Below are positions 1-64,000 of a DNA stretch of 64,000 nucleotides, in pieces; within the stretch, counting starts at the first letter, position 1, and each line of letters opens with the position of its first letter. Position numbers and translations under genes: made by a program. This stretch comes from Pirellulales bacterium. GTDB lineage: Bacteria > Planctomycetota > Planctomycetia > Pirellulales > Lacipirellulaceae. The stretch lies in NCBI GenBank assembly GCA_019636345.1, contig JAHBXQ010000002.1, forward strand, positions 186,001 to 250,000. The letters run 5' to 3'. The notes under the pieces are model-generated. The model worked only from the letters and a program-made list of their open reading frames with translations, was not told the origin of the DNA and did no database searches.

Positions 1-1
1 G

Positions 2-73
2 CGGGACGAGGCGCACCGCTCGGCCCAGGCGTATCACCACCTGCTGCGCCGCAAACGGACGTTGGGCGAGTAG
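2..73 (+). CDS. uvrC: C-terminal end of a UvrC-like excinuclease subunit (partial)
   Basis: The window opens inside a plus-strand reading frame that ends at a TAG at 71-73. The 23 visible residues begin RDEAHRSAQAYHHLLR and end KRTLGE. This matches the end of the UvrC RNase H-like nuclease domain, where homologues read (I)RDE-x-HRFA-x-x-x-HR-x-x-R-x-K. UvrC makes the two incisions of nucleotide excision repair together with UvrA and UvrB. In most bacteria this stretch is followed by a helix-hairpin-helix domain of about 60 residues, but here the frame stops six residues after the conserved arginine. The identity rests on one short motif, so it is a reasoned guess; an unrelated protein sharing the motif is possible. 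Confidence 0.5.
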   Translation, partial: RDEAHRSAQAYHHLLRRKRTLGE

Positions 74-93
74 CAGAGTCTGGCGAACGAGGC

Positions 94-1341
94 TTAAGCC
101 GCGATTCGCATCGGCGCCGGCGCGACCTGGGCTTCGGCCCCGTCCCAGCGGCGCAGCGCAATCGCGGCGAGGTGGCCGCCGAACGCGATCGAGATCTTCA
201 TGGCGTGCTCGAATTCGTATCGCCGGCCGACGAAGGGCAGGCAGTCGAGGTCGCACCCGGGATCGGGATTCGAGAGGTTCCGCGTCGGCGGGGCGTAGCC
301 GTCGCGAAGCGCCAGCGCCGTCAGCGCCAGTTCGACCGCCCCCGCCGCGTTGACCAGGTGGCCGATGTTGCCCTTGATGGAGCTGACGCACAACTCGTCG
401 GCCGCGGCGCCGAACGCGTTGCGGATGCCGCGGGTCTCCATGAGATCGTTTTGCTGCGTCCCCGTGCCGTGGGCGTTGATGTACGACACGTCGCTCGGGG
501 CGAGCCGAGCCTTCTTGAGCGTGGCGCCCAACAGGTACGTGAGCGTCGTGCTGTCGGTGCTGAGGTCGGTGACGTGATGGGCGTCGCAGGCGATCGTTCC
601 GGCGGCGATCTCGGCGTAGATCCGTGCGCCGCGGGCTCGGGCCGAACTGGCCCGCTCGAGCACGAGCATCCCGGCGCCCTCGCCCATGACGAACCCGTTG
701 CGGGCCGCGTCGAACGGGCGACACGCCTCGGCCGGGTCGTCGTGCATGGCCAGGACGCGCATGTTGTGGAATCCGGCGGCCAGCAGCGGCTGGATCGTCG
801 TGATCGCGCCGGCCAGCACGGCGTCGCACTGGCCGTCTTCGATCGCCCGCGCGGCGGTAATGATCGCGATCGTTCCTGTGGCGCACGCCGTCGCGTTGCC
901 GATCCGCGGCCCGAAAAGGCCGTAGTCGTTGGCGATCCGCGAGATCGTCGACGAGGGGAGGAATTCGTGGTGCCAAGCGCTCGGGTCGAACCCCGGCGTC
1001 TGCTCGGCTCGCACCGCGGCGACCCGCGGCGAATCGCCGTAGACCGCGGCCATGGTGACGCCGATCCGGGTGCGATCGACCCCGCGGACGGCCAGGAGCC
1101 CGCTGTCGGCGATCGCCTCGCCTGCGGCGAGCTTGCCGACGGGGTAGTCGCGCAGCCGGCCGGGCTCGCCCTTCACTCCGCGGACGTCGGCGGCCAGGAG
1201 CAATCCGTCGGGGAGCCCCGCGACGCCGGTGAGCCGCCGGGCGCCGCTGACCCCTTCGCGGACGTTGCGCCAGGTCGTCTCGCGGTCGTTGCCGACCGCT
1301 GTCACGAGGCCAATACCGGAAATCACAATCGGGTCGGACAT
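94..1341 (-). CDS. beta-ketoacyl-[acyl carrier protein] synthase, FabF/KAS II type
   Basis: Condensing enzyme of the thiolase fold that joins an acyl group to malonyl-ACP in fatty acid or polyketide-like lipid synthesis in the cytoplasm. The start at 1341 gives MSDPIVISGIGLVTAVG, the standard KAS N-terminus, and a 415-residue protein of normal family length; an in-frame start 26 codons upstream would add a tail unlike the family. The catalytic triad is visible: Cys153 in TACATGT, His291 in NAHGTGT and His328 in GNIGHLV. The C-terminal glycine loop reads AFGGHLA, where KAS II enzymes usually have FGGHN. No acyl carrier protein or other fab gene is adjacent, so it may serve a special lipid rather than the main cycle. 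Family is certain; FabF versus a paralogue cannot be decided here. Confidence 0.9.
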   Translation of the reverse strand: MSDPIVISGIGLVTAVGNDRETTWRNVREGVSGARRLTGVAGLPDGLLLAADVRGVKGEPGRLRDYPVGKLAAGEAIADSGLLAVRGVDRTRIGVTMAAVYGDSPRVAAVRAEQTPGFDPSAWHHEFLPSSTISRIANDYGLFGPRIGNATACATGTIAIITAARAIEDGQCDAVLAGAITTIQPLLAAGFHNMRVLAMHDDPAEACRPFDAARNGFVMGEGAGMLVLERASSARARGARIYAEIAAGTIACDAHHVTDLSTDSTTLTYLLGATLKKARLAPSDVSYINAHGTGTQQNDLMETRGIRNAFGAAADELCVSSIKGNIGHLVNAAGAVELALTALALRDGYAPPTRNLSNPDPGCDLDCLPFVGRRYEFEHAMKISIAFGGHLAAIALRRWDGAEAQVAPAPMRIAA

Positions 1342-1542
1342 GACGTTGAGCGGGGCAAAGTCAGGCGCGCGAACAGGGGGGACTCCGAGCGGCAGGAAAT
1401 AGCCAATTTCCGCTCGCAAGGCTATGCCGAATCCCAGGCTTTCCGGAGCCCGTTTTCCCGCAACCGGCGGGTCTAGCCGATCGGCTCCGGGAGGGCATCG
1501 CCAAGTTCAGCAGGGCCGATCGCAGATTTTTTGCGAACGTGG

Positions 1543-1570
1543 TTGTATTCACGCCCAAAGTACATAGAAT
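1543..1570 (+). promoter_or_regulatory. candidate sigma-70 promoter upstream of the mraZ-like gene
   Basis: In the 368-base intergenic stretch between the divergent KAS gene and the mraZ-like gene, TTGTAT (1543-1548) and TAGAAT (1565-1570) are 16 bases apart and point toward the mraZ-like gene, giving a leader of about 130 bases. The -10 matches the consensus at 5 of 6 positions and the -35 is weaker. The surrounding 1520-1610 is AT-richer than the rest of the region. Prediction by eye only. Confidence 0.35.
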
Positions 1571-1709
1571 CACGCCTGTAAGAGCGGGTTATAAGCCCAG
1601 ATTGGACTTTTTTCGGAAGGTCAGCCGGGGCAGGAGGCCCACGATGAGTCCCATGTCCCGACACGGAGGGTGCTAGCTCGAAGCCTCGGCCTGACGCCGA
1701 GCCCCGTGC

Positions 1710-2198
1710 ATGTCCGTCCTCCCGAGGCCCCTGCTGCTCGGCGAACACAGCCGCTCGCTCGACGAGCGTCACCGGCTGTCGCTTCCCCCTGAGTGGGCCG
1801 AGGTGCTTGCGGGGGAGGCCGGCGAAGCGACCCTGGCCAAAGAGCGTCCCGGGTGCGTCAGCATTTGGAACGCGGAGGCTTGGACGAGGTGGCTCGACGC
1901 CGGCGTCGCATTGCTGGAAAGCAAGGCGGCCAGCGGGCGCTTCGACGACCGGATCGAGAAACTGCAAACCTTGGGGAGATTGCTGTCGACCCGCCACCGC
2001 ACCGTGCCCGTCGCCGGACGGGGGCGATTGGCGATCCCCGAGACGTTCCGCGACTTCCTCGGCGTCGAGCCGGGGGGAGCGGTCCAACTGGTCGGCGCCG
2101 CGGTCTGTGTCGAGATCTGGCGTCCCGACGCCTGGGCTCGTCACATCGGCGAGCGAATGCCCGGATTCAGAGAGTTGTTTGACGAGTTGACGGAGTAG
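1710..2198 (+). CDS. mraZ: MraZ-like SpoVT/AbrB-fold transcriptional regulator
   Basis: 162 residues with the two tandem AbrB-like halves of MraZ, the ring-shaped DNA-binding regulator normally encoded first in the division and cell wall (dcw) cluster. The first half starts GEHSRSLDERHRLSLP, with the family Asp-x-x-x-Arg signature (DERHR). The second half reads VAGRGRLAIPE, in which the equivalent Asp is Ala, so only one half keeps the canonical motif. Length is close to the usual 140-150. It stands alone: the flanking genes are a fatty-acid enzyme and a hypothetical, with no rsmH (mraW), ftsL or mur genes. The ATG at 1710 lacks a clear Shine-Dalgarno site. It may regulate a distant dcw cluster or have another target; that part is inference. 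Confidence 0.8.
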   Translation: MSVLPRPLLLGEHSRSLDERHRLSLPPEWAEVLAGEAGEATLAKERPGCVSIWNAEAWTRWLDAGVALLESKAASGRFDDRIEKLQTLGRLLSTRHRTVPVAGRGRLAIPETFRDFLGVEPGGAVQLVGAAVCVEIWRPDAWARHIGERMPGFRELFDELTE

Positions 2199-2288
2199 GG
2201 GGCTGTAAGCCGCAAGTTCGGAGCGAGACAGGCGGATTCTCGCCCTCTCTCGCTTTCAGCTTCCAGCTTATCGCTCCCTGCGTTTCCA

Positions 2289-2412
2289 CCGCGTCCAGTC
2301 GGTCCCAGGCCTGCCCCGCCTCGTCCGTTGTCACCCGGCCGAGGGATGCAAGTCTTGATTCGACAGGCCGTTCGGCTTCGTAAGCCGAAGGCCGACTGGA
2401 CGCGGTTTTTTT
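2289..2412 (+). other. strongly folded intergenic element ending in seven T, candidate terminator or small RNA
   Basis: The 404 bases between the mraZ-like gene and the next gene hold no supported ORF but show nested inverted repeats. An outer helix pairs 2289-2304 with 2390-2405 (16 pairs, one of them G-T). Inside it, 2308-2313 pairs with 2364-2369 and encloses 2319-2323 with 2340-2344. A separate hairpin pairs TTCGGCTT (2371-2378) with AAGCCGAA (2382-2389). Seven T follow at 2406-2412. Further downstream CCGAACTT (2488-2495) pairs with AAGTTCGG (2512-2519). The outer helix plus T-tract could terminate mraZ transcription; the internal branches are more than a terminator needs. It resembles no RNA family I recognise. 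Confidence 0.5.
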
Positions 2413-2602
2413 GCGCACCCATTAGAACGGCCATTGGCCTTCGCTGCAGGGAACCACGACGGCACGACTGTTGCGACGGCCTCCTTACCGAACTTGTCGT
2501 CGCGTCCGCCAAAGTTCGGAGAATTTGATTCGCGATCCTTCAAACTGTAAGTTGCATCTGCTCTGGACGCTCTAGAGTCCTCTTCTCGCTGCGGGCGCCT
2601 CC

Positions 2603-3268
2603 ATGAAAGATCTCGCGACTGCATTCCTCGCGGTAGTAGCGTCCTGCGCTTCCATTGCGCTGGCAGAGGAGCGTTCTCAAACTCTTGGCGAAGCCAAACA
2701 GCCTCGCCGGACGAGTGCAGGCTCCGATCGCGAGACGCCGCTTGAAAAGATGATCGTGCTGGCCCACACCGAGTCATTGCCTCGTTGCGACCAGATCATC
2801 CTCTACGCGCTCGACCCGCGCGATTTCGATCCACGCGTTTCAAGGGGCGGCGAGTTGGAGAGAGATTCGATTCCGCCAGAAAGCTCTTTTCCTATCCATC
2901 CTTACGGAAAGGACGCCCGCATTCTTAACGAGGTAGTATTGAGCGGCAACGACGCAACAGAGATCGTCGAAGCATGGCGATCCCTATCGTTTGATCGGTT
3001 GGCAGGCGCATTCTGCCACTTTCCCGTGTACGGATTGCGGTTCTATCGGGAAGAGCAGCTGCTCTTTGAGACTTCGTTGTGCTGGCAATGCAGCAACTTC
3101 TATCTTCCGATGGCGACTGAAGTTTACGACCAACTGCAACAGCGGCGAGTAAAGCATCAGTGGTACGGGTTCAAGAAGGGCAAGGAATCGGACCGACTGA
3201 GGGAGTTGCTCAAACGGCGCCTTCCGCAGTTCGCCGAGCCGCCGAACGTCGCCGGCAAAAAGGAGTGA
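2603..3268 (+). CDS. secreted hypothetical protein
   Basis: 221 residues of unknown function. The N-terminus is a Sec signal peptide: KD near the start, a hydrophobic core (ATAFLAVVASCASIALA) and a likely cleavage after Ala21 before EERSQT. The mature part is mixed alpha/beta in character, rich in aromatic residues around positions 130-200 (GLRFYREEQLLFETSLCWQC), with a CWQC pair. There is no recognisable catalytic motif. Codon use is less GC-rich at third positions than in its neighbours, and it lies beside the folded element at 2.3 kb, which would fit a younger or acquired gene. The start follows CGCCTCC, not a Shine-Dalgarno site. It is probably monocistronic. Confidence 0.7.
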   Translation: MKDLATAFLAVVASCASIALAEERSQTLGEAKQPRRTSAGSDRETPLEKMIVLAHTESLPRCDQIILYALDPRDFDPRVSRGGELERDSIPPESSFPIHPYGKDARILNEVVLSGNDATEIVEAWRSLSFDRLAGAFCHFPVYGLRFYREEQLLFETSLCWQCSNFYLPMATEVYDQLQQRRVKHQWYGFKKGKESDRLRELLKRRLPQFAEPPNVAGKKE

Positions 3269-3320
3269 TCTCGCCCCGAAGTCTCACGCAAAGCGCGCTC
3301 GAGCGGAAAGCCGCCTTGCC

Positions 3321-3734
3321 TCAGTCTGGAGAGCGTTGCTGCGCCGCAACGAAGGCCATCCGCAATTGATGGAGCAAGTCTTCCAGGCCGGCGGCTTCGC
3401 CGGGGGCGAGATTGCCCTTTGTCTTTTTCTGGATCACCTCCAACATGTCGATGGCGTAGCGGGCGCGGCCGGCGTGAAACTCGGCCTTGTTCGTGACCGG
3501 GCTAGGGATCTGTCCCAGGCCGACCATCGCCTCGGTGACGAAGGCCCCGACGAGCATCTCGAACGAGGCGGGGGGCCATTCGGCGTCCAGTTCGGGATGC
3601 GAGCCCGTCGCTGCGCCGCCAGCTGTGGGAGCGGCTTCGCCGGGAGCAGGCGAGGTCTCTTCGAAACGCTGCTTTTCAGCCTCGACTTGGGACTTCCAGT
3701 CTTCGTCGATGATGATCTTCTTGTCGTCGCTCAT
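3321..3734 (-). CDS. DUF1844 family protein
   Basis: The 137-residue product from the ATG at 3734 (MSDDKKIIIDEDWKSQVEAE) carries the DUF1844 pattern: an N-terminal DWK-x-x-x-EAEK segment, an Ala/Pro-rich linker, then PPASFEMLVGAFVTEAMVGL, a Pro-rich turn (GQIPSP) and ARYAIDMLEVIQKKTKGNLA ending LRMAFVAAQQ. An in-frame start 30 codons upstream would add an unrelated tail. The family is found in planctomycetes and related bacteria and has no established function. The gene follows pyrG on the same strand, 100 bases after its stop, and could be cotranscribed. The helical C-terminal half suggests a small cytosolic protein. Confidence 0.85.
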   Translation of the reverse strand: MSDDKKIIIDEDWKSQVEAEKQRFEETSPAPGEAAPTAGGAATGSHPELDAEWPPASFEMLVGAFVTEAMVGLGQIPSPVTNKAEFHAGRARYAIDMLEVIQKKTKGNLAPGEAAGLEDLLHQLRMAFVAAQQRSPD

Positions 3735-3834
3735 GGGGAGGAGTGAGGCATGAGTCGTGAAGCTCGAACGGGCGCTTGCCGCAGAGAGAGCCCGCATGGT
3801 TCTCGGGGCTTCGTCATTGGTCATTCAGCCCCTG

Positions 3835-5598
<1,764 letters not shown>

Positions 5599-5662
5599 CT
5601 AGCCAGAAACCTGCGGAGCGCGGAGGGCGGAGAAGCGGCGGTTCATGCGCAGCGAACGAATC

Positions 5663-6145
5663 TCACCGGAAGAACTGACCCCGGCCTTCGGCCTGGAACG
5701 CGCTCTTGTGGTGGGTGATCGTCGGCCGGCGCACGCCCGGGGGCCAGACGACCTCGACGACGTCAAACCGACTCGGATACGCCAGCAGGTTGCGGGCCTT
5801 GAGAAACGCCAGCGCGGCCCGGGTCATCCGGACGCGTCGCACGGCGTCGACCGCCGTTGCGGGACGGACCAGGCGATCGTCGCGGCGGGTTTTGACCTCG
5901 ACGAACACGATCGTCTGGCCGTCGACCGCAATGACGTCGAACTCGCCGTAACGGAGCCGGTGTCGCGTGGCGACGATCTTGAGACCGCTCTTGCGAAGAT
6001 GCCGGACTGCCGCCCGCTCGCCGGCCTCGCCCAGCGTGTACGGTCCGAACCGCATGCGCCACCACGCGGCGGCGGTCGCCTTCAGGGCACGAAAAAACCC
6101 AGGCTTGCGCCTGGGGGCGATTCGGTTTGACTTTGCGGCGGCCAC
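5663..6145 (-). CDS. yraN: YraN/UPF0102 family endonuclease-like protein
   Basis: 160 residues of the YraN family, which has a Holliday-junction-resolvase-like nuclease fold. The core begins TLGEAGERAAVRHLRKSGLKI and continues with RLRYGEFDVIAVDG and IVFVEVKTRR; the Glu/Asp of GEFD and the E-x-K of VEVKTR are the PD-(D/E)XK-type residues. The first 35 residues are basic and lack family counterparts, so a later start is possible, though no better one with a ribosome-binding site is seen. It sits 12 bases after rplS, the classical rplS-yraN neighbourhood, though without the rnhB often found between them. The family's cellular role is not settled. Confidence 0.9.
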   Translation of the reverse strand: MAAAKSNRIAPRRKPGFFRALKATAAAWWRMRFGPYTLGEAGERAAVRHLRKSGLKIVATRHRLRYGEFDVIAVDGQTIVFVEVKTRRDDRLVRPATAVDAVRRVRMTRAALAFLKARNLLAYPSRFDVVEVVWPPGVRRPTITHHKSAFQAEGRGQFFR

Positions 6146-6157
6146 CGGGGCGCGCCG

Positions 6158-6532
6158 TTAGGCCTTGGCGACGCGATCGGTGCGACGTTCCTTGAGCCGC
6201 ACTGCCTTGCCCGAGCGCTCGCGCAGGTAATACAGCTTGGCTCGACGGACAATCGCGCTGCGGACGACCTCGACCTTGGCGATCCGGGGGGAGTGGACCG
6301 GGAACTTCCGCTCGACCCCCTCGCCGGCGACGATCCGGCGGACGGTGAACATCTCCTTCGAGCCCGTACCGCTCATCGCGATCACGACGCCGGAGAAGAC
6401 CTGGATCCGCTCCTTGTTGCCTTCCAGGATCTTCGTGTGGACGTCGACGGTGTCGCCGATCTCGAACTTCGGCGTCTCCTCAGCCGACTTGAGACTCGAC
6501 TGCTCGACGTACTTGATGATGTCTTGGCTCAT
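6158..6532 (-). CDS. rplS: 50S ribosomal protein L19
   Basis: Large-subunit protein at the 30S-50S interface. The ATG at 6532 gives 124 residues starting [15 protein letters not shown], with the L19 core [41 protein letters not shown] and [15 protein letters not shown], then the basic tail [19 protein letters not shown]. The frame stays open 42 codons upstream, but that extension is Pro/Arg-rich and overlaps the end of trmD. No Shine-Dalgarno site precedes the start. Third gene of rpsP-trmD-rplS-yraN, 56 bases after trmD. Confidence 0.98.
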
Positions 6533-6588
6533 GACAGGGGAGGGGTTGGGGGTGATGCCGCGGGGGCTGAAGGGAAATGTGTCATGGC

Positions 6589-7281
6589 TCAACCGTCCGG
6601 GTCGAGCAGGTCGGGGCGGCGCTCTTGCGTGCGGCGGAGGCTGTCTGCCTCGCGCCATGCGGCGATCCGCTGGTGGTCGCCGCTCGTGAGGACTTCGGGC
6701 ACTTCCAGGCCGCGGTACTCGCGAGGGCGGGTGTACTGGGCGAACTCCAACAATCGGTTGCCGGTCGAAAACGAATCATAGCGGCCGCTGTCCTCGTCGC
6801 CCAGCACGCCGGGGACCAGCCGCACGACCGCGTCGACGACGACCATGGCCGCCACTTCGCCGCCGTTGACGATGAAGTCCCCCAGCGAAATCTCGGCAGG
6901 GGCCAGCAGGTCGCAAATCCGTTGGTCAAATCCTTCGTAACGGCCGCAAAGGAGCACCAGCCGCGGGTGTTCGGCCAGTTCCTCGACGACCCGCTGGTTG
7001 AGCGGCCGACCCCCGGGGGTCAGCATCACCAGCTTGCCGGGGTCCGCGGCCAAAGCCTGGACCCCTTCGACCGCCTCGACCACGACGTCGGGCCGCAGCA
7101 CCATGCCGGGTCCGCCGCCGAAGGGGCGGTCGTCGACCGAGCGATGCTTGTCGTGAGCCCAATCGCGAATGTTGTGCAATTGGACGTCGACCAAACCCCG
7201 CCCGATCGCCAGGTTCAACAGGCTTTGCCCCAGGTAGCCGGAGAACATCTCCGGGAACAGGGTCAGCACGTCGAACCGCAT
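6589..7281 (-). CDS. trmD: tRNA (guanine37-N1)-methyltransferase
   Basis: SPOUT-fold enzyme that methylates N1 of G37 next to the anticodon, using S-adenosylmethionine, and so prevents +1 frameshifting. The 230-residue product shows [29 protein letters not shown], the trefoil-knot cofactor loop [26 protein letters not shown] and the C-terminal QYTRP. All TrmD landmarks are present at normal length. The gene starts 12 bases after rpsP with no Shine-Dalgarno site, consistent with translational coupling in the rpsP-trmD-rplS unit. Confidence 0.98.
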
Positions 7282-7293
7282 GATCGTGGGCGG

Positions 7294-7734
7294 TTACGCC
7301 TCGCCCCCTTCCGCGGCCGGTTCCTCAGCGGGCGCCGAGGCTTCTTCGGCGGCCGGGGCCGGTTCGGCGGGAGCCGCGGGCTCTTCGCCCGGCTTCTTGG
7401 CCTTGGACGCCGCGGGGCCCGGATCGGGGATCGACTTCGGCGAAGTCAACCGCTCGAGCGCCTTCGCCTGAGCCTCTTCGTGCGTCCCGTTGGGGCCGTA
7501 CTTCTTGATCAGCACGGCGACCTTCTCGCTCGGCTCGGCGCCAACGCCCAACCAGTAAGCGACGCGGTCCTTGTTCAGGATCGCGCGGGCGTCGGTTTCC
7601 GGGACCGAGGGGTCGTACGTGCCGAGCTCTTCCAACACGCGGCCGTCGCGGGGAGCCCGCTTGTCCATGGCGCAAATGCGGAAGAACGCCCGGTGGGTGC
7701 GTCCCAACTTCTTCATGCGGATGCGTACCGCCAC
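7294..7734 (-). CDS. rpsP: 30S ribosomal protein S16 with long acidic tail, GTG start
   Basis: Small-subunit assembly protein. The correct start is the GTG at 7732-7734, giving MAVRIRMKKLGRTHRAFFRI as in other S16 proteins; an AGGAG lies 7 bases before it on the transcript, whereas the open frame upstream is Arg/Pro-rich noise. Residues 1-80 are the S16 core (YDPSVPETDARAILNKDRVAYWL). The remaining 65 or so residues, beginning near KSIPDPGPAA, form an Ala/Pro/Glu tail; S16 is usually about 85 residues, against 146 here. First gene of the rpsP-trmD-rplS-yraN operon. The tail is probably disordered; whether it stays on the ribosome is unknown. Confidence 0.97.
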   Translation of the reverse strand: MAVRIRMKKLGRTHRAFFRICAMDKRAPRDGRVLEELGTYDPSVPETDARAILNKDRVAYWLGVGAEPSEKVAVLIKKYGPNGTHEEAQAKALERLTSPKSIPDPGPAASKAKKPGEEPAAPAEPAPAAEEASAPAEEPAAEGGEA

Positions 7735-8025
7735 GGCTGAACTCCTGGTAACGCTGACGGGGCGCCGGGCTTCCGATCGCGGCGGAAGGGGAGCGCCATA
7801 GGGGCTGCGCCCGCGGCCGCACGGCCGTCGCGGCGGGGTGGATTGGCGTACCGACGCGGCTGGCGGTTCCCCAGTCGGGAGGTCCGGCCGGTCGGTAAAC
7901 CCCATATCTTGCCAGACTTAGGTCCCCCTCGGCAAGGGGCGCCCGGGAGGGAAATTGGCAAGAAACTCTTGCGTTCCGGGGGACTTTGAGGGGGCTTGGG
8001 GGCGCCCCGAGCCGCGAGGCGGTCT

Positions 8026-8466
8026 TCAGACCGCCTGCCGCAGCGTCGGCAGGGAGTGGATGACCGCGACGCCGACCCCCGCCAGGGCGAGCATGCCCGC
8101 CAGCCCCGCCACGGGCAATTCGGACCAGACGGCTGTCGCGGCCATCATGGCGAGCACCAGGACGGTTGCTCGGATCTTGACCCCCGGCGAGACCGCCCGA
8201 TGCCTCTGCCAATCGTTGATCAGGGGGCCCACGAATCGATTGCCCAAGAGCGTTCGGTACATTCGCGGCCATGACCGCGACAGCAAGTAAGCCGTGAGCA
8301 ACAGGAACGGCGTCGTCGGCAACACCGGCAGGACGATGCCGATCATCGCCAGGACGAAGGACGCCGCAGCCAGCAGTATGCAGGCGATCTTTCGCACTCC
8401 GCACACGACGCTGCCGTCAATCGGAGGACGTGCACTTGAAGGATGCTCGCAGACGGAACGGTTCAT
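8026..8466 (-). CDS. DUF454 (YbaN-type) inner-membrane protein
   Basis: Small integral membrane protein of the DUF454/YbaN family. The signature VLPVLPTTPFLLLTAYLLSR is present, followed by the family pattern of WPRMYRTLLGNRFVGPLINDW and a conserved Lys (SPGVKIRA). Hydrophobic segments are near residues 28-50 and 105-135. The first 24 residues are polar and may not be translated; a GTG near VRKIACILL is an alternative start. It lies between ffh and rpsP on the same strand, with about 220 bases to ffh and 290 to rpsP, so cotranscription is uncertain. No function is established for the family. Confidence 0.85.
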   Translation of the reverse strand: MNRSVCEHPSSARPPIDGSVVCGVRKIACILLAAASFVLAMIGIVLPVLPTTPFLLLTAYLLSRSWPRMYRTLLGNRFVGPLINDWQRHRAVSPGVKIRATVLVLAMMAATAVWSELPVAGLAGMLALAGVGVAVIHSLPTLRQAV

Positions 8467-8689
8467 CGGCGAATCGCTCGACGCTCAGGTCATGGGAGAG
8501 CGGCACTGACAAGGCTACTCTGCCAGTTCTGAGCTCGCCGACGAATTGCGGGAATCGGCAACGGCGCAAGTCGTGAAGCCGATCGTTTCGACCTCTGTTT
8601 TACCTTCCCGCAAGGCTGCGGTTGTCCGTAGGCCGGGCGGCGGGACGCTTCGATAACCTGCTCGGCGCGACTTGAGCCAATCGCACCGC

Positions 8690-10171
8690 TCACCCTCCCC
8701 CGTCGCGTTTGCGCTTTCGCAACTCCCGTTCGCGCTCCTTCTTCAGTTTCGCCTTTTCTTTCGGCGAGAGTCGTTTGCCGGTTCCCTTCTTTTGCCGGCT
8801 AAGGCCGCCTGCAGGGTCGCCGGCGAGCCCCGCTTGCATCTGGCGGACGAGCTGCATCCGTTCGCGCACGCCTTTGCCCGCCATGCCGGTCATCAGTTGG
8901 GCCATGCCGTCGAACTGCTTCACGAGGTCGTTCACCTCGTGCGGCTCGACGCCGGCGCCCGTTGCGATCCGGCGGCGGCGGCTTTGATCGATGACTTTGG
9001 TGGGGCTCTTTCGCTCGGCGGGGGTCATCGCGTCGATGATGCCGAAGAGCCGCTTCATGTCCCCTTCGTGGTCGACGTCGTCGAGCCCTTTGAGGAGCGA
9101 TCCCATTCCCGGGATCATGCCCATCACTTTCTGCAGCGGTCCGAGCCGGGTGATTTGTTTCAGTTGCGAGCGGAACATATCTAGCGTGAACTCGCCCTTG
9201 GCGAGCTGCTCTTCTTGCCGCTTCATTTCCTCCTGGTCAAACTCGCGCTGGGCCTTTTCGACCAGCGTCAGGATGTCTCCCTGGCCCAGGATCCGGCCCG
9301 CCATGCGGTCGGGGTGGAACTCTTCGAGCGCGTCGAGATGTTCGCCGACGCCGATGAACTTGATCGGCACGCCGGTGACGTCCTTCACCGACAGGGCCGC
9401 CCCGCCGCGGGCGTCGCCGTCGAGCTTGGTCATGATGACGCCGTCGAGCTCGAGCGCCTCGTTGAACGCCTTGGCGCTGTTGACCGCGTCCTGTCCGGTC
9501 ATGCCGTCGACGACCAGGAAGACCTGCTCGGGATTGCACATCCGATCGATGCGGATGAGCTGCTGCATCAGCTCATCGTCGATATGGAGCCTACCGGCCG
9601 TGTCGAGAATCACGACGTCGGCGCCCAGTTTCTTCGCCTGAGCCACCGCGGCGTTGCAGACTTTGACCGGATCTTTTTCCGCCCGATCGGAGAAGACGGC
9701 GATCCCCAACTGGTCGCCGATGACGTGCAGCTGGTCGATCGCGGCGGGGCGCTGCAGGTCGGCGGCGACGAGCAGGGGCCGGCGGCCCGCCTCCTTGAGC
9801 ATCCGGCCCAGCTTGCCGCAGGTGGTCGTTTTGCCCGAGCCCTGCAGGCCGCTCATCATGAGGACCGTGACGTCGTCCTTCCCTTTGAGGTGGAGCGAGT
9901 GATCGACCGGGCCCATCAGTTCGACGAGCGCCTGGTAGACGATCCCCACGACCTGCTCGCCGGGGCGGAGCGATTTGAGGACCGCCTCGCCGACGGCCTC
10001 TTCGGTGACCCTCGCCATAAACTTGCGAACGACCGGGAAGCTGACGTCGGCCTCGAGGAGCGACTTCTCGACGAGCTTGAGCCCGTCGCGCATGTTGCTT
10101 TCGGTGAGTTTTCCCTGACCGCGAAGCGTCTGAAAGGCGCTGCTGAGGCCGGATTGAAGGGCGTCGAACAT
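8690..10171 (-). CDS. ffh: signal recognition particle protein Ffh (SRP54)
   Basis: GTPase that binds SRP RNA and signal sequences of nascent inner-membrane proteins and docks with FtsY. The ATG at 10171 gives 493 residues starting MFDALQSGLSSAFQTLRGQG. The N domain comes first, then the G domain with the P-loop GLQGSGKTTTCGKL (near residue 108), DTAGRLHID and TKLDGDARGGAAL. The methionine-rich M domain includes MGMIPGMG and the RNA-binding helix SRRRRIATGAG. The C-terminal tail is strongly basic and ends RKRKRDGGG. A 15-codon in-frame extension upstream looks untranslated. Neighbouring rpsP, trmD and rplS are the usual ffh companions. Confidence 0.98.
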   Translation of the reverse strand: MFDALQSGLSSAFQTLRGQGKLTESNMRDGLKLVEKSLLEADVSFPVVRKFMARVTEEAVGEAVLKSLRPGEQVVGIVYQALVELMGPVDHSLHLKGKDDVTVLMMSGLQGSGKTTTCGKLGRMLKEAGRRPLLVAADLQRPAAIDQLHVIGDQLGIAVFSDRAEKDPVKVCNAAVAQAKKLGADVVILDTAGRLHIDDELMQQLIRIDRMCNPEQVFLVVDGMTGQDAVNSAKAFNEALELDGVIMTKLDGDARGGAALSVKDVTGVPIKFIGVGEHLDALEEFHPDRMAGRILGQGDILTLVEKAQREFDQEEMKRQEEQLAKGEFTLDMFRSQLKQITRLGPLQKVMGMIPGMGSLLKGLDDVDHEGDMKRLFGIIDAMTPAERKSPTKVIDQSRRRRIATGAGVEPHEVNDLVKQFDGMAQLMTGMAGKGVRERMQLVRQMQAGLAGDPAGGLSRQKKGTGKRLSPKEKAKLKKERERELRKRKRDGGG

Positions 10172-10481
10172 GGCGGGAATTGACAGGGCAGGGGGGAGGG
10201 CGGCGCGTCCCCGCACACGAGGGGCAGCAGCGGACCCGCCAGTTTAACGAACCGACCCGACCCCGGCGAGTCGGCGCCGTCGCTACGATCGCCACGACGT
10301 GTTCGACTGGCGGGCGAGACTGGCGAACTTCCGATCGCCGGGGCGCCGCCTGAGGGGGATATGACGCATGTTTTGCTACGGGTCTCCGCTAGTCGCAAGT
10401 CCGCCCCTTCGTCGCCTCCGTATCGCCGCTCTCCGGGCGTCGAGCGAGCAGCGTGCCGCGCAGGTCAGGAATTTTTTTCGC
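10172..10481. other. intergenic region between divergent ffh and AAA+ genes
   Basis: 310 bases with no supported gene. It must contain the promoters of both divergent genes, but no convincing -35/-10 pair was seen on either strand. The only AT-rich patch is the T-run just before the AAA+ start (10471-10478). Confidence 0.5.
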
Positions 10482-11846
10482 ATGTCATTCGATTTGTCCT
10501 CGCTGTTCGCTCCTGCCGCCGCTTCGCAGGCGTTGCCAATCGGGGCCGTCGGCTCGGTCGAGAAGCCGCCGGCGCCGACGGAGCAGAAGTCGCCGCCGTA
10601 TCGCTTTCTCCCTCCGGAGCCGAGGACGCTGGCCGAAGCGGGATTGTCGCCGGGCGAACTCGACGGGTTGCTCCTCAAGCTCTTGCTGCAACGCGGCACG
10701 ACGACCGGTCGCGGGGCCGCCGAGACGACCCGCTTGCCGCGTACGCTTGTCGCCGAGGGGTTCGAGCGGCTACGGGTCGAACTGCTGGTCGCCCTCAAGG
10801 GCTCCAGCGGGATCGAGGACTTCGTGTTTCAATTGACCGACGCGGGGCACGATCGGGCTCGGCGCCTTGCGCACCATGCGACCTACGCCGACGCTGCGCC
10901 CGTGCCGCTGGAGCAGTACGTCGCCGCAGTGCACCGACAGTCGCTCGCCGACAGTCGACTCGATCGATCCAATCTTGTCGCCGCGTTCTCAGGGTTGCGG
11001 CTGGGCGACGACTTGCTGAGCCAGGTCGGCCAAGCGGTCAACGACGGCCGGGGAATGTTCCTCTTCGGCCCTCCCGGCAACGGCAAGACGAGCATCTCCG
11101 AGCGGGTCGTCAACGCCTACGGGGAATACGTTTGGATTCCGCGGATGATCACGATCGACGGCGAGCTCGTGCGGCTGTACGACCCGCGGTGTCACAAAGC
11201 CGTGCCGCTGCCGAAACTGGCCGACCTGACTTACGACCGTCGGTGGGTGCTCGTGGAACGGCCCACGATCGTCGTGGGAGGCGAGCTGACGATGGCTCAC
11301 CTGGAATTGCAGCACAATCCGACGACCGGCGTCTGCGAGGCCCCGGTGCAGTTGCGGGCCAATTGCGGGGCGCTGGTGGTCGACGACTTCGGTCGGCAAC
11401 GCGCGGCGACCTCGGAAATCCTCAACCGGCTCATCGTGCCGATGGAGAAGCAGCACGATTACTTGCTCCTGGCGAGCGGTCGGCAAGCGGCGCTGCCGTT
11501 CGACTTGCTGTTGGTGTTCTCCACGAACCTCGAGCCGCGCGATCTTGTGGACGAAGCGTTCCTGCGGCGGATTCCGTACAAAATCGAAGTCGGCGGCCCA
11601 AGCGAGACGGAGTTCGTCGAGCTGTTCGTCGCGCTGGCCCGAGACGCGGGCTGCGAGTGTCCGCCGGATACGGTCGGCGAACTGATCGCTCGGCACTACC
11701 GCCCCCGCCAGCGCCCGCTGCGGTATTGCCACCCCCGCGACCTGCTGCGGCAGGTCCGCAACTACTGCCAGTACCGCGACCTCCCGCTGGCAGTGACTGC
11801 CGAGTCGCTTGACGTCGCGGTGAAGAACTACTTCGCTGCGCTGTAG
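10482..11846 (+). CDS. AAA+ ATPase with N-terminal winged-helix-like region
   Basis: 454 residues from the ATG at 10482 (MSFDLSSLFAP), chosen because AGGA precedes it and the 38 upstream codons look like noise. Residues 80-130 (LPRTLVAEGFERLRVELLVAL to DAGHDRA) look like a winged-helix unit. The AAA+ module has Walker A GPPGNGKTS (196-204), Walker B LVVDDFG (298-304), sensor 1 VFSTN (345-349) and a likely arginine finger in FLRRI (361-365). About 80 residues sit between Walker A and B (ITIDGELVRLYDPRCHKAV and onward), longer than in simple AAA+ domains. I recognise the type as a conserved ATP-binding protein in planctomycetes without assigned function. Its neighbours give no clue to the substrate, and pilus or secretion ATPases such as PilB look different. 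Confidence 0.8.
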   Translation: MSFDLSSLFAPAAASQALPIGAVGSVEKPPAPTEQKSPPYRFLPPEPRTLAEAGLSPGELDGLLLKLLLQRGTTTGRGAAETTRLPRTLVAEGFERLRVELLVALKGSSGIEDFVFQLTDAGHDRARRLAHHATYADAAPVPLEQYVAAVHRQSLADSRLDRSNLVAAFSGLRLGDDLLSQVGQAVNDGRGMFLFGPPGNGKTSISERVVNAYGEYVWIPRMITIDGELVRLYDPRCHKAVPLPKLADLTYDRRWVLVERPTIVVGGELTMAHLELQHNPTTGVCEAPVQLRANCGALVVDDFGRQRAATSEILNRLIVPMEKQHDYLLLASGRQAALPFDLLLVFSTNLEPRDLVDEAFLRRIPYKIEVGGPSETEFVELFVALARDAGCECPPDTVGELIARHYRPRQRPLRYCHPRDLLRQVRNYCQYRDLPLAVTAESLDVAVKNYFAAL

Positions 11847-11958
11847 TTCTCGCGTTGGGAGGGCAGGTTCACTACGAGGACGCGAAAGGCGCGAGGAATC
11901 CGATTTCTTCCGCCGGTTCGAGTCCTTAGCGCCATTGCGGCTGCTCCGCGGTGCAAAC

Positions 11959-12867
11959 CTACCTCGCCGCAAACCGTCGCGCTTGTTCAGCGATGTCAAC
12001 GCCGACGCGCTGGCTCCACGCGGCCAGCAGTTTGGCGAACGTCGGCCCCGGGCATCCGGCGCCGAGCGGGCGGCCGGCAAGGCTCACCAGCGGCAGCATG
12101 CAGATCGACGTGCTGGTGAAATACGCTTCGTCCGCCGCGGCGAACTCGTCGGGGGTCAAATCGGCTTCGCTGCGGGCGATTCCTAACTCGTCGGCCAGCT
12201 CGAACAGCACCTGCTGACTGATCCCCGGCAACACGCCGTCGAGTCGCGGGGTGACGAGCCCCCGGTCGGCGTACCAGGCGACGACGTTGGCGGTGGTCGC
12301 TTCGCTGACGAACCCGTGCTGATCGAGGAGCACGGCCCGGGCCTCCGGCTGTCGGCGGGCCGCCTCGCGGTCGGCTAGGTAGTAGTGCATTCGGCTGCGG
12401 CATTTGAGCTCCGCCGGCCAGCAGTTGGTCGGGGTCTGCCGGACGTCGACGATCACCCCCGCGACGCCCGTGGCGAACTGCTCGACCCAACTCGCGAACG
12501 GCAGCGGGAATCCGTGGACGCACACCACCGGGCGCCGAGCGTCGTAGGAGTTGCCCGGGGTGACGAACGCGACGATCGCCCAATCGTCGCCAGGGGCGAT
12601 CAGCCGGGCGTTGCGGCTCGTGAACTCATGGATGAGCGACTCGACCTCGTCGGCGATTCGCTCCGGCTCCCAACCGACGATCTCCAGCGAGCGTCGCAAT
12701 CGGCGGACATGCTCGGCGACGCGGAACGGCTCGCCGCCGAACGTGCGCAGCCGCTCGACGATCGTCACTCCCAATTGAAATCCCAGATCGTCCAGCGGGA
12801 TCGACAATTCGCGGGCCGACAGCCAGCGCCCGTTCAGATAACATTGCGGCGAGCTCATGTCGCCCAT
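11959..12867 (-). CDS. class IV aminotransferase (D-amino acid / branched-chain / aminodeoxychorismate lyase fold)
   Basis: PLP enzyme of fold type IV, 302 residues from the ATG at 12867; another ATG three codons later is equally plausible. The N-terminus (CYLNGRWLSARELSIPLDD) resembles the family YLNG...A.is..D pattern, with RTFGGEPFRVAEHVRRLRRS for the dimer arm. The Schiff-base lysine is Lys155 in AELKCRSRMHYYLADREA, and the PLP-ring contact Glu189 is in GFVSEATTANVV. The following LDGVLPGISQQVLFELADELG is the family LpGiTR-like phosphate region with Ile-Ser. Substrate cannot be read from the sequence: D-amino acids, branched-chain amino acids or 4-amino-4-deoxychorismate are all possible. 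No pabB or ilv gene is adjacent. Confidence 0.88.
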   Translation of the reverse strand: MGDMSSPQCYLNGRWLSARELSIPLDDLGFQLGVTIVERLRTFGGEPFRVAEHVRRLRRSLEIVGWEPERIADEVESLIHEFTSRNARLIAPGDDWAIVAFVTPGNSYDARRPVVCVHGFPLPFASWVEQFATGVAGVIVDVRQTPTNCWPAELKCRSRMHYYLADREAARRQPEARAVLLDQHGFVSEATTANVVAWYADRGLVTPRLDGVLPGISQQVLFELADELGIARSEADLTPDEFAAADEAYFTSTSICMLPLVSLAGRPLGAGCPGPTFAKLLAAWSQRVGVDIAEQARRFAAR

Positions 12868-12934
12868 TATCACGCGAGGCCCGCAAAAGGGGAGGGTCGA
12901 TTCTGGCGGGCTCAATTCATCGCCAAGTCCTGCA

Positions 12935-12966
12935 TTTCAAGTCATTAAGGTCTTCAAGACTTGAAA
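12935..12966. repeat. AT-rich perfect inverted repeat upstream of the aminotransferase
   Basis: TTTCAAGTC (12935-12943) and GACTTGAAA (12958-12966) form a perfect 9-base inverted repeat with a 14-base spacer that itself holds GTCTT/AAGAC. It stands out in a GC-rich intergenic stretch and is about 70 bases upstream of the minus-strand aminotransferase start. There is no T-tract on either side, so an operator is more likely than a terminator. Confidence 0.4.
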
Positions 12967-13112
12967 CGAGTCGCCGCAGATGAACGCAGGTCAGCGCGGA
13001 CGAGAACCAACGGTTCCTCGGCCGCGTTGAGCTGCGTCTTCCGGCTGCGCGCCCTTGCGCAAGCGATTCCGGGACTGAGCCGACGCCATCGCCGAGCGGG
13101 GCGACAAGCCCG

Positions 13113-14195
13113 TTAGCCCCCTTGGCTCGCGTCGCCCGCGGCAGGGGCGTTCACCATCTGCACCGCGGCGGCCGGAGCGGGGGAGGGGGGCAGCAGCGTA
13201 GCGAGGCCCTTCCAGGCCCGCGTCAACTGCGGCGAGGAGGCGAGATAGGCCTGCAGCGCGTGATGCCGGCCGACGTCGCTCGTCGCGTCGAAGGCATCGA
13301 TTTCGACCTGGAACTGGCTCTTCAACCGTCCCCACGACGGCGGCCCGGCGTAGCCGAGGGCTCGAACGTCGCGATCGGAGATCATGTGATAGAACCGCAT
13401 CGCGGGATCCCGCCGGTTGGTCACGAGCGTCAGGTGCTCAAGCTGCTTGAGGGCTCGGCCGTGTTGGCCCGTCGGGAGGAGCCAGTCGGCATCCAAAGCC
13501 GCGGCCAGCAGGATGGCGTGCGCCCGGCGGCGATCGGGCTGCAGATTGGCAACGGTTCGCCCCTCGAGCGCGCCCCCCCCCAGCAGGTGGAGCGTGCCGG
13601 TCGCCACCCGGGCGCCGTAGCTGTATCCCACCAGGGCGATCGCCGCGTCGGGGGGGAGCCGGTTGAGCGTCCACGCCAACTGCCACGCGACCGCGCCTGT
13701 CCGAGCCGCTTTCACGGTGTAGTCCTTCACGACTCCGCGAATCTGCTCGGCGGGCCACGACCAGATCACGAATCGCACCGGCGTGTCGCTCGGCAGACGG
13801 GGCGCCAGCGAACGATAGATCTTCAGCCCGTGCCCGAAGGCCTCGCCAGCTTCGACCCGGTTACCGTGGATGTAGACGATCGTCGGCAACTCGGACGCGG
13901 CCGGCAGGGCCGTGGCCAGATCGGTGCGTTGCCAAGTCCGGGCCCCTCCGGACAATTCGGCCGCGTACCGTCGGCAGTCGAGCCCCGCAGACATGGCCGC
14001 GGCGTCGCAGCGAGTTCCCAAGGGGCGCGTGCTTGCCAGAACGATCTCGTCCCGCGGCCGGGGGTCGGCGGGAGACTGGGACGAGAGTTCGGTCGCAGCG
14101 GCGCAACGGCCGCACGACGCGACGCCGCAGCACAGCGCCGCGAGCGCAATGCGAATCACAACTCCGGTGCGAGGGGGACGCCGAACTTCCTGCAT
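13113..14195 (-). CDS. secreted alpha/beta hydrolase, DUF900-like
   Basis: 360 residues from the ATG at 14195. Residues 1-35 form a signal sequence (arginines, then IRIALAALCCGVASCG ending CAAA); the Cys of VASCG could be a lipobox. The hydrolase core has an oxyanion strand IVYIHGNRVEA (106-116), the nucleophile elbow GYSYGAR with Ser192, and a C-terminal DVGRHHALQAYL that supplies a likely catalytic His. This arrangement fits the DUF900 serine-hydrolase group, whose members also contain VYIHG and GHSMG-type elbows. The C-terminus is an Ala/Pro tail. Substrate is unknown. It shares its strand with the aminotransferase but lies 245 bases upstream of it, so probably has its own promoter. Confidence 0.75.
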   Translation of the reverse strand: MQEVRRPPRTGVVIRIALAALCCGVASCGRCAAATELSSQSPADPRPRDEIVLASTRPLGTRCDAAAMSAGLDCRRYAAELSGGARTWQRTDLATALPAASELPTIVYIHGNRVEAGEAFGHGLKIYRSLAPRLPSDTPVRFVIWSWPAEQIRGVVKDYTVKAARTGAVAWQLAWTLNRLPPDAAIALVGYSYGARVATGTLHLLGGGALEGRTVANLQPDRRRAHAILLAAALDADWLLPTGQHGRALKQLEHLTLVTNRRDPAMRFYHMISDRDVRALGYAGPPSWGRLKSQFQVEIDAFDATSDVGRHHALQAYLASSPQLTRAWKGLATLLPPSPAPAAAVQMVNAPAAGDASQGG

Positions 14196-14396
14196 GGCTG
14201 AGCGAAGCGTCGTGAACGGGGCGAGGGGCATCGTGCCTGACGCATCATCCTCGCGGGCGAGCATGCCGCTCGCGCGGGACGTGCAAACGCTGCGGGTCGT
14301 AGGGGCGACCGCATCGCGGCGGCCTTAGGCAAATGTAGCACCTAAACTGCGCGCGTGCGGAACGGCGTGGCAAGAAAAAAACTTCGTGTTGAAAAT

Positions 14397-14424
14397 TTGC
14401 CACACGCTCGCCGTGATGTAGAGT
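14397..14424 (+). promoter_or_regulatory. candidate promoter of the Cys-rich lipoprotein gene
   Basis: Within the 323-base intergenic region 14196-14518, TTGCCA (14397-14402) and TAGAGT (14419-14424) are 16 bases apart in a clearly AT-richer patch (14370-14430). This would give a leader of about 90 bases. An overlapping TTGAAA (14389) has no well-spaced -10. The rest of the intergenic region shows nothing recognisable. Confidence 0.35.
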
Positions 14425-14518
14425 TTTTCACACCCGCCGTCTTGCCCTCCCCGCCTGCAAGACACGCTACCCTCCCCCTGCGCCCTGGATTGGGGCGCCC
14501 TCTGCGGAGTATCGGATC

Positions 14519-14947
14519 ATGAGGAAGTTATTGGTTCTTGTCGCGGCCGCCGCGCTGGTCACGTCCAGCAGCGGCTGTTGCGGCTGCTTCGGCAAAGTGC
14601 GCAGTTGGTTCCAGAAGGGCTCGCCCTGCGGCACCCGCGTGGCGCCCGCCGTGCTCGGCGCGCCCATGACGATGGCTGCGCCGGCCCCGATGATGGTCGG
14701 CGCCCCCATGCAGTACATGCAATCTCCCATGTGCGTCCCGTGCGATCCGTGCGCCGACCCGTGCGCCGATCCGTGCGGCGGCTACTCGACCGGCTACATG
14801 GGAGGGATGAGCGGCTGCTCGAATTGCGAGTCGGGCTCGTCCGGAATGATCTACGAAGGGGAGTCGTACATCCCCTCGTCCCCCTCGCCGGCGATGCTGT
14901 CCCCCGCCGCGCCGGGCGGTCGCTACACCGACCCCAGCCCGCAGTAA
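14519..14947 (+). CDS. small Cys/Met/Gly-rich lipoprotein
   Basis: 142 residues. The N-terminus MRKLLVLVAAAALVTSSSGC is a signal peptide ending in a lipobox-like SSGC, so the mature protein would start at a lipidated Cys and be anchored to a membrane. The mature part has Cys pairs near the start (CCGC), a Met/Pro/Ala stretch (VLGAPMTMAAPAPMMVGAPM), then CVPCDPCADPCADPCGG, a short tandem repeat of DPCA, and a further CSNC. Many cysteines at short spacing suggest disulphide cross-linking or metal binding in a surface layer. This composition is common in planctomycete envelope proteins. It is followed directly by a terminator, so it is a single-gene unit. Confidence 0.75.
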   Translation: MRKLLVLVAAAALVTSSSGCCGCFGKVRSWFQKGSPCGTRVAPAVLGAPMTMAAPAPMMVGAPMQYMQSPMCVPCDPCADPCADPCGGYSTGYMGGMSGCSNCESGSSGMIYEGESYIPSSPSPAMLSPAAPGGRYTDPSPQ

Positions 14948-14980
14948 CCAGCGGCGATCGTCCCCCCGTGAAACGACAAG

Positions 14981-15030
14981 TCGCCCGTTCGCGCAACGAC
15001 AGCCGCGCGAGCGGGCGATTGCGTTTTCGT
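14981..15030 (+). terminator. intrinsic-terminator-like hairpin after the lipoprotein gene
   Basis: A 14-bp stem pairs 14981-14994 with 15005-15018 (one G-T pair, 10-base loop) and is followed by TTGCGTTTTC. It lies 33 bases after the lipoprotein stop. It could also serve the convergent Cys-rich gene on the minus strand. Confidence 0.6.
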
Positions 15031-15091
15031 GAGTCCTGAGACGTGCGTCTTGAGGGGCGGAGTCGAGGCCGTTCCACTCACGACGCCGAAC

Positions 15092-15421
15092 TCACGACTG
15101 ACAACTTTCACGCCGATCGACTTCCTCGATCGCGTCGACCGCCAGCGAGATGAGGTATTCCAGCGGGCAAGGGCATTGGCTGGTGACGCTGTTCGGGCAG
15201 CCCACGCAGATGTTCTCGTGGAACCCCTCGATGTACGGATCGATTCGCGCCGAGCGGGCCGCGTGAACGATCTCCACCAGTTTCTCCAAGTGAAGTTCGA
15301 TGCCGCATCGCTTCCCGAGCGGTTCGCACGGCGGGCCGTGGGGAGGTCGCTCCGGGCAGCGGGCACAGACTTGCACGCGAAGCGCGTCGCGATAAACGTC
15401 GAGCGAGATTGCAGGCGCCAT
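15092..15421 (-). CDS. small cysteine-rich hypothetical protein
   Basis: 109 residues from the ATG at 15421 (MAPAISLDVYRDALRVQ); a start 23 codons upstream is possible but adds a low-complexity tail. Two cysteine clusters are evident: C-x2-C-x9-C-x6-C (CARCPERPPHGPPCEPLGKRC) near residues 18-38, and C-x2-C-x7-C-x-C in CVGCPNSVTSQCPC near 74-87. Between them is a helix (HLEKLVEIVHAA) and after them LEYLISLAVDAIEEVD. The spacing suggests an Fe-S cluster or zinc, but it matches no named ferredoxin or zinc-finger family that I recognise. It looks like a conserved planctomycete protein of unknown role. No signal peptide, so probably cytosolic. Confidence 0.65.
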   Translation of the reverse strand: MAPAISLDVYRDALRVQVCARCPERPPHGPPCEPLGKRCGIELHLEKLVEIVHAARSARIDPYIEGFHENICVGCPNSVTSQCPCPLEYLISLAVDAIEEVDRRESCQS

Positions 15422-15607
15422 GGCTTGGCCTCCGTCTGACGGGCGCGCCGGCGCAGAAACGGGCGTCGGACTGGCAATCGCCCCGTTCACTCAGTTGCGG
15501 TGCAAGTGGCGCGCCGTACTGCGCGCCGCAAGCAGGCGCCGCTTCGCACGACATAAAACGGCTCTGCGCGTCTCGAACTCGCGGCCGGCGACACCGACCA
15601 TGGCGTG

Positions 15608-15631
15608 AAAAAGCCCCGCACAGCCGTGCGG
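15608..15631 (-). terminator. intrinsic terminator of serS
   Basis: On the minus strand CCGCAC and GTGCGG (15626-15631 and 15616-15621) form a 6-bp stem with a 4-base loop, followed by GGGC and five T (15608-15612 as A on the plus strand). It lies about 80 bases beyond the serS stop. Confidence 0.55.
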
Positions 15632-15712
15632 CGCGTGGCACGCGCCGCACACTCTGCCGCCGAACGAGCGGAGCCGCCCCCCCGTCAGCCGGGGGACCAA
15701 GCTTACGGAAGC

Positions 15713-17008
15713 TTAAGCCTCGTCGTCCCCCGCAGCGCCGATGCGCTCCTTGCCGACCCACTTGCGGAGCGCCTCGGGCACGAGGATCGAACCGTCGGCC
15801 TGTTGGCAGTTCTCCAGAATTGCGATCAGCGCTCGGCTCACCGCGATCGCCGTGCCGTTGAGGGTGTGGACGAAGTTGGTCCCCTTCTCCCCCTTGGTCT
15901 TATAGCGGATGTTGAGCCGTCGAGCTTGGTAGTCGGTGCAGTTGCTGGTGCTAGTGACTTCGCCGAACTCGCCTCCCTCGCCGCGGCCGGGCATCCAGGC
16001 CTCGAGGTCGAACTTGCGGTACGCCGGACCGCCGAGATCGCCAGTCGCGATGTCGATGACCCGATAAGCAAGCCCCAGGCCGTCGAAGATCCGGCACTCC
16101 AGGTCGCAGAGTCGCTGGTGGATCTCGTCGCTTTGCTCGGGGAGCGTGAACGCGAACATCTCGACCTTGGTGAACTGATGGACCCGGTACAGCCCGCGCG
16201 ACGCTCGGCCGGCGGCCCCCGCCTCGGTCCGAAAGCAGTGGCTGATGCCGCAAAGCAGAATCGGAAGCTTCTCGGCTTCGATCACCTCCCCCGCATAGAG
16301 TCCGCCGAGCGTGATCTCGGCGGTCGCGACGAGGTTCAGGTCGAAGTTCTCGATGCTGTAGATTTGCGTCTCGGGACCGCGCGGGATGAAGCCGACCCCC
16401 GAGACGACCTCGCCGCGAGCCAGATCGGGGGTGATCACCGGGGTGAAGCCCTCCTTGACCAGCAGTTCCATGGCGTATTGCTGCAGGGCCAGCTCCAACA
16501 GGGCCCCTTCGTTCCGCAGGAAGTAGAATCCGTGCCCGGCCACGCGGGCGCCCCCCTCGAAGTCGCACAGGTCGTGCTGCTCGCACAACTCGACATGGTC
16601 GAGCACCGGGAACGCGAATCGCTTCGGGGCGTGCGGGCCGCGGCGCACTTCGCGACTGGCGTCCTCGCCCCCCACCGGCGAGTCGGGATGCGTCAGGTTC
16701 GGCAGGCTGCGGTAGATCGCTCCCGCTTCGGCCGCGATGCGGTCGTGCTCGGCCTGCTTGGCCTCCTTTTCCTCGCGCAGCCGACGGCCTTCCTCTTTGC
16801 GCGACTCGCGCTCGGCGTCGTCCTTGGCTTGGCCGATCGACTTGCTGACGACGTTCGCCTGCCGGGCGATCTCTTCAATCTCCTGCTGCAGTTCCCGGCA
16901 CTGGGTTTCCAGCCTTACGTATCGCGCAAGGTCCGCCTTTACGCCGCGGCGATCGCAGTTGATCTGGACGGCGTCGGCATGGTCGAGGATGTAGCGTTTG
17001 TCGAGCAT
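15713..17008 (-). CDS. serS: seryl-tRNA synthetase
   Basis: Class II synthetase that charges tRNA-Ser (and tRNA-Sec). The ATG at 17008 gives 431 residues starting MLDKRYILDHADAVQ. Residues 1-100 form the antiparallel coiled-coil arm that grips the tRNA variable arm (ETQCRELQQEIEEIARQAN to KEEGRRLREEKEAKQAEHD). The catalytic domain has motif 2 (CFRTEAGAAGRASRGLYRVH, with HQFTKVEMF) and motif 3 (LNGTAIAVSRALIAILENCQ). Length and layout are normal. No T-box or other leader element was seen in the 240 bases upstream. A terminator follows at 15608-15631. Confidence 0.98.
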   Translation of the reverse strand: MLDKRYILDHADAVQINCDRRGVKADLARYVRLETQCRELQQEIEEIARQANVVSKSIGQAKDDAERESRKEEGRRLREEKEAKQAEHDRIAAEAGAIYRSLPNLTHPDSPVGGEDASREVRRGPHAPKRFAFPVLDHVELCEQHDLCDFEGGARVAGHGFYFLRNEGALLELALQQYAMELLVKEGFTPVITPDLARGEVVSGVGFIPRGPETQIYSIENFDLNLVATAEITLGGLYAGEVIEAEKLPILLCGISHCFRTEAGAAGRASRGLYRVHQFTKVEMFAFTLPEQSDEIHQRLCDLECRIFDGLGLAYRVIDIATGDLGGPAYRKFDLEAWMPGRGEGGEFGEVTSTSNCTDYQARRLNIRYKTKGEKGTNFVHTLNGTAIAVSRALIAILENCQQADGSILVPEALRKWVGKERIGAAGDDEA

Positions 17009-17249
17009 AGTGTCCGAACTAGGGACTAGGGCGAGGTGATTAGCGACGATCGGAGACGACGGAAACTTGCCGCAGCACACGTCGACGCGGGCGGAAGCCG
17101 CCTTGCGGTCGACAGCACGCTCGAGAGCTGTAGCCGTGGCTGCAGATTATTCCCATACGTCAGTCGTCCCTACAAACATGATTGCAATCCGGACGCGATC
17201 GCCGTAAAGCTCCGCGTCCTCTGCGGTGAATTAGGAAATCCTTGTTTGA

Positions 17250-18659
17250 TTACCGGCAAATTGCCGCCAGCTCCCGCCATAGGGCGGCGCTCGAGGCGAT
17301 GCCGCGATGATAATCGGCGAGCGAAAACTTTTCGTTGGGGCTGTGCGGGTTGTCGTCGTTCTGCCCCCAGCCCAGCAGCAGCACGTCGGCGTCGAGCGCC
17401 TGGGCGAACGTCCCTACGATCGGGATCGAGCCCCCTTCGCGGATCAACACGGGCCGGCGGCCAAAGCCCGTTTCAATCGCCCGCGCCGCCGCCTGCAGGT
17501 AGGGACTGTCCAGCGGCATGACGATCCCCGGGGCGCCGTGGTGTTCGACCAGTTCCATGCGAATCCCCGCGGGGAGCGACTCGGCCAGCCGCGCCCGCAA
17601 GCCGGCGGCGATCTTGTGCGGGTCCTGGGCGGGGACCAGCCGGAAGCTCAGCTTCGCACTCGCCCGCGCGGGGAGGACCGTCTTGGCGCCTTCCCCCTGG
17701 TAGCCGCTCGTGAGTCCGTTGACGTCGAACGTCGGCCGGGACCAGCGGCGCTCAAGCGTCGTGTACCCCGCCTCGCCGGCGAGCGCATCGACTCCCAATT
17801 GGGCGGCGAACCCCGTCTCGTCGAAGGGGAGCGCGGCAAACTCCGCCCGCTCCGCCGGAGTCAGCTCGACCACGTCGTCGTAGAACCCCGGCACTTGGAT
17901 CCGTCCCTCCGCGTCGATGAGCCCGGCCAGCAATTGCGACAGGGCGATCGCCGGGTTGGCCACAGCGCCGCCGAATACCCCCGAGTGCAAATCTTGCTGC
18001 GGGCCGAACAACCGCAGTTCGAAGTACGCGATCCCCCGCAGCCCGTAGGTGATCGCCGGCACGTCGGGGGCGAACTGACTTGTGTCGCTCACGACCACGC
18101 AGTCGCACGCGAGTCGCTCGGCATTCGCGTGCAGGAACTGCTCCAGGTGTTCGCTCCCGACCTCTTCCTCGCCCTCGATGAGCAGCTTGACCTGCAGCGG
18201 CAGCTTGCCGGCGACGGCCAGCCACGCTTCGACGCTTTTCACATGGGTCAGCATCTGCCCTTTGTCGTCGGTGGCCCCGCGGGCGAAGACCTTGCCGGCG
18301 CGGACCGTCGGCTCGAAAGCTGGGGTGATCCACTCGTCGAGCGGGTCGGGGGGCTGCACGTCGTAATGGCCATAGACCAAGGCCACCGGCGCTCCAGGTA
18401 CGGGAGGCGTCTCGGCGTAGACGACCGGATGCCCGGGGGTCGAGATCACCTCGGCCGCCAATCCAAAACCGCGCAGGTGTCCGGCGACCCATTCGGCGGC
18501 GCGGCGCACGTCGCCGGCGAACGCCGGGTCGGCGCTGACGCTGGGGATGCGGAGCAACTCGAACAGATCCTGCTCGAAACGCTCGCGATGCTTCTCGATG
18601 TATGCCAGGACGTCGTTCACCGCCAGCGACTCGCATGTTGCCTGAGGAATCTCGCCCAT
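17250..18659 (-). CDS. M20/M25/M40 family metallopeptidase (dipeptidase)
   Basis: Cytosolic di-zinc dipeptidase of about 469 residues. Zinc ligands and catalytic residues are visible: YGHYDVQPPDP (His ligand and Asp), GATDDKGQ (bridging Asp), EGEEEVGSE (catalytic Glu and ligand Glu) and the C-terminal NPHSPNEKFSL (His ligand). The dimerisation lid domain carries DLHSGVFGGAVANPA. This pattern fits the carnosinase-like M20 dipeptidases. The start at 18659 is chosen for length; a GTG at 18620 giving MNDVLAYIEKHRERF would match homologues even better. Divergent from clpS across about 160 bases. It probably completes peptide breakdown, which suits its placement beside the protease adaptor, but that link is only positional. 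Confidence 0.93.
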   Translation of the reverse strand: MGEIPQATCESLAVNDVLAYIEKHRERFEQDLFELLRIPSVSADPAFAGDVRRAAEWVAGHLRGFGLAAEVISTPGHPVVYAETPPVPGAPVALVYGHYDVQPPDPLDEWITPAFEPTVRAGKVFARGATDDKGQMLTHVKSVEAWLAVAGKLPLQVKLLIEGEEEVGSEHLEQFLHANAERLACDCVVVSDTSQFAPDVPAITYGLRGIAYFELRLFGPQQDLHSGVFGGAVANPAIALSQLLAGLIDAEGRIQVPGFYDDVVELTPAERAEFAALPFDETGFAAQLGVDALAGEAGYTTLERRWSRPTFDVNGLTSGYQGEGAKTVLPARASAKLSFRLVPAQDPHKIAAGLRARLAESLPAGIRMELVEHHGAPGIVMPLDSPYLQAAARAIETGFGRRPVLIREGGSIPIVGTFAQALDADVLLLGWGQNDDNPHSPNEKFSLADYHRGIASSAALWRELAAICR

Positions 18660-18744
18660 CCGTCGGCGACAACCGCCCGGTTGCCTCCGGCGGCGTCCCC
18701 TCGCGGCTTGCGGTCCTGCCGCTAGCCCCCGGGAATCGGCCCAA

Positions 18745-18750
18745 TATAAT
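18745..18750 (+). promoter_or_regulatory. perfect TATAAT -10 hexamer upstream of clpS
   Basis: TATAAT at 18745-18750 in the divergent clpS / dipeptidase spacer would place transcription start near 18757, 66 bases before the clpS ATG. No matching -35 hexamer is present at the usual distance, so this is only a partial promoter match. Confidence 0.35.
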
Positions 18751-18822
18751 GCCACTCAAGGAGTTAAGCTACAGCCGCTCGAACTCGCTCCTTGGCCGGC
18801 ACGAACTGTGAGAACCCGTTCC

Positions 18823-19179
18823 ATGTCCAGCGACTCTCCGACCCCCGACGACGGCCTCGGCGTCATGGTCGCCGTCCCGGAAACTCGCACCGAGACCAAG
18901 AAAAAACGCAAACGCCAGCCGCGCTACCACGTGATTTTATGGGACAGCGACGACCACACGTACCAGTACGTTGAGAAGATGCTGTGCGATCTCTTCGGCC
19001 ACGAGGAGATGAAATGCCATGAACTGGCCGTCGAGGTCGACAAACAAGGCCGGGCGATTGTCCTCACCACCACCATGGAACACGCCGAACTGAAACGCGA
19101 CCAGATCCATGCCTACGGCAAAGACGATGCCATCACGGCCTGCAAGGGCTCGATGCACAGCACGATCGAGCCGGAGTAA
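18823..19179 (+). CDS. clpS: ATP-dependent Clp protease adaptor ClpS
   Basis: Adaptor that delivers N-degron substrates to ClpA/ClpC-ClpP. The ATG at 18823 gives 118 residues; a GTG five codons upstream is less likely. After a basic, probably disordered N-terminus (ETKKKRKRQPRYHV), the ClpS fold follows: HVILWDSDDHTYQYVEKML (family usually has NDD), FGHEEMKCHELAVEVDKQGR and TTTMEHAELKRDQIHAYG. The binding-pocket residues in the DDHTY and E-x-M regions appear conserved. The N-terminal tail is longer than in E. coli ClpS. It precedes mtaB by 57 bases on the same strand, so the two may be cotranscribed. Confidence 0.93.
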   Translation: MSSDSPTPDDGLGVMVAVPETRTETKKKRKRQPRYHVILWDSDDHTYQYVEKMLCDLFGHEEMKCHELAVEVDKQGRAIVLTTTMEHAELKRDQIHAYGKDDAITACKGSMHSTIEPE

Positions 19180-19236
19180 ATCCGGCGAGTTCAGCAGCGA
19201 CGTCACTGCCCCTTCGCAACCAAGTCCGCTCTCAGT

Positions 19237-20574
19237 ATGAAGCTCAAGACCGTCACGCTTGGCTGCAAAGTCAACCAATATGAAACCGAGTACCTTCGCG
19301 AGGGGCTGCTGGGGATCGGCTATCGCGATGCGCAGGAGGCCGAGGCGGCCGATTTGTGCGTCGTGAATACTTGCACCGTGACGGCAGAAGGGGACTCGAA
19401 GAGTCGCCAAGTCGTCCGGCGACTCGCGCGGGAAAACCCCGCGGCGAAGATTGTGGTCATGGGTTGCTATGCCACCCGGGCCCCCGAGGAGGTCGCCGCG
19501 CTGCCGAACGTGACCGAGGTCCTCACCGACAAGCGAGAACTGCCCGACTTGTTGGGCCGGTTCGGGGTGACCGACGTGCCGACCGGGATCAGCGGGTTCG
19601 GCCGCCGGCATCGGGCGTATGTGAAGGTCCAGGACGGCTGCATGCTGCGCTGCAGTTTTTGCATCATCCCCAGCGTGCGGCCTCATCTGGCCAGTCGGCC
19701 GTTGCCGCACGTGCTGGACGAGATTCGCCGGCTCGTCGACGGGGGCTATCGCGAGGTCGTCCTCACCGGCATCCACTTGGGCCACTACGGCGTCGAGCGG
19801 AACCGCGACGCCCCGAAAGAGCAGTGGACCCGGCTCTCGCACCTTGTCCGGGCGATCGCCGCGATCCCCGGCGACTTTCGCGTGCGGCTCTCGAGCATCG
19901 AGGCGACCGAGGTGACGCGCGAACTCGTGGAGGCGATGGCCGAGAGCCCCGACAAGGTCTGCCCGCATCTGCATATCTCGATGCAGTCGGGGAGCGACGG
20001 CGTGCTACGCCGCATGCGACGTCGGTGGGGGGCGCAGCGATTCGTCGATCGCTGCCATTACGTCCGCGAACAGCTTGATCGCCCCGCGATCACGACCGAC
20101 GTGATCGTCGGTTTTCCCGGCGAGACCGACGCCGAGTTCGCCGAGACGGTCGACGTCTGCCGCCAGGTCGGGTTCTCGAAGATTCACGTCTTTCCGTTCA
20201 GCGCGCGTCGCGGCGCCCCTGCTGCGGACATGCCGGGGCAACTCCCCAAAGGAGTCAAGCAAGAGCGCGGTCGCGAGTTGGCCGCGGTGGAGTCGCAACT
20301 CCGCGACGAGTACTACGCCTCGCTCCGCGGGATGCCTCTTCGGGTCCTCGTCGAAGGCGAAGCCGAGCCTGGCTCCGCCCAGCGAGCCGGGGCGTCCCCG
20401 CCCCCGGCAGGCCTGTCGTCCCCCCGCCTCGCCGGAACCAGTTGCCGCTACGCCACCGTGAACCTCCCGGGCGATCTGTCTCAAGTCGGCGAGTTCGTCG
20501 ACGTCGTCGCCGGCGAGGCGTCGGAGGGCGTCATCGAGGCTCAAGAAGCGACTGACGAAGCGCTCGCCTGCTAA
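19237..20574 (+). CDS. mtaB: tRNA t6A37 methylthiotransferase MtaB
   Basis: Radical SAM enzyme that converts N6-threonylcarbamoyl-adenosine at tRNA position 37 to the 2-methylthio form. The 445-residue protein has the N-terminal UPF0004 domain with its second [4Fe-4S] ligands Cys10 (LGCKVNQYE), Cys46 (NTCTV) and Cys77 (MGCYATR), then the radical SAM motif C-x3-C-x2-C at 135-142 (CMLRCSFC). LGCKVNQYE distinguishes MtaB from MiaB and RimO. The C-terminal TRAM-like part is interrupted by a Pro/Ala/Ser insert of about 25 residues (RAGASPPPAGLSSPRL). Its stop codon overlaps that of the convergent phosphohexomutase gene. Confidence 0.93.
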   Translation: MKLKTVTLGCKVNQYETEYLREGLLGIGYRDAQEAEAADLCVVNTCTVTAEGDSKSRQVVRRLARENPAAKIVVMGCYATRAPEEVAALPNVTEVLTDKRELPDLLGRFGVTDVPTGISGFGRRHRAYVKVQDGCMLRCSFCIIPSVRPHLASRPLPHVLDEIRRLVDGGYREVVLTGIHLGHYGVERNRDAPKEQWTRLSHLVRAIAAIPGDFRVRLSSIEATEVTRELVEAMAESPDKVCPHLHISMQSGSDGVLRRMRRRWGAQRFVDRCHYVREQLDRPAITTDVIVGFPGETDAEFAETVDVCRQVGFSKIHVFPFSARRGAPAADMPGQLPKGVKQERGRELAAVESQLRDEYYASLRGMPLRVLVEGEAEPGSAQRAGASPPPAGLSSPRLAGTSCRYATVNLPGDLSQVGEFVDVVAGEASEGVIEAQEATDEALAC

Positions 20575-21950
20575 CCGGAGATCACGCCTGCCGCGGATTC
20601 GCACAACTCGCGAGCCCGCTCGAGCGTCGGCGCTTCGGCGACGGCGCGGACGATCGGTTCGGTGTTGCTTGCGCGCACCAGCAGCCACGCCCCGTCGGGC
20701 CAATCGAGCCGCAGTCCGTCGAGCCGACTGGGGATCGCGTCGCTGAACCGAGCGGCCAGCTTGTCGAGCGCCCCCTCGACCGCACCCTGCGGCACGGCGA
20801 TCGCGGATTTGTGGATCGCGTACTGCGGCAATTCCGCGGCCAGTGCGGAGAGCGGGGCCCCGCGGGCCGCCATCGCGTCGAGCGCCAGGGCCATCCCGAC
20901 GAAGCTGTCGCGAACCAACCCGACCCGCGGATCGATGACCCCGCCGTTCCCCTCGCCTCCCAGGACGGCCCCCTCGGCGAGCATTGCATCGACGACGTTC
21001 GCCTCGCCCACCTTCGACCGGAAGAACGGCACGCCGTATCGCCGGGCCAAGTCCTCGGTCATGCGGCTGGTCGAACAGTTCGTCACGACGGGTCCGCGGC
21101 GGCCCGAGCGCAGGACGTGATCGGCGACCAGGGCGAGCGTGCACTCCTCTCCCAAGTACCGGCCGCGCTCGTCGATGATCGCCAACCGATCGGCGTCGGG
21201 ATCCTGGCAAAACCCCGCGTCGGCGCCCGCCTCGACGATCCTCTGCAGCACTGCTTGCAGGTTCGCCTCGGTCGGCTCGGGGGGGTGCGCGAACAGCCCG
21301 TCGGGCGAGTCTCCCAGCACGATCGTATTGCAGCCGAGATGGCTCAGCAGGGCCCGGCCGAGCAAGCTCCCCGAGCCGTGATTGGCGTCGAGCACGACCC
21401 GAAACCGTCGCGAGCGAATCCGCGCGACGTCGCAAGCGGCGGCGATCAGTTCCAAATGCTGCGCGATCACGGCGTATCCGTCGACGCGCTCGGATTTCGA
21501 AGCTGGCGGTCCCGGAATCGACCGTCCCGTCGACTGAGCGGCGTCTTGCTCGTAACGCCGCAAGACCCGCATTCCGAACTCCGCGGGGACGACGCGGCCC
21601 GTGCGAGCGAACAGCTTCAGCCCGTTGTACTCGGCCGGGTTGTGACTGGCGGAGACCTGAACGCCGCCGGCGGCGCCGGTTTGCCGCACGAGCACGCCGG
21701 TGGTGGGAGTCGCGGCGACGCCGCCGTCGAGGCAAGTCGTCCCCCGGCGGTCGAGGTGCGCGAAGATCGCCTCGGCCAAGGGGGGCCCGTTCGCCCGACC
21801 GTCGCGGGTCAACACGATCGGCCCGTCGGCGCCGGCGCTTTGCAGTTCGTCGACCAGGGCGTCGACGTACCGGAGCGCCACGTCGACCGTGAGCGACTCG
21901 CCCACGATGCCGCGCAGTCCCGAGACGCTGATGATGAGCGGCGCCGTCAT
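20571..21950 (-). CDS. glmM: alpha-D-phosphohexomutase, probably phosphoglucosamine mutase
   Basis: Moves phosphate between C6 and C1 of a hexose phosphate; in GlmM this feeds UDP-GlcNAc synthesis. The ATG at 21950 gives 459 residues starting MTAPLIISVSGLRGIVGESL. Four hallmark loops are seen: the phosphoserine loop SASHNPAEYNG (Ser102), the magnesium loop QDPDADRLA, the sugar-binding loop GGEGNGGVI and the phosphate-binding loop RASNTEPIVR. The N-terminal SGLRGIVG differs from the FGTDGIRG of E. coli GlmM and is closer to the phosphomannomutase/phosphoglucosamine mutase subgroup in archaea and actinobacteria, so the substrate is uncertain. Converges with mtaB, sharing four bases. Confidence 0.88.
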   Translation of the reverse strand: MTAPLIISVSGLRGIVGESLTVDVALRYVDALVDELQSAGADGPIVLTRDGRANGPPLAEAIFAHLDRRGTTCLDGGVAATPTTGVLVRQTGAAGGVQVSASHNPAEYNGLKLFARTGRVVPAEFGMRVLRRYEQDAAQSTGRSIPGPPASKSERVDGYAVIAQHLELIAAACDVARIRSRRFRVVLDANHGSGSLLGRALLSHLGCNTIVLGDSPDGLFAHPPEPTEANLQAVLQRIVEAGADAGFCQDPDADRLAIIDERGRYLGEECTLALVADHVLRSGRRGPVVTNCSTSRMTEDLARRYGVPFFRSKVGEANVVDAMLAEGAVLGGEGNGGVIDPRVGLVRDSFVGMALALDAMAARGAPLSALAAELPQYAIHKSAIAVPQGAVEGALDKLAARFSDAIPSRLDGLRLDWPDGAWLLVRASNTEPIVRAVAEAPTLERARELCESAAGVISG

Positions 21951-22036
21951 GGAGTGCTGGTGCTTGGGACGCGTTCTGGGATCAGGCCAAGTTGCGATAC
22001 GAGCCGATGCGCCGCACGACGGCCCGGGTGACCGGT

Positions 22037-22042
22037 TATAAT
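22037..22042 (+). promoter_or_regulatory. TATAAT hexamer 6 bases before the apbE-like ATG, possible leaderless promoter
   Basis: A perfect TATAAT at 22037-22042 ends six bases before the ATG at 22049. If used as a -10 element, transcription would start at or next to the A of the ATG, giving a leaderless mRNA; no Shine-Dalgarno site is present. No good -35 lies 16-18 bases upstream, so the case rests on the -10 and the missing ribosome-binding site. Confidence 0.4.
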
Positions 22043-22048
22043 CGACCC

Positions 22049-23161
22049 ATGGCCGACGACCAACAGGCATCGCGTCGTGAATTCCTCCGCGGGCGGTTCG
22101 CACTGCGCGCCCTCTGGCAGCGCACGCATCAGATCGCCGACGATGCCGCCAAGTCGCTCGACGCGATCCGCTCCGCCCGCGGTGCTGCGGCGGAGTCCGG
22201 GCCGCTGACGTCGGTCTCGCGCCGGGCGATGGCGACCGAGTTCGTCGTCGAGGTCCGCGCGGCGGCCGGCGGCGCCGCGACCGAAGCTGCGCTCGCTGCG
22301 CTCGATACCGTCGCTCGCGTCGAGGACCAACTGACCGTCTACCGCGAGTGGAGCGAAACGATCGACGTCAACCAGAACGCGGCCCTCCGGCCGGTCCCGG
22401 TCGAGTCGCGACTGTTTCGCCTGCTGCGTCTTTGTCAGTGGCTCCACCACGCGACCGGGGGGGCGTTCGACCCGACCAGCGGTCCGCTGTCCCGTACGTG
22501 GGGTTTTTTTGCCCGCGACGGACGTTTTCCCAACGAAGCCGAGCGGATCGCCGCCCTGGATCGGGTCGGATTTGGCCGCGTGCTGCTCGACGAGGCCGCC
22601 GAGACTGTTCAGTTCGCCGAGCCGGGGGTCGAACTCAACTTCAACTCGATCGGCAAGGGATACGCGCTCGATCTCGCGGCGGCCATTTTGCTCGAACGGG
22701 GCGTCGACGATTTCCTGATTCACGGCGGGCGCAGCAGCGTCGTGGCGTGCGGGTCGCCTGAGGGGGACGCGGCCGCGGGGTGGGCGATCGGCGTCCCGCA
22801 CCCGCTTCGCCCCGGCGAAAACGTCGGCCAACTGCGGGTCGTCGGTCGGGGGCTGGGGACCGCGGGTTCGGCGACGCAGCACTTCGAGTACGAGGGACGC
22901 CGCTACGGTCACGTGCTCGATCCCCGCACCGGCTGGCCGGCCGAGGGGGTTCACACGGCGACGGTCGTCGCGCCCACCGGCGCCGAGGCCGACGCGCTCG
23001 CCACCGCGTTCTACGTGCTGGGGCCCGGGGGCGCCGCGGAGTACTGTGCAGCGCACGACGACGTCGCCGCGGTGCTCGTTTGCCCCGGCGCTGGGGAGGA
23101 CGAGTACGACGTGCATGCATTCAATCTCAGTCCGACGGACTGGACGAGAACTGACGGTTGA
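22049..23161 (+). CDS. apbE: FAD:protein FMN transferase (ApbE family)
   Basis: Attaches FMN covalently to a Thr or Ser of target flavoproteins such as NqrB/NqrC or RnfD/RnfG, normally on the outer side of the cytoplasmic membrane. The 370-residue product has the ApbE landmarks MATEFVVEVR, GGAFDPTSGPLSRTWGF, NFNSIGKGYALD, DFLIHGGRSSVVACG, and the metal/FAD site HVLDPRTGWPAEGV with ADALATAFYVLG near the end. Residues 8-14 (SRREFLR) resemble a Tat motif, but no hydrophobic stretch follows, so export by that signal is doubtful. No Nqr or Rnf gene is adjacent. Confidence 0.92.
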   Translation: MADDQQASRREFLRGRFALRALWQRTHQIADDAAKSLDAIRSARGAAAESGPLTSVSRRAMATEFVVEVRAAAGGAATEAALAALDTVARVEDQLTVYREWSETIDVNQNAALRPVPVESRLFRLLRLCQWLHHATGGAFDPTSGPLSRTWGFFARDGRFPNEAERIAALDRVGFGRVLLDEAAETVQFAEPGVELNFNSIGKGYALDLAAAILLERGVDDFLIHGGRSSVVACGSPEGDAAAGWAIGVPHPLRPGENVGQLRVVGRGLGTAGSATQHFEYEGRRYGHVLDPRTGWPAEGVHTATVVAPTGAEADALATAFYVLGPGGAAEYCAAHDDVAAVLVCPGAGEDEYDVHAFNLSPTDWTRTDG

Positions 23162-23305
23162 ATGCCAGACGCCGGCAAAATGCGGGTGTCGTCGGCGCTT
23201 GGTCCGATAGTACAATAGCGGGCCCAGCAGACTGGTTCCGCCGACCTGGGCTTTGTCAAAGCGCTAGGCACGTCCCTCCTTGCCGCGACTTCCGAGAGCG
23301 AATCG

Positions 23306-23974
23306 GTGTTCGGGTCCCTGCTCAACCCCAGCAGCTACTTCGGCCTGTTCCTGGGGCTGGTCGCCACCGGGTGCTGTCTGCCGATCCCCGAGGAAGCGTT
23401 CTTGATCCTCGCCGGCGTGCTGAGCAGCCAGGAGAAGCTCGACCCTTGGTACGCCTTCGGGGCGTGTCTGGCCGGGGCGCTGGTGGGGGACGCGATCATG
23501 TACCAGATTGGCGCCCGGTTCGGTCACGGGCTCGCTATGCGGCATCCCAAGTTCGCCAAGCTGGTCGGCGCCGATCGCGAGCAGTACTTCGAGCAAGCGG
23601 TCGAGCGCCACGGGTTCAAAGTGCTGCTGTTGGCGCGGTTCATGGTCGGGGTCCGCGGGCCGGTTTATCTGGCCGCCGGGATGATCCGGATGCCGTTTCG
23701 CCGCTTCCTGGTGCTCGACGCGATCTGCGCAACCTTGGTCGTTGCCGTGTTCTTCGGCTTGGCGTACTTCTACGGCGAGGAGATCGCGGCCATCCTCCGC
23801 GACGCCGAGAAAACGATCACGCTGGCCGTGCTGTTGGGAGGTCTCGCCGCGGCGCTTTACTTCCTGCGGCGGCAACGGCGGCGGTTGGTCGAACGGCTCA
23901 TGGATTCGGAGGCCGAGCCGCTGGCCGCGACAGAGCAGCCCCCGGCCGACGCGCCGCAGCGCGAGGCGTCGTGA
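23306..23974 (+). CDS. DedA family membrane protein
   Basis: Integral membrane protein of the DedA/VTT (SNARE-associated) superfamily, whose members act in lipid carrier or phospholipid translocation and membrane homeostasis. The 222-residue product has the family motifs GCCLPIPEEAFLILAGVL (re-entrant loop with the conserved Glu), GALVGDAIMYQIGARFG, FGHGL and the second re-entrant RHGFKVLLLARFMVGVRGPV (F/Y-x-x-R-x-x-P-x-x-R type, conserved Arg). About four to five hydrophobic segments are visible, with a polar C-terminal tail. The start is a GTG at 23306; no in-frame ATG or GTG lies between it and the upstream stop at 23216. Confidence 0.88.
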   Translation: MFGSLLNPSSYFGLFLGLVATGCCLPIPEEAFLILAGVLSSQEKLDPWYAFGACLAGALVGDAIMYQIGARFGHGLAMRHPKFAKLVGADREQYFEQAVERHGFKVLLLARFMVGVRGPVYLAAGMIRMPFRRFLVLDAICATLVVAVFFGLAYFYGEEIAAILRDAEKTITLAVLLGGLAAALYFLRRQRRRLVERLMDSEAEPLAATEQPPADAPQREAS

Positions 23975-24062
23975 GCGCGCGGACCGTCGTCATGGCTCCG
24001 AGCTCCGACGCAATGCGGGGGGCTATGACGCAAGGCAGGATCGCCCCAGCCTTCGCCTCGCA

Positions 24063-26189
24063 CTAGAACCCGCGGCCGCCGCGGCCCCCTCCCTCGGGAC
24101 CTCCGCGTCCGCCGCCTCCGCCGCCCCCCCCGTCGCGCGCTGCACGGCGCGCTTGCTCGGCGGCTTCGGAGATGTAGTTGTACTCGCGAACGACCTCGAA
24201 GTCGTCCAGCTCGTCCTTCACTGTCAGCCGCCCTCCCGAGTCCATCAGCAGCGTGCGGACCGGGCCGTTCAGATCGCGGCTCCCCGCGAGCCGCCCCCCC
24301 CCGCGGACGTCGAGCAGCGTCACCCCGGTGCGGAAATCGAACTTGGGTTCATCGGGCGTGGTCTCGGTGCTGAAGGTGTTCGACCAGATCACCTTGGCGA
24401 AGTCGTACAGATTGATCACGCTGCCCCGGGTGAAGTCGACTTTGATTGCCGCCTCGGCCGCGTGAATCGCGTCGAGCGTCTTGACGATCAGCGTCGCTTC
24501 GGGCTCGGAGGCGATGTTGTTGGGATTGGCCGGACTGCCGCCGGCGATGAAAATCAGCCCCGGCGGCGGGACGACCGCGGTTGCGCTCGGCTCGCTCCAT
24601 TCGGTGTACCGAATGCCGCGCGGTTTCGGCCCCTCGCTCTTGAGCCGGGCCGAGACCTCCTTGGCCAGGTACTTTGGCGGCATGTACGCATTGGGATCGG
24701 TCAGGACCAGTCGAATGCGATACTTGTACCGCCCGCCCGGGACGACGGTCGTGTCGAAGAAGCGGAACAGCAGGTTCTTCGTCTTGTAGTCCCAGACGTA
24801 GGGCGGAAGCTGGATGAGCCCGGTGTCGCTCATGCCGTAGCCGCCCCCCATGCCCATCATGGAACCGAATTCGCCGCGACCGCCGCCACGGCCGCCGAAC
24901 TCTCCTCCCCCGTAGTCGCCGAAGCGACTGCCGCGTCCCATGCCCATCGGCCCTTCCATCCGTCCGCCGCCGCGGCCGAACTCGCCACCGTAGGGCGACC
25001 CGGTTCGTCCGCCCATCGGGCCTTCCATTTGGCGACGCATCATCTCACGGGGATCAGGCCGCGAGAACGGATCCGCGGGATCGTCTGGCTCGGCCGATTC
25101 TTCCCCGCTCGGGGGAGTTTCGCCAGGAAGTCCTTCTCCCATGAAGCCTTGCTCGGCCATGAGCTCCTCGGGCGTCGGGATCGGCATGCTGGAATGCGTG
25201 ACCTCATCGCCCCATTGACGCAGCATCATCGGCGGCAGCGGAAACGTCAGCAGCGGGTGAACGTATTTCTGATTGACGACCTCGGGGGTCTGCACCGGCC
25301 ATGCGCTGATCTGATCGATGAGGGACTTGTCGCGATAACTCCCCAGCAGTTTCCACGGGCCTAGCCCGTCGGGGGTCGCCTCGGCGCGCTCGACCTGATA
25401 TCCGTAATACTCGGGGAAATCCGATTGACTGTATCCGCGGGCGTTTTCCAAGACCGACTTGTACGCCTCGAACTGAGCCTTCAGCGGCACGACCCCGTTG
25501 ACGACGACCCAGGATCGGCTCTTGATGATCTCGATTCCTCCGCCTTGCGTCATGGCGCCCGTGTTGGGGCGGACGATCGCGGCGCCGCTCTTGGTGAATT
25601 CGCTTTGGCCGTAGCCGCCGCCCGGGCCGAATCGCTCTCCTTCGCCGGGACCGCGACGCCGACCGCCGCGATCTGCTTCGCGATCCATCCGCTCGCGCTC
25701 CGCCTCGGCTTCCGCCGCGTCGCGGCGCGCCTGGGCGAGGGCCTCGAGCCGCATCCTGCGCAGTTCGTCCGGGTCCCCTTCGGCCCACAGGCCCGATCCG
25801 CCTGACGCTTCCAGATCCTTCAGCGCCAAGAGCACCGGATCCTGTCGCAGGCTCACCGGCGGCGTGATCGGGAGATTGAACGGATCAATTTGCGGGAACT
25901 GCTCCGGATCGATCGGCTTGCCGATGGCGTCGTTGTCGCTCGCGGGAGGGGGGACGACCTTCTCGGTCGGCGGAAATTGCTCCCACGACATCTGAGCGAT
26001 GTGGTTGTCGGCGCTCCGTGCGAGCTGTTCCAGCGCGGTCGGCCGCTGCGTGTCCTTGAGCGTGTCGCGTCCCAGGGAGGAGTAGAACAACATGCCGGCA
26101 AGACCCAACAGCAGCACGATTCCCAGCTTCTCGCCGTGGGCGAGGAGGAATCGAACCAGTCCGTTGGCGCTTTTGAGTTTGGCCTTCAT
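24063..26189 (-). CDS. single-pass membrane protein, third gene of the pilMN operon (PilP-like position)
   Basis: 708 residues with no clear family match. One transmembrane helix at residues 22-38 (LGIVLLLGLAGMLFYSS) follows a basic N-terminus, so the bulk lies outside the cytoplasmic membrane. A charged helix rich in Arg/Glu (about 165-205, RMRLEALAQARRDAAEAEAE) is followed by Gly-rich linkers, especially between about 385 and 465 (GGGRMEGPMGMGRGSRFGDY). Several beta-rich stretches come after (YKYRIRLVLTDPNAYMPP). The C-terminus is again Gly/Arg-rich. Its place, third behind pilMN and a PilO-like gene, fits a PilP-type link between inner-membrane platform and secretin, but that is inference from order, not similarity. 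GGAG precedes the start by about 9 bases. Confidence 0.7.
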   Translation of the reverse strand: MKAKLKSANGLVRFLLAHGEKLGIVLLLGLAGMLFYSSLGRDTLKDTQRPTALEQLARSADNHIAQMSWEQFPPTEKVVPPPASDNDAIGKPIDPEQFPQIDPFNLPITPPVSLRQDPVLLALKDLEASGGSGLWAEGDPDELRRMRLEALAQARRDAAEAEAERERMDREADRGGRRRGPGEGERFGPGGGYGQSEFTKSGAAIVRPNTGAMTQGGGIEIIKSRSWVVVNGVVPLKAQFEAYKSVLENARGYSQSDFPEYYGYQVERAEATPDGLGPWKLLGSYRDKSLIDQISAWPVQTPEVVNQKYVHPLLTFPLPPMMLRQWGDEVTHSSMPIPTPEELMAEQGFMGEGLPGETPPSGEESAEPDDPADPFSRPDPREMMRRQMEGPMGGRTGSPYGGEFGRGGGRMEGPMGMGRGSRFGDYGGGEFGGRGGGRGEFGSMMGMGGGYGMSDTGLIQLPPYVWDYKTKNLLFRFFDTTVVPGGRYKYRIRLVLTDPNAYMPPKYLAKEVSARLKSEGPKPRGIRYTEWSEPSATAVVPPPGLIFIAGGSPANPNNIASEPEATLIVKTLDAIHAAEAAIKVDFTRGSVINLYDFAKVIWSNTFSTETTPDEPKFDFRTGVTLLDVRGGGRLAGSRDLNGPVRTLLMDSGGRLTVKDELDDFEVVREYNYISEAAEQARRAARDGGGGGGGGRGGPEGGGRGGRGF

Positions 26190-26276
26190 GTCCGAGTCTC
26201 CGGTGAGTGCGACGGAGGAGGATGGAGATGTCTGGGGATTCGTCGTCGGCGACGAGCGCTCGGTTCGGTCGGGGCG

Positions 26277-27779
26277 TTACGGATTGACTGCGACGTCGCT
26301 GGGGGCGGCTTCGGCTTCGTCGGCGCCGTCTTCGCCGGGGAGCAGCAGGATCGAGTCGCTTGGTTCGCTGTAGATGTACACGACCCCCTGGATGACGATC
26401 GTTTCGATGCCGGGGCTTTTGAGCGAAGTCAGGTCGACGGTCGCCCCGGCGCCGTATCCGCCGCCGCCGAACTCGCCGCCCATGCGCGAGCCGCCGTAAC
26501 CTCCCATGCCGCCGCCGAACTCGCCGCCCATCCGGCCGCCGCCGAATCCGCCGCGCCCCGAACCGGCTCCGGCGCCGGCGCTGAGCGCCGCCTCGAAGCC
26601 GACGCCGCTGAGCTCGGGATTGATCCGCACCTGGGACACCTCGACCGGCAGCGGGGCGTTGGCGAACTCAATGAGCAAAGTCGGCAGCCAGCGCTGGTCC
26701 ATGAGCAGCGTCATGTGAACCGGCAGACGGCGGAACTGTTGGCCCTCGGCGCCTGCCGGGTCGGTCACCGGTTGGCCCGCCGCGTCGACGTACCGGCTGG
26801 CGAGCAGTGCGGTCGCCGCGGCGGCGGGGTCCTCGCCCCCGTCGAGCGATCGTTCTGTTCCGTAGCCGTCAAATTCGCGCGACATGCCGCCGTCTGGCCC
26901 GCCCATGGGATATTCGCCGCCTAGACTCCCGTCGGCCGCGCCGGCCGGCAGCAAGACGTTGCCGGTCGCCCGGCCCGCTTCGGCCGCTTCGCGACCGACG
27001 TCCAAGGTGACGATGGCGCGGATCGCCGTGTTGTCGGGTCGCGTCGACCCTTTGGCGTCGTTGGTCGCGGCGATGGCCCGCAGCAGGGTTTGGTAGACCC
27101 ACAGGTCCTCCTGCGTCACCCAGATCTCCATCGCGCTGGGAATCGCGGGAAAGGTCAGCTTGGCCTGCAATTTCGTCTGGTCGGCCCATTGAACGAGATA
27201 ATCGTCCTCGTCCTCGGGGAACATCCCCGGCAGGGCGCCCTCGGCCCCGCGGCCTGCATACCCCGCCGCCCCGGGGGCGAACTCGGCCCCCGGCATCCCT
27301 GGTTGGATTGCGTTGGGATCGAACAGTTTCTTTGCCTTGACGATCTCCAGGAGCCCGTCGAAGCGGTCCTTGATGTAGTTGAGATACGTTTCACGGTGCT
27401 CGCGACGGAGCGCCTCGCCGAACTTCTTCGACTCGATGTAGTTGACGAATTCTTTGCCGAGCACGTCAGGCCACTGGAGGACTTCCTCCCGCTGCCGTTC
27501 GTACAACATCGCCCAGACCTTGCGGACGTCGTTGCGAATGATCTTGGTCTGGGCGAGTTCGGCCGCGTTGACCTCGGGGTTGCCGTGGACTTGGGCGCTT
27601 TGCAGCGAGTTCATAGCCGAGACTTTGCCGTCGATTTCGCTCTTCTTCTTCGCGAACTCGGCGTCGATCCCCTTCGAGGCCAGCATCCAGCAAATCGCAG
27701 CGACGATCGTGCCGATCGAGGTCAGCAGCCAAAATCGCTGCTGCCACATCACGCGAAGGATTTGGCGAAGTTGGTCCAT
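26277..27779 (-). CDS. single-pass membrane protein, second gene of the pilMN operon (PilO-like position)
   Basis: 500 residues. A transmembrane helix at 16-34 (FWLLTSIGTIVAAICWML) follows a short cytoplasmic N-terminus, then a coiled-coil segment (about 40-70, FAKKKSEIDGKVSAMNSLQS), the layout of PilO/GspM-type platform proteins. The central region is globular; a beta-rich part around residues 340-390 (PVHMTLLMDQRWLPTLLIEF) resembles the ferredoxin-like domain expected of PilO but shows no decisive motif. A Gly/Met/Arg-rich run (about 405-445, RGGFGGGRMGGEFGGGMGGY) precedes a short hydrophobic beta segment (ETIVIQGVVYIYSEP). It lies 92 bases after pilMN with AAGGA before its start. Assigned by position. 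Confidence 0.7.
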   Translation of the reverse strand: MDQLRQILRVMWQQRFWLLTSIGTIVAAICWMLASKGIDAEFAKKKSEIDGKVSAMNSLQSAQVHGNPEVNAAELAQTKIIRNDVRKVWAMLYERQREEVLQWPDVLGKEFVNYIESKKFGEALRREHRETYLNYIKDRFDGLLEIVKAKKLFDPNAIQPGMPGAEFAPGAAGYAGRGAEGALPGMFPEDEDDYLVQWADQTKLQAKLTFPAIPSAMEIWVTQEDLWVYQTLLRAIAATNDAKGSTRPDNTAIRAIVTLDVGREAAEAGRATGNVLLPAGAADGSLGGEYPMGGPDGGMSREFDGYGTERSLDGGEDPAAAATALLASRYVDAAGQPVTDPAGAEGQQFRRLPVHMTLLMDQRWLPTLLIEFANAPLPVEVSQVRINPELSGVGFEAALSAGAGAGSGRGGFGGGRMGGEFGGGMGGYGGSRMGGEFGGGGYGAGATVDLTSLKSPGIETIVIQGVVYIYSEPSDSILLLPGEDGADEAEAAPSDVAVNP

Positions 27780-27871
27780 GGCGAATGATCCTTAGTCCCC
27801 GCCGCCGCTGCGTCGGCGACGCCGCGCGCTGCGTCGGGCGGAGGGGCGATTCTGCTGTTCGTTACTGCTGC

Positions 27872-30154
27872 TCAAGGTCCAAGGTCTTCTTCGACGACTC
27901 CGGCGGCGTCGGCCGCGGCTTCCGCTTCGGCCGCCGCGTCTTCGGCGGCTTTGCGAGCGATTCGCATTTCGCGGCGCTGGGCGCGGGTCGTCGGTTCCCA
28001 ACAAAACTGCACGACGAAGTCATAACGTTTCAGCTTGACGATCCGCATCTGCGCCGCCGGATCGGCGGTCGCTGCGCCGTCGAGCCCCGCTCCTTCGACC
28101 GGGGGCGCAAACACGGGCGGTCGGCCTCCCATGTCGCCGGTCGTCCCGTCGGCCGTCTTCAGTTCCTCGTCCAGGTCCTTCATCACCGTGACGAGCTCGT
28201 TGTTCACGAGCACGAACGGATGATGGATCTTGAGGTCCGCGATCGGCACGCGAACGAGCTTCCCGGTCCATTTCTGGGTCGCTTCGTCGTAGCCGTCGGG
28301 GAGCAAGACGGTCCCTTCCTCGAGGGCCTTGATGAGCGTGTTGTTGACGAACCGGGTCGCCTGGTTCGTGCGGTCGTCGTTGTGGTAGTGGAAACCGGTG
28401 AGCTGGATGACCCACGCCCCGGGCGCCCCTGCGCCCCCGGCGCCGGAGTCAACCACGGGGGCCGTGTCGAAGGTCGCGTCCGTCCCTCCGGCCCCGGCCG
28501 CGTAGGGGTCGACCTCTGTGACGTCGGTCGTCTCGACGGTCGTTTCCTCCGACGCAGCGGTCGCCCGGGCGTCATTGTACTTGCTCTGGATCAACCCCAG
28601 GTATTCGCTTTGCAGGTCGTTGAATCGCCGCGCGTCGATCGAGGTGATGTGGAGCTCGTTGCGACTCATGATCGCCTTGGCGATCTCCTCCATCGTGCCC
28701 TCTTCCTTGTGGGGCGTCTCGTCCTTCGGCAGGGCCGCGGAGATCGCTTTGATCAGTTCCAGCCAGCGGACTCGTCCCTCGACGTTGCTGGTGAGCCCCG
28801 TCTTGATCGTCAGGACCTCGTCGGCTTTGGCCTTGAGCGAAGTCCGTTCGCTCTCCCAGCTGCTGACTTTGGTGCTGACGCTGTCGGCTTGAGAAATGGC
28901 GGCCGACATCGCGGGGGTCTGGGTCTCGGCCCAGGCCGAGACGTGCGTGAAGTAGTTGAAGGCGAGCCCGGCGAGGATCGCCGCGGCCCCGGCGACGGCC
29001 CACGGCTTCTTGCCCCGAATGAGCCGGCGGCGAACGATCTCCTCGGGGAGCAAGTTGGTGTGGATCTCCGCCTTGTCCATCCCCTGGGCGCACAGGCCGT
29101 AGGAAACCGCAAAGCTGAGGATGTTTTCCTTGAACTGGGCCGCGCCGGCGGCGCTCCCCGCGGAGAGCCGCTGGAAGTCGTCGATCGGTTTGACCTCCTG
29201 CTCCAGGTTCTGGGCGAGATAGCGCTGCAGCCCGGGGAGCTTCATCGCGTTGCCCAGGGCGATCACTTCGCCGATCTTCGCCTTCTTGTCGAGGCTCATG
29301 AAGTACCCGAGCGACCGCTGGATTTCGGCCAGCAGGTCGCTGAACACCGGCCGCATCGCCTGGAACACGGCCTTGGGGTCGTCGGCCTGCATTGCGTTGC
29401 GCTTCAGGTGCTCGGCCTTGACGAAGGTGAGCTTGAGCTCCTTGGAAAGGGCCCGCGTGAAGTGGTTCCCGCCGATGGGGATGTTCCGCTGCCAGACGCG
29501 GAATCCGTTGGTCACCACGAGATCCGTCGTGTCGGTTCCCAACGAGATGACGACCGTCGAGGTCGGAGGATTTTGCGGGTCGTACGGCTGTTCGTTCAAC
29601 TCGGCGAGCCGGTCGAAACAGACGTAGTTGTAGACCGCCAGCGGCGTGAGCTGGATGACGTCGACCTCGATCCCCGATTCTTCCAGGGGCGCCAGGGCCC
29701 GCGCGACCTGGTCGCGCTTCATCGCGAACAGACCCACCTCGGGTTCCAAGGCGAAGCCGTCTTCCTCGCTCCCGCCGCGCAGTTGTTGGTAGTCCCAGAC
29801 GACGTCTTCCAGCGAGAAGGGGATCTGCTGCCGAGCTTCGTACTTGACGATATCGGGGATCTTCTTCGCCTCGACCGGCGGCAATTTGATGAACCGCGCC
29901 AAGCCGCTTTGTCCGGCCACGGAAACGGCCACCGTGTCGCCGGTCAAATCATTGCGGGAGAGGAACTCCTTGAGGGCGTCGCGGACGAGCTCCGCGGGGT
30001 CGGCCTCGGGCTGCGACAGGATCTGGGGGTACTCGATGTAGTCGAAGGACTCCACGACCATTTGGCGCGGGTCCTTCTCGTGCGGTCGGCACTGCAGCGC
30101 CTTGAGCGCGCATTGTCCGATGTCGATTCCCCAAACGGCGTTGCCTTTGGCCAT
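27872..30154 (-). CDS. pilM: PilM-PilN fusion, type IV pilus / type II secretion platform protein
   Basis: 760 residues from the ATG at 30154, preceded by AGAGGA. Residues 1-375 are a PilM-type actin-like ATPase: WGIDIGQCALKALQC (phosphate 1), SLGTDTTDLVV near 204-214 (phosphate 2) and GEVIALGNAMKLPGL near 295-308. Next comes EIHTNLLPEEIVRRRL (363-378), the PilN start in which the (I/T)NLLP motif normally binds PilM, a transmembrane helix at 384-402 (WAVAGAAAILAGLAFNYF), a coiled coil (425-455) and a PilN-like periplasmic domain to the end. In most bacteria PilM and PilN are separate; here they are fused so the PilM-binding tail is built in. First gene of a three-gene minus-strand operon. Confidence 0.88.
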   Translation of the reverse strand: MAKGNAVWGIDIGQCALKALQCRPHEKDPRQMVVESFDYIEYPQILSQPEADPAELVRDALKEFLSRNDLTGDTVAVSVAGQSGLARFIKLPPVEAKKIPDIVKYEARQQIPFSLEDVVWDYQQLRGGSEEDGFALEPEVGLFAMKRDQVARALAPLEESGIEVDVIQLTPLAVYNYVCFDRLAELNEQPYDPQNPPTSTVVISLGTDTTDLVVTNGFRVWQRNIPIGGNHFTRALSKELKLTFVKAEHLKRNAMQADDPKAVFQAMRPVFSDLLAEIQRSLGYFMSLDKKAKIGEVIALGNAMKLPGLQRYLAQNLEQEVKPIDDFQRLSAGSAAGAAQFKENILSFAVSYGLCAQGMDKAEIHTNLLPEEIVRRRLIRGKKPWAVAGAAAILAGLAFNYFTHVSAWAETQTPAMSAAISQADSVSTKVSSWESERTSLKAKADEVLTIKTGLTSNVEGRVRWLELIKAISAALPKDETPHKEEGTMEEIAKAIMSRNELHITSIDARRFNDLQSEYLGLIQSKYNDARATAASEETTVETTDVTEVDPYAAGAGGTDATFDTAPVVDSGAGGAGAPGAWVIQLTGFHYHNDDRTNQATRFVNNTLIKALEEGTVLLPDGYDEATQKWTGKLVRVPIADLKIHHPFVLVNNELVTVMKDLDEELKTADGTTGDMGGRPPVFAPPVEGAGLDGAATADPAAQMRIVKLKRYDFVVQFCWEPTTRAQRREMRIARKAAEDAAAEAEAAADAAGVVEEDLGP

Positions 30155-30668
30155 CCCAGAATCCTCTGTTCCGTCGGCGGCGCGGCCGAACTCGGCCGGG
30201 CGCTGCGCCCGTGGCTGCTGCGTACGCTCCGCGCGACGTGTGTGGAGTGACACGTCGAGACGAGACGAAGCCGAGCGTCCGCGACCGTTCCGGCGGTCGC
30301 AGTCGCAGCAGTGCCTTCTCTGCAATTGCAATCTATGCGCGGCAAGTGCGCAAAGTCAAACAACCCACGCATTTCCCGGGTTTGTCGCCGACAAAGCGGC
30401 GCGCCCCCGCGGCGGTTGCATGCGGCAGCAGGCTCCGCGGGAGTCGGCCCATCGTCCCCCCACGACATAGGGTCCATTCTAATCTGGTCGAATCGCTTGT
30501 ATAGCAGACGCTTGGACTTACGACGCGTTGCAGTCGCCCCTCCCGGCCGCCGGCCCCAGCCGCCCGCCCAGGTCCCGCCCGGGTTGCAGATCGCCGCTCC
30601 CCGCACAATAACTGGGGCGTTCCCGTCCGTTTTCCGCCTGAGCCGGCTTCAATCCCCCCGAGGCGAGC
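30155..30668. other. intergenic region between divergent pilMN and cmk
   Basis: 514 bases without a supported gene; it must contain the promoter of the pilMN operon (minus) and probably of cmk (plus). On the minus strand TAGAAT (30476-30481) is a possible -10 with no good -35, and the local sequence 30460-30510 is AT-richer. Nothing else recognisable was seen. Confidence 0.5.
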
Positions 30669-31355
30669 ATGATTGTCACCCTCGACGGCCCCGCCGGTTC
30701 GGGCAAGAGCAGCGCCGCTCGCCAACTGGCCCAGCGGCTGGGATTCCGGTTTCTCGACACCGGGGCGATGTACCGGGCGGTCACCCTCGCCGGGCTCCGG
30801 GCCGGAATCGACTTGGCCGATGAGTCGGCCCTAGCCCAGATTGCGGCCGCTATGGACCTCGACGTGTCCGAGGACGCCGTCCGGCTCGCGGGGGAGGACG
30901 TCAGTCGCGCGATCCGCACCTTCGAGGTGACCACCCTCACCCGACACGCAGCCGACAATCAGGAAGTTCGCCGGTTGCTCGTCGACCGGCAGCGGGCCTG
31001 GGCCGCCTCGGGAAACGTCGTCACCGAGGGGCGCGATCAGGCCACCGTCGTCTTCCCCCAAGCCGAGTGCAAGATCTTCCTCACCGCCAGCGAAGAGGAA
31101 CGAGCTCGTCGCCGGCACGCCGACCTGCTGGCGAACGGCGAGTCAGTCACCTTCGCCGAGGTGCTCGCCCGACAGCGAGCCCGCGACCAGCAGGACTTCG
31201 ACCGCCCCTACGGCGGGCTGGCCCGGACCCCCGAGTCGATTGAGCTGAACACCGACGGCCTCACCCGGGACGAGGTCGTCGCTGGACTCGAGGCGATCGT
31301 TCGCGATATGCAGGCACGGTTAGCCAAAGGGAACTCGCGCGTTGACGCAGGCTGA
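30669..31355 (+). CDS. cmk: (d)CMP kinase
   Basis: Phosphorylates CMP and dCMP with ATP in nucleotide recycling. The 228-residue product starts MIVTLDGPAGSGKSS with its P-loop at residues 7-15, followed by RFLDTGAMYRAVTLAGLRAG (CMP-binding Asp-Thr-Gly-x-x-Tyr-Arg), VTEGRDQATVVFPQA (usually GRDIGTVVFP; here Gln-Ala replaces Ile-Gly) and the LID region RRRHADLLANGES with RARDQQDFDR. Length is normal. The gene precedes rpsA as it does in many bacteria, here by 289 bases. GAGGCGAGC before the ATG is a weak ribosome-binding site. Confidence 0.96.
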   Translation: MIVTLDGPAGSGKSSAARQLAQRLGFRFLDTGAMYRAVTLAGLRAGIDLADESALAQIAAAMDLDVSEDAVRLAGEDVSRAIRTFEVTTLTRHAADNQEVRRLLVDRQRAWAASGNVVTEGRDQATVVFPQAECKIFLTASEEERARRRHADLLANGESVTFAEVLARQRARDQQDFDRPYGGLARTPESIELNTDGLTRDEVVAGLEAIVRDMQARLAKGNSRVDAG

Positions 31356-31417
31356 TTGTTGGGTTGGGGACGGCGCAACATCTCTCTTTACCAGCAGGTT
31401 GCGTCGATCCCAGTCGA

Positions 31418-31452
31418 AAAGCCGCGAGCTGACAAATCGCTCGCCCTCGCGG
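31418..31452. repeat. inverted repeat in the leader region of rpsA
   Basis: AGCCGCGAG (31418-31426) and CTCGCGGCT (31444-31452) form a perfect 9-bp inverted repeat with a 17-base spacer, between cmk and rpsA, about 190 bases before the rpsA start. On the minus strand it is followed by TTTTC. It may be the end of the cmk transcript or a structured leader of rpsA. Confidence 0.35.
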
Positions 31453-31644
31453 CTCGAATTGCCGTAAATCCTCGCCCAGGCGGGCATTGTGACCGCTGCC
31501 AGCGTTTGGTACGCTACGAGGTCCTAGTGCCCGTGAGCGACTGCAGAGTCCGCCGATGTTCGGCGGCCGCGAGCGGCATGCTTCCTCTGGCGCGTGAACG
31601 CCGCCGCTCGTGCGTCGGTCGACACGTTTCTGGTCCCCCCATTC

Positions 31645-33444
31645 ATGGTCAACCGTAACCTTATCCGCGAATTTGACGTCTCCGAGGATGATTGGAACGC
31701 CGCCATCGGCGAAGTTCCGGACGACGCCAGTTGGCTCGGCAGCCAAGACATCGACGTCAACGAGATCGTCGAAGGCAAGATCATCCGGATCGACGACGAG
31801 TACGTCCTGATCGACGTCGGCTACAAGAGCGAGGGGATGATTCCCCTCTCGGAATGGGAAGAGACCGACGAGGACGCCGCCTCGCCTCCCCCGCAGGTCG
31901 GCGACGTCATCCGGGTGCTGGTCGAAGACGTCGAGGACGCCCTGGGGCGCGTCGACGAACGCGGCATGATCGTTCTCAGCAAGCGCAAGGCTGAGAAGAT
32001 CGAAAAGTGGATGAAGGTCATGGAGAGCGTCCACGAAGGGGACGTCGTCTCCGGCGAAGTGACGCGCAAGATCAAGGGCGGGCTGTTGGTCGACATCGGG
32101 GTCAACGTCTTCCTCCCGGCGAGCCAGGTCGACATCCGCCGGCCCCACGACATTGGCGAATACATCGGCAAGACGATCGAGTGCATGGTCCTCAAGATCG
32201 ACGAGGCCCGGCGGAACATCGTCGTCAGCCGCCGCAGCCTCATCGAAGCCCAGCGGGCCGAGAAGAAGACCAAGCTTCTCAAGGAGCTCGAAATCGGCCA
32301 GCTTCGCAAAGGCGTCGTGAAGAACCTCGCCGACTTCGGCGCCTTCGTCGACCTCGGCGGCATCGACGGTTTGCTCCACATCACCGACATGAGCTGGGGC
32401 CGGATCAGCCATCCTTCGGAGATGGTCAAGATCGAGGACGAACTCGAGGTGGTCATCCTTCACATCGACTACGAGAAGGAAAAGATCGCCCTGGGCCTCA
32501 AGCAAAAGTCGCCCAGTCCGTGGGAGAACGTCGCCACGAAGTACCCCGTCAACTCGCAGATCAAGGGGACCGTGGTCAACGTCATGAGCTACGGCGCCTT
32601 CGTCAAGCTCGAGGACGGCATCGAGGGCCTCGTGCACATCAGCGAGATGTCCTGGACCAAGCGGATCAGCCACCCCTCGGAACTGGTCAACATCGACGAC
32701 GAGATCGAGGTCGTCGTCCTGCGGATCGACGAGCAGAAGCAGGAAATCTCGCTCGGCATGAAGCAAACGCAGTCGAACCCCTGGGAGAAGGTCGCCGAGC
32801 GGTACCCGGTCGGCAGCCTCGTGAAGGGCAAAGTTCGCAACCTGACCAATTACGGCGCCTTTATCGAAATCGAAGAAGGGATCGACGGCCTGCTGCACGT
32901 CAGCGACGTCTCCTGGACCCGAAAAATCGGCCATCCCAGCGAAGTGGTCGAGAAGGGCCAAGAGATCGAGTGCCAGGTCCTGTCGGTCGACCAGGAACGT
33001 CGGCGGATCGCCCTGGGCCTCAAGCAGATGGAAGAGGACCCCTGGCACAACGACATCCCCAACCGCTACCAGCAGGGTCAGTTGGTCAAGGGGAAGGTCA
33101 CCAAGATCACCAACTTCGGCGTCTTCGTCGGGTTGGAAGACGGCTTGGAAGGCCTGCTTCACATCAGCGAGTTGGCCGATCACAAAGTTGAAAACCCGCA
33201 AGACGTGGTCAACGTCGGCGACGAGCTCGAAGTGAAGATTCTGCGGGTCGACACCGACGAGCGGAAGATTGGCCTGTCGCGCAAGCGGGTCGAATGGGCT
33301 GCGGAGGACGAAGCGGCGGCCGAGGCGGCCGCTTCGGCCGGCGGCACCTCTCCGGCCGAGCTCAAGGGGGGCATTGGCGGCGGGTCCGGCCCGCTGTTCA
33401 AGGTCGCCTCCGAGACCGCGGACGAGTCCGAAGATTCAGAGTAA
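31645..33444 (+). CDS. rpsA: 30S ribosomal protein S1
   Basis: mRNA-binding ribosomal protein with six S1 (OB-fold) repeats in 599 residues from the ATG at 31645. Repeats begin about DVNEIVEGKIIRI (1), HEGDVVSGEVTRK (2), EIGQLRKGVVKNLADFGAFV (3), VNSQIKGTVVNVMSYGAFV (4), VGSLVKGKVRNLTNYGAFI (5) and QGQLVKGKVTKITNFGVFV (6). Repeats 3-6 are the well-conserved RNA-binding type with GLLHI/GLVHI and HPSE. The C-terminus is an acidic Ala/Gly-rich tail. Standard architecture for a six-domain S1. In a genome with few Shine-Dalgarno sites, S1 is likely important for initiation. An 18-codon upstream extension is less probable. A strong terminator follows. Confidence 0.97.
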   Translation: MVNRNLIREFDVSEDDWNAAIGEVPDDASWLGSQDIDVNEIVEGKIIRIDDEYVLIDVGYKSEGMIPLSEWEETDEDAASPPPQVGDVIRVLVEDVEDALGRVDERGMIVLSKRKAEKIEKWMKVMESVHEGDVVSGEVTRKIKGGLLVDIGVNVFLPASQVDIRRPHDIGEYIGKTIECMVLKIDEARRNIVVSRRSLIEAQRAEKKTKLLKELEIGQLRKGVVKNLADFGAFVDLGGIDGLLHITDMSWGRISHPSEMVKIEDELEVVILHIDYEKEKIALGLKQKSPSPWENVATKYPVNSQIKGTVVNVMSYGAFVKLEDGIEGLVHISEMSWTKRISHPSELVNIDDEIEVVVLRIDEQKQEISLGMKQTQSNPWEKVAERYPVGSLVKGKVRNLTNYGAFIEIEEGIDGLLHVSDVSWTRKIGHPSEVVEKGQEIECQVLSVDQERRRIALGLKQMEEDPWHNDIPNRYQQGQLVKGKVTKITNFGVFVGLEDGLEGLLHISELADHKVENPQDVVNVGDELEVKILRVDTDERKIGLSRKRVEWAAEDEAAAEAAASAGGTSPAELKGGIGGGSGPLFKVASETADESEDSE

Positions 33445-33483
33445 AGTCGCCCCGGGACGGGGACGACGGAACGACGCAACGCC

Positions 33484-33524
33484 AGGCCCCGCGGGTCACA
33501 ACCCGCGGGGCCTTTCTTTTTGTT
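33484..33524 (+). terminator. intrinsic terminator of rpsA
   Basis: A perfect 13-bp GC-rich stem pairs 33484-33496 with 33501-33513 around a CACA loop and is followed by TTCTTTTTGTT. It starts 40 bases after the rpsA stop. This is a textbook rho-independent terminator, the clearest in the window. Confidence 0.92.
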
Positions 33525-33819
33525 ACGGCCGGAACGTCGCGCGCATTCGCGCCATGGGTGCGCCCCCGGGCGATTCTCCAGCGACCTTGCCGCCGGCGAC
33601 GATAGCACCATCACGGACGACGGTTCAGCCGGGGCGCTTGCGTTCTTGCCCCATGGCGCCAGTCGTCGTCCGTAGGAATGAATCCAAACTTGCAGCCAGC
33701 GTCTATCGCACGGCAGGGAAGCTACTGCGCTTGAGGTGCGCCGTCAGGGCGCGCTCGGGCGCTCGATCGACCGCGGCGACCGCGCTCCCCTCCCGTACTC
33801 CCCCGACGGACCCGCGACG

Positions 33820-34671
33820 ATGGCCGCTTCTACGAAACGTCGACGCACGAGCTCCGCGGTCCAGACGCCGCTGGAAACCTATCTGCGCGAAATCAACGAG
33901 ACGGCCCTGTTGACCGCGGCTGACGAACGCGAGTTGGCCGTGCGTATCGGTCAGGGGGACTTGGCCGCCCGCGACCGAATGGTCCGGGCCAACCTGCGGT
34001 TGGTCGTCAACATCGCCCGCGGGTACTCGGGCAAGGGGCTTGCGCTGCAGGATCTCATCGAGGAAGGGAACCTGGGCCTGCTGCGGGCGGTCGAAGGGTT
34101 CGACCCCGCCATGGGGACTCGCTTCAGCACCTACGCCAGCTACTGGATCAAGCAGTCGATCAAGCGAGCCCTGATCAACACGGGCAAGACGATTCGGATC
34201 CCGGCGTACATGGTCGAGTTGCTGTCGAAGTGGCGCCGCGCCAACGCCCGGCTGACCGAGGAACTGGATCGCACGCCGACCCCCGAGGAAATCGCCCGGG
34301 TGCTGGGCCTCCCCAAGAAGAAACTGCCGATCATCAAGAAGGCGATCAAGATCTACAACGCCACCCCCCAAACCGACCAGGCCGAGGCGGGCTGGACCTT
34401 GGGGGACATGGTCATGGACGAGCGGCAGCAAAGTCCCGACGAGCAGCTCTTGGAAAACGACGCCCTACGGCACGTTCTTGAGATGCTCAAGACCATGGAC
34501 GGCCGCGAGGCGACGGTGCTCAAGATGCGGTTCGGGCTCGAAGGGTACGAGCCGAAGACGCTCAAAGAGATCGGCGAGCAGCTCGGCCTCACCCGCGAGC
34601 GAGTCCGGCAAATCGAGACCGAGGCCCTGGAAAAGATGGCCGAGTCGATGGACGGTCCGGCGGCGCGGTAG
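33820..34671 (+). CDS. RNA polymerase sigma factor, sigma-70 family (RpoD/RpoS-like, no region 1.1)
   Basis: 284 residues from the ATG at 33820. Region 1.2 is TPLETYLREINETALLT; region 2 runs from ARDRMVRANLRLVVNIARGY through the core-binding DLIEEGNLGLLRAVEGFDP and the -10 recognition stretch GTRFSTYASYWIKQSIKRAL. Region 3 includes RRANARLTEELDRTPTPEEI, and region 4 ends with TLKEIGEQLGLTRERVRQIE, the -35 helix-turn-helix. It lacks region 1.1 and the long non-conserved domain of RpoD, so it is a group 2 type, perhaps a paralogue or the short primary-like sigma that planctomycetes carry. It is preceded by the rpsA terminator and so has its own promoter in 33525-33819, where none was clear to the eye. 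Confidence 0.92.
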   Translation: MAASTKRRRTSSAVQTPLETYLREINETALLTAADERELAVRIGQGDLAARDRMVRANLRLVVNIARGYSGKGLALQDLIEEGNLGLLRAVEGFDPAMGTRFSTYASYWIKQSIKRALINTGKTIRIPAYMVELLSKWRRANARLTEELDRTPTPEEIARVLGLPKKKLPIIKKAIKIYNATPQTDQAEAGWTLGDMVMDERQQSPDEQLLENDALRHVLEMLKTMDGREATVLKMRFGLEGYEPKTLKEIGEQLGLTRERVRQIETEALEKMAESMDGPAAR

Positions 34672-34771
34672 AGCGATTCAAGCCTTGCTTTGCACTCGTC
34701 CGGCGCGCCAAAGACCAAGCGTCAGCAACCGCAGGTCCGCCAGGATTGCGACGACTCCTCCGGCCCTCAGC

Positions 34772-34798
34772 GGCGGATCCCCCGATCCCCCGCTTTTT
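34772..34798 (+). terminator. weak terminator-like site after the sigma factor gene
   Basis: GGATC (34774-34778) and GATCC (34783-34787) form a 5-bp stem with a CCCC loop, followed by CCCGC and six T (34793-34798). It lies 100 bases after the sigma gene. The stem is short, so this is tentative. Confidence 0.3.
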
Positions 34799-34814
34799 TG
34801 ACGAACGCCCGGCG

Positions 34815-34874
34815 GCCTGCCTAGCATAGACCTAGCAGGCGCCCGTCGGGACCCCAGGGGGGCGACGGGCCTGC
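34815..34874 (+). promoter_or_regulatory. two mutually exclusive hairpins in the leader of a small secreted protein gene
   Basis: Hairpin 1 pairs GCCTG (34815-34819) with CAGGC (34836-34840) and CTAG (34821-34824) with CTAG (34832-34835). Hairpin 2 pairs GCAGG (34835-34839) with CCTGC (34870-34874) and CCCGTC (34842-34847) with GACGGG (34864-34869). Both need bases 34835-34840, so only one can form at a time. They lie 45-105 bases upstream of the ATG at 34920. Switching leaders of this kind are used by riboswitches and attenuators; no known family is recognised. Confidence 0.4.
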
Positions 34875-34919
34875 CGCGGCGAATTCTTGTTCGCCCGGCC
34901 CGAATCGGGGGAAAAGGCA

Positions 34920-35279
34920 ATGCATCGGCGGATTGCGTTCTTAGCGGTTTGCACGCTCGCGACGGCAGGGTCGACGCGCGCAGCGGCTGCCGAGGGAGAC
35001 TACGTCGCCCCCGTCTACCAGCGGCAACGGGTCGTGTCGGCCTACGCCGCGATGCCGACGGGGGGAGGCTGGGACAATTCTGGACAAGTTCCCTGGCCGG
35101 GCGTCGGCTGGGGCTTCGGTTTCGGTCCGCAGATGGTCTTTGGCGGCAGTTGGTACCAGCGGCCGTATCCCTCGCATCTCGATTACGATCGCGTGCGCCG
35201 CCAATCCCCGGCGTCCCCCCTGTGCCCCTGCGAAGCCGCAGCGCCATGGCTCGCGCCGGATGTTCCCGCGTCGCAGTAG
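34920..35279 (+). CDS. small secreted hypothetical protein, Gly/Trp/Tyr-rich
   Basis: 119 residues from the ATG at 34920, which follows a purine-rich GGGGGAAAAGG and so has a better ribosome-binding site than an upstream TTG. Residues 1-25 are a signal peptide (RRIAFLAVCTLATAGSTRA) with cleavage after AAA. The mature protein is aromatic and Gly-rich (GWDNSGQVPWPGVGWGFGFG, GGSWYQRPYPSHLDYD) and ends in a Pro/Ala tail with a CPC pair. It looks like an envelope or spore-coat-like structural protein, but there is no known domain. It is preceded by a folded leader and followed by a 229-base gap before the HD-GYP gene. Confidence 0.65.
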   Translation: MHRRIAFLAVCTLATAGSTRAAAAEGDYVAPVYQRQRVVSAYAAMPTGGGWDNSGQVPWPGVGWGFGFGPQMVFGGSWYQRPYPSHLDYDRVRRQSPASPLCPCEAAAPWLAPDVPASQ

Positions 35280-35508
35280 CTTGCCCCCCGCTTGGATTAG
35301 CGTCTTCGGCAAGGTTGCTGCAATCCCCCGATCCGGCCCCCCGGGAGTCGCCCTGCGGCAATCCGTCCGGCTTGAATTGCGGTCCTGGGCAAGGCGCCCA
35401 CGTATGTTTGTGTGGCTGCCGAGCTTGACTCGTTGCGGCTGATTGCACCACGAACAGTCGACCGCTGGGGTATCGAGCGGCGCTCGCCAGAGCGCCTTGA
35501 CCGACGTG

Positions 35509-37179
35509 ATGGAAGAATCGGTTCTTGTGACTTTGAATCCGGCCTTGCCGGTGACGCCGTTGGCATACCCGGCGACGCCGCCCGCTGCGCGCCCCGTGCG
35601 CCCGCTGTTGCAAGCGCTGGAAAAGCAATTCGCGCAACCGTTCGTGGCGGTCGACGCGATCGCCGGGGACGTCGTTTGTGCGCCGACCGGGGGGTTCACG
35701 GTCGACTGCCGAGACCGCCTGGAACTTCTGGCGGAAATTGCGGCGCGAGGTCGCGTCGAGATCGTCGAAGACGAGTCGCCGATTTGCGTCCTTGCCGTGC
35801 CGCTCGAGGGGATGATCGACCAGAAGGGGCTGGTCGCCGTCGCCCCCTTTCTCACCCGCGTCGTTCGCCGGGAGTCCGAGATCGAATCGGCGGCCAGCGT
35901 GCTGGGCGTCAAGCGGGGGCGAGCGTTTCGATGGGCTCGTTCGCGGGAGCCGTGGAACGTTCGCACGCTCGTCCAATTGGCGGAGACGACCGCCGAGAAC
36001 CTGCGCCTGAAGCGCCAAGTCCTGCGGCTCTCCAACGGCATGAACGAGGCCCTTGTTCACGCCCGCGACACCTACATCGAACTCGGGCTGCTTCACCGCC
36101 TCAGCCGCCGGCTCCACGTGGCCGACAGCGAGGAGGACCTGTGGCGGCACGCCCTGAAGTGGCTTTCGGACGCCGTGCCGGCCCGCATGCTGGCGCTTGT
36201 TCCCGTCGCAGGCGAGGGCTCTCCGGGAGTCATCTGCCACGGCGAGCGGATGCTCGACGACTACGCCCTGTCGACCCTCGTCTGCGACGTTCGCCCGCGC
36301 ACCGGGCGCTTGTCTTTTGCTCTCAATCGGGCTGAAACGACTCACGCGACCTGGCGCCATCCCGCGGTTCGCGAAATGGCCTGCGTCCCCGTCGTCAGCG
36401 GCGACGACGTCCGCGCGTGGCTGATCGCGATCAATCACCGCGGCGGCAGCGACTCGCACGAGTTCGGGGCGATAGAGATTCGCCTCCTCGACAGCATCGC
36501 CGCGATCCTGTCCATCCACAGCAACAACTCGCGGTTGTTCCGGCGCCAGGGGGATTTGTTCGTCAGTTCGGTTTCGGCGTTGGCCTCCGCGATCGACGCC
36601 AAGGACCGCTACACCTCGGGCCATAGCGACCGGGTCGCCCGCCTGAGCGTCTGTCTTGCCGAGCAACTCGGCCTGGGCAAGTCCGAGCTCGACGTGATCT
36701 ACCTCGGCGGGTTGCTGCATGACATCGGCAAGATCGGCATCGACGATCTCGTGCTCAACAAGCCGGGCGATCTCACCGACGAGGAGTTCCAGCATATCAA
36801 GCTGCACCCGACGCTGGGCTACGACATCCTCAAAGGGGTTCGTCCGCTGGAAAAGATCTTGCCGATCGTGCTCCATCATCACGAGGCCTGGAACGGGCGC
36901 GGGTACCCTCACGGGCTCAACGGGGAACAGACTCCGCTCTTGGCCCGGATCGTCGCAGTCGCCGATTCGTTCGACGCGATGACCAGCAGTCGCCCGTATC
37001 GCGACGGGATGCCTGTGGAAAGGGTCGAGAAGATCTTCAGGGACGAAGCGGGGAGCCAGTGGGACCCCGCGGTGGTGGGAGCCTACTTCGCCCGGCGCGA
37101 CGACTTTCGCAAGATTGCCGCCGGGGCCCCCGACCAGCCGCGGGGGCGAACCATCGATCCGACGACTTGGATCCAGTAG
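35509..37179 (+). CDS. HD-GYP domain protein with N-terminal sensor region
   Basis: 556 residues from the ATG at 35509 (MEESVLVTLNPALPV); a TTG 22 codons upstream is also in frame. Residues about 40-170 form a ligand-binding-like region (FVAVDAIAGDVVCAPTGGFT); 180-350 look GAF-like, with a helical linker (TAENLRLKRQVLRLSNGMNE). The C-terminal HD-GYP domain (about 370-540) has the metal ligands His in SGHSDRVARLS, LLHDIGKIGI, HHHEAWNGRGYPHG with the GYP signature, and VAVADSFDAMTSSRPYR. All residues for cyclic di-GMP phosphodiesterase activity are present, so it probably hydrolyses c-di-GMP in response to a cytosolic signal. No receiver domain or GGDEF is seen. Confidence 0.9.
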   Translation: MEESVLVTLNPALPVTPLAYPATPPAARPVRPLLQALEKQFAQPFVAVDAIAGDVVCAPTGGFTVDCRDRLELLAEIAARGRVEIVEDESPICVLAVPLEGMIDQKGLVAVAPFLTRVVRRESEIESAASVLGVKRGRAFRWARSREPWNVRTLVQLAETTAENLRLKRQVLRLSNGMNEALVHARDTYIELGLLHRLSRRLHVADSEEDLWRHALKWLSDAVPARMLALVPVAGEGSPGVICHGERMLDDYALSTLVCDVRPRTGRLSFALNRAETTHATWRHPAVREMACVPVVSGDDVRAWLIAINHRGGSDSHEFGAIEIRLLDSIAAILSIHSNNSRLFRRQGDLFVSSVSALASAIDAKDRYTSGHSDRVARLSVCLAEQLGLGKSELDVIYLGGLLHDIGKIGIDDLVLNKPGDLTDEEFQHIKLHPTLGYDILKGVRPLEKILPIVLHHHEAWNGRGYPHGLNGEQTPLLARIVAVADSFDAMTSSRPYRDGMPVERVEKIFRDEAGSQWDPAVVGAYFARRDDFRKIAAGAPDQPRGRTIDPTTWIQ

Positions 37180-37246
37180 AATCGCAAGCGTCAAACTGCG
37201 CTGCGTCAGGCATAGGCGGCGCGAAGCAAGGCGGCGGTTCAGGACC

Positions 37247-37738
37247 ATGGCTCGGCAAGAACATACGCGCGAGGACTTGTTGCGCGACGCGAAGGCGCTC
37301 GTGCCGCGAATTCAGATCACCCTGAGCGACGAACCCGCGGCCGATCCGATCGTCTGCGGGTTCCGCGGCGATGCGGCTAGCGTCTACTTCGGCGAGGATC
37401 CCGCGTATCACTTCAATCCCGCCGGTCGCTTGCGGCGAGCGTTCGTCGGGGGCGAATTGCTCAAGGCCGCCGAGGGCGCCTTGGTGGCGATGCGGCGCGA
37501 GCGGTCGGCAACCGAGGTCGCCCTGGCAAGTCGCCGCCTCGCCCCCGCCGAAACGGAGGCGTTGCTCGCCGACGCGACCGAACGACTGGGCCGCGTCGCT
37601 GCGGCGCTCGCCGCCGGCCGATTCACGATCGAAGGGCAGGAACCGCCGCAGGGGGATGCGCTTGCGCGCTTCGCGAGCCTCGTGCCGTCGCTGCTTCCGC
37701 TGCGGATCGCCAACGTTCCCAACGTGGCTGGGGCTTGA
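37247..37738 (+). CDS. conserved hypothetical protein, planctomycete type
   Basis: 163 residues from the ATG at 37247 (MARQEHTREDLLRDAKALVP), which AGGA precedes; the longer frame upstream overlaps nothing but looks untranslated. The protein has a beta-rich front half (PRIQITLSDEPAADPIVCGF, then DAASVYFGEDPAYHFNPAGR) and a helical back half (ATEVALASRRLAPAETEALL). I recognise the layout RRAFVGGELLKAAEGALVAM as a protein seen repeatedly in planctomycetes with no function given. No signal peptide or catalytic motif. It lies between the HD-GYP gene (67 bases) and the convergent ygfZ (8 bases). Confidence 0.7.
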   Translation: MARQEHTREDLLRDAKALVPRIQITLSDEPAADPIVCGFRGDAASVYFGEDPAYHFNPAGRLRRAFVGGELLKAAEGALVAMRRERSATEVALASRRLAPAETEALLADATERLGRVAAALAAGRFTIEGQEPPQGDALARFASLVPSLLPLRIANVPNVAGA

Positions 37739-37746
37739 ATTGCCGC

Positions 37747-38721
37747 TCACTCGGGCGCGTCGCCCGGCGTCGCGATCACCTCGGCCAGCGCGGCGCCGCA
37801 CTCCAAGCGGGCGCCCGGGACATGGGCCTCGCGACGGAGCATGGCCAGCCCGAGCGGCCTGCCGTAGCGAGGCGAGTCGCAGAGCGACGTGAGTCGCCCG
37901 ACCGACTTGCCGCCGGCGTGCAACTCGTCGCCGACGGCGACGCCTGTCGTCCCCGCGGCGAACAGCACCGCCGCAAGGTGGCGATTGACGTGCCCCAGGG
38001 CGTCGATCCGGGCGACGGTCTCCTGACCCAGGTAGCACCCTTTGCGGAAGCTGATCGCAACCGAGTCGCGGCCGACTTCCTGCGGCAGGGCGTCAGGGCC
38101 GAAGTCGACGCCGAACAGCGGCCACCCGGCCTCGATCCGCAGGGCGTCCCAGACCGTGGCGGAGGCGAGCGTCGCGCCGCCGTCGCGCAGCGAGCGCTCG
38201 ACGCACTCGGCGCGATCGCGCAAGGAGATCGCCAGCCACGACGGCAGCTCCCCCAGCGGGAACCGCTGCAGCGCCGCCTCCGCGCCGCCGATCGAGACGG
38301 TCCCGCATTGCCAGTCGGTTTGCGGGAGCGACGGCGTCCCCCCGGCGGCGCGGGCGACCGCGGCCTCGACTCCCGGGCCCCACAGGTGCCACGCCTGCGT
38401 CGTCGCCGTCGCGTCGACGAATTCGACCTGCTCGCGAATGCAGTACCGGTCGAGATGTGCGATCAACCCCAAGGCTTGGCCCGGAGCCGTGACGAGCCGG
38501 ACCGCTTCGTCGCCGATCGCCGCGATCGCGTGGGCGAGCACCTTGCCCTTGACGTCGGTGAAGAACGTCTCGGCCCCCTGACCGGCCTGCAACGGCGCGA
38601 GGTCGTTCGTGCAGAACTTGTTGAGAAACGCTTGCCGATCGGCCCCGCGCACCTCGACGACAGACCATTCGGCCAGGGGAAAGAACTGGACGTCGCCGGT
38701 CGGAGGGGTCGCAGCAGTCAT
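37747..38721 (-). CDS. ygfZ: YgfZ/GcvT-like folate-binding protein
   Basis: Folate-dependent protein used in assembly or repair of certain iron-sulphur clusters, such as that of MiaB. The 324-residue product has the diagnostic K-G-C-[FY]-x-G-Q-E motif at 227-234 (KGCYLGQETVARI), the N-terminal DRQAFLNKFCTNDL, and TFFTDVKGKVLAHAIA. The C-terminal barrel reads VGRLTSLCDSPRYGRPLGLA. Length fits the family. Its possible client, the methylthiotransferase MtaB, is elsewhere in the window. Divergent from the thioredoxin-like lipoprotein across 160 bases. Confidence 0.92.
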   Translation of the reverse strand: MTAATPPTGDVQFFPLAEWSVVEVRGADRQAFLNKFCTNDLAPLQAGQGAETFFTDVKGKVLAHAIAAIGDEAVRLVTAPGQALGLIAHLDRYCIREQVEFVDATATTQAWHLWGPGVEAAVARAAGGTPSLPQTDWQCGTVSIGGAEAALQRFPLGELPSWLAISLRDRAECVERSLRDGGATLASATVWDALRIEAGWPLFGVDFGPDALPQEVGRDSVAISFRKGCYLGQETVARIDALGHVNRHLAAVLFAAGTTGVAVGDELHAGGKSVGRLTSLCDSPRYGRPLGLAMLRREAHVPGARLECGAALAEVIATPGDAPE

Positions 38722-38881
38722 GGGGGCGGGCTTTGCTCGCTCTGGGGGGTGTGATACCGTGCGGGGACTTCGCCGCGGCAGGAGTCTCCGGCGGGATTAT
38801 CGCGGACGGGACGCGCCTCGCCCAGTCCGCACCGGGGGCGAGCCCCGAGTCGAAGTTGCGGGCGTCTTGCGAGGAAATAGC

Positions 38882-40279
38882 ATGAGTCGTTGGCGGCAAT
38901 TCGGAGGGTTGGCGGTCGTGTGCGCCGCGTGTCCCTGGGCGGGCTGCAGCGGTCCGGTCGCGACGTCGCCCGTCGCCGAGAGGGGCATCCCAGCAGACGT
39001 GACCGCCGACGAGGTCGCCGAGCGACTGTTCGCCCGCTACAACCGCGCCCAAAGTTACGCCGACAGCGCCTCCTACGTTCAACACTACGTGGTGCGGGGC
39101 GAAGGGGTTGAGCGCGAGCGGCCGTTCTTCGAGTTGGCGCTCGCGCTTGCGCGCCCCAACCGGCTGCGGCTCACGTTGAAGGAGTCGATCAGCGAAGGGC
39201 CCGACCGGCAGTCGTACGACGTCGCGTGCGACGGCCGGCAACTGCGGGTCGCGGTGGCGGCGCTGCCGGACCAGATCCTTGTCGCCCCGGCGCCGGCCGA
39301 ACTTGCGGGCGACAATTTCCTTCCCGATCCGCTCCTGCGCGACACCCTGTTGGCCCAATCGCTGGCGAACGTCTTTCCGCAACTCGCCATGATGTGGAAC
39401 CGCTCGGAGGACGAACTGGTGTTCCCCGAGGACGGCGCCCCGCGGCTCCTTGCCTCGAAGTCGCTCGCCGGGCGGGTCTGCTACCGGCTCGAAACGACCA
39501 ACCCGGCCGGGAAACGGGTCCTGTGGATCGACCAGGAGACCGACGCCCTGTTGCGGATGGAATTGCCCGTCGACGCCCAGAAAGGGGAACTCGACCCGGA
39601 CAGCCAGTATATGGAGCACAGCGTCTGGATCGACTTCCGCGATCCCGCATTCGACGCCGACATCGACGATGCGACGTTCGTCCTGGAAGCGCCCGCCGAG
39701 GCGACGCTGGTGACCGCGCTGACGCCCCCCGTCCCCCCGGGGCCTTCGCCTGTGACCGGCCGGCTGGCGGCCGAGGCGGCATTTTATGACCCCCAGCGGA
39801 AGAAACGTGTGCTCGAAGACTATCAGGACAAGATCGTGGTTCTCGATTTCTGGCAGGTGGAGTGCCCCCCCTGCCGGCGCCAGGCCCAACTGATCGACGA
39901 AGTCCGGACCGCACTGGGGGAGGACTCGGGGGTCGAGTTCCTGGCGGTCAACGTCGACCGCGAAGACGCCCCCCGCGACTTGCTCGACCGGACCTGGAAG
40001 TCCTGGGGCGGAACGTTCGGCTGGCTGGCCGACGTCGACCGCCAGTCGCGCAAGACCTTCGCCGTCGAAGCGACGCCGACGCTGGTCGTGCTCGACCAAA
40101 AATCGCGCGTCCAGCTCTGGCGCCCGGGGCCGCTCGAGTCGGCCGACGAACTGCGGCAAGTGCTCGAGGACCTGCGAGCCGGCAAGGACTTGGCCGGCGA
40201 GGCCAGGGCGGCCCACGAGGCCCGGGTCGCCGAGCATCGCCGGACCGTCGACAGCCGCAAGTGGACGCCGCCTCAGTAG
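38882..40279 (+). CDS. lipoprotein with C-terminal thioredoxin domain (CPPC)
   Basis: 465 residues from the ATG at 38882, preceded by GAGGAAA. The N-terminus has a lipobox (CPWAGC, Cys22), so the protein is probably anchored in a membrane and faces the periplasm. Residues about 40-290 form a beta-rich domain resembling the outer-membrane lipoprotein carrier / DUF2092 fold (LFARYNRAQSYADSASYVQH, VLWIDQETDALLRMELP). Residues 305-430 are a TlpA/ResA-type thioredoxin with CPPC at 328-331 (WQVECPPCRRQAQ) and the cis-Pro loop EATPTLVVLD. This domain pairing is common in planctomycetes; it may couple redox work to a lipid or protein carrier. Partner unknown. Confidence 0.88.
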   Translation: MSRWRQFGGLAVVCAACPWAGCSGPVATSPVAERGIPADVTADEVAERLFARYNRAQSYADSASYVQHYVVRGEGVERERPFFELALALARPNRLRLTLKESISEGPDRQSYDVACDGRQLRVAVAALPDQILVAPAPAELAGDNFLPDPLLRDTLLAQSLANVFPQLAMMWNRSEDELVFPEDGAPRLLASKSLAGRVCYRLETTNPAGKRVLWIDQETDALLRMELPVDAQKGELDPDSQYMEHSVWIDFRDPAFDADIDDATFVLEAPAEATLVTALTPPVPPGPSPVTGRLAAEAAFYDPQRKKRVLEDYQDKIVVLDFWQVECPPCRRQAQLIDEVRTALGEDSGVEFLAVNVDREDAPRDLLDRTWKSWGGTFGWLADVDRQSRKTFAVEATPTLVVLDQKSRVQLWRPGPLESADELRQVLEDLRAGKDLAGEARAAHEARVAEHRRTVDSRKWTPPQ

Positions 40280-40750
40280 TCGCGGCGCGATGGCCGGTTC
40301 GCTGCTGAGGAAGCTCGCGTCAACCCGCGAAGCCGCAAATCCAGCCGCTGCACCGGGATGCGTGCTTGATGCGGATTGGGCCGCCGGTGTGCTACAATCG
40401 GTGCTGTCGCAAGGAGTTTGGACGACCCCCTCGGTCGGCGGGCCCGGGTGGCGCGCCGTTTGCCCTCTAACCCCGGCGGATCGCACGAATCCCGACGTTT
40501 TCCGCGGTTTTTTCGCGGGGACGTACGATTTTGCGCGGCAAGACGGGGCAATGGTCCCATCTTGCGACATTGGTCGATTCCCTCTGTGGAGGGGTCGTCG
40601 GCCCCTAATCCCAAAATGAGCACGGCAGCCAGTCGCGTTGGAATCCCCTCGGCGAACCCCCCGCGGCCTCCCCAGGCCTCGGGACGCCGGTTCTCCTGTC
40701 GACAGGCCCCGGCCGAGAGCGTGCGAATCCCCGCTTCAGGAGCAACGAGC
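40280..40750 (+). promoter_or_regulatory. long leader region of the pseudopilin operon with candidate extended -10 promoter
   Basis: 471 bases with no supported gene. TGCTACAAT at 40390-40398 is an extended -10 element without a good -35; it would give a leader of about 345 bases. Within the leader, CCGCG (40502-40506) and CGCGG (40514-40518) pair around a T-rich loop. An in-frame ATG at 40617 could start the first pilin, but AGGAG at 40738-40742 favours 40751. Confidence 0.4.
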
Positions 40751-41848
40751 ATGGACAATTCAGAGCGGTCGTCGACAGGTCGGTCCTCGCGCCTCGCAGG
40801 GCTGATTCGCGACCCACGGTCAACCGTCGCCGAGGGCCGGCGCGGCTTCACGCTCACCGAGCTGCTGGTGGTGATCAGCATCATCGCGATCCTGGCGTCC
40901 CTGGGGACCTACGCCGCGGTCAACGGCCTGAAGGCGGCCAAGCGGGGGCGGATCACGATGGAGCTCAACCAGCTCTCGCAGTCCGTCGAGGATTTCAAGA
41001 ACAAGTACGGGGCGTATCCTCCCAACGGCATGAACGACGGGAGCCGGAATTCGAAGAATCAGTACGTCAACCAAATCGTCGCCTCCGACTTCGCGCGGAT
41101 GTTCAAGAAGGCGTTTCCGCGGCATCGCGAGGACCCCGAACTGATCGCCGGTCTGGCGGGGGCCAGCGGCAACGCCGCGCCGCAGGCGCTCGAGGGGGGG
41201 ATGTCGGCTGGCGAGGCGGTCTACTTCTGGCTCGGCGGGTTCAGCGAGGACCCCGAGTATCCCATTTCCGGGCTAGGCGGACCTTCGTTCCGAATCGCGG
41301 ACGCCGCCGGCGAAGTCCTAGAGAACCGCACGCCGCTGTACCCGTTCGAGCTTTCGCGGCTCGGCCCGCGTCGTGACAACGGCCGTTTCAACGACGAACG
41401 GGGCTTTGGCAGATACATCGTCTACGACGATCCCCGCACCGGGGACGAGCGCCGGATCAATCTCTGGCAGTATCTGCCGGCCGGGTCGCAGCAACCGTAC
41501 GTGTATTTCGACGTCTCGCGGCACAAGCCGGCTGAGTATTCGCTCCCCGCGGCGCCCATGTCGGACGGCCAGGGGCGGTTGATCTATCCGCTGGTGAAGC
41601 TGCGCGAGGGGATCACGGCGATCAACGCGCCGGCGCAGGACATCGTGTTCGTCAACGGCGGCAAGTTTCAGATCCTGCACGCGGGGCTCGACGATGCGTG
41701 GGGGGACATGAGCGTCTCGACGATTCAGCAGTACGCCACGGCAGCGAACCTGTTCCTGGCCTTCCCGACCGGGCCGTTCACCGGCGACTTGGCGGACAAT
41801 TTGACGAACTTCACGACCGGCACCCTTGAGGACTCGCAGGAAGAATGA
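40751..41848 (+). CDS. type II secretion / pilin-like protein 1 (GspG-like N-terminus)
   Basis: 365 residues from the ATG at 40751, with AGGAG 8 bases before it. The class III signal ends at Gly32: GRRGFTLTELLVVISIIAIL, with Phe at +1 and Glu at +5, so prepilin peptidase would cut and methylate it. The hydrophobic helix runs to about residue 55. The rest is a large periplasmic domain (MELNQLSQSVEDFKNKYGAY is the GspG-like alpha-C region with YP at its end), then beta structure with many Pro and Gly. At about 330 mature residues it is twice the size of a classical GspG. First gene of a five-gene cluster; its stop overlaps the next start (ATGA). Confidence 0.85.
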   Translation: MDNSERSSTGRSSRLAGLIRDPRSTVAEGRRGFTLTELLVVISIIAILASLGTYAAVNGLKAAKRGRITMELNQLSQSVEDFKNKYGAYPPNGMNDGSRNSKNQYVNQIVASDFARMFKKAFPRHREDPELIAGLAGASGNAAPQALEGGMSAGEAVYFWLGGFSEDPEYPISGLGGPSFRIADAAGEVLENRTPLYPFELSRLGPRRDNGRFNDERGFGRYIVYDDPRTGDERRINLWQYLPAGSQQPYVYFDVSRHKPAEYSLPAAPMSDGQGRLIYPLVKLREGITAINAPAQDIVFVNGGKFQILHAGLDDAWGDMSVSTIQQYATAANLFLAFPTGPFTGDLADNLTNFTTGTLEDSQEE

Positions 41849-42987
41849 TCGCCGCAGCGGGATGCCTTCTGAGCGGGGTTCAGCGCAACGCCCGGCGTCG
41901 CGCGGCCGGCGGCGGTGCGTCCGGGCGGGGCGTGACCTTGGTCGAACTGCTGATCACGATCGCGATCCTGACGATCCTCGCCGCGGCGATCTACGGCGCC
42001 GCGGGCTCGGCGATGGAGTCGGCCCGTGCGGCCCGCACCAAAAGCACGATCGCCAAGATCCACGGCCTGCTCATGGAACGGTGGGAGTCGTACGAGACGC
42101 GGCGGCTGTCGTTGAACCCGGCGATCGTGCAGCAGATCAATCAGAACTTTCAGGGATTGGCGCGCAATCGCGTGATGTCCGATTTGCGGCTCCTCGCCCG
42201 TCGGGAACTGATGAAGCTCGAAATGCCGGACCGCTGGAGCGACGTGCTGAATGCGGGAGTGCCGACCGGAAACCCGAGCAGCGCCCCCGCGCCGACGACT
42301 TACTTTCTGTCGCAACCTTCGCCGCTGACTCAGTCCTACTACCGACGCTATTTGGCAACCGCCAATCGCGTCGATCGGGACACGTTGTTGGCGAACGAGG
42401 CCGCCGAGTGCCTGTTCATGACGATCATGTCCGCCACCGGCGACGGCGAAGCGAGAACGCTGTTCAGCGAACAGGACGTCGGCGACACCGACGGCGACGG
42501 CGCCCTGGAGTTCCTCGACGGCTGGGGGCAGCCGATTCGCTACATTCGCTGGCCGGCGGGGCATGTCGAGCGGTCGACGATCATGTCGGGCGATTGGGAG
42601 ACCGACCACGATCCGTTCGACGTGTTTCGCCGCGATGCGTTGCCGAGCAGTCTGTCTGCGATTCCCTACGGCAATTACCCGACGACGGCAATGCAAAGAT
42701 CCATGCAAGCGATTCAGAATCGCAACGCGCAGGCCGAGGCGGCGCTTGCCGGCACGCCTCGACAGTATTTGGGCGCCTTTCGTCTCGTGCCGCTCGTTTT
42801 CTCCGCCGGCCCTGATCGACGTACGGGTCTGGTCGTCGCGGTCGGATTTGCCGGGCCGACAGTCGCCGATCCGTACGCGCCGACGGACGTGGAACTCAAC
42901 GGCGTGGCTTTGCAACTCGGCGCCGTTTACGACGAAGACGGGCAAATCGACAGCGACAAAGACAACATCTCCAATCACGACGGCTAA
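41845..42987 (+). CDS. type II secretion / pilin-like protein 2
   Basis: 380 residues; its ATG overlaps the preceding stop by four bases, so the two are translationally coupled. The prepilin signal is GRGVTLVELLITIAILTILA with the cut after Gly29, Val at +1 and Glu at +5. The mature domain starts with a helix (ARAARTKSTIAKIHGLLMER) and contains mostly uncharacterised sequence. A central DVGDTDGDGALEFLDGWGQPI looks like a calcium-binding loop of the kind found in GspG/GspJ pseudopilins (D-x-D-x-D-G). The end also has Asp-rich loops (DEDGQIDSDKDNISN). Probably a minor pseudopilin. Confidence 0.82.
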   Translation: MIAAAGCLLSGVQRNARRRAAGGGASGRGVTLVELLITIAILTILAAAIYGAAGSAMESARAARTKSTIAKIHGLLMERWESYETRRLSLNPAIVQQINQNFQGLARNRVMSDLRLLARRELMKLEMPDRWSDVLNAGVPTGNPSSAPAPTTYFLSQPSPLTQSYYRRYLATANRVDRDTLLANEAAECLFMTIMSATGDGEARTLFSEQDVGDTDGDGALEFLDGWGQPIRYIRWPAGHVERSTIMSGDWETDHDPFDVFRRDALPSSLSAIPYGNYPTTAMQRSMQAIQNRNAQAEAALAGTPRQYLGAFRLVPLVFSAGPDRRTGLVVAVGFAGPTVADPYAPTDVELNGVALQLGAVYDEDGQIDSDKDNISNHDG

Positions 42988-43002
42988 CCTCCCACGACGA
43001 TC

Positions 43003-44484
43003 ATGAACGGCGGCATGTCAACGCGAACGGCGGCGCTCCCGCGGCGGGATGCGGTCGCGGTGCGCCCTGCGCGGGGGGCGGTTCGCGGGATGACGCTGAT
43101 CGAGTTGTTGGTGGTCGTGGTGATCGTCACGACGCTGGTCGCGGGGGTCGTGCCGATCCTGTCGCCCAACAACGACGCGCGGAAGATTCGCGAGGGGGCC
43201 CGCAACCTCCACACGTTCATTGTCCGCACCCAGGCCGAGGCGGCCCGCACCGGCCGGCCGCACGGCATCGCGCTGCGCGAGACGGGCCCCGACAGCGGCT
43301 TCGCCTTGGAAGTCCACATGCTGGCCGAACCGGCGCCGTTTGCGGGGTTCACCGACTATTCGCGAGTCTACTTGCTCGCGATCGGCGGCGGCAATCAGAT
43401 CGACGGGCTGCAGTTCATCGCGTTCGACCCTGTGTCGGGCGGTTACGCGGCTGAGCCGATGCCTCCGCAGATGTTGCGTCGCGGCGACGTCGTTGAGGTC
43501 GACGGCGCGTTTTATGAGATCACCGACGGCGATCGAGACGGAGACAACGTCGACGATACGGCCAGCAGCACCCCGTTCGTTCGCGGCGACTACTACACGG
43601 TTCCGGGCAATCCGGGCATGTTCCAGAAGAGCTTCTTCCGCTGCGAACCTGTCAGCCGTCCCGCGCCGTTGTTGCCGCTTGGCGAGCAATCGATCGTCGA
43701 CGGCAACGGGGATTTTACATCCTGCGACCCGCTGAACAGCGGCACGCCGGCGCCCGCTTCGCCGCCGAAGGCGTACGTGATCCACCGGATGCCGGCTGCA
43801 ACCTCGGCGCCGCCGCTCACCTTTCCGCGCGGGATCGGCATCGATTTGGTCGCCTCGGGGCTCGATCGCGTCGAGTTCGGCGTGGAGACGAATCCCCTGG
43901 TGACTTCGCCGTACGCCCTGCCTTCGCCCAATCCCCCCTCGCCGCAGTTCGGACGGATGTTGTCTCGCGCGACGACGAGGCGACAAGGGGGGACGAACCC
44001 TCCGCCCCGCCTTTTCCCCGGCGGGAACGTCGCGGGGAACGAACTGCGGGTGTCGATCATGTTCCGGCCCAACGCCGGCATCGAGTCGGTGCTCGTCAAC
44101 GGCGAGGAGCAGCGCGGCTACACCAAGGCGTTCCTGCTGGTGGGGCGGATCGAGAACGCGGTCGCGGGCCTGCGCGGGGCGCAAGGGGCCGGGTATCCGG
44201 CCGTGCCGCCCGACCCGCCGGGGTCCGACTTCGGCAGCCTCGGCGCCGACGAGGACGAGTTCCGGCGGCTGCGGCGAGAACTCAACTGGCTCAACGCCGA
44301 CAGCCGGTGGGTCGCCCTGGGGGCGCGCAACGGCCGGGCGATCGTCAGCGAGAATCGGTTCGTCGACCCGCGCGGAAGCACGGTCGACTTTGACAACGAC
44401 GGAACCCAGTTGGAGCGCGATTACGACGACCAGATCGCCGCCGCCCACAGTTACGCCGCGGAATTGACGCGGTCGGATCAATAA
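43003..44484 (+). CDS. type II secretion / pilin-like protein 3 (GspH-like N-terminus)
   Basis: 493 residues. The prepilin signal is RGMTLIELLVVVVIVTTLVA with the cut after Gly29, Met at +1, Glu at +5. The region after the helix (NNDARKIREGARNLHTFIVR, TQAEAARTGRPHGI) resembles GspH/FimT pseudopilins, which have the S/A-x-x-x-R-A-x-R-TG-RP pattern. The large beta-rich domain contains a calcium-loop-like ITDGDRDGDNVDD. An ATG at 43015 is an alternative start. It lies 15 bases after gene 2. Much larger than classical GspH (about 170 residues). Confidence 0.82.
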   Translation: MNGGMSTRTAALPRRDAVAVRPARGAVRGMTLIELLVVVVIVTTLVAGVVPILSPNNDARKIREGARNLHTFIVRTQAEAARTGRPHGIALRETGPDSGFALEVHMLAEPAPFAGFTDYSRVYLLAIGGGNQIDGLQFIAFDPVSGGYAAEPMPPQMLRRGDVVEVDGAFYEITDGDRDGDNVDDTASSTPFVRGDYYTVPGNPGMFQKSFFRCEPVSRPAPLLPLGEQSIVDGNGDFTSCDPLNSGTPAPASPPKAYVIHRMPAATSAPPLTFPRGIGIDLVASGLDRVEFGVETNPLVTSPYALPSPNPPSPQFGRMLSRATTRRQGGTNPPPRLFPGGNVAGNELRVSIMFRPNAGIESVLVNGEEQRGYTKAFLLVGRIENAVAGLRGAQGAGYPAVPPDPPGSDFGSLGADEDEFRRLRRELNWLNADSRWVALGARNGRAIVSENRFVDPRGSTVDFDNDGTQLERDYDDQIAAAHSYAAELTRSDQ

Positions 44485-44501
44485 GCCCTCTGCACTCAGC
44501 C

Positions 44502-45887
44502 ATGCGCAAGCCCGTGGGACAACTCGAACGCCGCCTGCCTCGCCGATGCTTGGCCGGGCATGGCGTTTGCGCGGCCCCGCGCGGGCGCGCTCGGGGCGGC
44601 ATCAGCTTGCTCGAGGTGCTGATCTCGATGTTCGTGCTGCTGTTCGGCCTGATGGGGGTCGCGGCCATGTTCCCGGTGGGGAACCACTACGCGGCCCAGG
44701 GCCAGCGGTTCGACCGCGCCGCGGCGGCCGCCCCCGCGGCGTTCGCCGAGCTGAAGACCCGCGGCTATCTGCGGCCGGAGAAGTGGTTGTATGCACCCCT
44801 GCCGCCGACGTTGGCCGGTCAAGTTCGCATTTCGGATCCACAGAATCAAATCTATCCCGTCATGCTTACCGGGCATCACGGTCCGAACTACACCGGGGAG
44901 TTCAACCTCCCTTACCCTGCCGCGATTAATCAACCCCACCCTGGGTTCGCTTACGTCCTCGATCCTTTAGGTGTTGCAGCAGTCGTTAATCCAAACCCGG
45001 CCGACGCAAACGCCGCTTACTTTCCGGGCAGCATGTTTGACACTTCGGGCAGCGTTACACATGAAGGCTATCCCAACGTAGCGAATCCTTGGAATTCTGG
45101 CGGTTTGGCTGGTCAGGAGTGGCCGATCCGTCGCATCACGATCGGTCAATTCGTACCTTCCGCATTGAGTCGCCCAATGCCTCGCACGATTGCCGAGACG
45201 ACCGTTACGATCCGCGACGAGTTGAGCGTTGCGGTCCCCAAGAACGGCGACCTCCCCGGGCAGCAGTTGTGGAAGCTGGCCGATCCGAACGGAACCGAGA
45301 AGGACTTTTCCGACGACCTGCCGCTCGCTCGGCAGTACTCGGGCAATTACTCGTGGCTGGCGACGATCGCTCCGGCCAACACCGCGTCGGTGGTTGCGTT
45401 GCAGCCGGGGCATTCCGACTACGGGCTGCTGGCGTACGAGGTGTCGGTCGCCCTGTTCTCGCGCCGGGACGAGGTCCCGTCGCCGCAGAGCGAACGGGCG
45501 ATCGCCGCCGAGATGACGATCGGCGGAGAACTGGTCGCGTATTCGCCGGGGTACTCGAACGACGACCTCGACGCCGTGAACAACGCCTTGAAGGACATTC
45601 GCGCCGGCCAATGGATCGCGGTCGCCGGGGTGCATGCGACGACGGGCAATTTCCTGCTGAAGTGGTACCGCATCCTGTCGCTCCAGGACGAGATCAGCGA
45701 TACGACCGACGACCAGATCACGTTGTCAAACGGTTCCCGCGTTCTCGGCCGACGGCTGATGCTCGACGGGCCGGAGTGGCCGGTAAACTCGATGACCAAC
45801 CTCCGCGCCATCCTCCTGCCGGGGGTGTTCGGCGTGACGACGCAGGCGCTGAAGATGGAGACCGATTCGGCCTGGACGGTCGAGTGA
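44502..45887 (+). CDS. type II secretion / pilin-like protein 4 (GspI/GspJ-like)
   Basis: 461 residues. The prepilin signal is GGISLLEVLISMFVLLFGLM with the cut after Gly33, Ile at +1 and Glu at +5. The LLEVL-x-x-x-x-x-L pattern is that of GspI/PilV-type minor pilins. The rest of the protein has no recognisable domain. Bases 44820-45170, about residues 107-223, are clearly less GC-rich than the remainder (ATTTC, AATCAAATC, CCTTAGGTG), a patch of different base use inside the gene. It lies 17 bases after gene 3 and 80 before the giant gene. Confidence 0.8.
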   Translation: MRKPVGQLERRLPRRCLAGHGVCAAPRGRARGGISLLEVLISMFVLLFGLMGVAAMFPVGNHYAAQGQRFDRAAAAAPAAFAELKTRGYLRPEKWLYAPLPPTLAGQVRISDPQNQIYPVMLTGHHGPNYTGEFNLPYPAAINQPHPGFAYVLDPLGVAAVVNPNPADANAAYFPGSMFDTSGSVTHEGYPNVANPWNSGGLAGQEWPIRRITIGQFVPSALSRPMPRTIAETTVTIRDELSVAVPKNGDLPGQQLWKLADPNGTEKDFSDDLPLARQYSGNYSWLATIAPANTASVVALQPGHSDYGLLAYEVSVALFSRRDEVPSPQSERAIAAEMTIGGELVAYSPGYSNDDLDAVNNALKDIRAGQWIAVAGVHATTGNFLLKWYRILSLQDEISDTTDDQITLSNGSRVLGRRLMLDGPEWPVNSMTNLRAILLPGVFGVTTQALKMETDSAWTVE

Positions 45888-45967
45888 CACGACGACCAGG
45901 CGCAGTCCCGATCCGGGACGCGACCGCTCGGGGGCGACGGTTCGCACTGTTTGCGGCAGGTGACGCG

Positions 45968-48900
45968 ATGAACGGAACACGAGGCACGGCAATGACGACA
46001 CGCACTGGGCGTCTCTCTGGCGGCAAGTCCCGACCGCGACGGTCGTTGCGCCGGCGGGGCGCGCTGCGGGCCGCGGCGGCGCGCCGGCGGGGCGTGCTGC
46101 TGCTGGTCGTGCTCAGCATGCTGGTGCTGTTTCTGCTGTTGGGGACCGCGTTCGTCGTCTCGACCAAGCAGGACGAGCGGACGATGAAGGCCCAGGCCGC
46201 GGCCGCCCGCGTGGCGACCGCCGCCGCCTCGGAAGGCAACCTGCTGGACGAGGTCCTCGCTCAACTGGTGCGCGACACCAAAAACGTCCACAGCAGCCTG
46301 CGCAGCCACTCGTTGCTGGCCGACATGTACGGCAACGACGGGTTCACGGCGACGCTCGGTCAATGGCCCGGCAATCCGCCGGCGCTGCCGGTCGATTGGG
46401 CCGGGGGGGACTACGCCCGCACCGGCGGGCAGTTGATCGATCTAGCGATTGCCATTAGCCAGACGATAACCCCGCCTGTAACCCCGCCTGTAACCCCGGC
46501 GATTCCGCCGAATCTGCCGTTGGCGTTTACGCAGTACGACAAGACCAATCCGACGACGCTGTCGCACCTCGACGACGCCTACGCGGGGCAGGTCCTGACG
46601 TTCCTCAACGGCAAGGCCGCGGGCATCAGCACGCGAATCGTGCGGTACGCCCCGGCCACGTACGACGACAACAACGGCGTCGTGCTGACCCCGCCGCGGC
46701 TGACGGTGCTGGAGTTCAAGCTGGCCGACGGCCGCAACCTAGCGACCGCGACGAACAACGGGGCGATCCCGCTGGGGGTCGCCCTGGCGCCTTCGGCCGA
46801 TCTGCCGCTGCGGGTCTTGGTGAACGGCAAGCCGTTCAGCGGCACGGGGGTCGGGTACGCTCCGACCATGCCTGCGGATTACAACGGACCGCGTTTGGTA
46901 GCTGGCGTTCCGATCCAGGGGGTGAGAGTATTTCACCAACGCCCTGGGGCGCGTGGCGGGTTTTGGGAAGGCGATCCGCCGCTTGCATTGTTGCCGAATA
47001 CTACGACCTTCGACGTGGGGTCTGTGGTCGTCAGGGCTCCCTCGGCCAGCGGGCCGGTTCCCACACCGTACATGGCGCCCGGCATGATCGACTACGCCGG
47101 TCGCGGGGGGGCGAACGAGTCGTACGATGCGCCCGATTTCCAGAACATGTTCCTGGCGGCGATGGATCTGCCGGGCAACGGGAGATTGCGCGAGTCGGTC
47201 GGTTTCAATAGCGCCGCTCTCAACGACATGGTCCTGCCGTCGTTCCATCGACCGGCGCTGCTCAATTACTGGAAGAATCAAGCGGCCACGAACAACCCGT
47301 TTGCGAGCAATCCGCTGCACTTGCGCAAAGTGCTGTTGCGACCCAATTGGCTGGATCACCCTAACTTTACGGGAAGCAATCCCGAGTACGATGCGGCGAA
47401 ATCCGCGACTCCGCCAGCGACCGGCCACGCAAACGCGCTCAACCGCATGATCTACGGCCCGTGGGACGTCGACAACGATTTGGACGGGGTGCGGGACAGC
47501 GTCTGGGTCGACTTCGGCGTCCCGGTCATGCAGGGGATCGACGGCAAGCGGTACAAGGCCCTGGCCGCGATCCTGTGCCTCGACCTCGACGGCCGGGCGA
47601 ACGTCAACGCCGCGGGGTCGCTCGATTTGGCGGGGGTCGGTTCGACGCCGCCGCGCGGGCGTCCTGTGGCAGGCGGGGGAACTTTGGACGACATGCCTCG
47701 CGGCACGGGTTTCGGACCGGCTGATTTTAGCCTGCAGCAAATCGTCGGCGGCGACTTCGAACGACTGCTCGTCGGCGATCGGGTGAACGTCAGCGGTCAG
47801 CCGACCGACTTCCCCGGTCGGTACGGGTATGACAACGTCGCGACCATGCCGAACAACAACGCCCGGCCCGGGTGGCCGACGCACATGGACCCGTTGGCCC
47901 AGGTGGCGCGGTACGGCTGGCCCGGCAACCCGCGCACGCAAGGCTTGGCCCCGGCCGGCAAGTTCGGCACGCTTCCCGATCTTTCGGCCCGGTACGCGAT
48001 GGGGCTGAACGACCTGGGGCAACCGGTCTGGGGATCGACCTACGAGTGGGGGTCGCAGTACACGACGGTCGACTCGCCGTACGAACTCAATCTGTCGGAA
48101 GACGCCCCGGTCGGCACAAGCACCGCGGCGGCCGACGCCCCGTTCACGCTGTTCGAACTGGAGCGAGCGCTGCGGCTGTACGACGTCGACGCCGCGGGGC
48201 TGCCGGCGCGATTCACGGTGCTCGCCGGGATTCAAAACCCCGACGGCAGCGGCGATCCGTACGACCGTCAACGATTGACGACGATCAGCTACGACGTGCC
48301 GGCGCCGAGCGTCACGGTGCCGAAGCCGCTGCGACGCCTCATAGCCACACAACAACAGCTACAGAGCATTAGTTCTGAGTTGCAACTACGTACACCGCGA
48401 ACACCCGCAGAATTGTTTGAGATTCGCGTGAGGTATGAGCTTAATGAACGAACGCCGCCTGTAGTCGGAAGTCCCTTTCCGCCATGGCCTGCCCCGTTGG
48501 ACATGCAACAACAGCTTGAGGTACGAAAGGTGTTGCGGCGGATCGTCGCTCCCGAGTTGATGGCGGGGGGCAAGATCAATCTCAACCGTCCGCTCGGCAA
48601 CGGGCTGGACGACAACGGCAACGGCGTGGTCGACGAACCGGGCGAAGACGTCGGCTTGCCCTACTTCGACAACAACGGCGACGGGCGGATCGACGGCGCC
48701 GACAGTATCGACCAGGCGTTTCGCAGTACGGTGTGGCCTGCCCGAGCGGCCAACTCCGTGCCGGCGTACGACGGTGCGGCCGACGGCATGATGATCGGAT
48801 ACCAGGGAGCCCAATTCGCGGGCGCTTACGACGTCAGTCCCAACGACGGCGTATCGCTGACGCCGGCCGATCCGCGGACGCTGCTGGCCCGGCACTTGTT

Positions 48901-51900
48901 CGTGCTCGCGCTCAACACGGCCGCGCCGGACGATTACGACCCGCGCACCAAGGCCAAGGACGCGGCGCTGGCTCGGCAGATCGCCCAATGGGCGATCAAC
49001 GTCGTCGATTTCCGCGACGCCGACAACATCATGACGGCGTTCGAGTATGACGCGAATCCATTCGACGGCTGGGACGTAGATGGAGATCCAGGGACGCTCG
49101 ACGTTTATGGTCCGAACGGTATTCCAGACGATCCAAGCCCTGGTAGCGACGATATTGGCGGGCTGGTGTGGGGCGCCGAGAGGCCGGAACTGATCGTCAC
49201 CGAGCAGATGGCTTGGCACGATCGTCGGACCGAGGACACGCGGCTGGAAGACCCGAACCAGGGCGAAGACGCGGCCTATTACGACGCCCAGCAGGCGCTC
49301 CTCGATCCGAAGCGGTACGATCTCGATTACGACCAGTTGACCCGGCCGCAAGGGTTCTGGGCGATCGAGCTCTACAATCCGTGGGAGCCGAGCGCGGGGG
49401 CGCAAGGAGACACTCGCCTGACGAGCACGATGCGCCCCGGCGCGATGAGCGTGGCGCAACCGGGCAGGGATCTCGGGGTGAATCTTGCGGCAACGTCTGT
49501 GGCGAACGACCCGCGCAGGGCGACTCCGCGACCGTCGCCCGTGTGGCGGATCGTGAGTTACCGCGACGCGCTGCGGACCGATCCCGCGGGGCCGACGCTG
49601 CCGAAAGATCCCGATGCACAGCCGCCGCGCGGTCGAGACCAACTGCTGCGGCTGACCCAGCCGGATCGAAGCGTCTACTTCACGGGGACCGCGATCGGCG
49701 ACCCTGGCTACGGCGACGACGGCGTGGCGTTTTTCAGCTCGGCGACCAACGAGAATCACAACCTGTGGGTGCGGCCGGTGCGTCCCGGGCGCTATACGGT
49801 GGTGACGTCAGGTTTTCGACTCCAGGGCGGGGGAGATACGGAGTTCGTCAACCACTTGGGGAATTTCGACGGGACGTCGAAGGAGCAAGGGCCCGGGCTG
49901 CGGTTCCGCGTCGGCACGGGCGGGCTGTTCGGACGACCGGACAATCGACCGATCGAGTGGTTGCGTAACGATCTGGTCGGTTCCCTTCGTTCCCCGACCG
50001 TGTCGGCTGCGTTGGATCTGCAAGGCTTCGAGACGGGCTGGCCGATGGCCGACGTGGCGATCATCGACAGTGTCGACGCCAATTCGGTGTACGACCCGAA
50101 CCGCAATCAGCGCATCCCGATCACCCCCTCGGGCAACGCGATTCGTCGCCGGCTCACTCTGTCCGAGCCGGCGCTGGGCTACCAGCGCGGCGGCCGGTTC
50201 CGCGACATCGGCGGCAATCACGACACGCAGTGGGTCGACGCCGATCCGCAGATCAATACGGACAATCGGGTGACGGCTCGGGGCCGCTTTCCCTATCACC
50301 CCGAAGGGGAGTATCAGGACGGCAACGGCCAGAGCAAGCCGATCGACACGCCGCTCGACGATCCGACGATGCGGTACGACGGCGAGACCCGGCTGGCGAC
50401 GCGCGGGCTGATCACGAATTACCAGTGGATCTACCTGCAGCGGCTTGCGAACCCGCTGTTGCCGTGGAACCCGGCGCCGGGGACCGTGTTCAATGCGGCC
50501 GGGGCCGACCAATACCGCAACGATATGGTCGTCAACCCGTATCTGACGATCGACGACAACTCGGCGAATCTGTTCGTCTTCAACGGCGTGAAGAACCAGA
50601 ACAGCAACGACACTGGGGCCGGCGAGCAGTTCAACCCGACTTTCCAGCCGCCGAAGCACTCCAGCCAAAACGAGGCGGCCGTTGATTTTGCCAGCATGGA
50701 ACGCGGTTGGAGCCAAGACCCGCAGCAGAATCGGCTCAACAACGTGCTGCAAAACGTGAATCCCTGGCTGAGCGAGAATCCCTGGGTGAACGGCCGACCG
50801 CGGGTGCGTCCCGGGGGGACCGCCCGCGTGGGGGCCGCCGCCGCCTCGCCGCCCCCCTTCCGCGGCAAGCCGCGGTGGTCGATGGGCTACCTCAATGAAA
50901 GTTTCGATCGCGACGACAACGGCAACGGCGTGGTCCCTGATCAGCCGTTCCCGATGATGGCTTGGAACAACCGGCCGTACCAAAGCGAGGCCGAGTTGAT
51001 GCTCGTCCCCGCGCAGCGCTCGTCGCAATTGCTGCGGTCGACCGGGGTGGTCGACACGGCGAGCACGGCCCGCACCGATCAGGCTTGGCCGTACGCCGCC
51101 GCGATGCCGATTCCGATCAGCCGGTACACGCGGGCCGACCAGCCGAACAAGTACGGCTTCGGCTACACGCTCAACTTCTTCTATGAAGGCCAGGGGGGCG
51201 GGATCGACCCGGCGACGGCGCCCACGCCGCCGGCGAACACGACGTTTGCGCCGACGGGCATGTCGGCGGTGCTGGACTTGGTCGAGGTGAAATCGGAATT
51301 CGCGGGGACCGACACGTGGCTCAACCCGCAGAAGTTCAGCGTTGCCAACCCTCAGGCGACCCCGTCTTACGACGACGTGATCGTGCGGTTCATGGCGCCG
51401 AACAACTCCGTCTCCAATCAGCGGGAGCCGGGGAAGATCAATCTCAATACGATCAACAGTCCGGAGGTTTACGCGGGGCTGTTTCACGATTCGCCAGATA
51501 ACGTGAACGCCGTGACGCCGGCGGCGCGGGGTCACGCTCGACCCCGGTGGCGCGACGATCAGGCGGCCAACCGGGCAAGTCCGAACGTCGATACGCCGTT
51601 TACGTCGTCTCGTCGCGGTTACCAGACTGCAACGGCGTCTCGACAGCCATTTGCGTTCGACCCGAACGTGCCGACGTTCTTTGCCAATCCGTTCCGCAGC
51701 GCCAACGCGGGAGATCTCGTCCCCTTGGTGCAGATGGTTCGGCCGGCAGGGGTCGACGCAGGTCTGGCGCGCAGCCGGAACGTGCCGATCGTCTCCAACG
51801 CGGGCGGAGGTTTGTTGACGAACTTGCTCGACGGGACCAACAGTCCGCTCAAGCCGGTCGGCAATCCGCTGTTCGCGAGCACGACGTCGGCCAACCCGAT

Positions 51901-52279
51901 TCCTGCCCTCGACGGGACGCGAAGCTCCTACTTTTTCGCCAAACCGGCGAGCCGCGTGGCGAGCATGACGACCAACCGCAGCAATTGCTATGCGGTGTGG
52001 GTGACGATCGGGTTCTTCGAGGTCGACGAGGCGCCGACGTTGGCGCAGTTTGTTTCCAGCAACGGTCTGGGCAACCTGCCGATCGAGGAGCGGACGGCGC
52101 ATTACCTCCGCGTCTACCCCGACGGCGTGCAGTTCGGTCGCGAAATCGGCCTGGATACGGGCGAGGTGCGGCGGCTGCGCGGGTTTTACGTCATCGATCG
52201 GAGCCGGCCCGCGGCGTTCGAGCCGGGGGTCGATCATAACGTCGAGAACGTCGTGCGGCTCAAACGGCGGATCGAATGA
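45968..52279 (+). CDS. giant GspK-like pseudopilin (2103 residues)
   Basis: The reading frame from the ATG at 45968 (MNGTRGTAMTTRTGR) codes for 2103 residues; an ATG at 45992 is an alternative. The basic N-terminus ends RRRGVLLLVVLSMLVLFLLL, a prepilin-like helix without Glu at +5, as in GspK, the only pseudopilin that normally lacks it. Near residue 1820 EPGKINLNTINSPEVYAGLF matches the GspK helix-hairpin motif (NLNTA..VL). Many Asp-rich loops look like calcium sites: DVDNDLDGVRDS, DDNGNGVVDEPGED, DNNGDGRIDGADS. Classical GspK has about 320 residues, so this is over six times longer. A 12-base tandem repeat occurs at 46468-46491 (VTPPVTPP), and AT-richer patches at 46870-47020, 48335-48530 and 49060-49160. 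Function beyond tip pseudopilin is unknown. Confidence 0.82.
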   Translation: MNGTRGTAMTTRTGRLSGGKSRPRRSLRRRGALRAAAARRRGVLLLVVLSMLVLFLLLGTAFVVSTKQDERTMKAQAAAARVATAAASEGNLLDEVLAQLVRDTKNVHSSLRSHSLLADMYGNDGFTATLGQWPGNPPALPVDWAGGDYARTGGQLIDLAIAISQTITPPVTPPVTPAIPPNLPLAFTQYDKTNPTTLSHLDDAYAGQVLTFLNGKAAGISTRIVRYAPATYDDNNGVVLTPPRLTVLEFKLADGRNLATATNNGAIPLGVALAPSADLPLRVLVNGKPFSGTGVGYAPTMPADYNGPRLVAGVPIQGVRVFHQRPGARGGFWEGDPPLALLPNTTTFDVGSVVVRAPSASGPVPTPYMAPGMIDYAGRGGANESYDAPDFQNMFLAAMDLPGNGRLRESVGFNSAALNDMVLPSFHRPALLNYWKNQAATNNPFASNPLHLRKVLLRPNWLDHPNFTGSNPEYDAAKSATPPATGHANALNRMIYGPWDVDNDLDGVRDSVWVDFGVPVMQGIDGKRYKALAAILCLDLDGRANVNAAGSLDLAGVGSTPPRGRPVAGGGTLDDMPRGTGFGPADFSLQQIVGGDFERLLVGDRVNVSGQPTDFPGRYGYDNVATMPNNNARPGWPTHMDPLAQVARYGWPGNPRTQGLAPAGKFGTLPDLSARYAMGLNDLGQPVWGSTYEWGSQYTTVDSPYELNLSEDAPVGTSTAAADAPFTLFELERALRLYDVDAAGLPARFTVLAGIQNPDGSGDPYDRQRLTTISYDVPAPSVTVPKPLRRLIATQQQLQSISSELQLRTPRTPAELFEIRVRYELNERTPPVVGSPFPPWPAPLDMQQQLEVRKVLRRIVAPELMAGGKINLNRPLGNGLDDNGNGVVDEPGEDVGLPYFDNNGDGRIDGADSIDQAFRSTVWPARAANSVPAYDGAADGMMIGYQGAQFAGAYDVSPNDGVSLTPADPRTLLARHLFVLALNTAAPDDYDPRTKAKDAALARQIAQWAINVVDFRDADNIMTAFEYDANPFDGWDVDGDPGTLDVYGPNGIPDDPSPGSDDIGGLVWGAERPELIVTEQMAWHDRRTEDTRLEDPNQGEDAAYYDAQQALLDPKRYDLDYDQLTRPQGFWAIELYNPWEPSAGAQGDTRLTSTMRPGAMSVAQPGRDLGVNLAATSVANDPRRATPRPSPVWRIVSYRDALRTDPAGPTLPKDPDAQPPRGRDQLLRLTQPDRSVYFTGTAIGDPGYGDDGVAFFSSATNENHNLWVRPVRPGRYTVVTSGFRLQGGGDTEFVNHLGNFDGTSKEQGPGLRFRVGTGGLFGRPDNRPIEWLRNDLVGSLRSPTVSAALDLQGFETGWPMADVAIIDSVDANSVYDPNRNQRIPITPSGNAIRRRLTLSEPALGYQRGGRFRDIGGNHDTQWVDADPQINTDNRVTARGRFPYHPEGEYQDGNGQSKPIDTPLDDPTMRYDGETRLATRGLITNYQWIYLQRLANPLLPWNPAPGTVFNAAGADQYRNDMVVNPYLTIDDNSANLFVFNGVKNQNSNDTGAGEQFNPTFQPPKHSSQNEAAVDFASMERGWSQDPQQNRLNNVLQNVNPWLSENPWVNGRPRVRPGGTARVGAAAASPPPFRGKPRWSMGYLNESFDRDDNGNGVVPDQPFPMMAWNNRPYQSEAELMLVPAQRSSQLLRSTGVVDTASTARTDQAWPYAAAMPIPISRYTRADQPNKYGFGYTLNFFYEGQGGGIDPATAPTPPANTTFAPTGMSAVLDLVEVKSEFAGTDTWLNPQKFSVANPQATPSYDDVIVRFMAPNNSVSNQREPGKINLNTINSPEVYAGLFHDSPDNVNAVTPAARGHARPRWRDDQAANRASPNVDTPFTSSRRGYQTATASRQPFAFDPNVPTFFANPFRSANAGDLVPLVQMVRPAGVDAGLARSRNVPIVSNAGGGLLTNLLDGTNSPLKPVGNPLFASTTSANPIPALDGTRSSYFFAKPASRVASMTTNRSNCYAVWVTIGFFEVDEAPTLAQFVSSNGLGNLPIEERTAHYLRVYPDGVQFGREIGLDTGEVRRLRGFYVIDRSRPAAFEPGVDHNVENVVRLKRRIE

Positions 52280-52598
52280 GCGTGAAACAGGGGACAGGCA
52301 CGTTCGCTAGGCTTTGTCCCCTACAAAATGAGCGGCGGGCGCTCGCCCCCGATGAAGCTCGATCGAGGTCTCGGCGGCAGGTCACCGGCGGCCAGCGCCG
52401 TCCGTTCAGGGTTGGGGGACAAAGCCGGGCCGTCGGAAATGCCGGTTGGAGAGCCTCGGGCTGCGGAAACCGCGGGTCCCGGGGGGCGAAAACGTTTGAC
52501 AGGTTCGCAGAACGCTGAGAAAGATAGAAGTTACCGGAACACCAGGAATCGGCGCGGGGGCTCCCTGTGCGCCCGTTCCCTAGAGGCTATGAGGCGTC
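52280..52598 (+). other. intergenic region with a repeat-related hairpin
   Basis: 319 bases. AGGGGACA (52289-52296) and TGTCCCCT (52315-52322) form a perfect 8-bp stem with an 18-base loop, 10 bases after the giant gene, which could act as a terminator without a T-tract. The 13-mer GGGGACAGGCACG (52290-52302) recurs in inverted orientation at 63634-63646. TTGACA at 52496-52501 is a perfect -35 hexamer, but the nearest -10-like sequences (52519-52529) are poor. A promoter for the next gene is likely in this part. Confidence 0.5.
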
Positions 52599-54380
52599 AT
52601 GATGCGTAAGTTGTTCGCTCCCCTGCCGGCCGTCGCGTTGGTCGTTGCGCTCCTCGGATTGACTCCGCTGGTCTCCCGCGCCGCCGTGTTGGGCCAAGGA
52701 GACGTGCTGCCCGATCCGCTGGGCGATTTGCTCGACGTCGTCGACGGCGGTTCACTTGCCGAATTGATCGTCGGCGGGACCGGTCAGTTTATCGACGGGA
52801 CCGACGCCGGCGTGCTGACGATCGACGCCCCCACGTTCACCGATCCGCTGGAAGTGACCGGCGACGCCACGATCGGCGGCGAGGAGTTTAGCTTAGGACA
52901 GGTGATTATCGGCGGGCTCAATTCGCAATTGAGCGTCGACGGCGTTCTGCGCGTCGGCGAAGGGGGACAAGGGTTCTTGGAGATCAGCACCGGGGCCCGG
53001 GTGATCTCGAACTTCAGTTCCAACCCGGGGCAAATTACTTCCCCGGACTTGATCATGGGCGAGCTCGAAGGCGCCCAAGGGTTCATCCTCATCGACGGTT
53101 TCGCGTCGTCGCTCGTCTCCGACAACATGTGGATCGGCAACGAGGGGAGCGGGTACATCGGGCTCGCTAACCGGGCCCGCATGGGCACCTCGGAGACGGC
53201 GCGGCTCGGGGTCGAAGACATCGGCGAGGGCTACGTGCTGGTCCAAGGTCTCGGCAGCCGGTGGAACGTCGGCGACGGCCCCAATTTCCCCGGCGATCCG
53301 GCGCTGGCGAATCTTGACATCGGTTACGCCGGGCGCGGCGGGGTCGAGATGCTCGAACAGGGAGTGATTCGGGTCGAGAACAACGCGACCCTCGGAGTGC
53401 TCACGAATTCCTATGGCGAAGCGTACGTCAGCGGCCAGGGTTCGCAGTTCTGGGTGCTGAACAACCTGACCGTCGGGGTCGCCGGCGCCGGCGTGTTGCG
53501 AGTCGCCGATCGGGGGCTCGCGCGCGTCGACGGCGTCATGACCGTCAATGCGGTCAGCTTCGTCAACATGGCCGGCGGGACGGTGCGGGTTGATTCGGGC
53601 CTCGGCACGATCGCCAACGCCGGCGTCATCCGCGGCGACGGGCGGATCGAAGGGAGCATCGCCAACGGCATCGGCGGCGAATTGCGGGCCGCGAGCTTGC
53701 CCGGGTACGTCCGCGAGAAGCTGCTCGTGACCGGCGACGTGACCGGCGGGGTGATCGAGGCCTTCGGCGGCGAGATCGAGATCCAAGGCGCGCTGACCAG
53801 TCCCACGGAAATTCGCATCAACAACGGCATCGTCCGCGTTGGCGGGGTGTTCACCGCGGGGGCGGCGGTCGACTTCACCCTGTCCAGCGACCCGGCCGCG
53901 ATCTTCGCCGCCAGCACGTCCCTGTCGGGCGATTTGACCGTCAACTTCGGCAGCGGGTTCAACCCGAGCGCGACCGAAACCTTCACGCTGATTTCGGGCG
54001 GCCCGGTGAGCGGCACGTTCGCCAGCGAGAACCTGCCGACCGGCTGGAACGTGTACTACCTGCCGACGAGCGTCGTGTTGCAAAACGCGGCGCTGCCGCC
54101 GATCTTCGCGGCGGCCGACTTCAACGAGGACGGGTTCGTCGACGGGACCGACCTGAGCCTGTGGCAGGCCGGGTACGGCACGGGGTCGGGAGCGGCGCAC
54201 GGCGACGGCGACGCCAACACCGACGGCGCGGTCAACGGGACCGACTTTCTCACGTGGCAGCGGCAGTTCGGGTCGGGTGCGCCGGCGGCGCCGCTGGTGG
54301 CGGCCGTGCCCGAGCCGGCGACGCTGACCCTGGCCGTGCTGGCCGGGTTGGGACTCGCGGCTCGTCGCCGGGCGAAGTAG
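52599..54380 (+). CDS. PEP-CTERM sorted protein with dockerin-like calcium repeats
   Basis: 593 residues. A signal peptide (KLFAPLPAVALVVALLGLTP, cleaved near SRAA) is followed by a long repetitive beta-solenoid-like body (short repeats such as GSGYIGLANRARMG, GEAYVSGQGSQFWVLNNLTV and GVLRVADRGLARVD), of the autotransporter/adhesin passenger type. Residues about 498-555 hold two dockerin-I-like calcium loops (ADFNEDGFVDGTDLSLWQAG and GDANTDGAVNGTDFLTWQRQ). The C-terminus is a PEP-CTERM tag, VPEPATLTLAVLAGLGLAA with RRRAK, recognised by exosortase, so the protein is processed and bound to the surface. Two adjacent ATG codons (52599, 52602) could start it. Likely cell surface or matrix protein; binding partner unknown. 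Confidence 0.9.
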   Translation: MMRKLFAPLPAVALVVALLGLTPLVSRAAVLGQGDVLPDPLGDLLDVVDGGSLAELIVGGTGQFIDGTDAGVLTIDAPTFTDPLEVTGDATIGGEEFSLGQVIIGGLNSQLSVDGVLRVGEGGQGFLEISTGARVISNFSSNPGQITSPDLIMGELEGAQGFILIDGFASSLVSDNMWIGNEGSGYIGLANRARMGTSETARLGVEDIGEGYVLVQGLGSRWNVGDGPNFPGDPALANLDIGYAGRGGVEMLEQGVIRVENNATLGVLTNSYGEAYVSGQGSQFWVLNNLTVGVAGAGVLRVADRGLARVDGVMTVNAVSFVNMAGGTVRVDSGLGTIANAGVIRGDGRIEGSIANGIGGELRAASLPGYVREKLLVTGDVTGGVIEAFGGEIEIQGALTSPTEIRINNGIVRVGGVFTAGAAVDFTLSSDPAAIFAASTSLSGDLTVNFGSGFNPSATETFTLISGGPVSGTFASENLPTGWNVYYLPTSVVLQNAALPPIFAAADFNEDGFVDGTDLSLWQAGYGTGSGAAHGDGDANTDGAVNGTDFLTWQRQFGSGAPAAPLVAAVPEPATLTLAVLAGLGLAARRRAK

Positions 54381-54460
54381 ATTGCAGGGCGGATCGCCCG
54401 AGGTCCGCGGCGCTGGCGGCGGGATCGAGCGGCCATCGGCCCCGGCAGGAACCGCCCGTC

Positions 54461-55030
54461 ATGCAGTCCGCACCGCACGTCGAATCGTCTCCCCGCAACC
54501 GGCGGCGGAGCGTGTGGGTCGACTTCGCCCCGTTCGGGGCGATCGCGCTGGTGCTGGCGATGATCGTGCTGGGGGGCCGCGCCGCCGACCGGCCGCCGAT
54601 TGCCAAGGGGACCCCGCTGCCGCCGATCGACGCGGCCGGGTGGCTCAATTTGCCCGCGGGGAAGTCGTTCGACCCGACCGGCCGGGTGGCGGTCGTCGAC
54701 TGCTGGGCGACGTGGTGCGCCCCGTGCCGGGCGGCGCTGCCGGAGTTGGCGCGGATCGCCCGCAAGTACCGGCCGCTGGGGGTCGAGTTCGTCGGCCTGA
54801 CCCGCGAGACGGAGCGCGACGTCGACGTGATCCGCCGAGTGATCGGCGAGACCGCCGGGTTCGACTGGCCGGTGGGGTACGGCGTCGAACGATTCTACCG
54901 CGAGTTGAACGTCGAGTTCCTGCCGACGTTGATCGTGTTCGATCGCGACGGCAAGGCGACGTACTCGCACGCGGGGACGGGCGGCGAGGCGGCGCTGGAG
55001 GCGGCGCTCGACGCGGCGCTGGCGCGGTGA
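54461..55030 (+). CDS. TlpA/ResA-type thioredoxin-like protein
   Basis: 189 residues from the ATG at 54461, preceded by GGCAGGA. A hydrophobic segment (22-42, FAPFGAIALVLAMIVLGG) anchors it in the membrane with the thioredoxin domain outside. The domain starts at PPIDAAGWLNLP and has the active site WATWCAPCRA (Cys86, Cys89), then the cis-Pro loop LPTLIVFDRDG. It probably reduces or oxidises disulphides of extracytoplasmic proteins or heme-binding partners, as TlpA and ResA do. It lies 80 bases after the PEP-CTERM gene on the same strand, and could be cotranscribed. Confidence 0.9.
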   Translation: MQSAPHVESSPRNRRRSVWVDFAPFGAIALVLAMIVLGGRAADRPPIAKGTPLPPIDAAGWLNLPAGKSFDPTGRVAVVDCWATWCAPCRAALPELARIARKYRPLGVEFVGLTRETERDVDVIRRVIGETAGFDWPVGYGVERFYRELNVEFLPTLIVFDRDGKATYSHAGTGGEAALEAALDAALAR

Positions 55031-55078
55031 GCAGATGCGGTTGCGCCGTCGGCCCGAAAACGTCGAACTGACGAAGCG

Positions 55079-56260
55079 CTAGAGCGGCTCGCGGACGTAG
55101 CGGACCTTGGGCTTCGCCCCGCCGGGCGCCGCGGGCAATCCGGTGAGGAAGTCGGTCGCGTAGCGGAGCCGGTCGCGAGGCCGTTCGGGGACCTGGAAGT
55201 TGTCTCCCTTTTGCAGGATCACCCGGGCGATCCGCATCTCGCCGAACGCGGGCGTGCCGGCCGTTTCGACGGGGAACCAGTAGCCGTCGCCCTGGTCGTC
55301 GACGAGGTAGAACTCGGCGTACTGGTGCTCGTGGACCCACACCAGCCGGGCCGGGACCTTGACGTGCCGACACATGGCGACGAACAGGGCGCCGATCGCC
55401 TGGCAGTCCCCCTCCTCGTCTTGCAGGGCCTGGACGGAGGACTTGTCCTCGCCCTCCTTGTACTTGATTTTGTCGATCACGAAGTCGTAGATCGCCTCGA
55501 CCCGGCGCCAGTCGGTGGGTTCGGCCGGTTCGTAGGCGGGGTCGGCGGCGCTGGCGTCGGCGTCTGCGCTGCCTGCGACGATCGCTTCGGCGTCGTCCGC
55601 GGTCGGGCTCTCTACAGTGCCGGCATCGGCGGAATCGGTTGGCTTGGCTTCGTCGGGCGCGGCTTGAGCTTGCTGCTCGGCCGGATTGTCGGACGAGTCG
55701 TCCTCCGGTTCGTCGGCGAGTTCCGCTTCGAGCGCCTTGAACGCCTCGGCGACCGCTTTGCGGATCTTGGGGTGGCGGGGATCGATGTAGGGGCTGTTGC
55801 CCAGGTACGCCTTGAGGCGGATGTCGGGGCGTTTGGGAATCGCCAACAGCGACGGGTCCTCCGGCGGAAGGACCGTGCGGGTCTCGACCTCGTAGGTGAC
55901 GACGGCCCGCGCTTCGGCGCCGGCGTTGAGATAGGGGATCGTGACGAGCATCTGCCGGCATCCCTCGCCCCGGAGCAGGCGGTACTGCAGCGTCTCGACG
56001 TCCGGGGTGACGTCTTCCTCGACGATCTGGACCGATTGCTCGGGGCACTCGAGCGGCGTGGCGACCATCGCCTTGACGTTGCGAACCGCGCCCCCGCCGG
56101 CGGTGACGATGGCGCCCGTGCGATAGCGGATGATCGTCGCCGGGCCGAACCGCGGCGCCGCGAGCGAGGGGGCGGCCAGGTCGGCGGCCGGTTCGTCAGC
56201 GGCGCGCGCGGCCAACGGCAGGGCGCAGACCGACGCGACGGCGAGTGCGTAGCGAAGCAT
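55079..56260 (-). CDS. secreted transglutaminase-like protein
   Basis: 393 residues from the ATG at 56260. Residues 1-20 are a signal peptide (LRYALAVASVCALPLAARA). The N-terminal part is beta-rich. A low-complexity acidic linker (about 180-250, ADEPEDDSSDNPAEQQAQAA) separates it from the transglutaminase core: VEAIYDFVIDKIKYKEGEDK, the catalytic Cys in DEEGDCQAIGALFVAMCRHV, the His in VHEHQYAEFYLV and the closing GYWFPVETA, where a catalytic Asp is usual and here is not obvious. The core may act as a peptidase or be inactive. Converges with the TlpA-like gene. Confidence 0.82.
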   Translation of the reverse strand: MLRYALAVASVCALPLAARAADEPAADLAAPSLAAPRFGPATIIRYRTGAIVTAGGGAVRNVKAMVATPLECPEQSVQIVEEDVTPDVETLQYRLLRGEGCRQMLVTIPYLNAGAEARAVVTYEVETRTVLPPEDPSLLAIPKRPDIRLKAYLGNSPYIDPRHPKIRKAVAEAFKALEAELADEPEDDSSDNPAEQQAQAAPDEAKPTDSADAGTVESPTADDAEAIVAGSADADASAADPAYEPAEPTDWRRVEAIYDFVIDKIKYKEGEDKSSVQALQDEEGDCQAIGALFVAMCRHVKVPARLVWVHEHQYAEFYLVDDQGDGYWFPVETAGTPAFGEMRIARVILQKGDNFQVPERPRDRLRYATDFLTGLPAAPGGAKPKVRYVREPL

Positions 56261-56371
56261 GGGCGACGACAGAGCGGAGGGCGAGAAGGCCGCCGCGACG
56301 AGGGCGACCGTACTGCCATTATAGCTTGCCCAAGCGGCCGATTCCGGCCGGCGCACGAGGGGGGCGCCCGC

Positions 56372-56725
56372 TCAGGCGGCTGCCGGTCCGCGGAAGACGA
56401 AGTAGACCGCCCCGCACAGGCAGAGCGCCGCCCACAGGAAGTCGAGCCGCAGCGGCTGCTTCATGTACAGAATCGCAAACGGCACGAAGACGGCCAGGGT
56501 GATCGCCTCCTGCATGATCTTGAGCTGCCCGAGCGAGAGTTCCGTGTACCCGATGCGGTTCGCGGGAACCTGAATGGCGTACTCGAACAGCGCGATCAGC
56601 CAACTGATCGCCGCCGCGATGAACCACGGCTTCGCGCGGAGATCCTTGAGGTGAGCGTACCAAGCGAACGTCATGAAGACGTTCGAGGCGACGAGCATCG
56701 CGGAGGTAATGGCGAGGGTGCGCAT
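56372..56725 (-). CDS. DUF486 / DMT-superfamily small membrane protein
   Basis: 117 residues from the ATG at 56725, matching the family N-terminus RTLAITSAMLVASNVFMTFA. Four hydrophobic segments are apparent. The conserved WYAHLKDLRAKPWFIAAAIS, SWLIALFEYAIQVPANRIGY and LSLGQLKIMQEAITLAVFVP are those of DUF486 (DMT-like) proteins, a group in many proteobacteria and planctomycetes with no settled substrate. A start 22 codons earlier is possible but adds a polar tail. It is 111 bases upstream of the transglutaminase-like gene on the same strand and may be cotranscribed with it. Confidence 0.85.
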   Translation of the reverse strand: MRTLAITSAMLVASNVFMTFAWYAHLKDLRAKPWFIAAAISWLIALFEYAIQVPANRIGYTELSLGQLKIMQEAITLAVFVPFAILYMKQPLRLDFLWAALCLCGAVYFVFRGPAAA

Positions 56726-56873
56726 AGGGCAAGCCGGCTCATTCGATTGCCAGGCGCACAGGAGCCCGGAGCAACCAGGGAAGACACGCAAGCGACGGGG
56801 CTGCAGAGCGACGCGGGACAGACCGCGAAATTCTAGGCCAGTGCGTCCGGCCGTGCAGCGGCGGTTTTGTCGG

Positions 56874-57713
56874 CTAGTGGTCCGCCGGCGCCGCTGGCTT
56901 GGCGGCGAGCAATTCCCGCCACCGCTTCCACCCGTCGAGCCGGGCCTGCTTGTTGGCGGCGTCCCCGGCGGGGTCTTCGCCGGCTCGCATGAAGCCGTGC
57001 CCGGCCCCGTTGTAGATCACCGGCTCGTAGGTCTTGCCGGCGGCGGCCATGAGCTTTTTCGAGGCTTCGATCGTCGAGTTGACGCGGTTGTCGTTTTCGC
57101 CGTAGAAGCCGTACACGGGGCAGGCGATGCGGGCGATCGCCTCGGCGTCGGCGGGGCCGCTGCCGTAAAAGACGCACGCCGCGGCCAACTTGTCGTTATG
57201 CGTCGCGTAACGAAACGACTGGGTTCCGCCCCAGCAGAACCCGGCCACCGAGACGGCGCCGGTGCATGCAGGCAACTTGGCGACGTACTTGGCCGCGGCG
57301 TCGAGATCGGCGTCGATCTGATCCGTCGGCAGGCGACCGATGACGCGGCGGACCCCGTCCCCTCCCCCTAACGAGTCGGTCCCCCCGCCGTTCGGCCCGG
57401 CCCCGCTCAGCAGGTCGGGGGCAATGGAGATGAACCCCGCCTCGGCCAGTTGGTCGGCCACGCCGCGGACCCAGTCGGTCAGGCCGAAGATCTCGTGGAT
57501 GACGACCACGGCCGGGGCTTTCTCGGCCCGTTCGGGGTAGGCGACAAAGCAGGCCACCTTGCGGTCGCCGTGGGTCACGTCCGCCCATTCCAGGTGCCGA
57601 GGGGACTGTTCAAGCCGCTCCGCCGCCCACGGCTGGGCCGCTGTCGGCGAAGCGGCTGCAAGCAAAGCAGCCCAGCAGATCGTCCAAGCGGCGTTGCGGC
57701 TCACAGCGGTCAT
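56874..57713 (-). CDS. secreted dienelactone hydrolase family protein
   Basis: 279 residues with a signal peptide (WTICWAALLAAASPTAA) cleaved before QPWAAE. The alpha/beta hydrolase has the dienelactone-hydrolase triad: nucleophile Cys in VAGFCWGGTQ (family G-x-C-x-G), Asp in YGENDNRV and His in GAGHGFMRAG. APAVVVIHEIFGLTDWVRGV is the family oxyanion strand with the conserved Glu and Phe-Gly-Leu. A Gly-rich insert (about 105-120, GAGPNGGGTDSLGGGD) follows the PDLL segment. Export to the periplasm suggests a role on environmental esters or lactones rather than in a chlorocatechol pathway; no such genes are near. Its own promoter lies somewhere in the 270-base spacer shared with the divergent MarR operon. 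Confidence 0.88.
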   Translation of the reverse strand: MTAVSRNAAWTICWAALLAAASPTAAQPWAAERLEQSPRHLEWADVTHGDRKVACFVAYPERAEKAPAVVVIHEIFGLTDWVRGVADQLAEAGFISIAPDLLSGAGPNGGGTDSLGGGDGVRRVIGRLPTDQIDADLDAAAKYVAKLPACTGAVSVAGFCWGGTQSFRYATHNDKLAAACVFYGSGPADAEAIARIACPVYGFYGENDNRVNSTIEASKKLMAAAGKTYEPVIYNGAGHGFMRAGEDPAGDAANKQARLDGWKRWRELLAAKPAAPADH

Positions 57714-57880
57714 CGCGAGTTCTTTCTCGTACAGAGGGACATGTCAGGAGGGCGAAGGCGAGATTGTCGCAGCGGGTGAAAGGCCCCAGTATACCGGTCT
57801 GGCTGGCAGAGTCGGGCGGCGGCCGCCCGCCTTGCCGTTGCCAGCGGGGGCTATTTCACACAATCGCCGGGGAACCCGCG

Positions 57881-57909
57881 TTGCCTTTCCTGGGCCGGGT
57901 GGGGAGAAT
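57881..57909 (+). promoter_or_regulatory. candidate promoter of the MarR-RND operon
   Basis: TTGCCT (57881-57886) and GAGAAT (57904-57909) are 17 bases apart. The -35 matches the consensus at 3-4 of 6 positions and the -10 at 4 of 6. The predicted start falls inside the palindrome at 57911-57924, which would suit a repressor blocking initiation. Confidence 0.4.
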
Positions 57910-57910
57910 A

Positions 57911-57924
57911 GTTAACATATTAAC
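57911..57924. promoter_or_regulatory. AT-rich palindrome GTTAACATATTAAC, putative MarR operator
   Basis: A perfect 5-bp inverted repeat, GTTAA-N4-TTAAC, 59 bases before the marR start and directly after the candidate -10. In this high-GC region such a run of A and T is conspicuous. MarR dimers typically bind AT-rich palindromes of about 14-18 bases over their own promoters. It is the only such site seen by eye in the window. The link to this MarR is inference from position. Confidence 0.6.
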
Positions 57925-57983
57925 GAATTGTGCGGTCCCCCCTTGGGATGCCTGACCGGCGCTTCCCCTCTGGAGGCTCTACG

Positions 57984-58460
57984 GTGCTCGACTACGACTT
58001 TGAGAACAGCCTCGGGTTTTGGCTGGTCGGGGCCCATCATGCGTACATCCGGGCGTTCCACGAGCGGTTGGGGCCCCATGGGATCACCTTCCGGCAGGCG
58101 CAGGTCTTGGGGTGGCTCGCTCTGGAGGGCCCGCTCCCCCAGGCCGAACTCGCCGCCCGGATGATGATCGAACCTGCCAGCCTAGTCGGGGTCCTGAACC
58201 GCATGGAGCGGGACGGCTGGATCGAACGGCGCGAGTGCTGCCACGACGGTCGCAAGAAGCTGGTCACGCTGTTGCCGGCGGCGTGCCGCGTTTGGGAGAC
58301 GATTGCCGAAGTGGGTCGTGAGATGCGGCGCCGGGCGTCGGCAGGATTGTCGCCCGCGGAGCTGGCGACGCTCCGCGAGTTGCTTGGCCGGGTCCAGCGC
58401 AACGTCCAGCCCTCGCTGCCGGCGGCTGATGCAACGGCCGCCCGCGGAGCGGCGTCATGA
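57984..58460 (+). CDS. MarR family transcriptional regulator, GTG start
   Basis: 158 residues. The start is fixed by a strong Shine-Dalgarno site, GGAGG at 57972-57976, seven bases before the GTG at 57984, which gives MLDYDFENSLGFWLVGAHHAY; an ATG at 57948 lacks a site. The winged helix spans about residues 25-105: GITFRQAQVLGWLALEG, PLPQAELAARMMIEPASLVG (recognition helix), LNRMERDGWIERRECCHDGR (wing with conserved D-x-R) and KKLVTLLPAA. A Cys pair sits in the wing (RECCHDGRKK), a possible redox sensor. It is the first gene of an operon with an RND pump, its stop overlapping the next start (ATGA), and probably represses that operon. Confidence 0.93.
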   Translation: MLDYDFENSLGFWLVGAHHAYIRAFHERLGPHGITFRQAQVLGWLALEGPLPQAELAARMMIEPASLVGVLNRMERDGWIERRECCHDGRKKLVTLLPAACRVWETIAEVGREMRRRASAGLSPAELATLRELLGRVQRNVQPSLPAADATAARGAAS

Positions 58461-59821
58461 CCGCCACGAACAGAGAGATCGACATCATGCAGTTACGCAC
58501 ACGACGGGCAAGCGCCGCGGTCGCGGGGGCGCTGGCGGCGGTTCACTTGGCGGCGGTTCCGATCGCAGCACAGGGACCGCCGGGCGCGATGCCCCCGTCG
58601 CCGGTGGTGGCGTTCGAGCTGATCCAGGAAGAGGTCGTCGCCGGGCAGACCTTCGTCGGCACGATCATGCCGCTCAAGCGGGCGACGATCGGCAGCGCCG
58701 TGGCCGGGCGGGTGATCGAGTTTCCCCGCAAGGCGGGCGAACGGGTCGCCAGCGGCGAGAAGTTGGCCCGACTGCTGACGCAAACGATCGAGTTGGAAAC
58801 GGCCGCGGCGGAGCAGGAATTGAAATTTCGCGAGGCGCAGCTTGACGAGCTGAACAACGGCACGCGCCCCGAAGAGCTCGAACAGCGGCGTGCGGAGCGC
58901 GACGGCGCAGCGGCCCGCGAGGCGTTTCTCAGCGCCCGGCGAGCCCGGCTTGACCGAGCCCGCAACTCCGGCCCTGGGGCGATCACCGACGATCAGTACG
59001 AAGAGGCTCGTTCGGCCGAGATCGAGGCTCACGAGGTCTTCCTGTCGGCCTCGGCGGCGTACGAGTTGGCCAAGGCAGGCCCGCGGAAAGAGCTGATCGC
59101 CCAAGCCGCTGCGCAGGTGGCGATGCAGAAGGCGGTCGTCGAGCGGCTCCACGACCAGATCACCAAGCACACGATGATCTCGCGGTTCGACGGATATGTC
59201 GTCGCCGAATTCACCGAGGAGGGCGCCTGGGTGAACGCGGGCGACCCGGTGGCCGAGGTCGCGGCGCTCGACGAGGTCGACGTCGAGGTGCAGGTCGTCG
59301 AGCAGGCAGTCCCGTTCGTGCGAATTGGCGAGGTCGTGCGGGTGGACATTCCGTCGTTGCCCGAGCGGATCTTCGAGGGGACCGTGGCTCAGGTCGTGCC
59401 GCAGGCCGACATTCGCTCGCGCACGTTCCCGGTGAAGATTCGCGTGAAGAACGAAATTACTCGGGACGGTCCGCTGCTGAAGGCGGGAATGTACGCCCGC
59501 GCTGCGCTGCCCGCGGGAGTGCGTCAGCAGGCGATCCTGGTCCCCAAGGACGCAATCGTCCTGGGGGGCGGAGCGCCGATGCTATACGTGATTCAACAAG
59601 GGGCCCCAGCGGGGCCCGGAGCGGCGCCCGCGGCCGAAGCGGGTCCTTCGGCGACGACCGTGGTTCCCGTTCCCGTTCAACTGGGGGTGAGCCGCGGGCC
59701 GCTTATCCAGGTGATCGGCGAGCTTCGACCGGGGCAACTGGTCGTCATCCAGGGGAACGAACGCCTGCGTCCCGGGCAAGCGGTGAGCGTCGCACAGATT
59801 GCCAAGGGTTACGCCGAGTAG
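58457..59821 (+). CDS. RND efflux periplasmic adaptor (HlyD/MFP family)
   Basis: 454 residues. The start overlaps the marR stop; an internal ATG (MQLRTRRASAAVAG, residue 11) might be used instead. A signal-like hydrophobic stretch (RASAAVAGALAAVHLAAVPI) leads to the adaptor body: a lipoyl half (RATIGSAVAGRVIEFPRKAG), an alpha-helical hairpin (about 110-240, ELKFREAQLDELNNGTRPEE), the second lipoyl half (MISRFDGYVVAEFTEEGAWV) and beta-barrel and membrane-proximal parts (VDVEVQVVEQAVPFVRIGEV). A Pro/Ala/Gly insert (about 385-405) precedes the end. It bridges the RND permease and an outer-membrane channel, which is not encoded in the window. Confidence 0.94.
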   Translation: MTATNREIDIMQLRTRRASAAVAGALAAVHLAAVPIAAQGPPGAMPPSPVVAFELIQEEVVAGQTFVGTIMPLKRATIGSAVAGRVIEFPRKAGERVASGEKLARLLTQTIELETAAAEQELKFREAQLDELNNGTRPEELEQRRAERDGAAAREAFLSARRARLDRARNSGPGAITDDQYEEARSAEIEAHEVFLSASAAYELAKAGPRKELIAQAAAQVAMQKAVVERLHDQITKHTMISRFDGYVVAEFTEEGAWVNAGDPVAEVAALDEVDVEVQVVEQAVPFVRIGEVVRVDIPSLPERIFEGTVAQVVPQADIRSRTFPVKIRVKNEITRDGPLLKAGMYARAALPAGVRQQAILVPKDAIVLGGGAPMLYVIQQGAPAGPGAAPAAEAGPSATTVVPVPVQLGVSRGPLIQVIGELRPGQLVVIQGNERLRPGQAVSVAQIAKGYAE

Positions 59822-59919
59822 ACGCGGGCCGGTCGTGACAAGACAACTCCCGGCAACCGCGGTCCTTGGCGGCATTCGCTTGAGATCCCGAGCCGTCGTA
59901 CTCTCTGCACAAATCTGCC

Positions 59920-63492
<3,573 letters not shown>

Positions 63493-63579
63493 CTGACGCA
63501 CGCTGGGGGATCGGAGCCGGCCGGGCCGCTGGTTTGCGGGGTGACGCACGTTCTGTTAGCCTAGCAAACGCTGGAAACT

Positions 63580-63653
63580 GGGACTGACACGGGGGCCAAG
63601 ACCACGAGCCCCTTGGAAACGGCGCGCCGTGAGCGTGCCTGTCCCCCCTTTTT
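63580..63653. repeat. dispersed repeat with imperfect inverted ends, REP-like
   Basis: GGGACTGACACG (63580-63591) and CGTGCCTGTCCC (63634-63645) form an inverted repeat with 10 of 12 bases matching, enclosing 42 bases, with a run of C then five T at the end. The right arm CGTGCCTGTCCCC is the reverse complement of the 13-mer at 52290-52302. The form resembles short palindromic dispersed repeats that I recall from planctomycete intergenic regions. It lies in a 362-base gap between the RND gene and the last gene; nothing else was seen there. It might also terminate the RND operon. Confidence 0.55.
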
Positions 63654-63854
63654 CAGCCGCGCTTGGCTTGGCCCCAAGGCATGCACCGCAGGCGCTCGCC
63701 CCATGTCCGGTTCAGGCTTGTGAACGGGAACAGCCGTCGCTCGAGATACGGAATTATGGGATTTTGGCGTTCTTTGCGCGCAAGTTCCATTTGCCCCAAC
63801 TGCTAGCGCTCTCGGCTGGTGACTTCCTAGAATCCGCTCCTTCGAGTTGCTCCG

Positions 63855-64000
63855 ATGATTTCGCCCCGCTGCGTGAGACCTTGGCTTCGCTGTTGTACGC
63901 TCGTCGTGCTCGGAGCGCTGACGGCGGGCCGGGCCGCTGCTGCCGAATACTTGGTCGCCGATCGGGCGACCAACCGCGTCTTGGCGTTTGACGCCGCCAC
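63855..64000 (+). CDS. N-terminal start of a secreted protein (partial)
   Basis: The ATG at 63855 opens a frame that runs off the window: 48 residues are visible. Residues 1-30 form a signal peptide (VRPWLRCCTLVVLGALTAGR) with likely cleavage at AAAA|EY. The first mature residues, EYLVADRATNRVLAFDAA, resemble the first strand of an NHL or other beta-propeller repeat (x-x-R-V-x-x-F-D), which in planctomycetes often introduces surface proteins with a PEP-CTERM or dockerin end. That is a guess from few residues. Confidence 0.55.
   Translation, partial: MISPRCVRPWLRCCTLVVLGALTAGRAAAAEYLVADRATNRVLAFDAA

Follow-up and report, generated by a model that had tools for sequence, protein, structure and literature searches.

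The giant reading frame and its gene neighbourhood

The window (the whole stretch of 64,000 nucleotides of Pirellulales DNA analysed in this study) contains, at 45968-52279 on the forward strand, an open reading frame of 2,103 aa without an internal stop, as a previous sequence-only reading had stated. Because relatives at 40-49% identity align with its product over almost the full length, this is no chance open frame. The protein (P0001, referred to below as the giant) starts with a long, Arg-rich leader, which precedes Gly42, where the helix GVLLLVVLSML begins. The prepilin-type Gly and the N-terminal helix occupy residues 42-102 (46091..46273, forward strand, like all features below unless noted otherwise), and in the model m18230e63859f the helix spans positions 2-61 (block pLDDT 74-92).

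Position +5 (numbered from the residue after Gly42) is occupied by Val. None of the 68 readable relatives carries Glu at this site (51 V, 8 I, 6 L, 2 F and 1 A), which corroborates the missing Glu reported in the sequence-only reading; the count covers 68 of 71 distinct relatives, with L084 (start cut) and L135 and L145 (read out of register) left out. No relative with an intact start but without a prepilin-like helix was seen. Homologues lacking this helix, named earlier as counter-evidence, therefore did not turn up: every intact-start relative encountered possesses it. At the opposite end of the giant, residues 2003-2103 (51974..52276) form a conserved C-terminal segment, which is beta-rich in the model mcb7dd74be307 and ends in DRSxPxxF...RxIE.

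Using a loop pattern defined in this analysis, we detected four EF-hand-like Asp loops, starting at residues 502, 881, 901 and 1649, a number reached in none of 1,000 shuffles. The first loop (residues 502-511, DNDLDGVRDS; 47471..47500) contains positions D502, N503, D504 and D506, which are invariant in a 21-row alignment of relatives. The second and third (residues 881-890 and 901-910) lie together at 48608..48697, and the fourth (residues 1649-1658) at 50912..50941. Asp-rich motifs resembling calcium loops, described earlier as numerous, are thus present above the level of shuffled sequences, but the strict motifs number four. Judging by their sequence, these loops may bind calcium.

Upstream of the giant we identified four prepilin genes, an operon overlooked in the sequence-only reading. 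Prepilin 1 (major/G-type, GFTLTELLVV; 40616..41848) matches PF07963 (E=1.3e-6) and, by its N-terminus only and below the cut-off, TIGR01710 (E=1e-6); its start at 40616 is a probable one, within an ORF that opens at 40376. It is followed by prepilin 2 (G'-type, GVTLVELLITI; 41845..42987; PF07963, E=2.9e-6), prepilin 3 (H-type, GMTLIELLVVV; 43003..44484; PF07963 at its cut-off and the GspH model TIGR01708 below it, E=2.1e-7) and prepilin 4 (I/PilV-type; 44502..45887; PF07963, E=0.006, and the PilV model TIGR02523, E=6.8e-4, both below the cut-off). No J-type prepilin was seen in the array of the window.

Two other genes of the window are possible partners of the giant. The first encodes a PilM alignment protein (27872..30331, reverse strand; PF11104, E=1.4e-30), the sole PF11104 match in the source genome; its participation in the same system is possible but unproven. 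The second, located next downstream of the giant (52599..54380), encodes a PEP-CTERM protein that carries T5SS-type repeats and dockerin-like loops and whose relatives occur within 2.5 kb downstream of the giant in 5 of 42 loci. The motor genes of the source genome are placed on another contig (L066), and for this reason the partnership of giant and motor in this genome rests on the evidence of relatives. The genome has its own PilT (TIGR01420, 461 bits over cut-off) and a separate canonical GspK of 563 aa (L064; PF21687, E=1.4e-19).

Distribution of the family and gene order in relatives

The search for homologues in other planctomycetes and the comparison of their gene order, both proposed in the sequence-only reading, revealed a family widespread in the order, with a conserved array around the giant. 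Relatives were found in 55 of 59 and in at least 170 of 196 sampled Pirellulales genomes, the latter value being a lower bound, since at most four candidates were scored per genome. The mature length of the 71 distinct relatives ranges from 1,191 to 3,187 aa, the form of 1,191 aa being encoded at L070:12762-16337. Ten class-level relatives belong to the same superfamily (HHalign, E 5e-75). The matches of some relatives hold one TGA; stop-codon readthrough was considered as an explanation and dropped, since in G005, where this was checked, the match extends 60 bases upstream of the first start codon of the ORF.

The usual gene order in relatives is PilT, PilB/GspE and PilC/GspF, then G-, G'-, H- and I-type prepilins, and then the giant, which is the last or nearly the last gene of the conserved array. 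The upstream genes were counted in the 37 named loci where the giant is complete and the sequence extends 6.5 kb or more upstream of it: PilC/GspF is encoded there in 36/37, PilB/GspE in 35/37 and PilT in 34/37, together with exactly four prepilin-type ORFs in 27 loci and three in 7. Three class-level upstream regions that were read (L228-L230) contain one more prepilin gene, of the FTLVE type, which follows the I-type gene and precedes the giant; this gives the order G, G', H, I, J, K (J by position). The giant is not always the last gene, as a large prepilin-type ORF lies directly 3' of it in 6 of 40 named loci.

A prepilin-type leader, a pilin-like helix and linkage to an assembly ATPase and platform (in the relatives; split in the source genome) place the protein among the pilins of the type IV filament superfamily. 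Type II secretion operons are not known to contain a PilT-type retraction ATPase. The motor genes of the relatives include PilT, and the system is therefore closer to a type IV pilus than to a classical T2SS.

Comparison with GspK

The sequence-only reading took the giant for a GspK-like pseudopilin and proposed a check with GspK/T2SSK models. This check was negative: no Pfam or NCBIfam family matched the giant at E≤1, and the GspK models (PF03934, PF21687) matched none of 21 relatives at E≤0.1. The same 21 proteins gave only stray matches, to Dockerin_1 (E=0.021) and to an acetyltransferase model (E=0.0034), each in one member. A search of PDB sequences with the family profile produced nothing credible (a single row, E=2.6).

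Profile-profile comparison of the giants with 21 canonical GspKs gave an HHalign probability of 6%, which is not significant; the class-level giants reached 4%. The same phylum has proteins of 1,127 to 1,744 aa with a clear resemblance to GspK, and two groups of such large planctomycete K proteins (9 and 14 members) were linked to canonical GspK with probabilities of 97.7% and 98.6% (E 2.4e-12 and 7e-16), whereas the giants matched these groups with only 0.2% and 0.6%. The attempt to bridge giants and GspK through the 10 class-level giants or the large K proteins therefore failed, leaving two profile groups without a significant link: giants with class-level giants, and large K proteins with canonical GspK.

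Structural comparison was made on two AlphaFold fragments (residues 42-1130 and 960-2103; mean pLDDT 67.5 and 68.1), so that the helix and the C-terminal strands lie in separate fragments. Neither of these middling-confidence fragments matched a PDB entry in Foldseek at E≤0.001. In VIA-align the C-terminal fragment gave tailspike rows only (Z 2.5), and residues 123-289 weakly resembled, in a small barrel, a particle protein of a gene-transfer agent (6tba_7A; Z 6.7, 76 residues, 2.4 A) as well as EF-Tu and ATPase chains, all below Z 8. There was no GspK row among the VIA-align results, an absence which by the tool's own note excludes nothing.

Four short GspK motifs occur within the giant in the order in which they occur in GspK, at about residues 543, 1015, 1676 and 1829. 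M1 (residues 533-548, ..LDLDGRANVNA; 47564..47611), at its best place in the family, attained a score reached by none of 200 permuted motifs, and the same was true of M3 (residues 1667-1681, NNRPYQSEAELMLVP; 50966..51010). For M2 (residues 1006-1019, AQWAINVVDFRDAD; 48983..49024), the weakest of the four, 3/200 permuted motifs reached the score with picked rows and 2/200 with all rows, and for M4 (residues 1819-1834, REPGKINLNTINSPEV; 51422..51469) the numbers were 1/200 and 0/200. M4 includes EPGKINLNT, which starts at residue 1820, where the sequence-only reading had located a motif typical of GspK. The NxN core is common to M1 and M4, and the boundaries of all four motifs were set after the giants had been seen.

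With motifs built from all 21 aligned GspKs, the median ordered motif sum was 43.9 in 71 giants, while 355 shuffles had a median of 17.6 and 44 unrelated large proteins, used as controls, one of 16.6; 69 of the 71 giants exceeded both the 99th percentile of the shuffles and the top control. With picked rows (17, 11, 13 and 17 for M1 to M4, mostly from the 21 aligned GspKs), 67/71 exceeded this percentile, and in the first motif version 66/71. The places and order of the motifs did not change between the picked-row and all-row versions, and the margins were larger with all 21 rows. At 32.7, the sum of the window giant itself only narrowly passes the top control (31.8) and the 99th percentile of the shuffles (31.7), and the highest shuffle (37.5) outscores it. 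A first control set of 100 proteins (maximum 91.2) included GspK loci; the rebuilt set of 49 was reduced to 44 (with a partial BLAST check) by leaving out the five top scorers (35.0 to 56.3), which proved to be missed members of the giant family (BLASTP to the window giant, E≤5e-32).

In the first motif version, the GspK-linked large planctomycete proteins scored in the range of the giants (medians 42.7 and 37.6 vs 39.3). Of the 24 motif orders, the canonical one scored best in that version in 29/71 giants, 1/10 class-level giants, 0/9 and 1/14 large K proteins and 12/21 canonical GspKs, compared with 12/100 of the unclean controls, 2/71 shuffled giants and 7/71 reversed giants.

Placement, proposed role and alternatives

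GspK/XcpX (T2SS minor pseudopilin; PF03934, PF21687; 5VTM, 3CI0) and the giant both lack Glu5, and they have in common a gene place after H- and I-type prepilins, Asp-rich loops resembling calcium sites and, apparently, the order of four short motifs. They differ in size (327 aa in E. coli K-12 vs 2,103), in the absence of a GspK HMM match, in the PilT of the relatives' operons and in the separate canonical GspK of the source genome. The K-position counterpart of GspK in type IV pili is PilX, which in type IVa pili is small. A PilV-like gene upstream and genes of the PilT, PilB, PilC and PilM types in the genome are shared with the PilX minor-pilin operon; PF14341 (PilX) matched none of 21 giants at E≤0.1.

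Two Verru_Chthon models, those of cassette proteins C and D, hit N-termini of prepilins at the array of the giant, and the N-terminal part of cassette protein A (TIGR02600, 1,296 positions) matches large planctomycete proteins with prepilin-like helices. TIGR02600 did not match the giant at E≤1, nor anything in the source genome at E≤0.01 among the 4 of 13 candidates scored; in 67 of 149 planctomycete genomes it does find matches, almost all of them N-terminal and none over the cut-off.

On balance, we find it probable that the giant is a GspK/PilX-like minor pilin occupying the K position in a type IV filament common to most sampled Pirellulales. Since no GspK HMM matched and the profile-profile comparison was not significant, we stop short of calling it a proven Pfam T2SSK member. 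The GspK-like interpretation of the sequence-only reading is thus partly supported: the absence of Glu5, a gene position behind G, H, I (and J) and the ordered motifs speak for it, and the profile comparisons against it. The insignificant profile links would be explained by a pilin-class tip protein or adhesin from this operon with an origin other than GspK; it would share with GspK the helix and position alone, the NxN and DxD motifs being convergent. We consider such an origin possible but doubtful, because the four motifs in GspK order outscore almost all controls (permuted motifs, shuffles and proteins), the K position follows the H and I types, and the same phylum has unmistakable GspK-like proteins of more than 1,000 aa.

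Of the two roles suggested in the sequence-only reading, tip protein and travelling substrate, the former is favoured here. A substrate exported by the filament and secreted with a prepilin-type signal could well have a large ectodomain with calcium-type loops and a length varying strongly among relatives. The regular array position beside motor genes, the presence in most sampled genomes of the order and the long predicted pilin-like helix after the signal make this role highly improbable. Least credible is a structural, envelope-spanning protein (periplasmic scaffold or surface coat) using the prepilin pathway for membrane insertion only: it would suit the size and the absence of recognised domains, and is opposed by an operon with PilT, PilB, PilC and usually four prepilins.

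For the K-position minor pilin, the likeliest role is that of a tip module with calcium-type loops, which starts the filament and binds a target. Prepilin peptidase would cut off the leader after Gly42, and the helix of about 60 residues would initiate the filament by docking with the minor pilins of H and I type. The absence of Glu5 is consistent with there being no further subunit above the giant, which would place it at the tip. The exposed part, of about 2,000 residues, may correspond to a GspK-like head, interrupted and greatly expanded, to which calcium loops would lend stiffness. PilB/GspE, acting on the PilC/GspF platform, would carry it outward, and PilT could retract it. The head would most likely bind an extracellular ligand (a surface, a polysaccharide or a secreted partner).

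The usual size of minor pilins at filament tips is a few hundred residues. With 1,200 to 3,200 residues and a presence in most sampled genomes of an order, a tip-position pilin such as this would show how far the tip of a type IV filament can be enlarged. Passages of PMC6211770 and PMC8179133 describe the known GspK as calcium-binding, thought to set pseudopilus length and proposed to lie at the tip. The giant looks like an extreme form of modular pilin: as in PilB of Streptococcus sanguinis, ComZ and CofB, a pilin helix would be combined with a large module displayed on the filament. The most extreme multi-domain example named in the survey PMC8179133 has 860 residues, compared with 1,191 to 3,187 in the giants, where no module is recognised; residues 123-289 of the window giant show the weak barrel resemblance.

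Among the literature matches listed, no description of the giant family was found in the titles and opening abstract lines of open-access papers. In its relevant passages, PMC8303584 likens the fibres of strains K22.7 and FF011L (described with Adhaeretor mobilis) to type IV pili, naming no tip protein there; for Planctopirus limnophila it refers to appendages that bind carbohydrate. Deletion of three pilQ-like genes in P. limnophila is reported in PMC11958385. The giant provides a concrete gene for work on macromolecule binding and uptake in planctomycetes. A bolder proposal, which we regard as unlikely, is that it serves as the capture head of a retractable feeding filament: PilB would extend the tip, the tip would bind macromolecules (e.g. 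branched polysaccharide), and PilT would return tip and cargo to the periplasm. Were this true, it would represent a secretion-like machine working in reverse and the molecular basis of the carbohydrate-binding fibres reported for planctomycetes. At an estimated 110 Da per residue, the extended tip would pass the outer membrane as a body of roughly 230 kDa, and of more than 300 kDa in the longest relatives.

The open reading frame and its relatives

We confirmed the open reading frame of 2,103 codons claimed in the sequence-only reading, which is uninterrupted in translation (window 45968-52279, + strand), together with the prepilin-like N-terminus of its product, referred to here as the giant. 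An Arg-rich leader is followed by G42-VLLLVVLSMLVLFLLLGTAFVV. The reported lack of Glu at +5 was also borne out: the giant has Val, and Glu occurs in none of the 68 distinct relatives read in register. A single helix spanning residues 43-102 was predicted by AlphaFold, slightly longer than the usual pilin helix (approximately 50-55 residues). In the model, residues 123-289 (window 46334-46834) form a small beta-barrel. Its resemblance to a domain in a gene-transfer-agent particle protein and to one in EF-Tu (Z 6.7) is middling and possibly reflects only a common arrangement.

The giant matched once in its own genome (5.18 Mb), and no match was found among the plasmid records searched. Relatives were present in 55 of 59 genomes in a single-sequence search. 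A profile built from 48 rows and covering the C-terminal half detected them in at least 170 of 196 Pirellulales genomes and in at least 13 of 199 genomes sampled across the phylum; these counts are lower bounds, as at most four candidates per genome were scored. The 13 comprised the own genome, two others of the order, nine of another family of the class and one from elsewhere. The family to which the own genome belongs, Lacipirellulaceae (Pirellulales), includes Lacipirellula and Adhaeretor. Mature lengths ranged from 1,191 to 3,187 aa among 71 distinct giants. Each of the six segments between anchors lengthens as the whole protein does (correlations of 0.81 to 0.96), residues 1012-1668 most strongly. 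On a single contig, the locus L070 (genome G058) encodes two giant K-position proteins (ORFs of 1,567 and 1,207 aa) with neighbouring prepilin genes.

Homologues lacking the prepilin-like helix would, by the sequence-only reading, count against a GspK-like pseudopilin; no complete one was seen among the 78 loci examined. The helix was visible in 68, and L104 starts within it at the record edge. In eight of the nine helix-less loci (L084, L094, L097, L099, L123, L128, L129 and L132) no stop interrupts the frame before the record ends, so their start has been cut off. The remaining one (L147) is a short fragment that contains unread bases and has an in-frame stop upstream.

Gene order and motor genes

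Four prepilin-type genes precede the giant in the window (40616/40376-41848, 41845-42987, 43003-44484 and 44502-45887). Pfam/NCBIfam models revealed a prepilin signature in each, below cut-off in the fourth, and Glu5 is directly visible in three. Thirty-seven loci have a complete giant preceded by 6.5 kb or more of sequence. Upstream of it, 27 of them have exactly four prepilin-type ORFs and 7 have three; one locus each has five, two or none. PilC/GspF was encoded upstream in 36, PilB/GspE in 35 and PilT in 34 of these loci, all three being missing there in L093. The order PilT-PilB-PilC-prepilins-giant was found in all four relatives read further upstream (L223-L226, with L049, L050, L054 and L057), and in three of them a second PilB precedes PilT; these motor genes were named through their likeness to those of L066, the motor-gene locus of the own genome. 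L066, located on another contig (C4), carries a PilB-PilT-PilB-PilC set named by HMMs (TIGR01420, 461 bits over cut-off; TIGR02538 and TIGR02120 strong, yet under their strict cut-offs). Since the prepilins and the giant lie in the window, the operon is split in this genome. Prepilin peptidase matches occur in it at two places, one of which adjoins genes read as Tad-type (L068). The same 5.2-Mb genome (G000) contains 78 matches to the prepilin signal N_methyl at E<=0.1.

Directly 3' of the giant, a large prepilin-type ORF of 503-785 aa was found in six of the 40 loci whose sequence extends 3 kb or more beyond the giant (L096, L109, L121, L130, L145 and L152, beginning 3-105 bases past the giant); the giant is hence the last gene in most loci but not in all. 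This ORF may be the J-type pilin absent from the array of the window. In class-level relatives (L228-L230), the I-type gene and the giant are separated by an additional prepilin gene, giving the order G, G', H, I, J, K. This is the order of the E. coli gsp operon, but the arrays have one gene more; in L229 and L230 another prepilin-type gene follows the giant.

Immediately downstream of the giant in the window is a gene (52599-54380, +) whose product, a PEP-CTERM protein, has dockerin-like loops as well as T5SS/PEP-CTERM-associated repeats. Its relatives occupy the same place in 5 of 42 loci, and it is thus a lineage-specific neighbour. An ordinary RND efflux adaptor and permease pair lies further on (58457-63492, +; Pfam/NCBIfam models). 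The sole PF11104 (PilM) match of the own genome is at 27872-30331 (-). The two genes after it (26277-27779 and 24063-26189, both -) occupy the position expected of PilN/O/P-like genes; each product reads as carrying one N-terminal hydrophobic segment, and neither has a Pfam match.

Relationship to GspK

A conventional GspK, 563 aa long, is encoded elsewhere in the own genome (L064:9076-10767; PF21687, E=1.4e-19; PDB 5vtm_X, E=4.8e-5), and the giant is therefore not the T2SS GspK of this genome. The GspK likeness put forward from the sequence alone was upheld in part: the lack of Glu5, the K position and the order of motifs agree with it, whereas none of the GspK HMMs matched the giant and HHalign of the giants against canonical GspK gave 6% probability. 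As no HMM matched, four short GspK motifs (M1-M4) were scored over the aligned giants, the main version using all 21 aligned GspKs with rows unpicked. The best places were residues 543 (M1, DxDGRxNxN), 1015 (M2, VVDFRDAD), 1676 (M3, NRPxxSxxELMLVP) and 1829 (M4, GKINLNT), which fall in the GspK order. Of 200 permuted motifs, 0, 2, 0 and 0 reached the observed scores of M1-M4 (0, 3, 0 and 1 in a first version with picked rows). The median ordered motif sum was 43.9 for the 71 giants versus 17.6 for 355 shuffles and 16.6 for 44 control proteins, and 69 giants exceeded both the 99th percentile of the shuffles (31.7) and the top control (31.8). The window giant, with 32.7, barely exceeds these values and lies below the highest shuffle (37.5). 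Further points against the GspK link are that M1 and M4 are related motifs and that, in the first version, the canonical order was the best of 24 in just 29 of 71 giants. In that version 5 of 10 class-level giants passed the 99th percentile.

Enlarged GspKs exist in several genomes of the phylum, as indicated by GspK-matching proteins of 1,127-1,744 aa in other planctomycetes (L187, L189, L190, L192-L197), including one of 1,572 aa with PF03934 (T2SSK) over cut-off (L189). HHalign against GspK gave a probability of 97.7%, and one of 98.6% with another set of large proteins. The motif sums of these large proteins lie in the range of the giants (first version). The giant is probably, not certainly, an enlarged GspK that has diverged past profile detection. 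Proteins of approximately 1,000-1,900 aa with an N-terminus like that of Verru_Chthon cassette protein A were also encountered in L237 and other loci, many with no prepilin-type gene in the stretch fetched; some genomes have several, and two are adjacent in L237.

Proposed role

We somewhat favour the view that the giant is a K-position minor pilin of a type IV filament; no description of one of such size was found in the open-access literature searched. The sequence-only reading had alternatively suggested a substrate travelling on a pseudopilus. Three observations make this less likely: the gene keeps a regular position next to motor genes, the helix is long, and relatives are widespread in the order. 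As a minor pilin, the giant would sit, in the manner of GspK, at the tip of a filament that has PilB and PilT, given its gene position, helix and motifs. In PMC8179133, GspK is proposed to lie at the pseudopilus tip with GspI and GspJ, its alpha-domain being inserted in the pilin sheet. PMC6211770 describes calcium sites in GspK, whose residues are absent in some species, and GspK itself is considered there to control length. The giant contains four EF-hand-like loops, a number reached in none of 1,000 shuffles; among 79 family rows, counted with duplicates, 77 have at least one. These loops suggest a calcium-stabilised head.

It is rather unlikely that the giant serves in feeding, as the capture head of a retractable filament. 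This reading is offered, not as a verdict, in view of two observations recorded in PMC8303584: related strains bear fibres that were compared with type IV pili, and Planctopirus limnophila has carbohydrate-binding appendages associated with crateriform pits.
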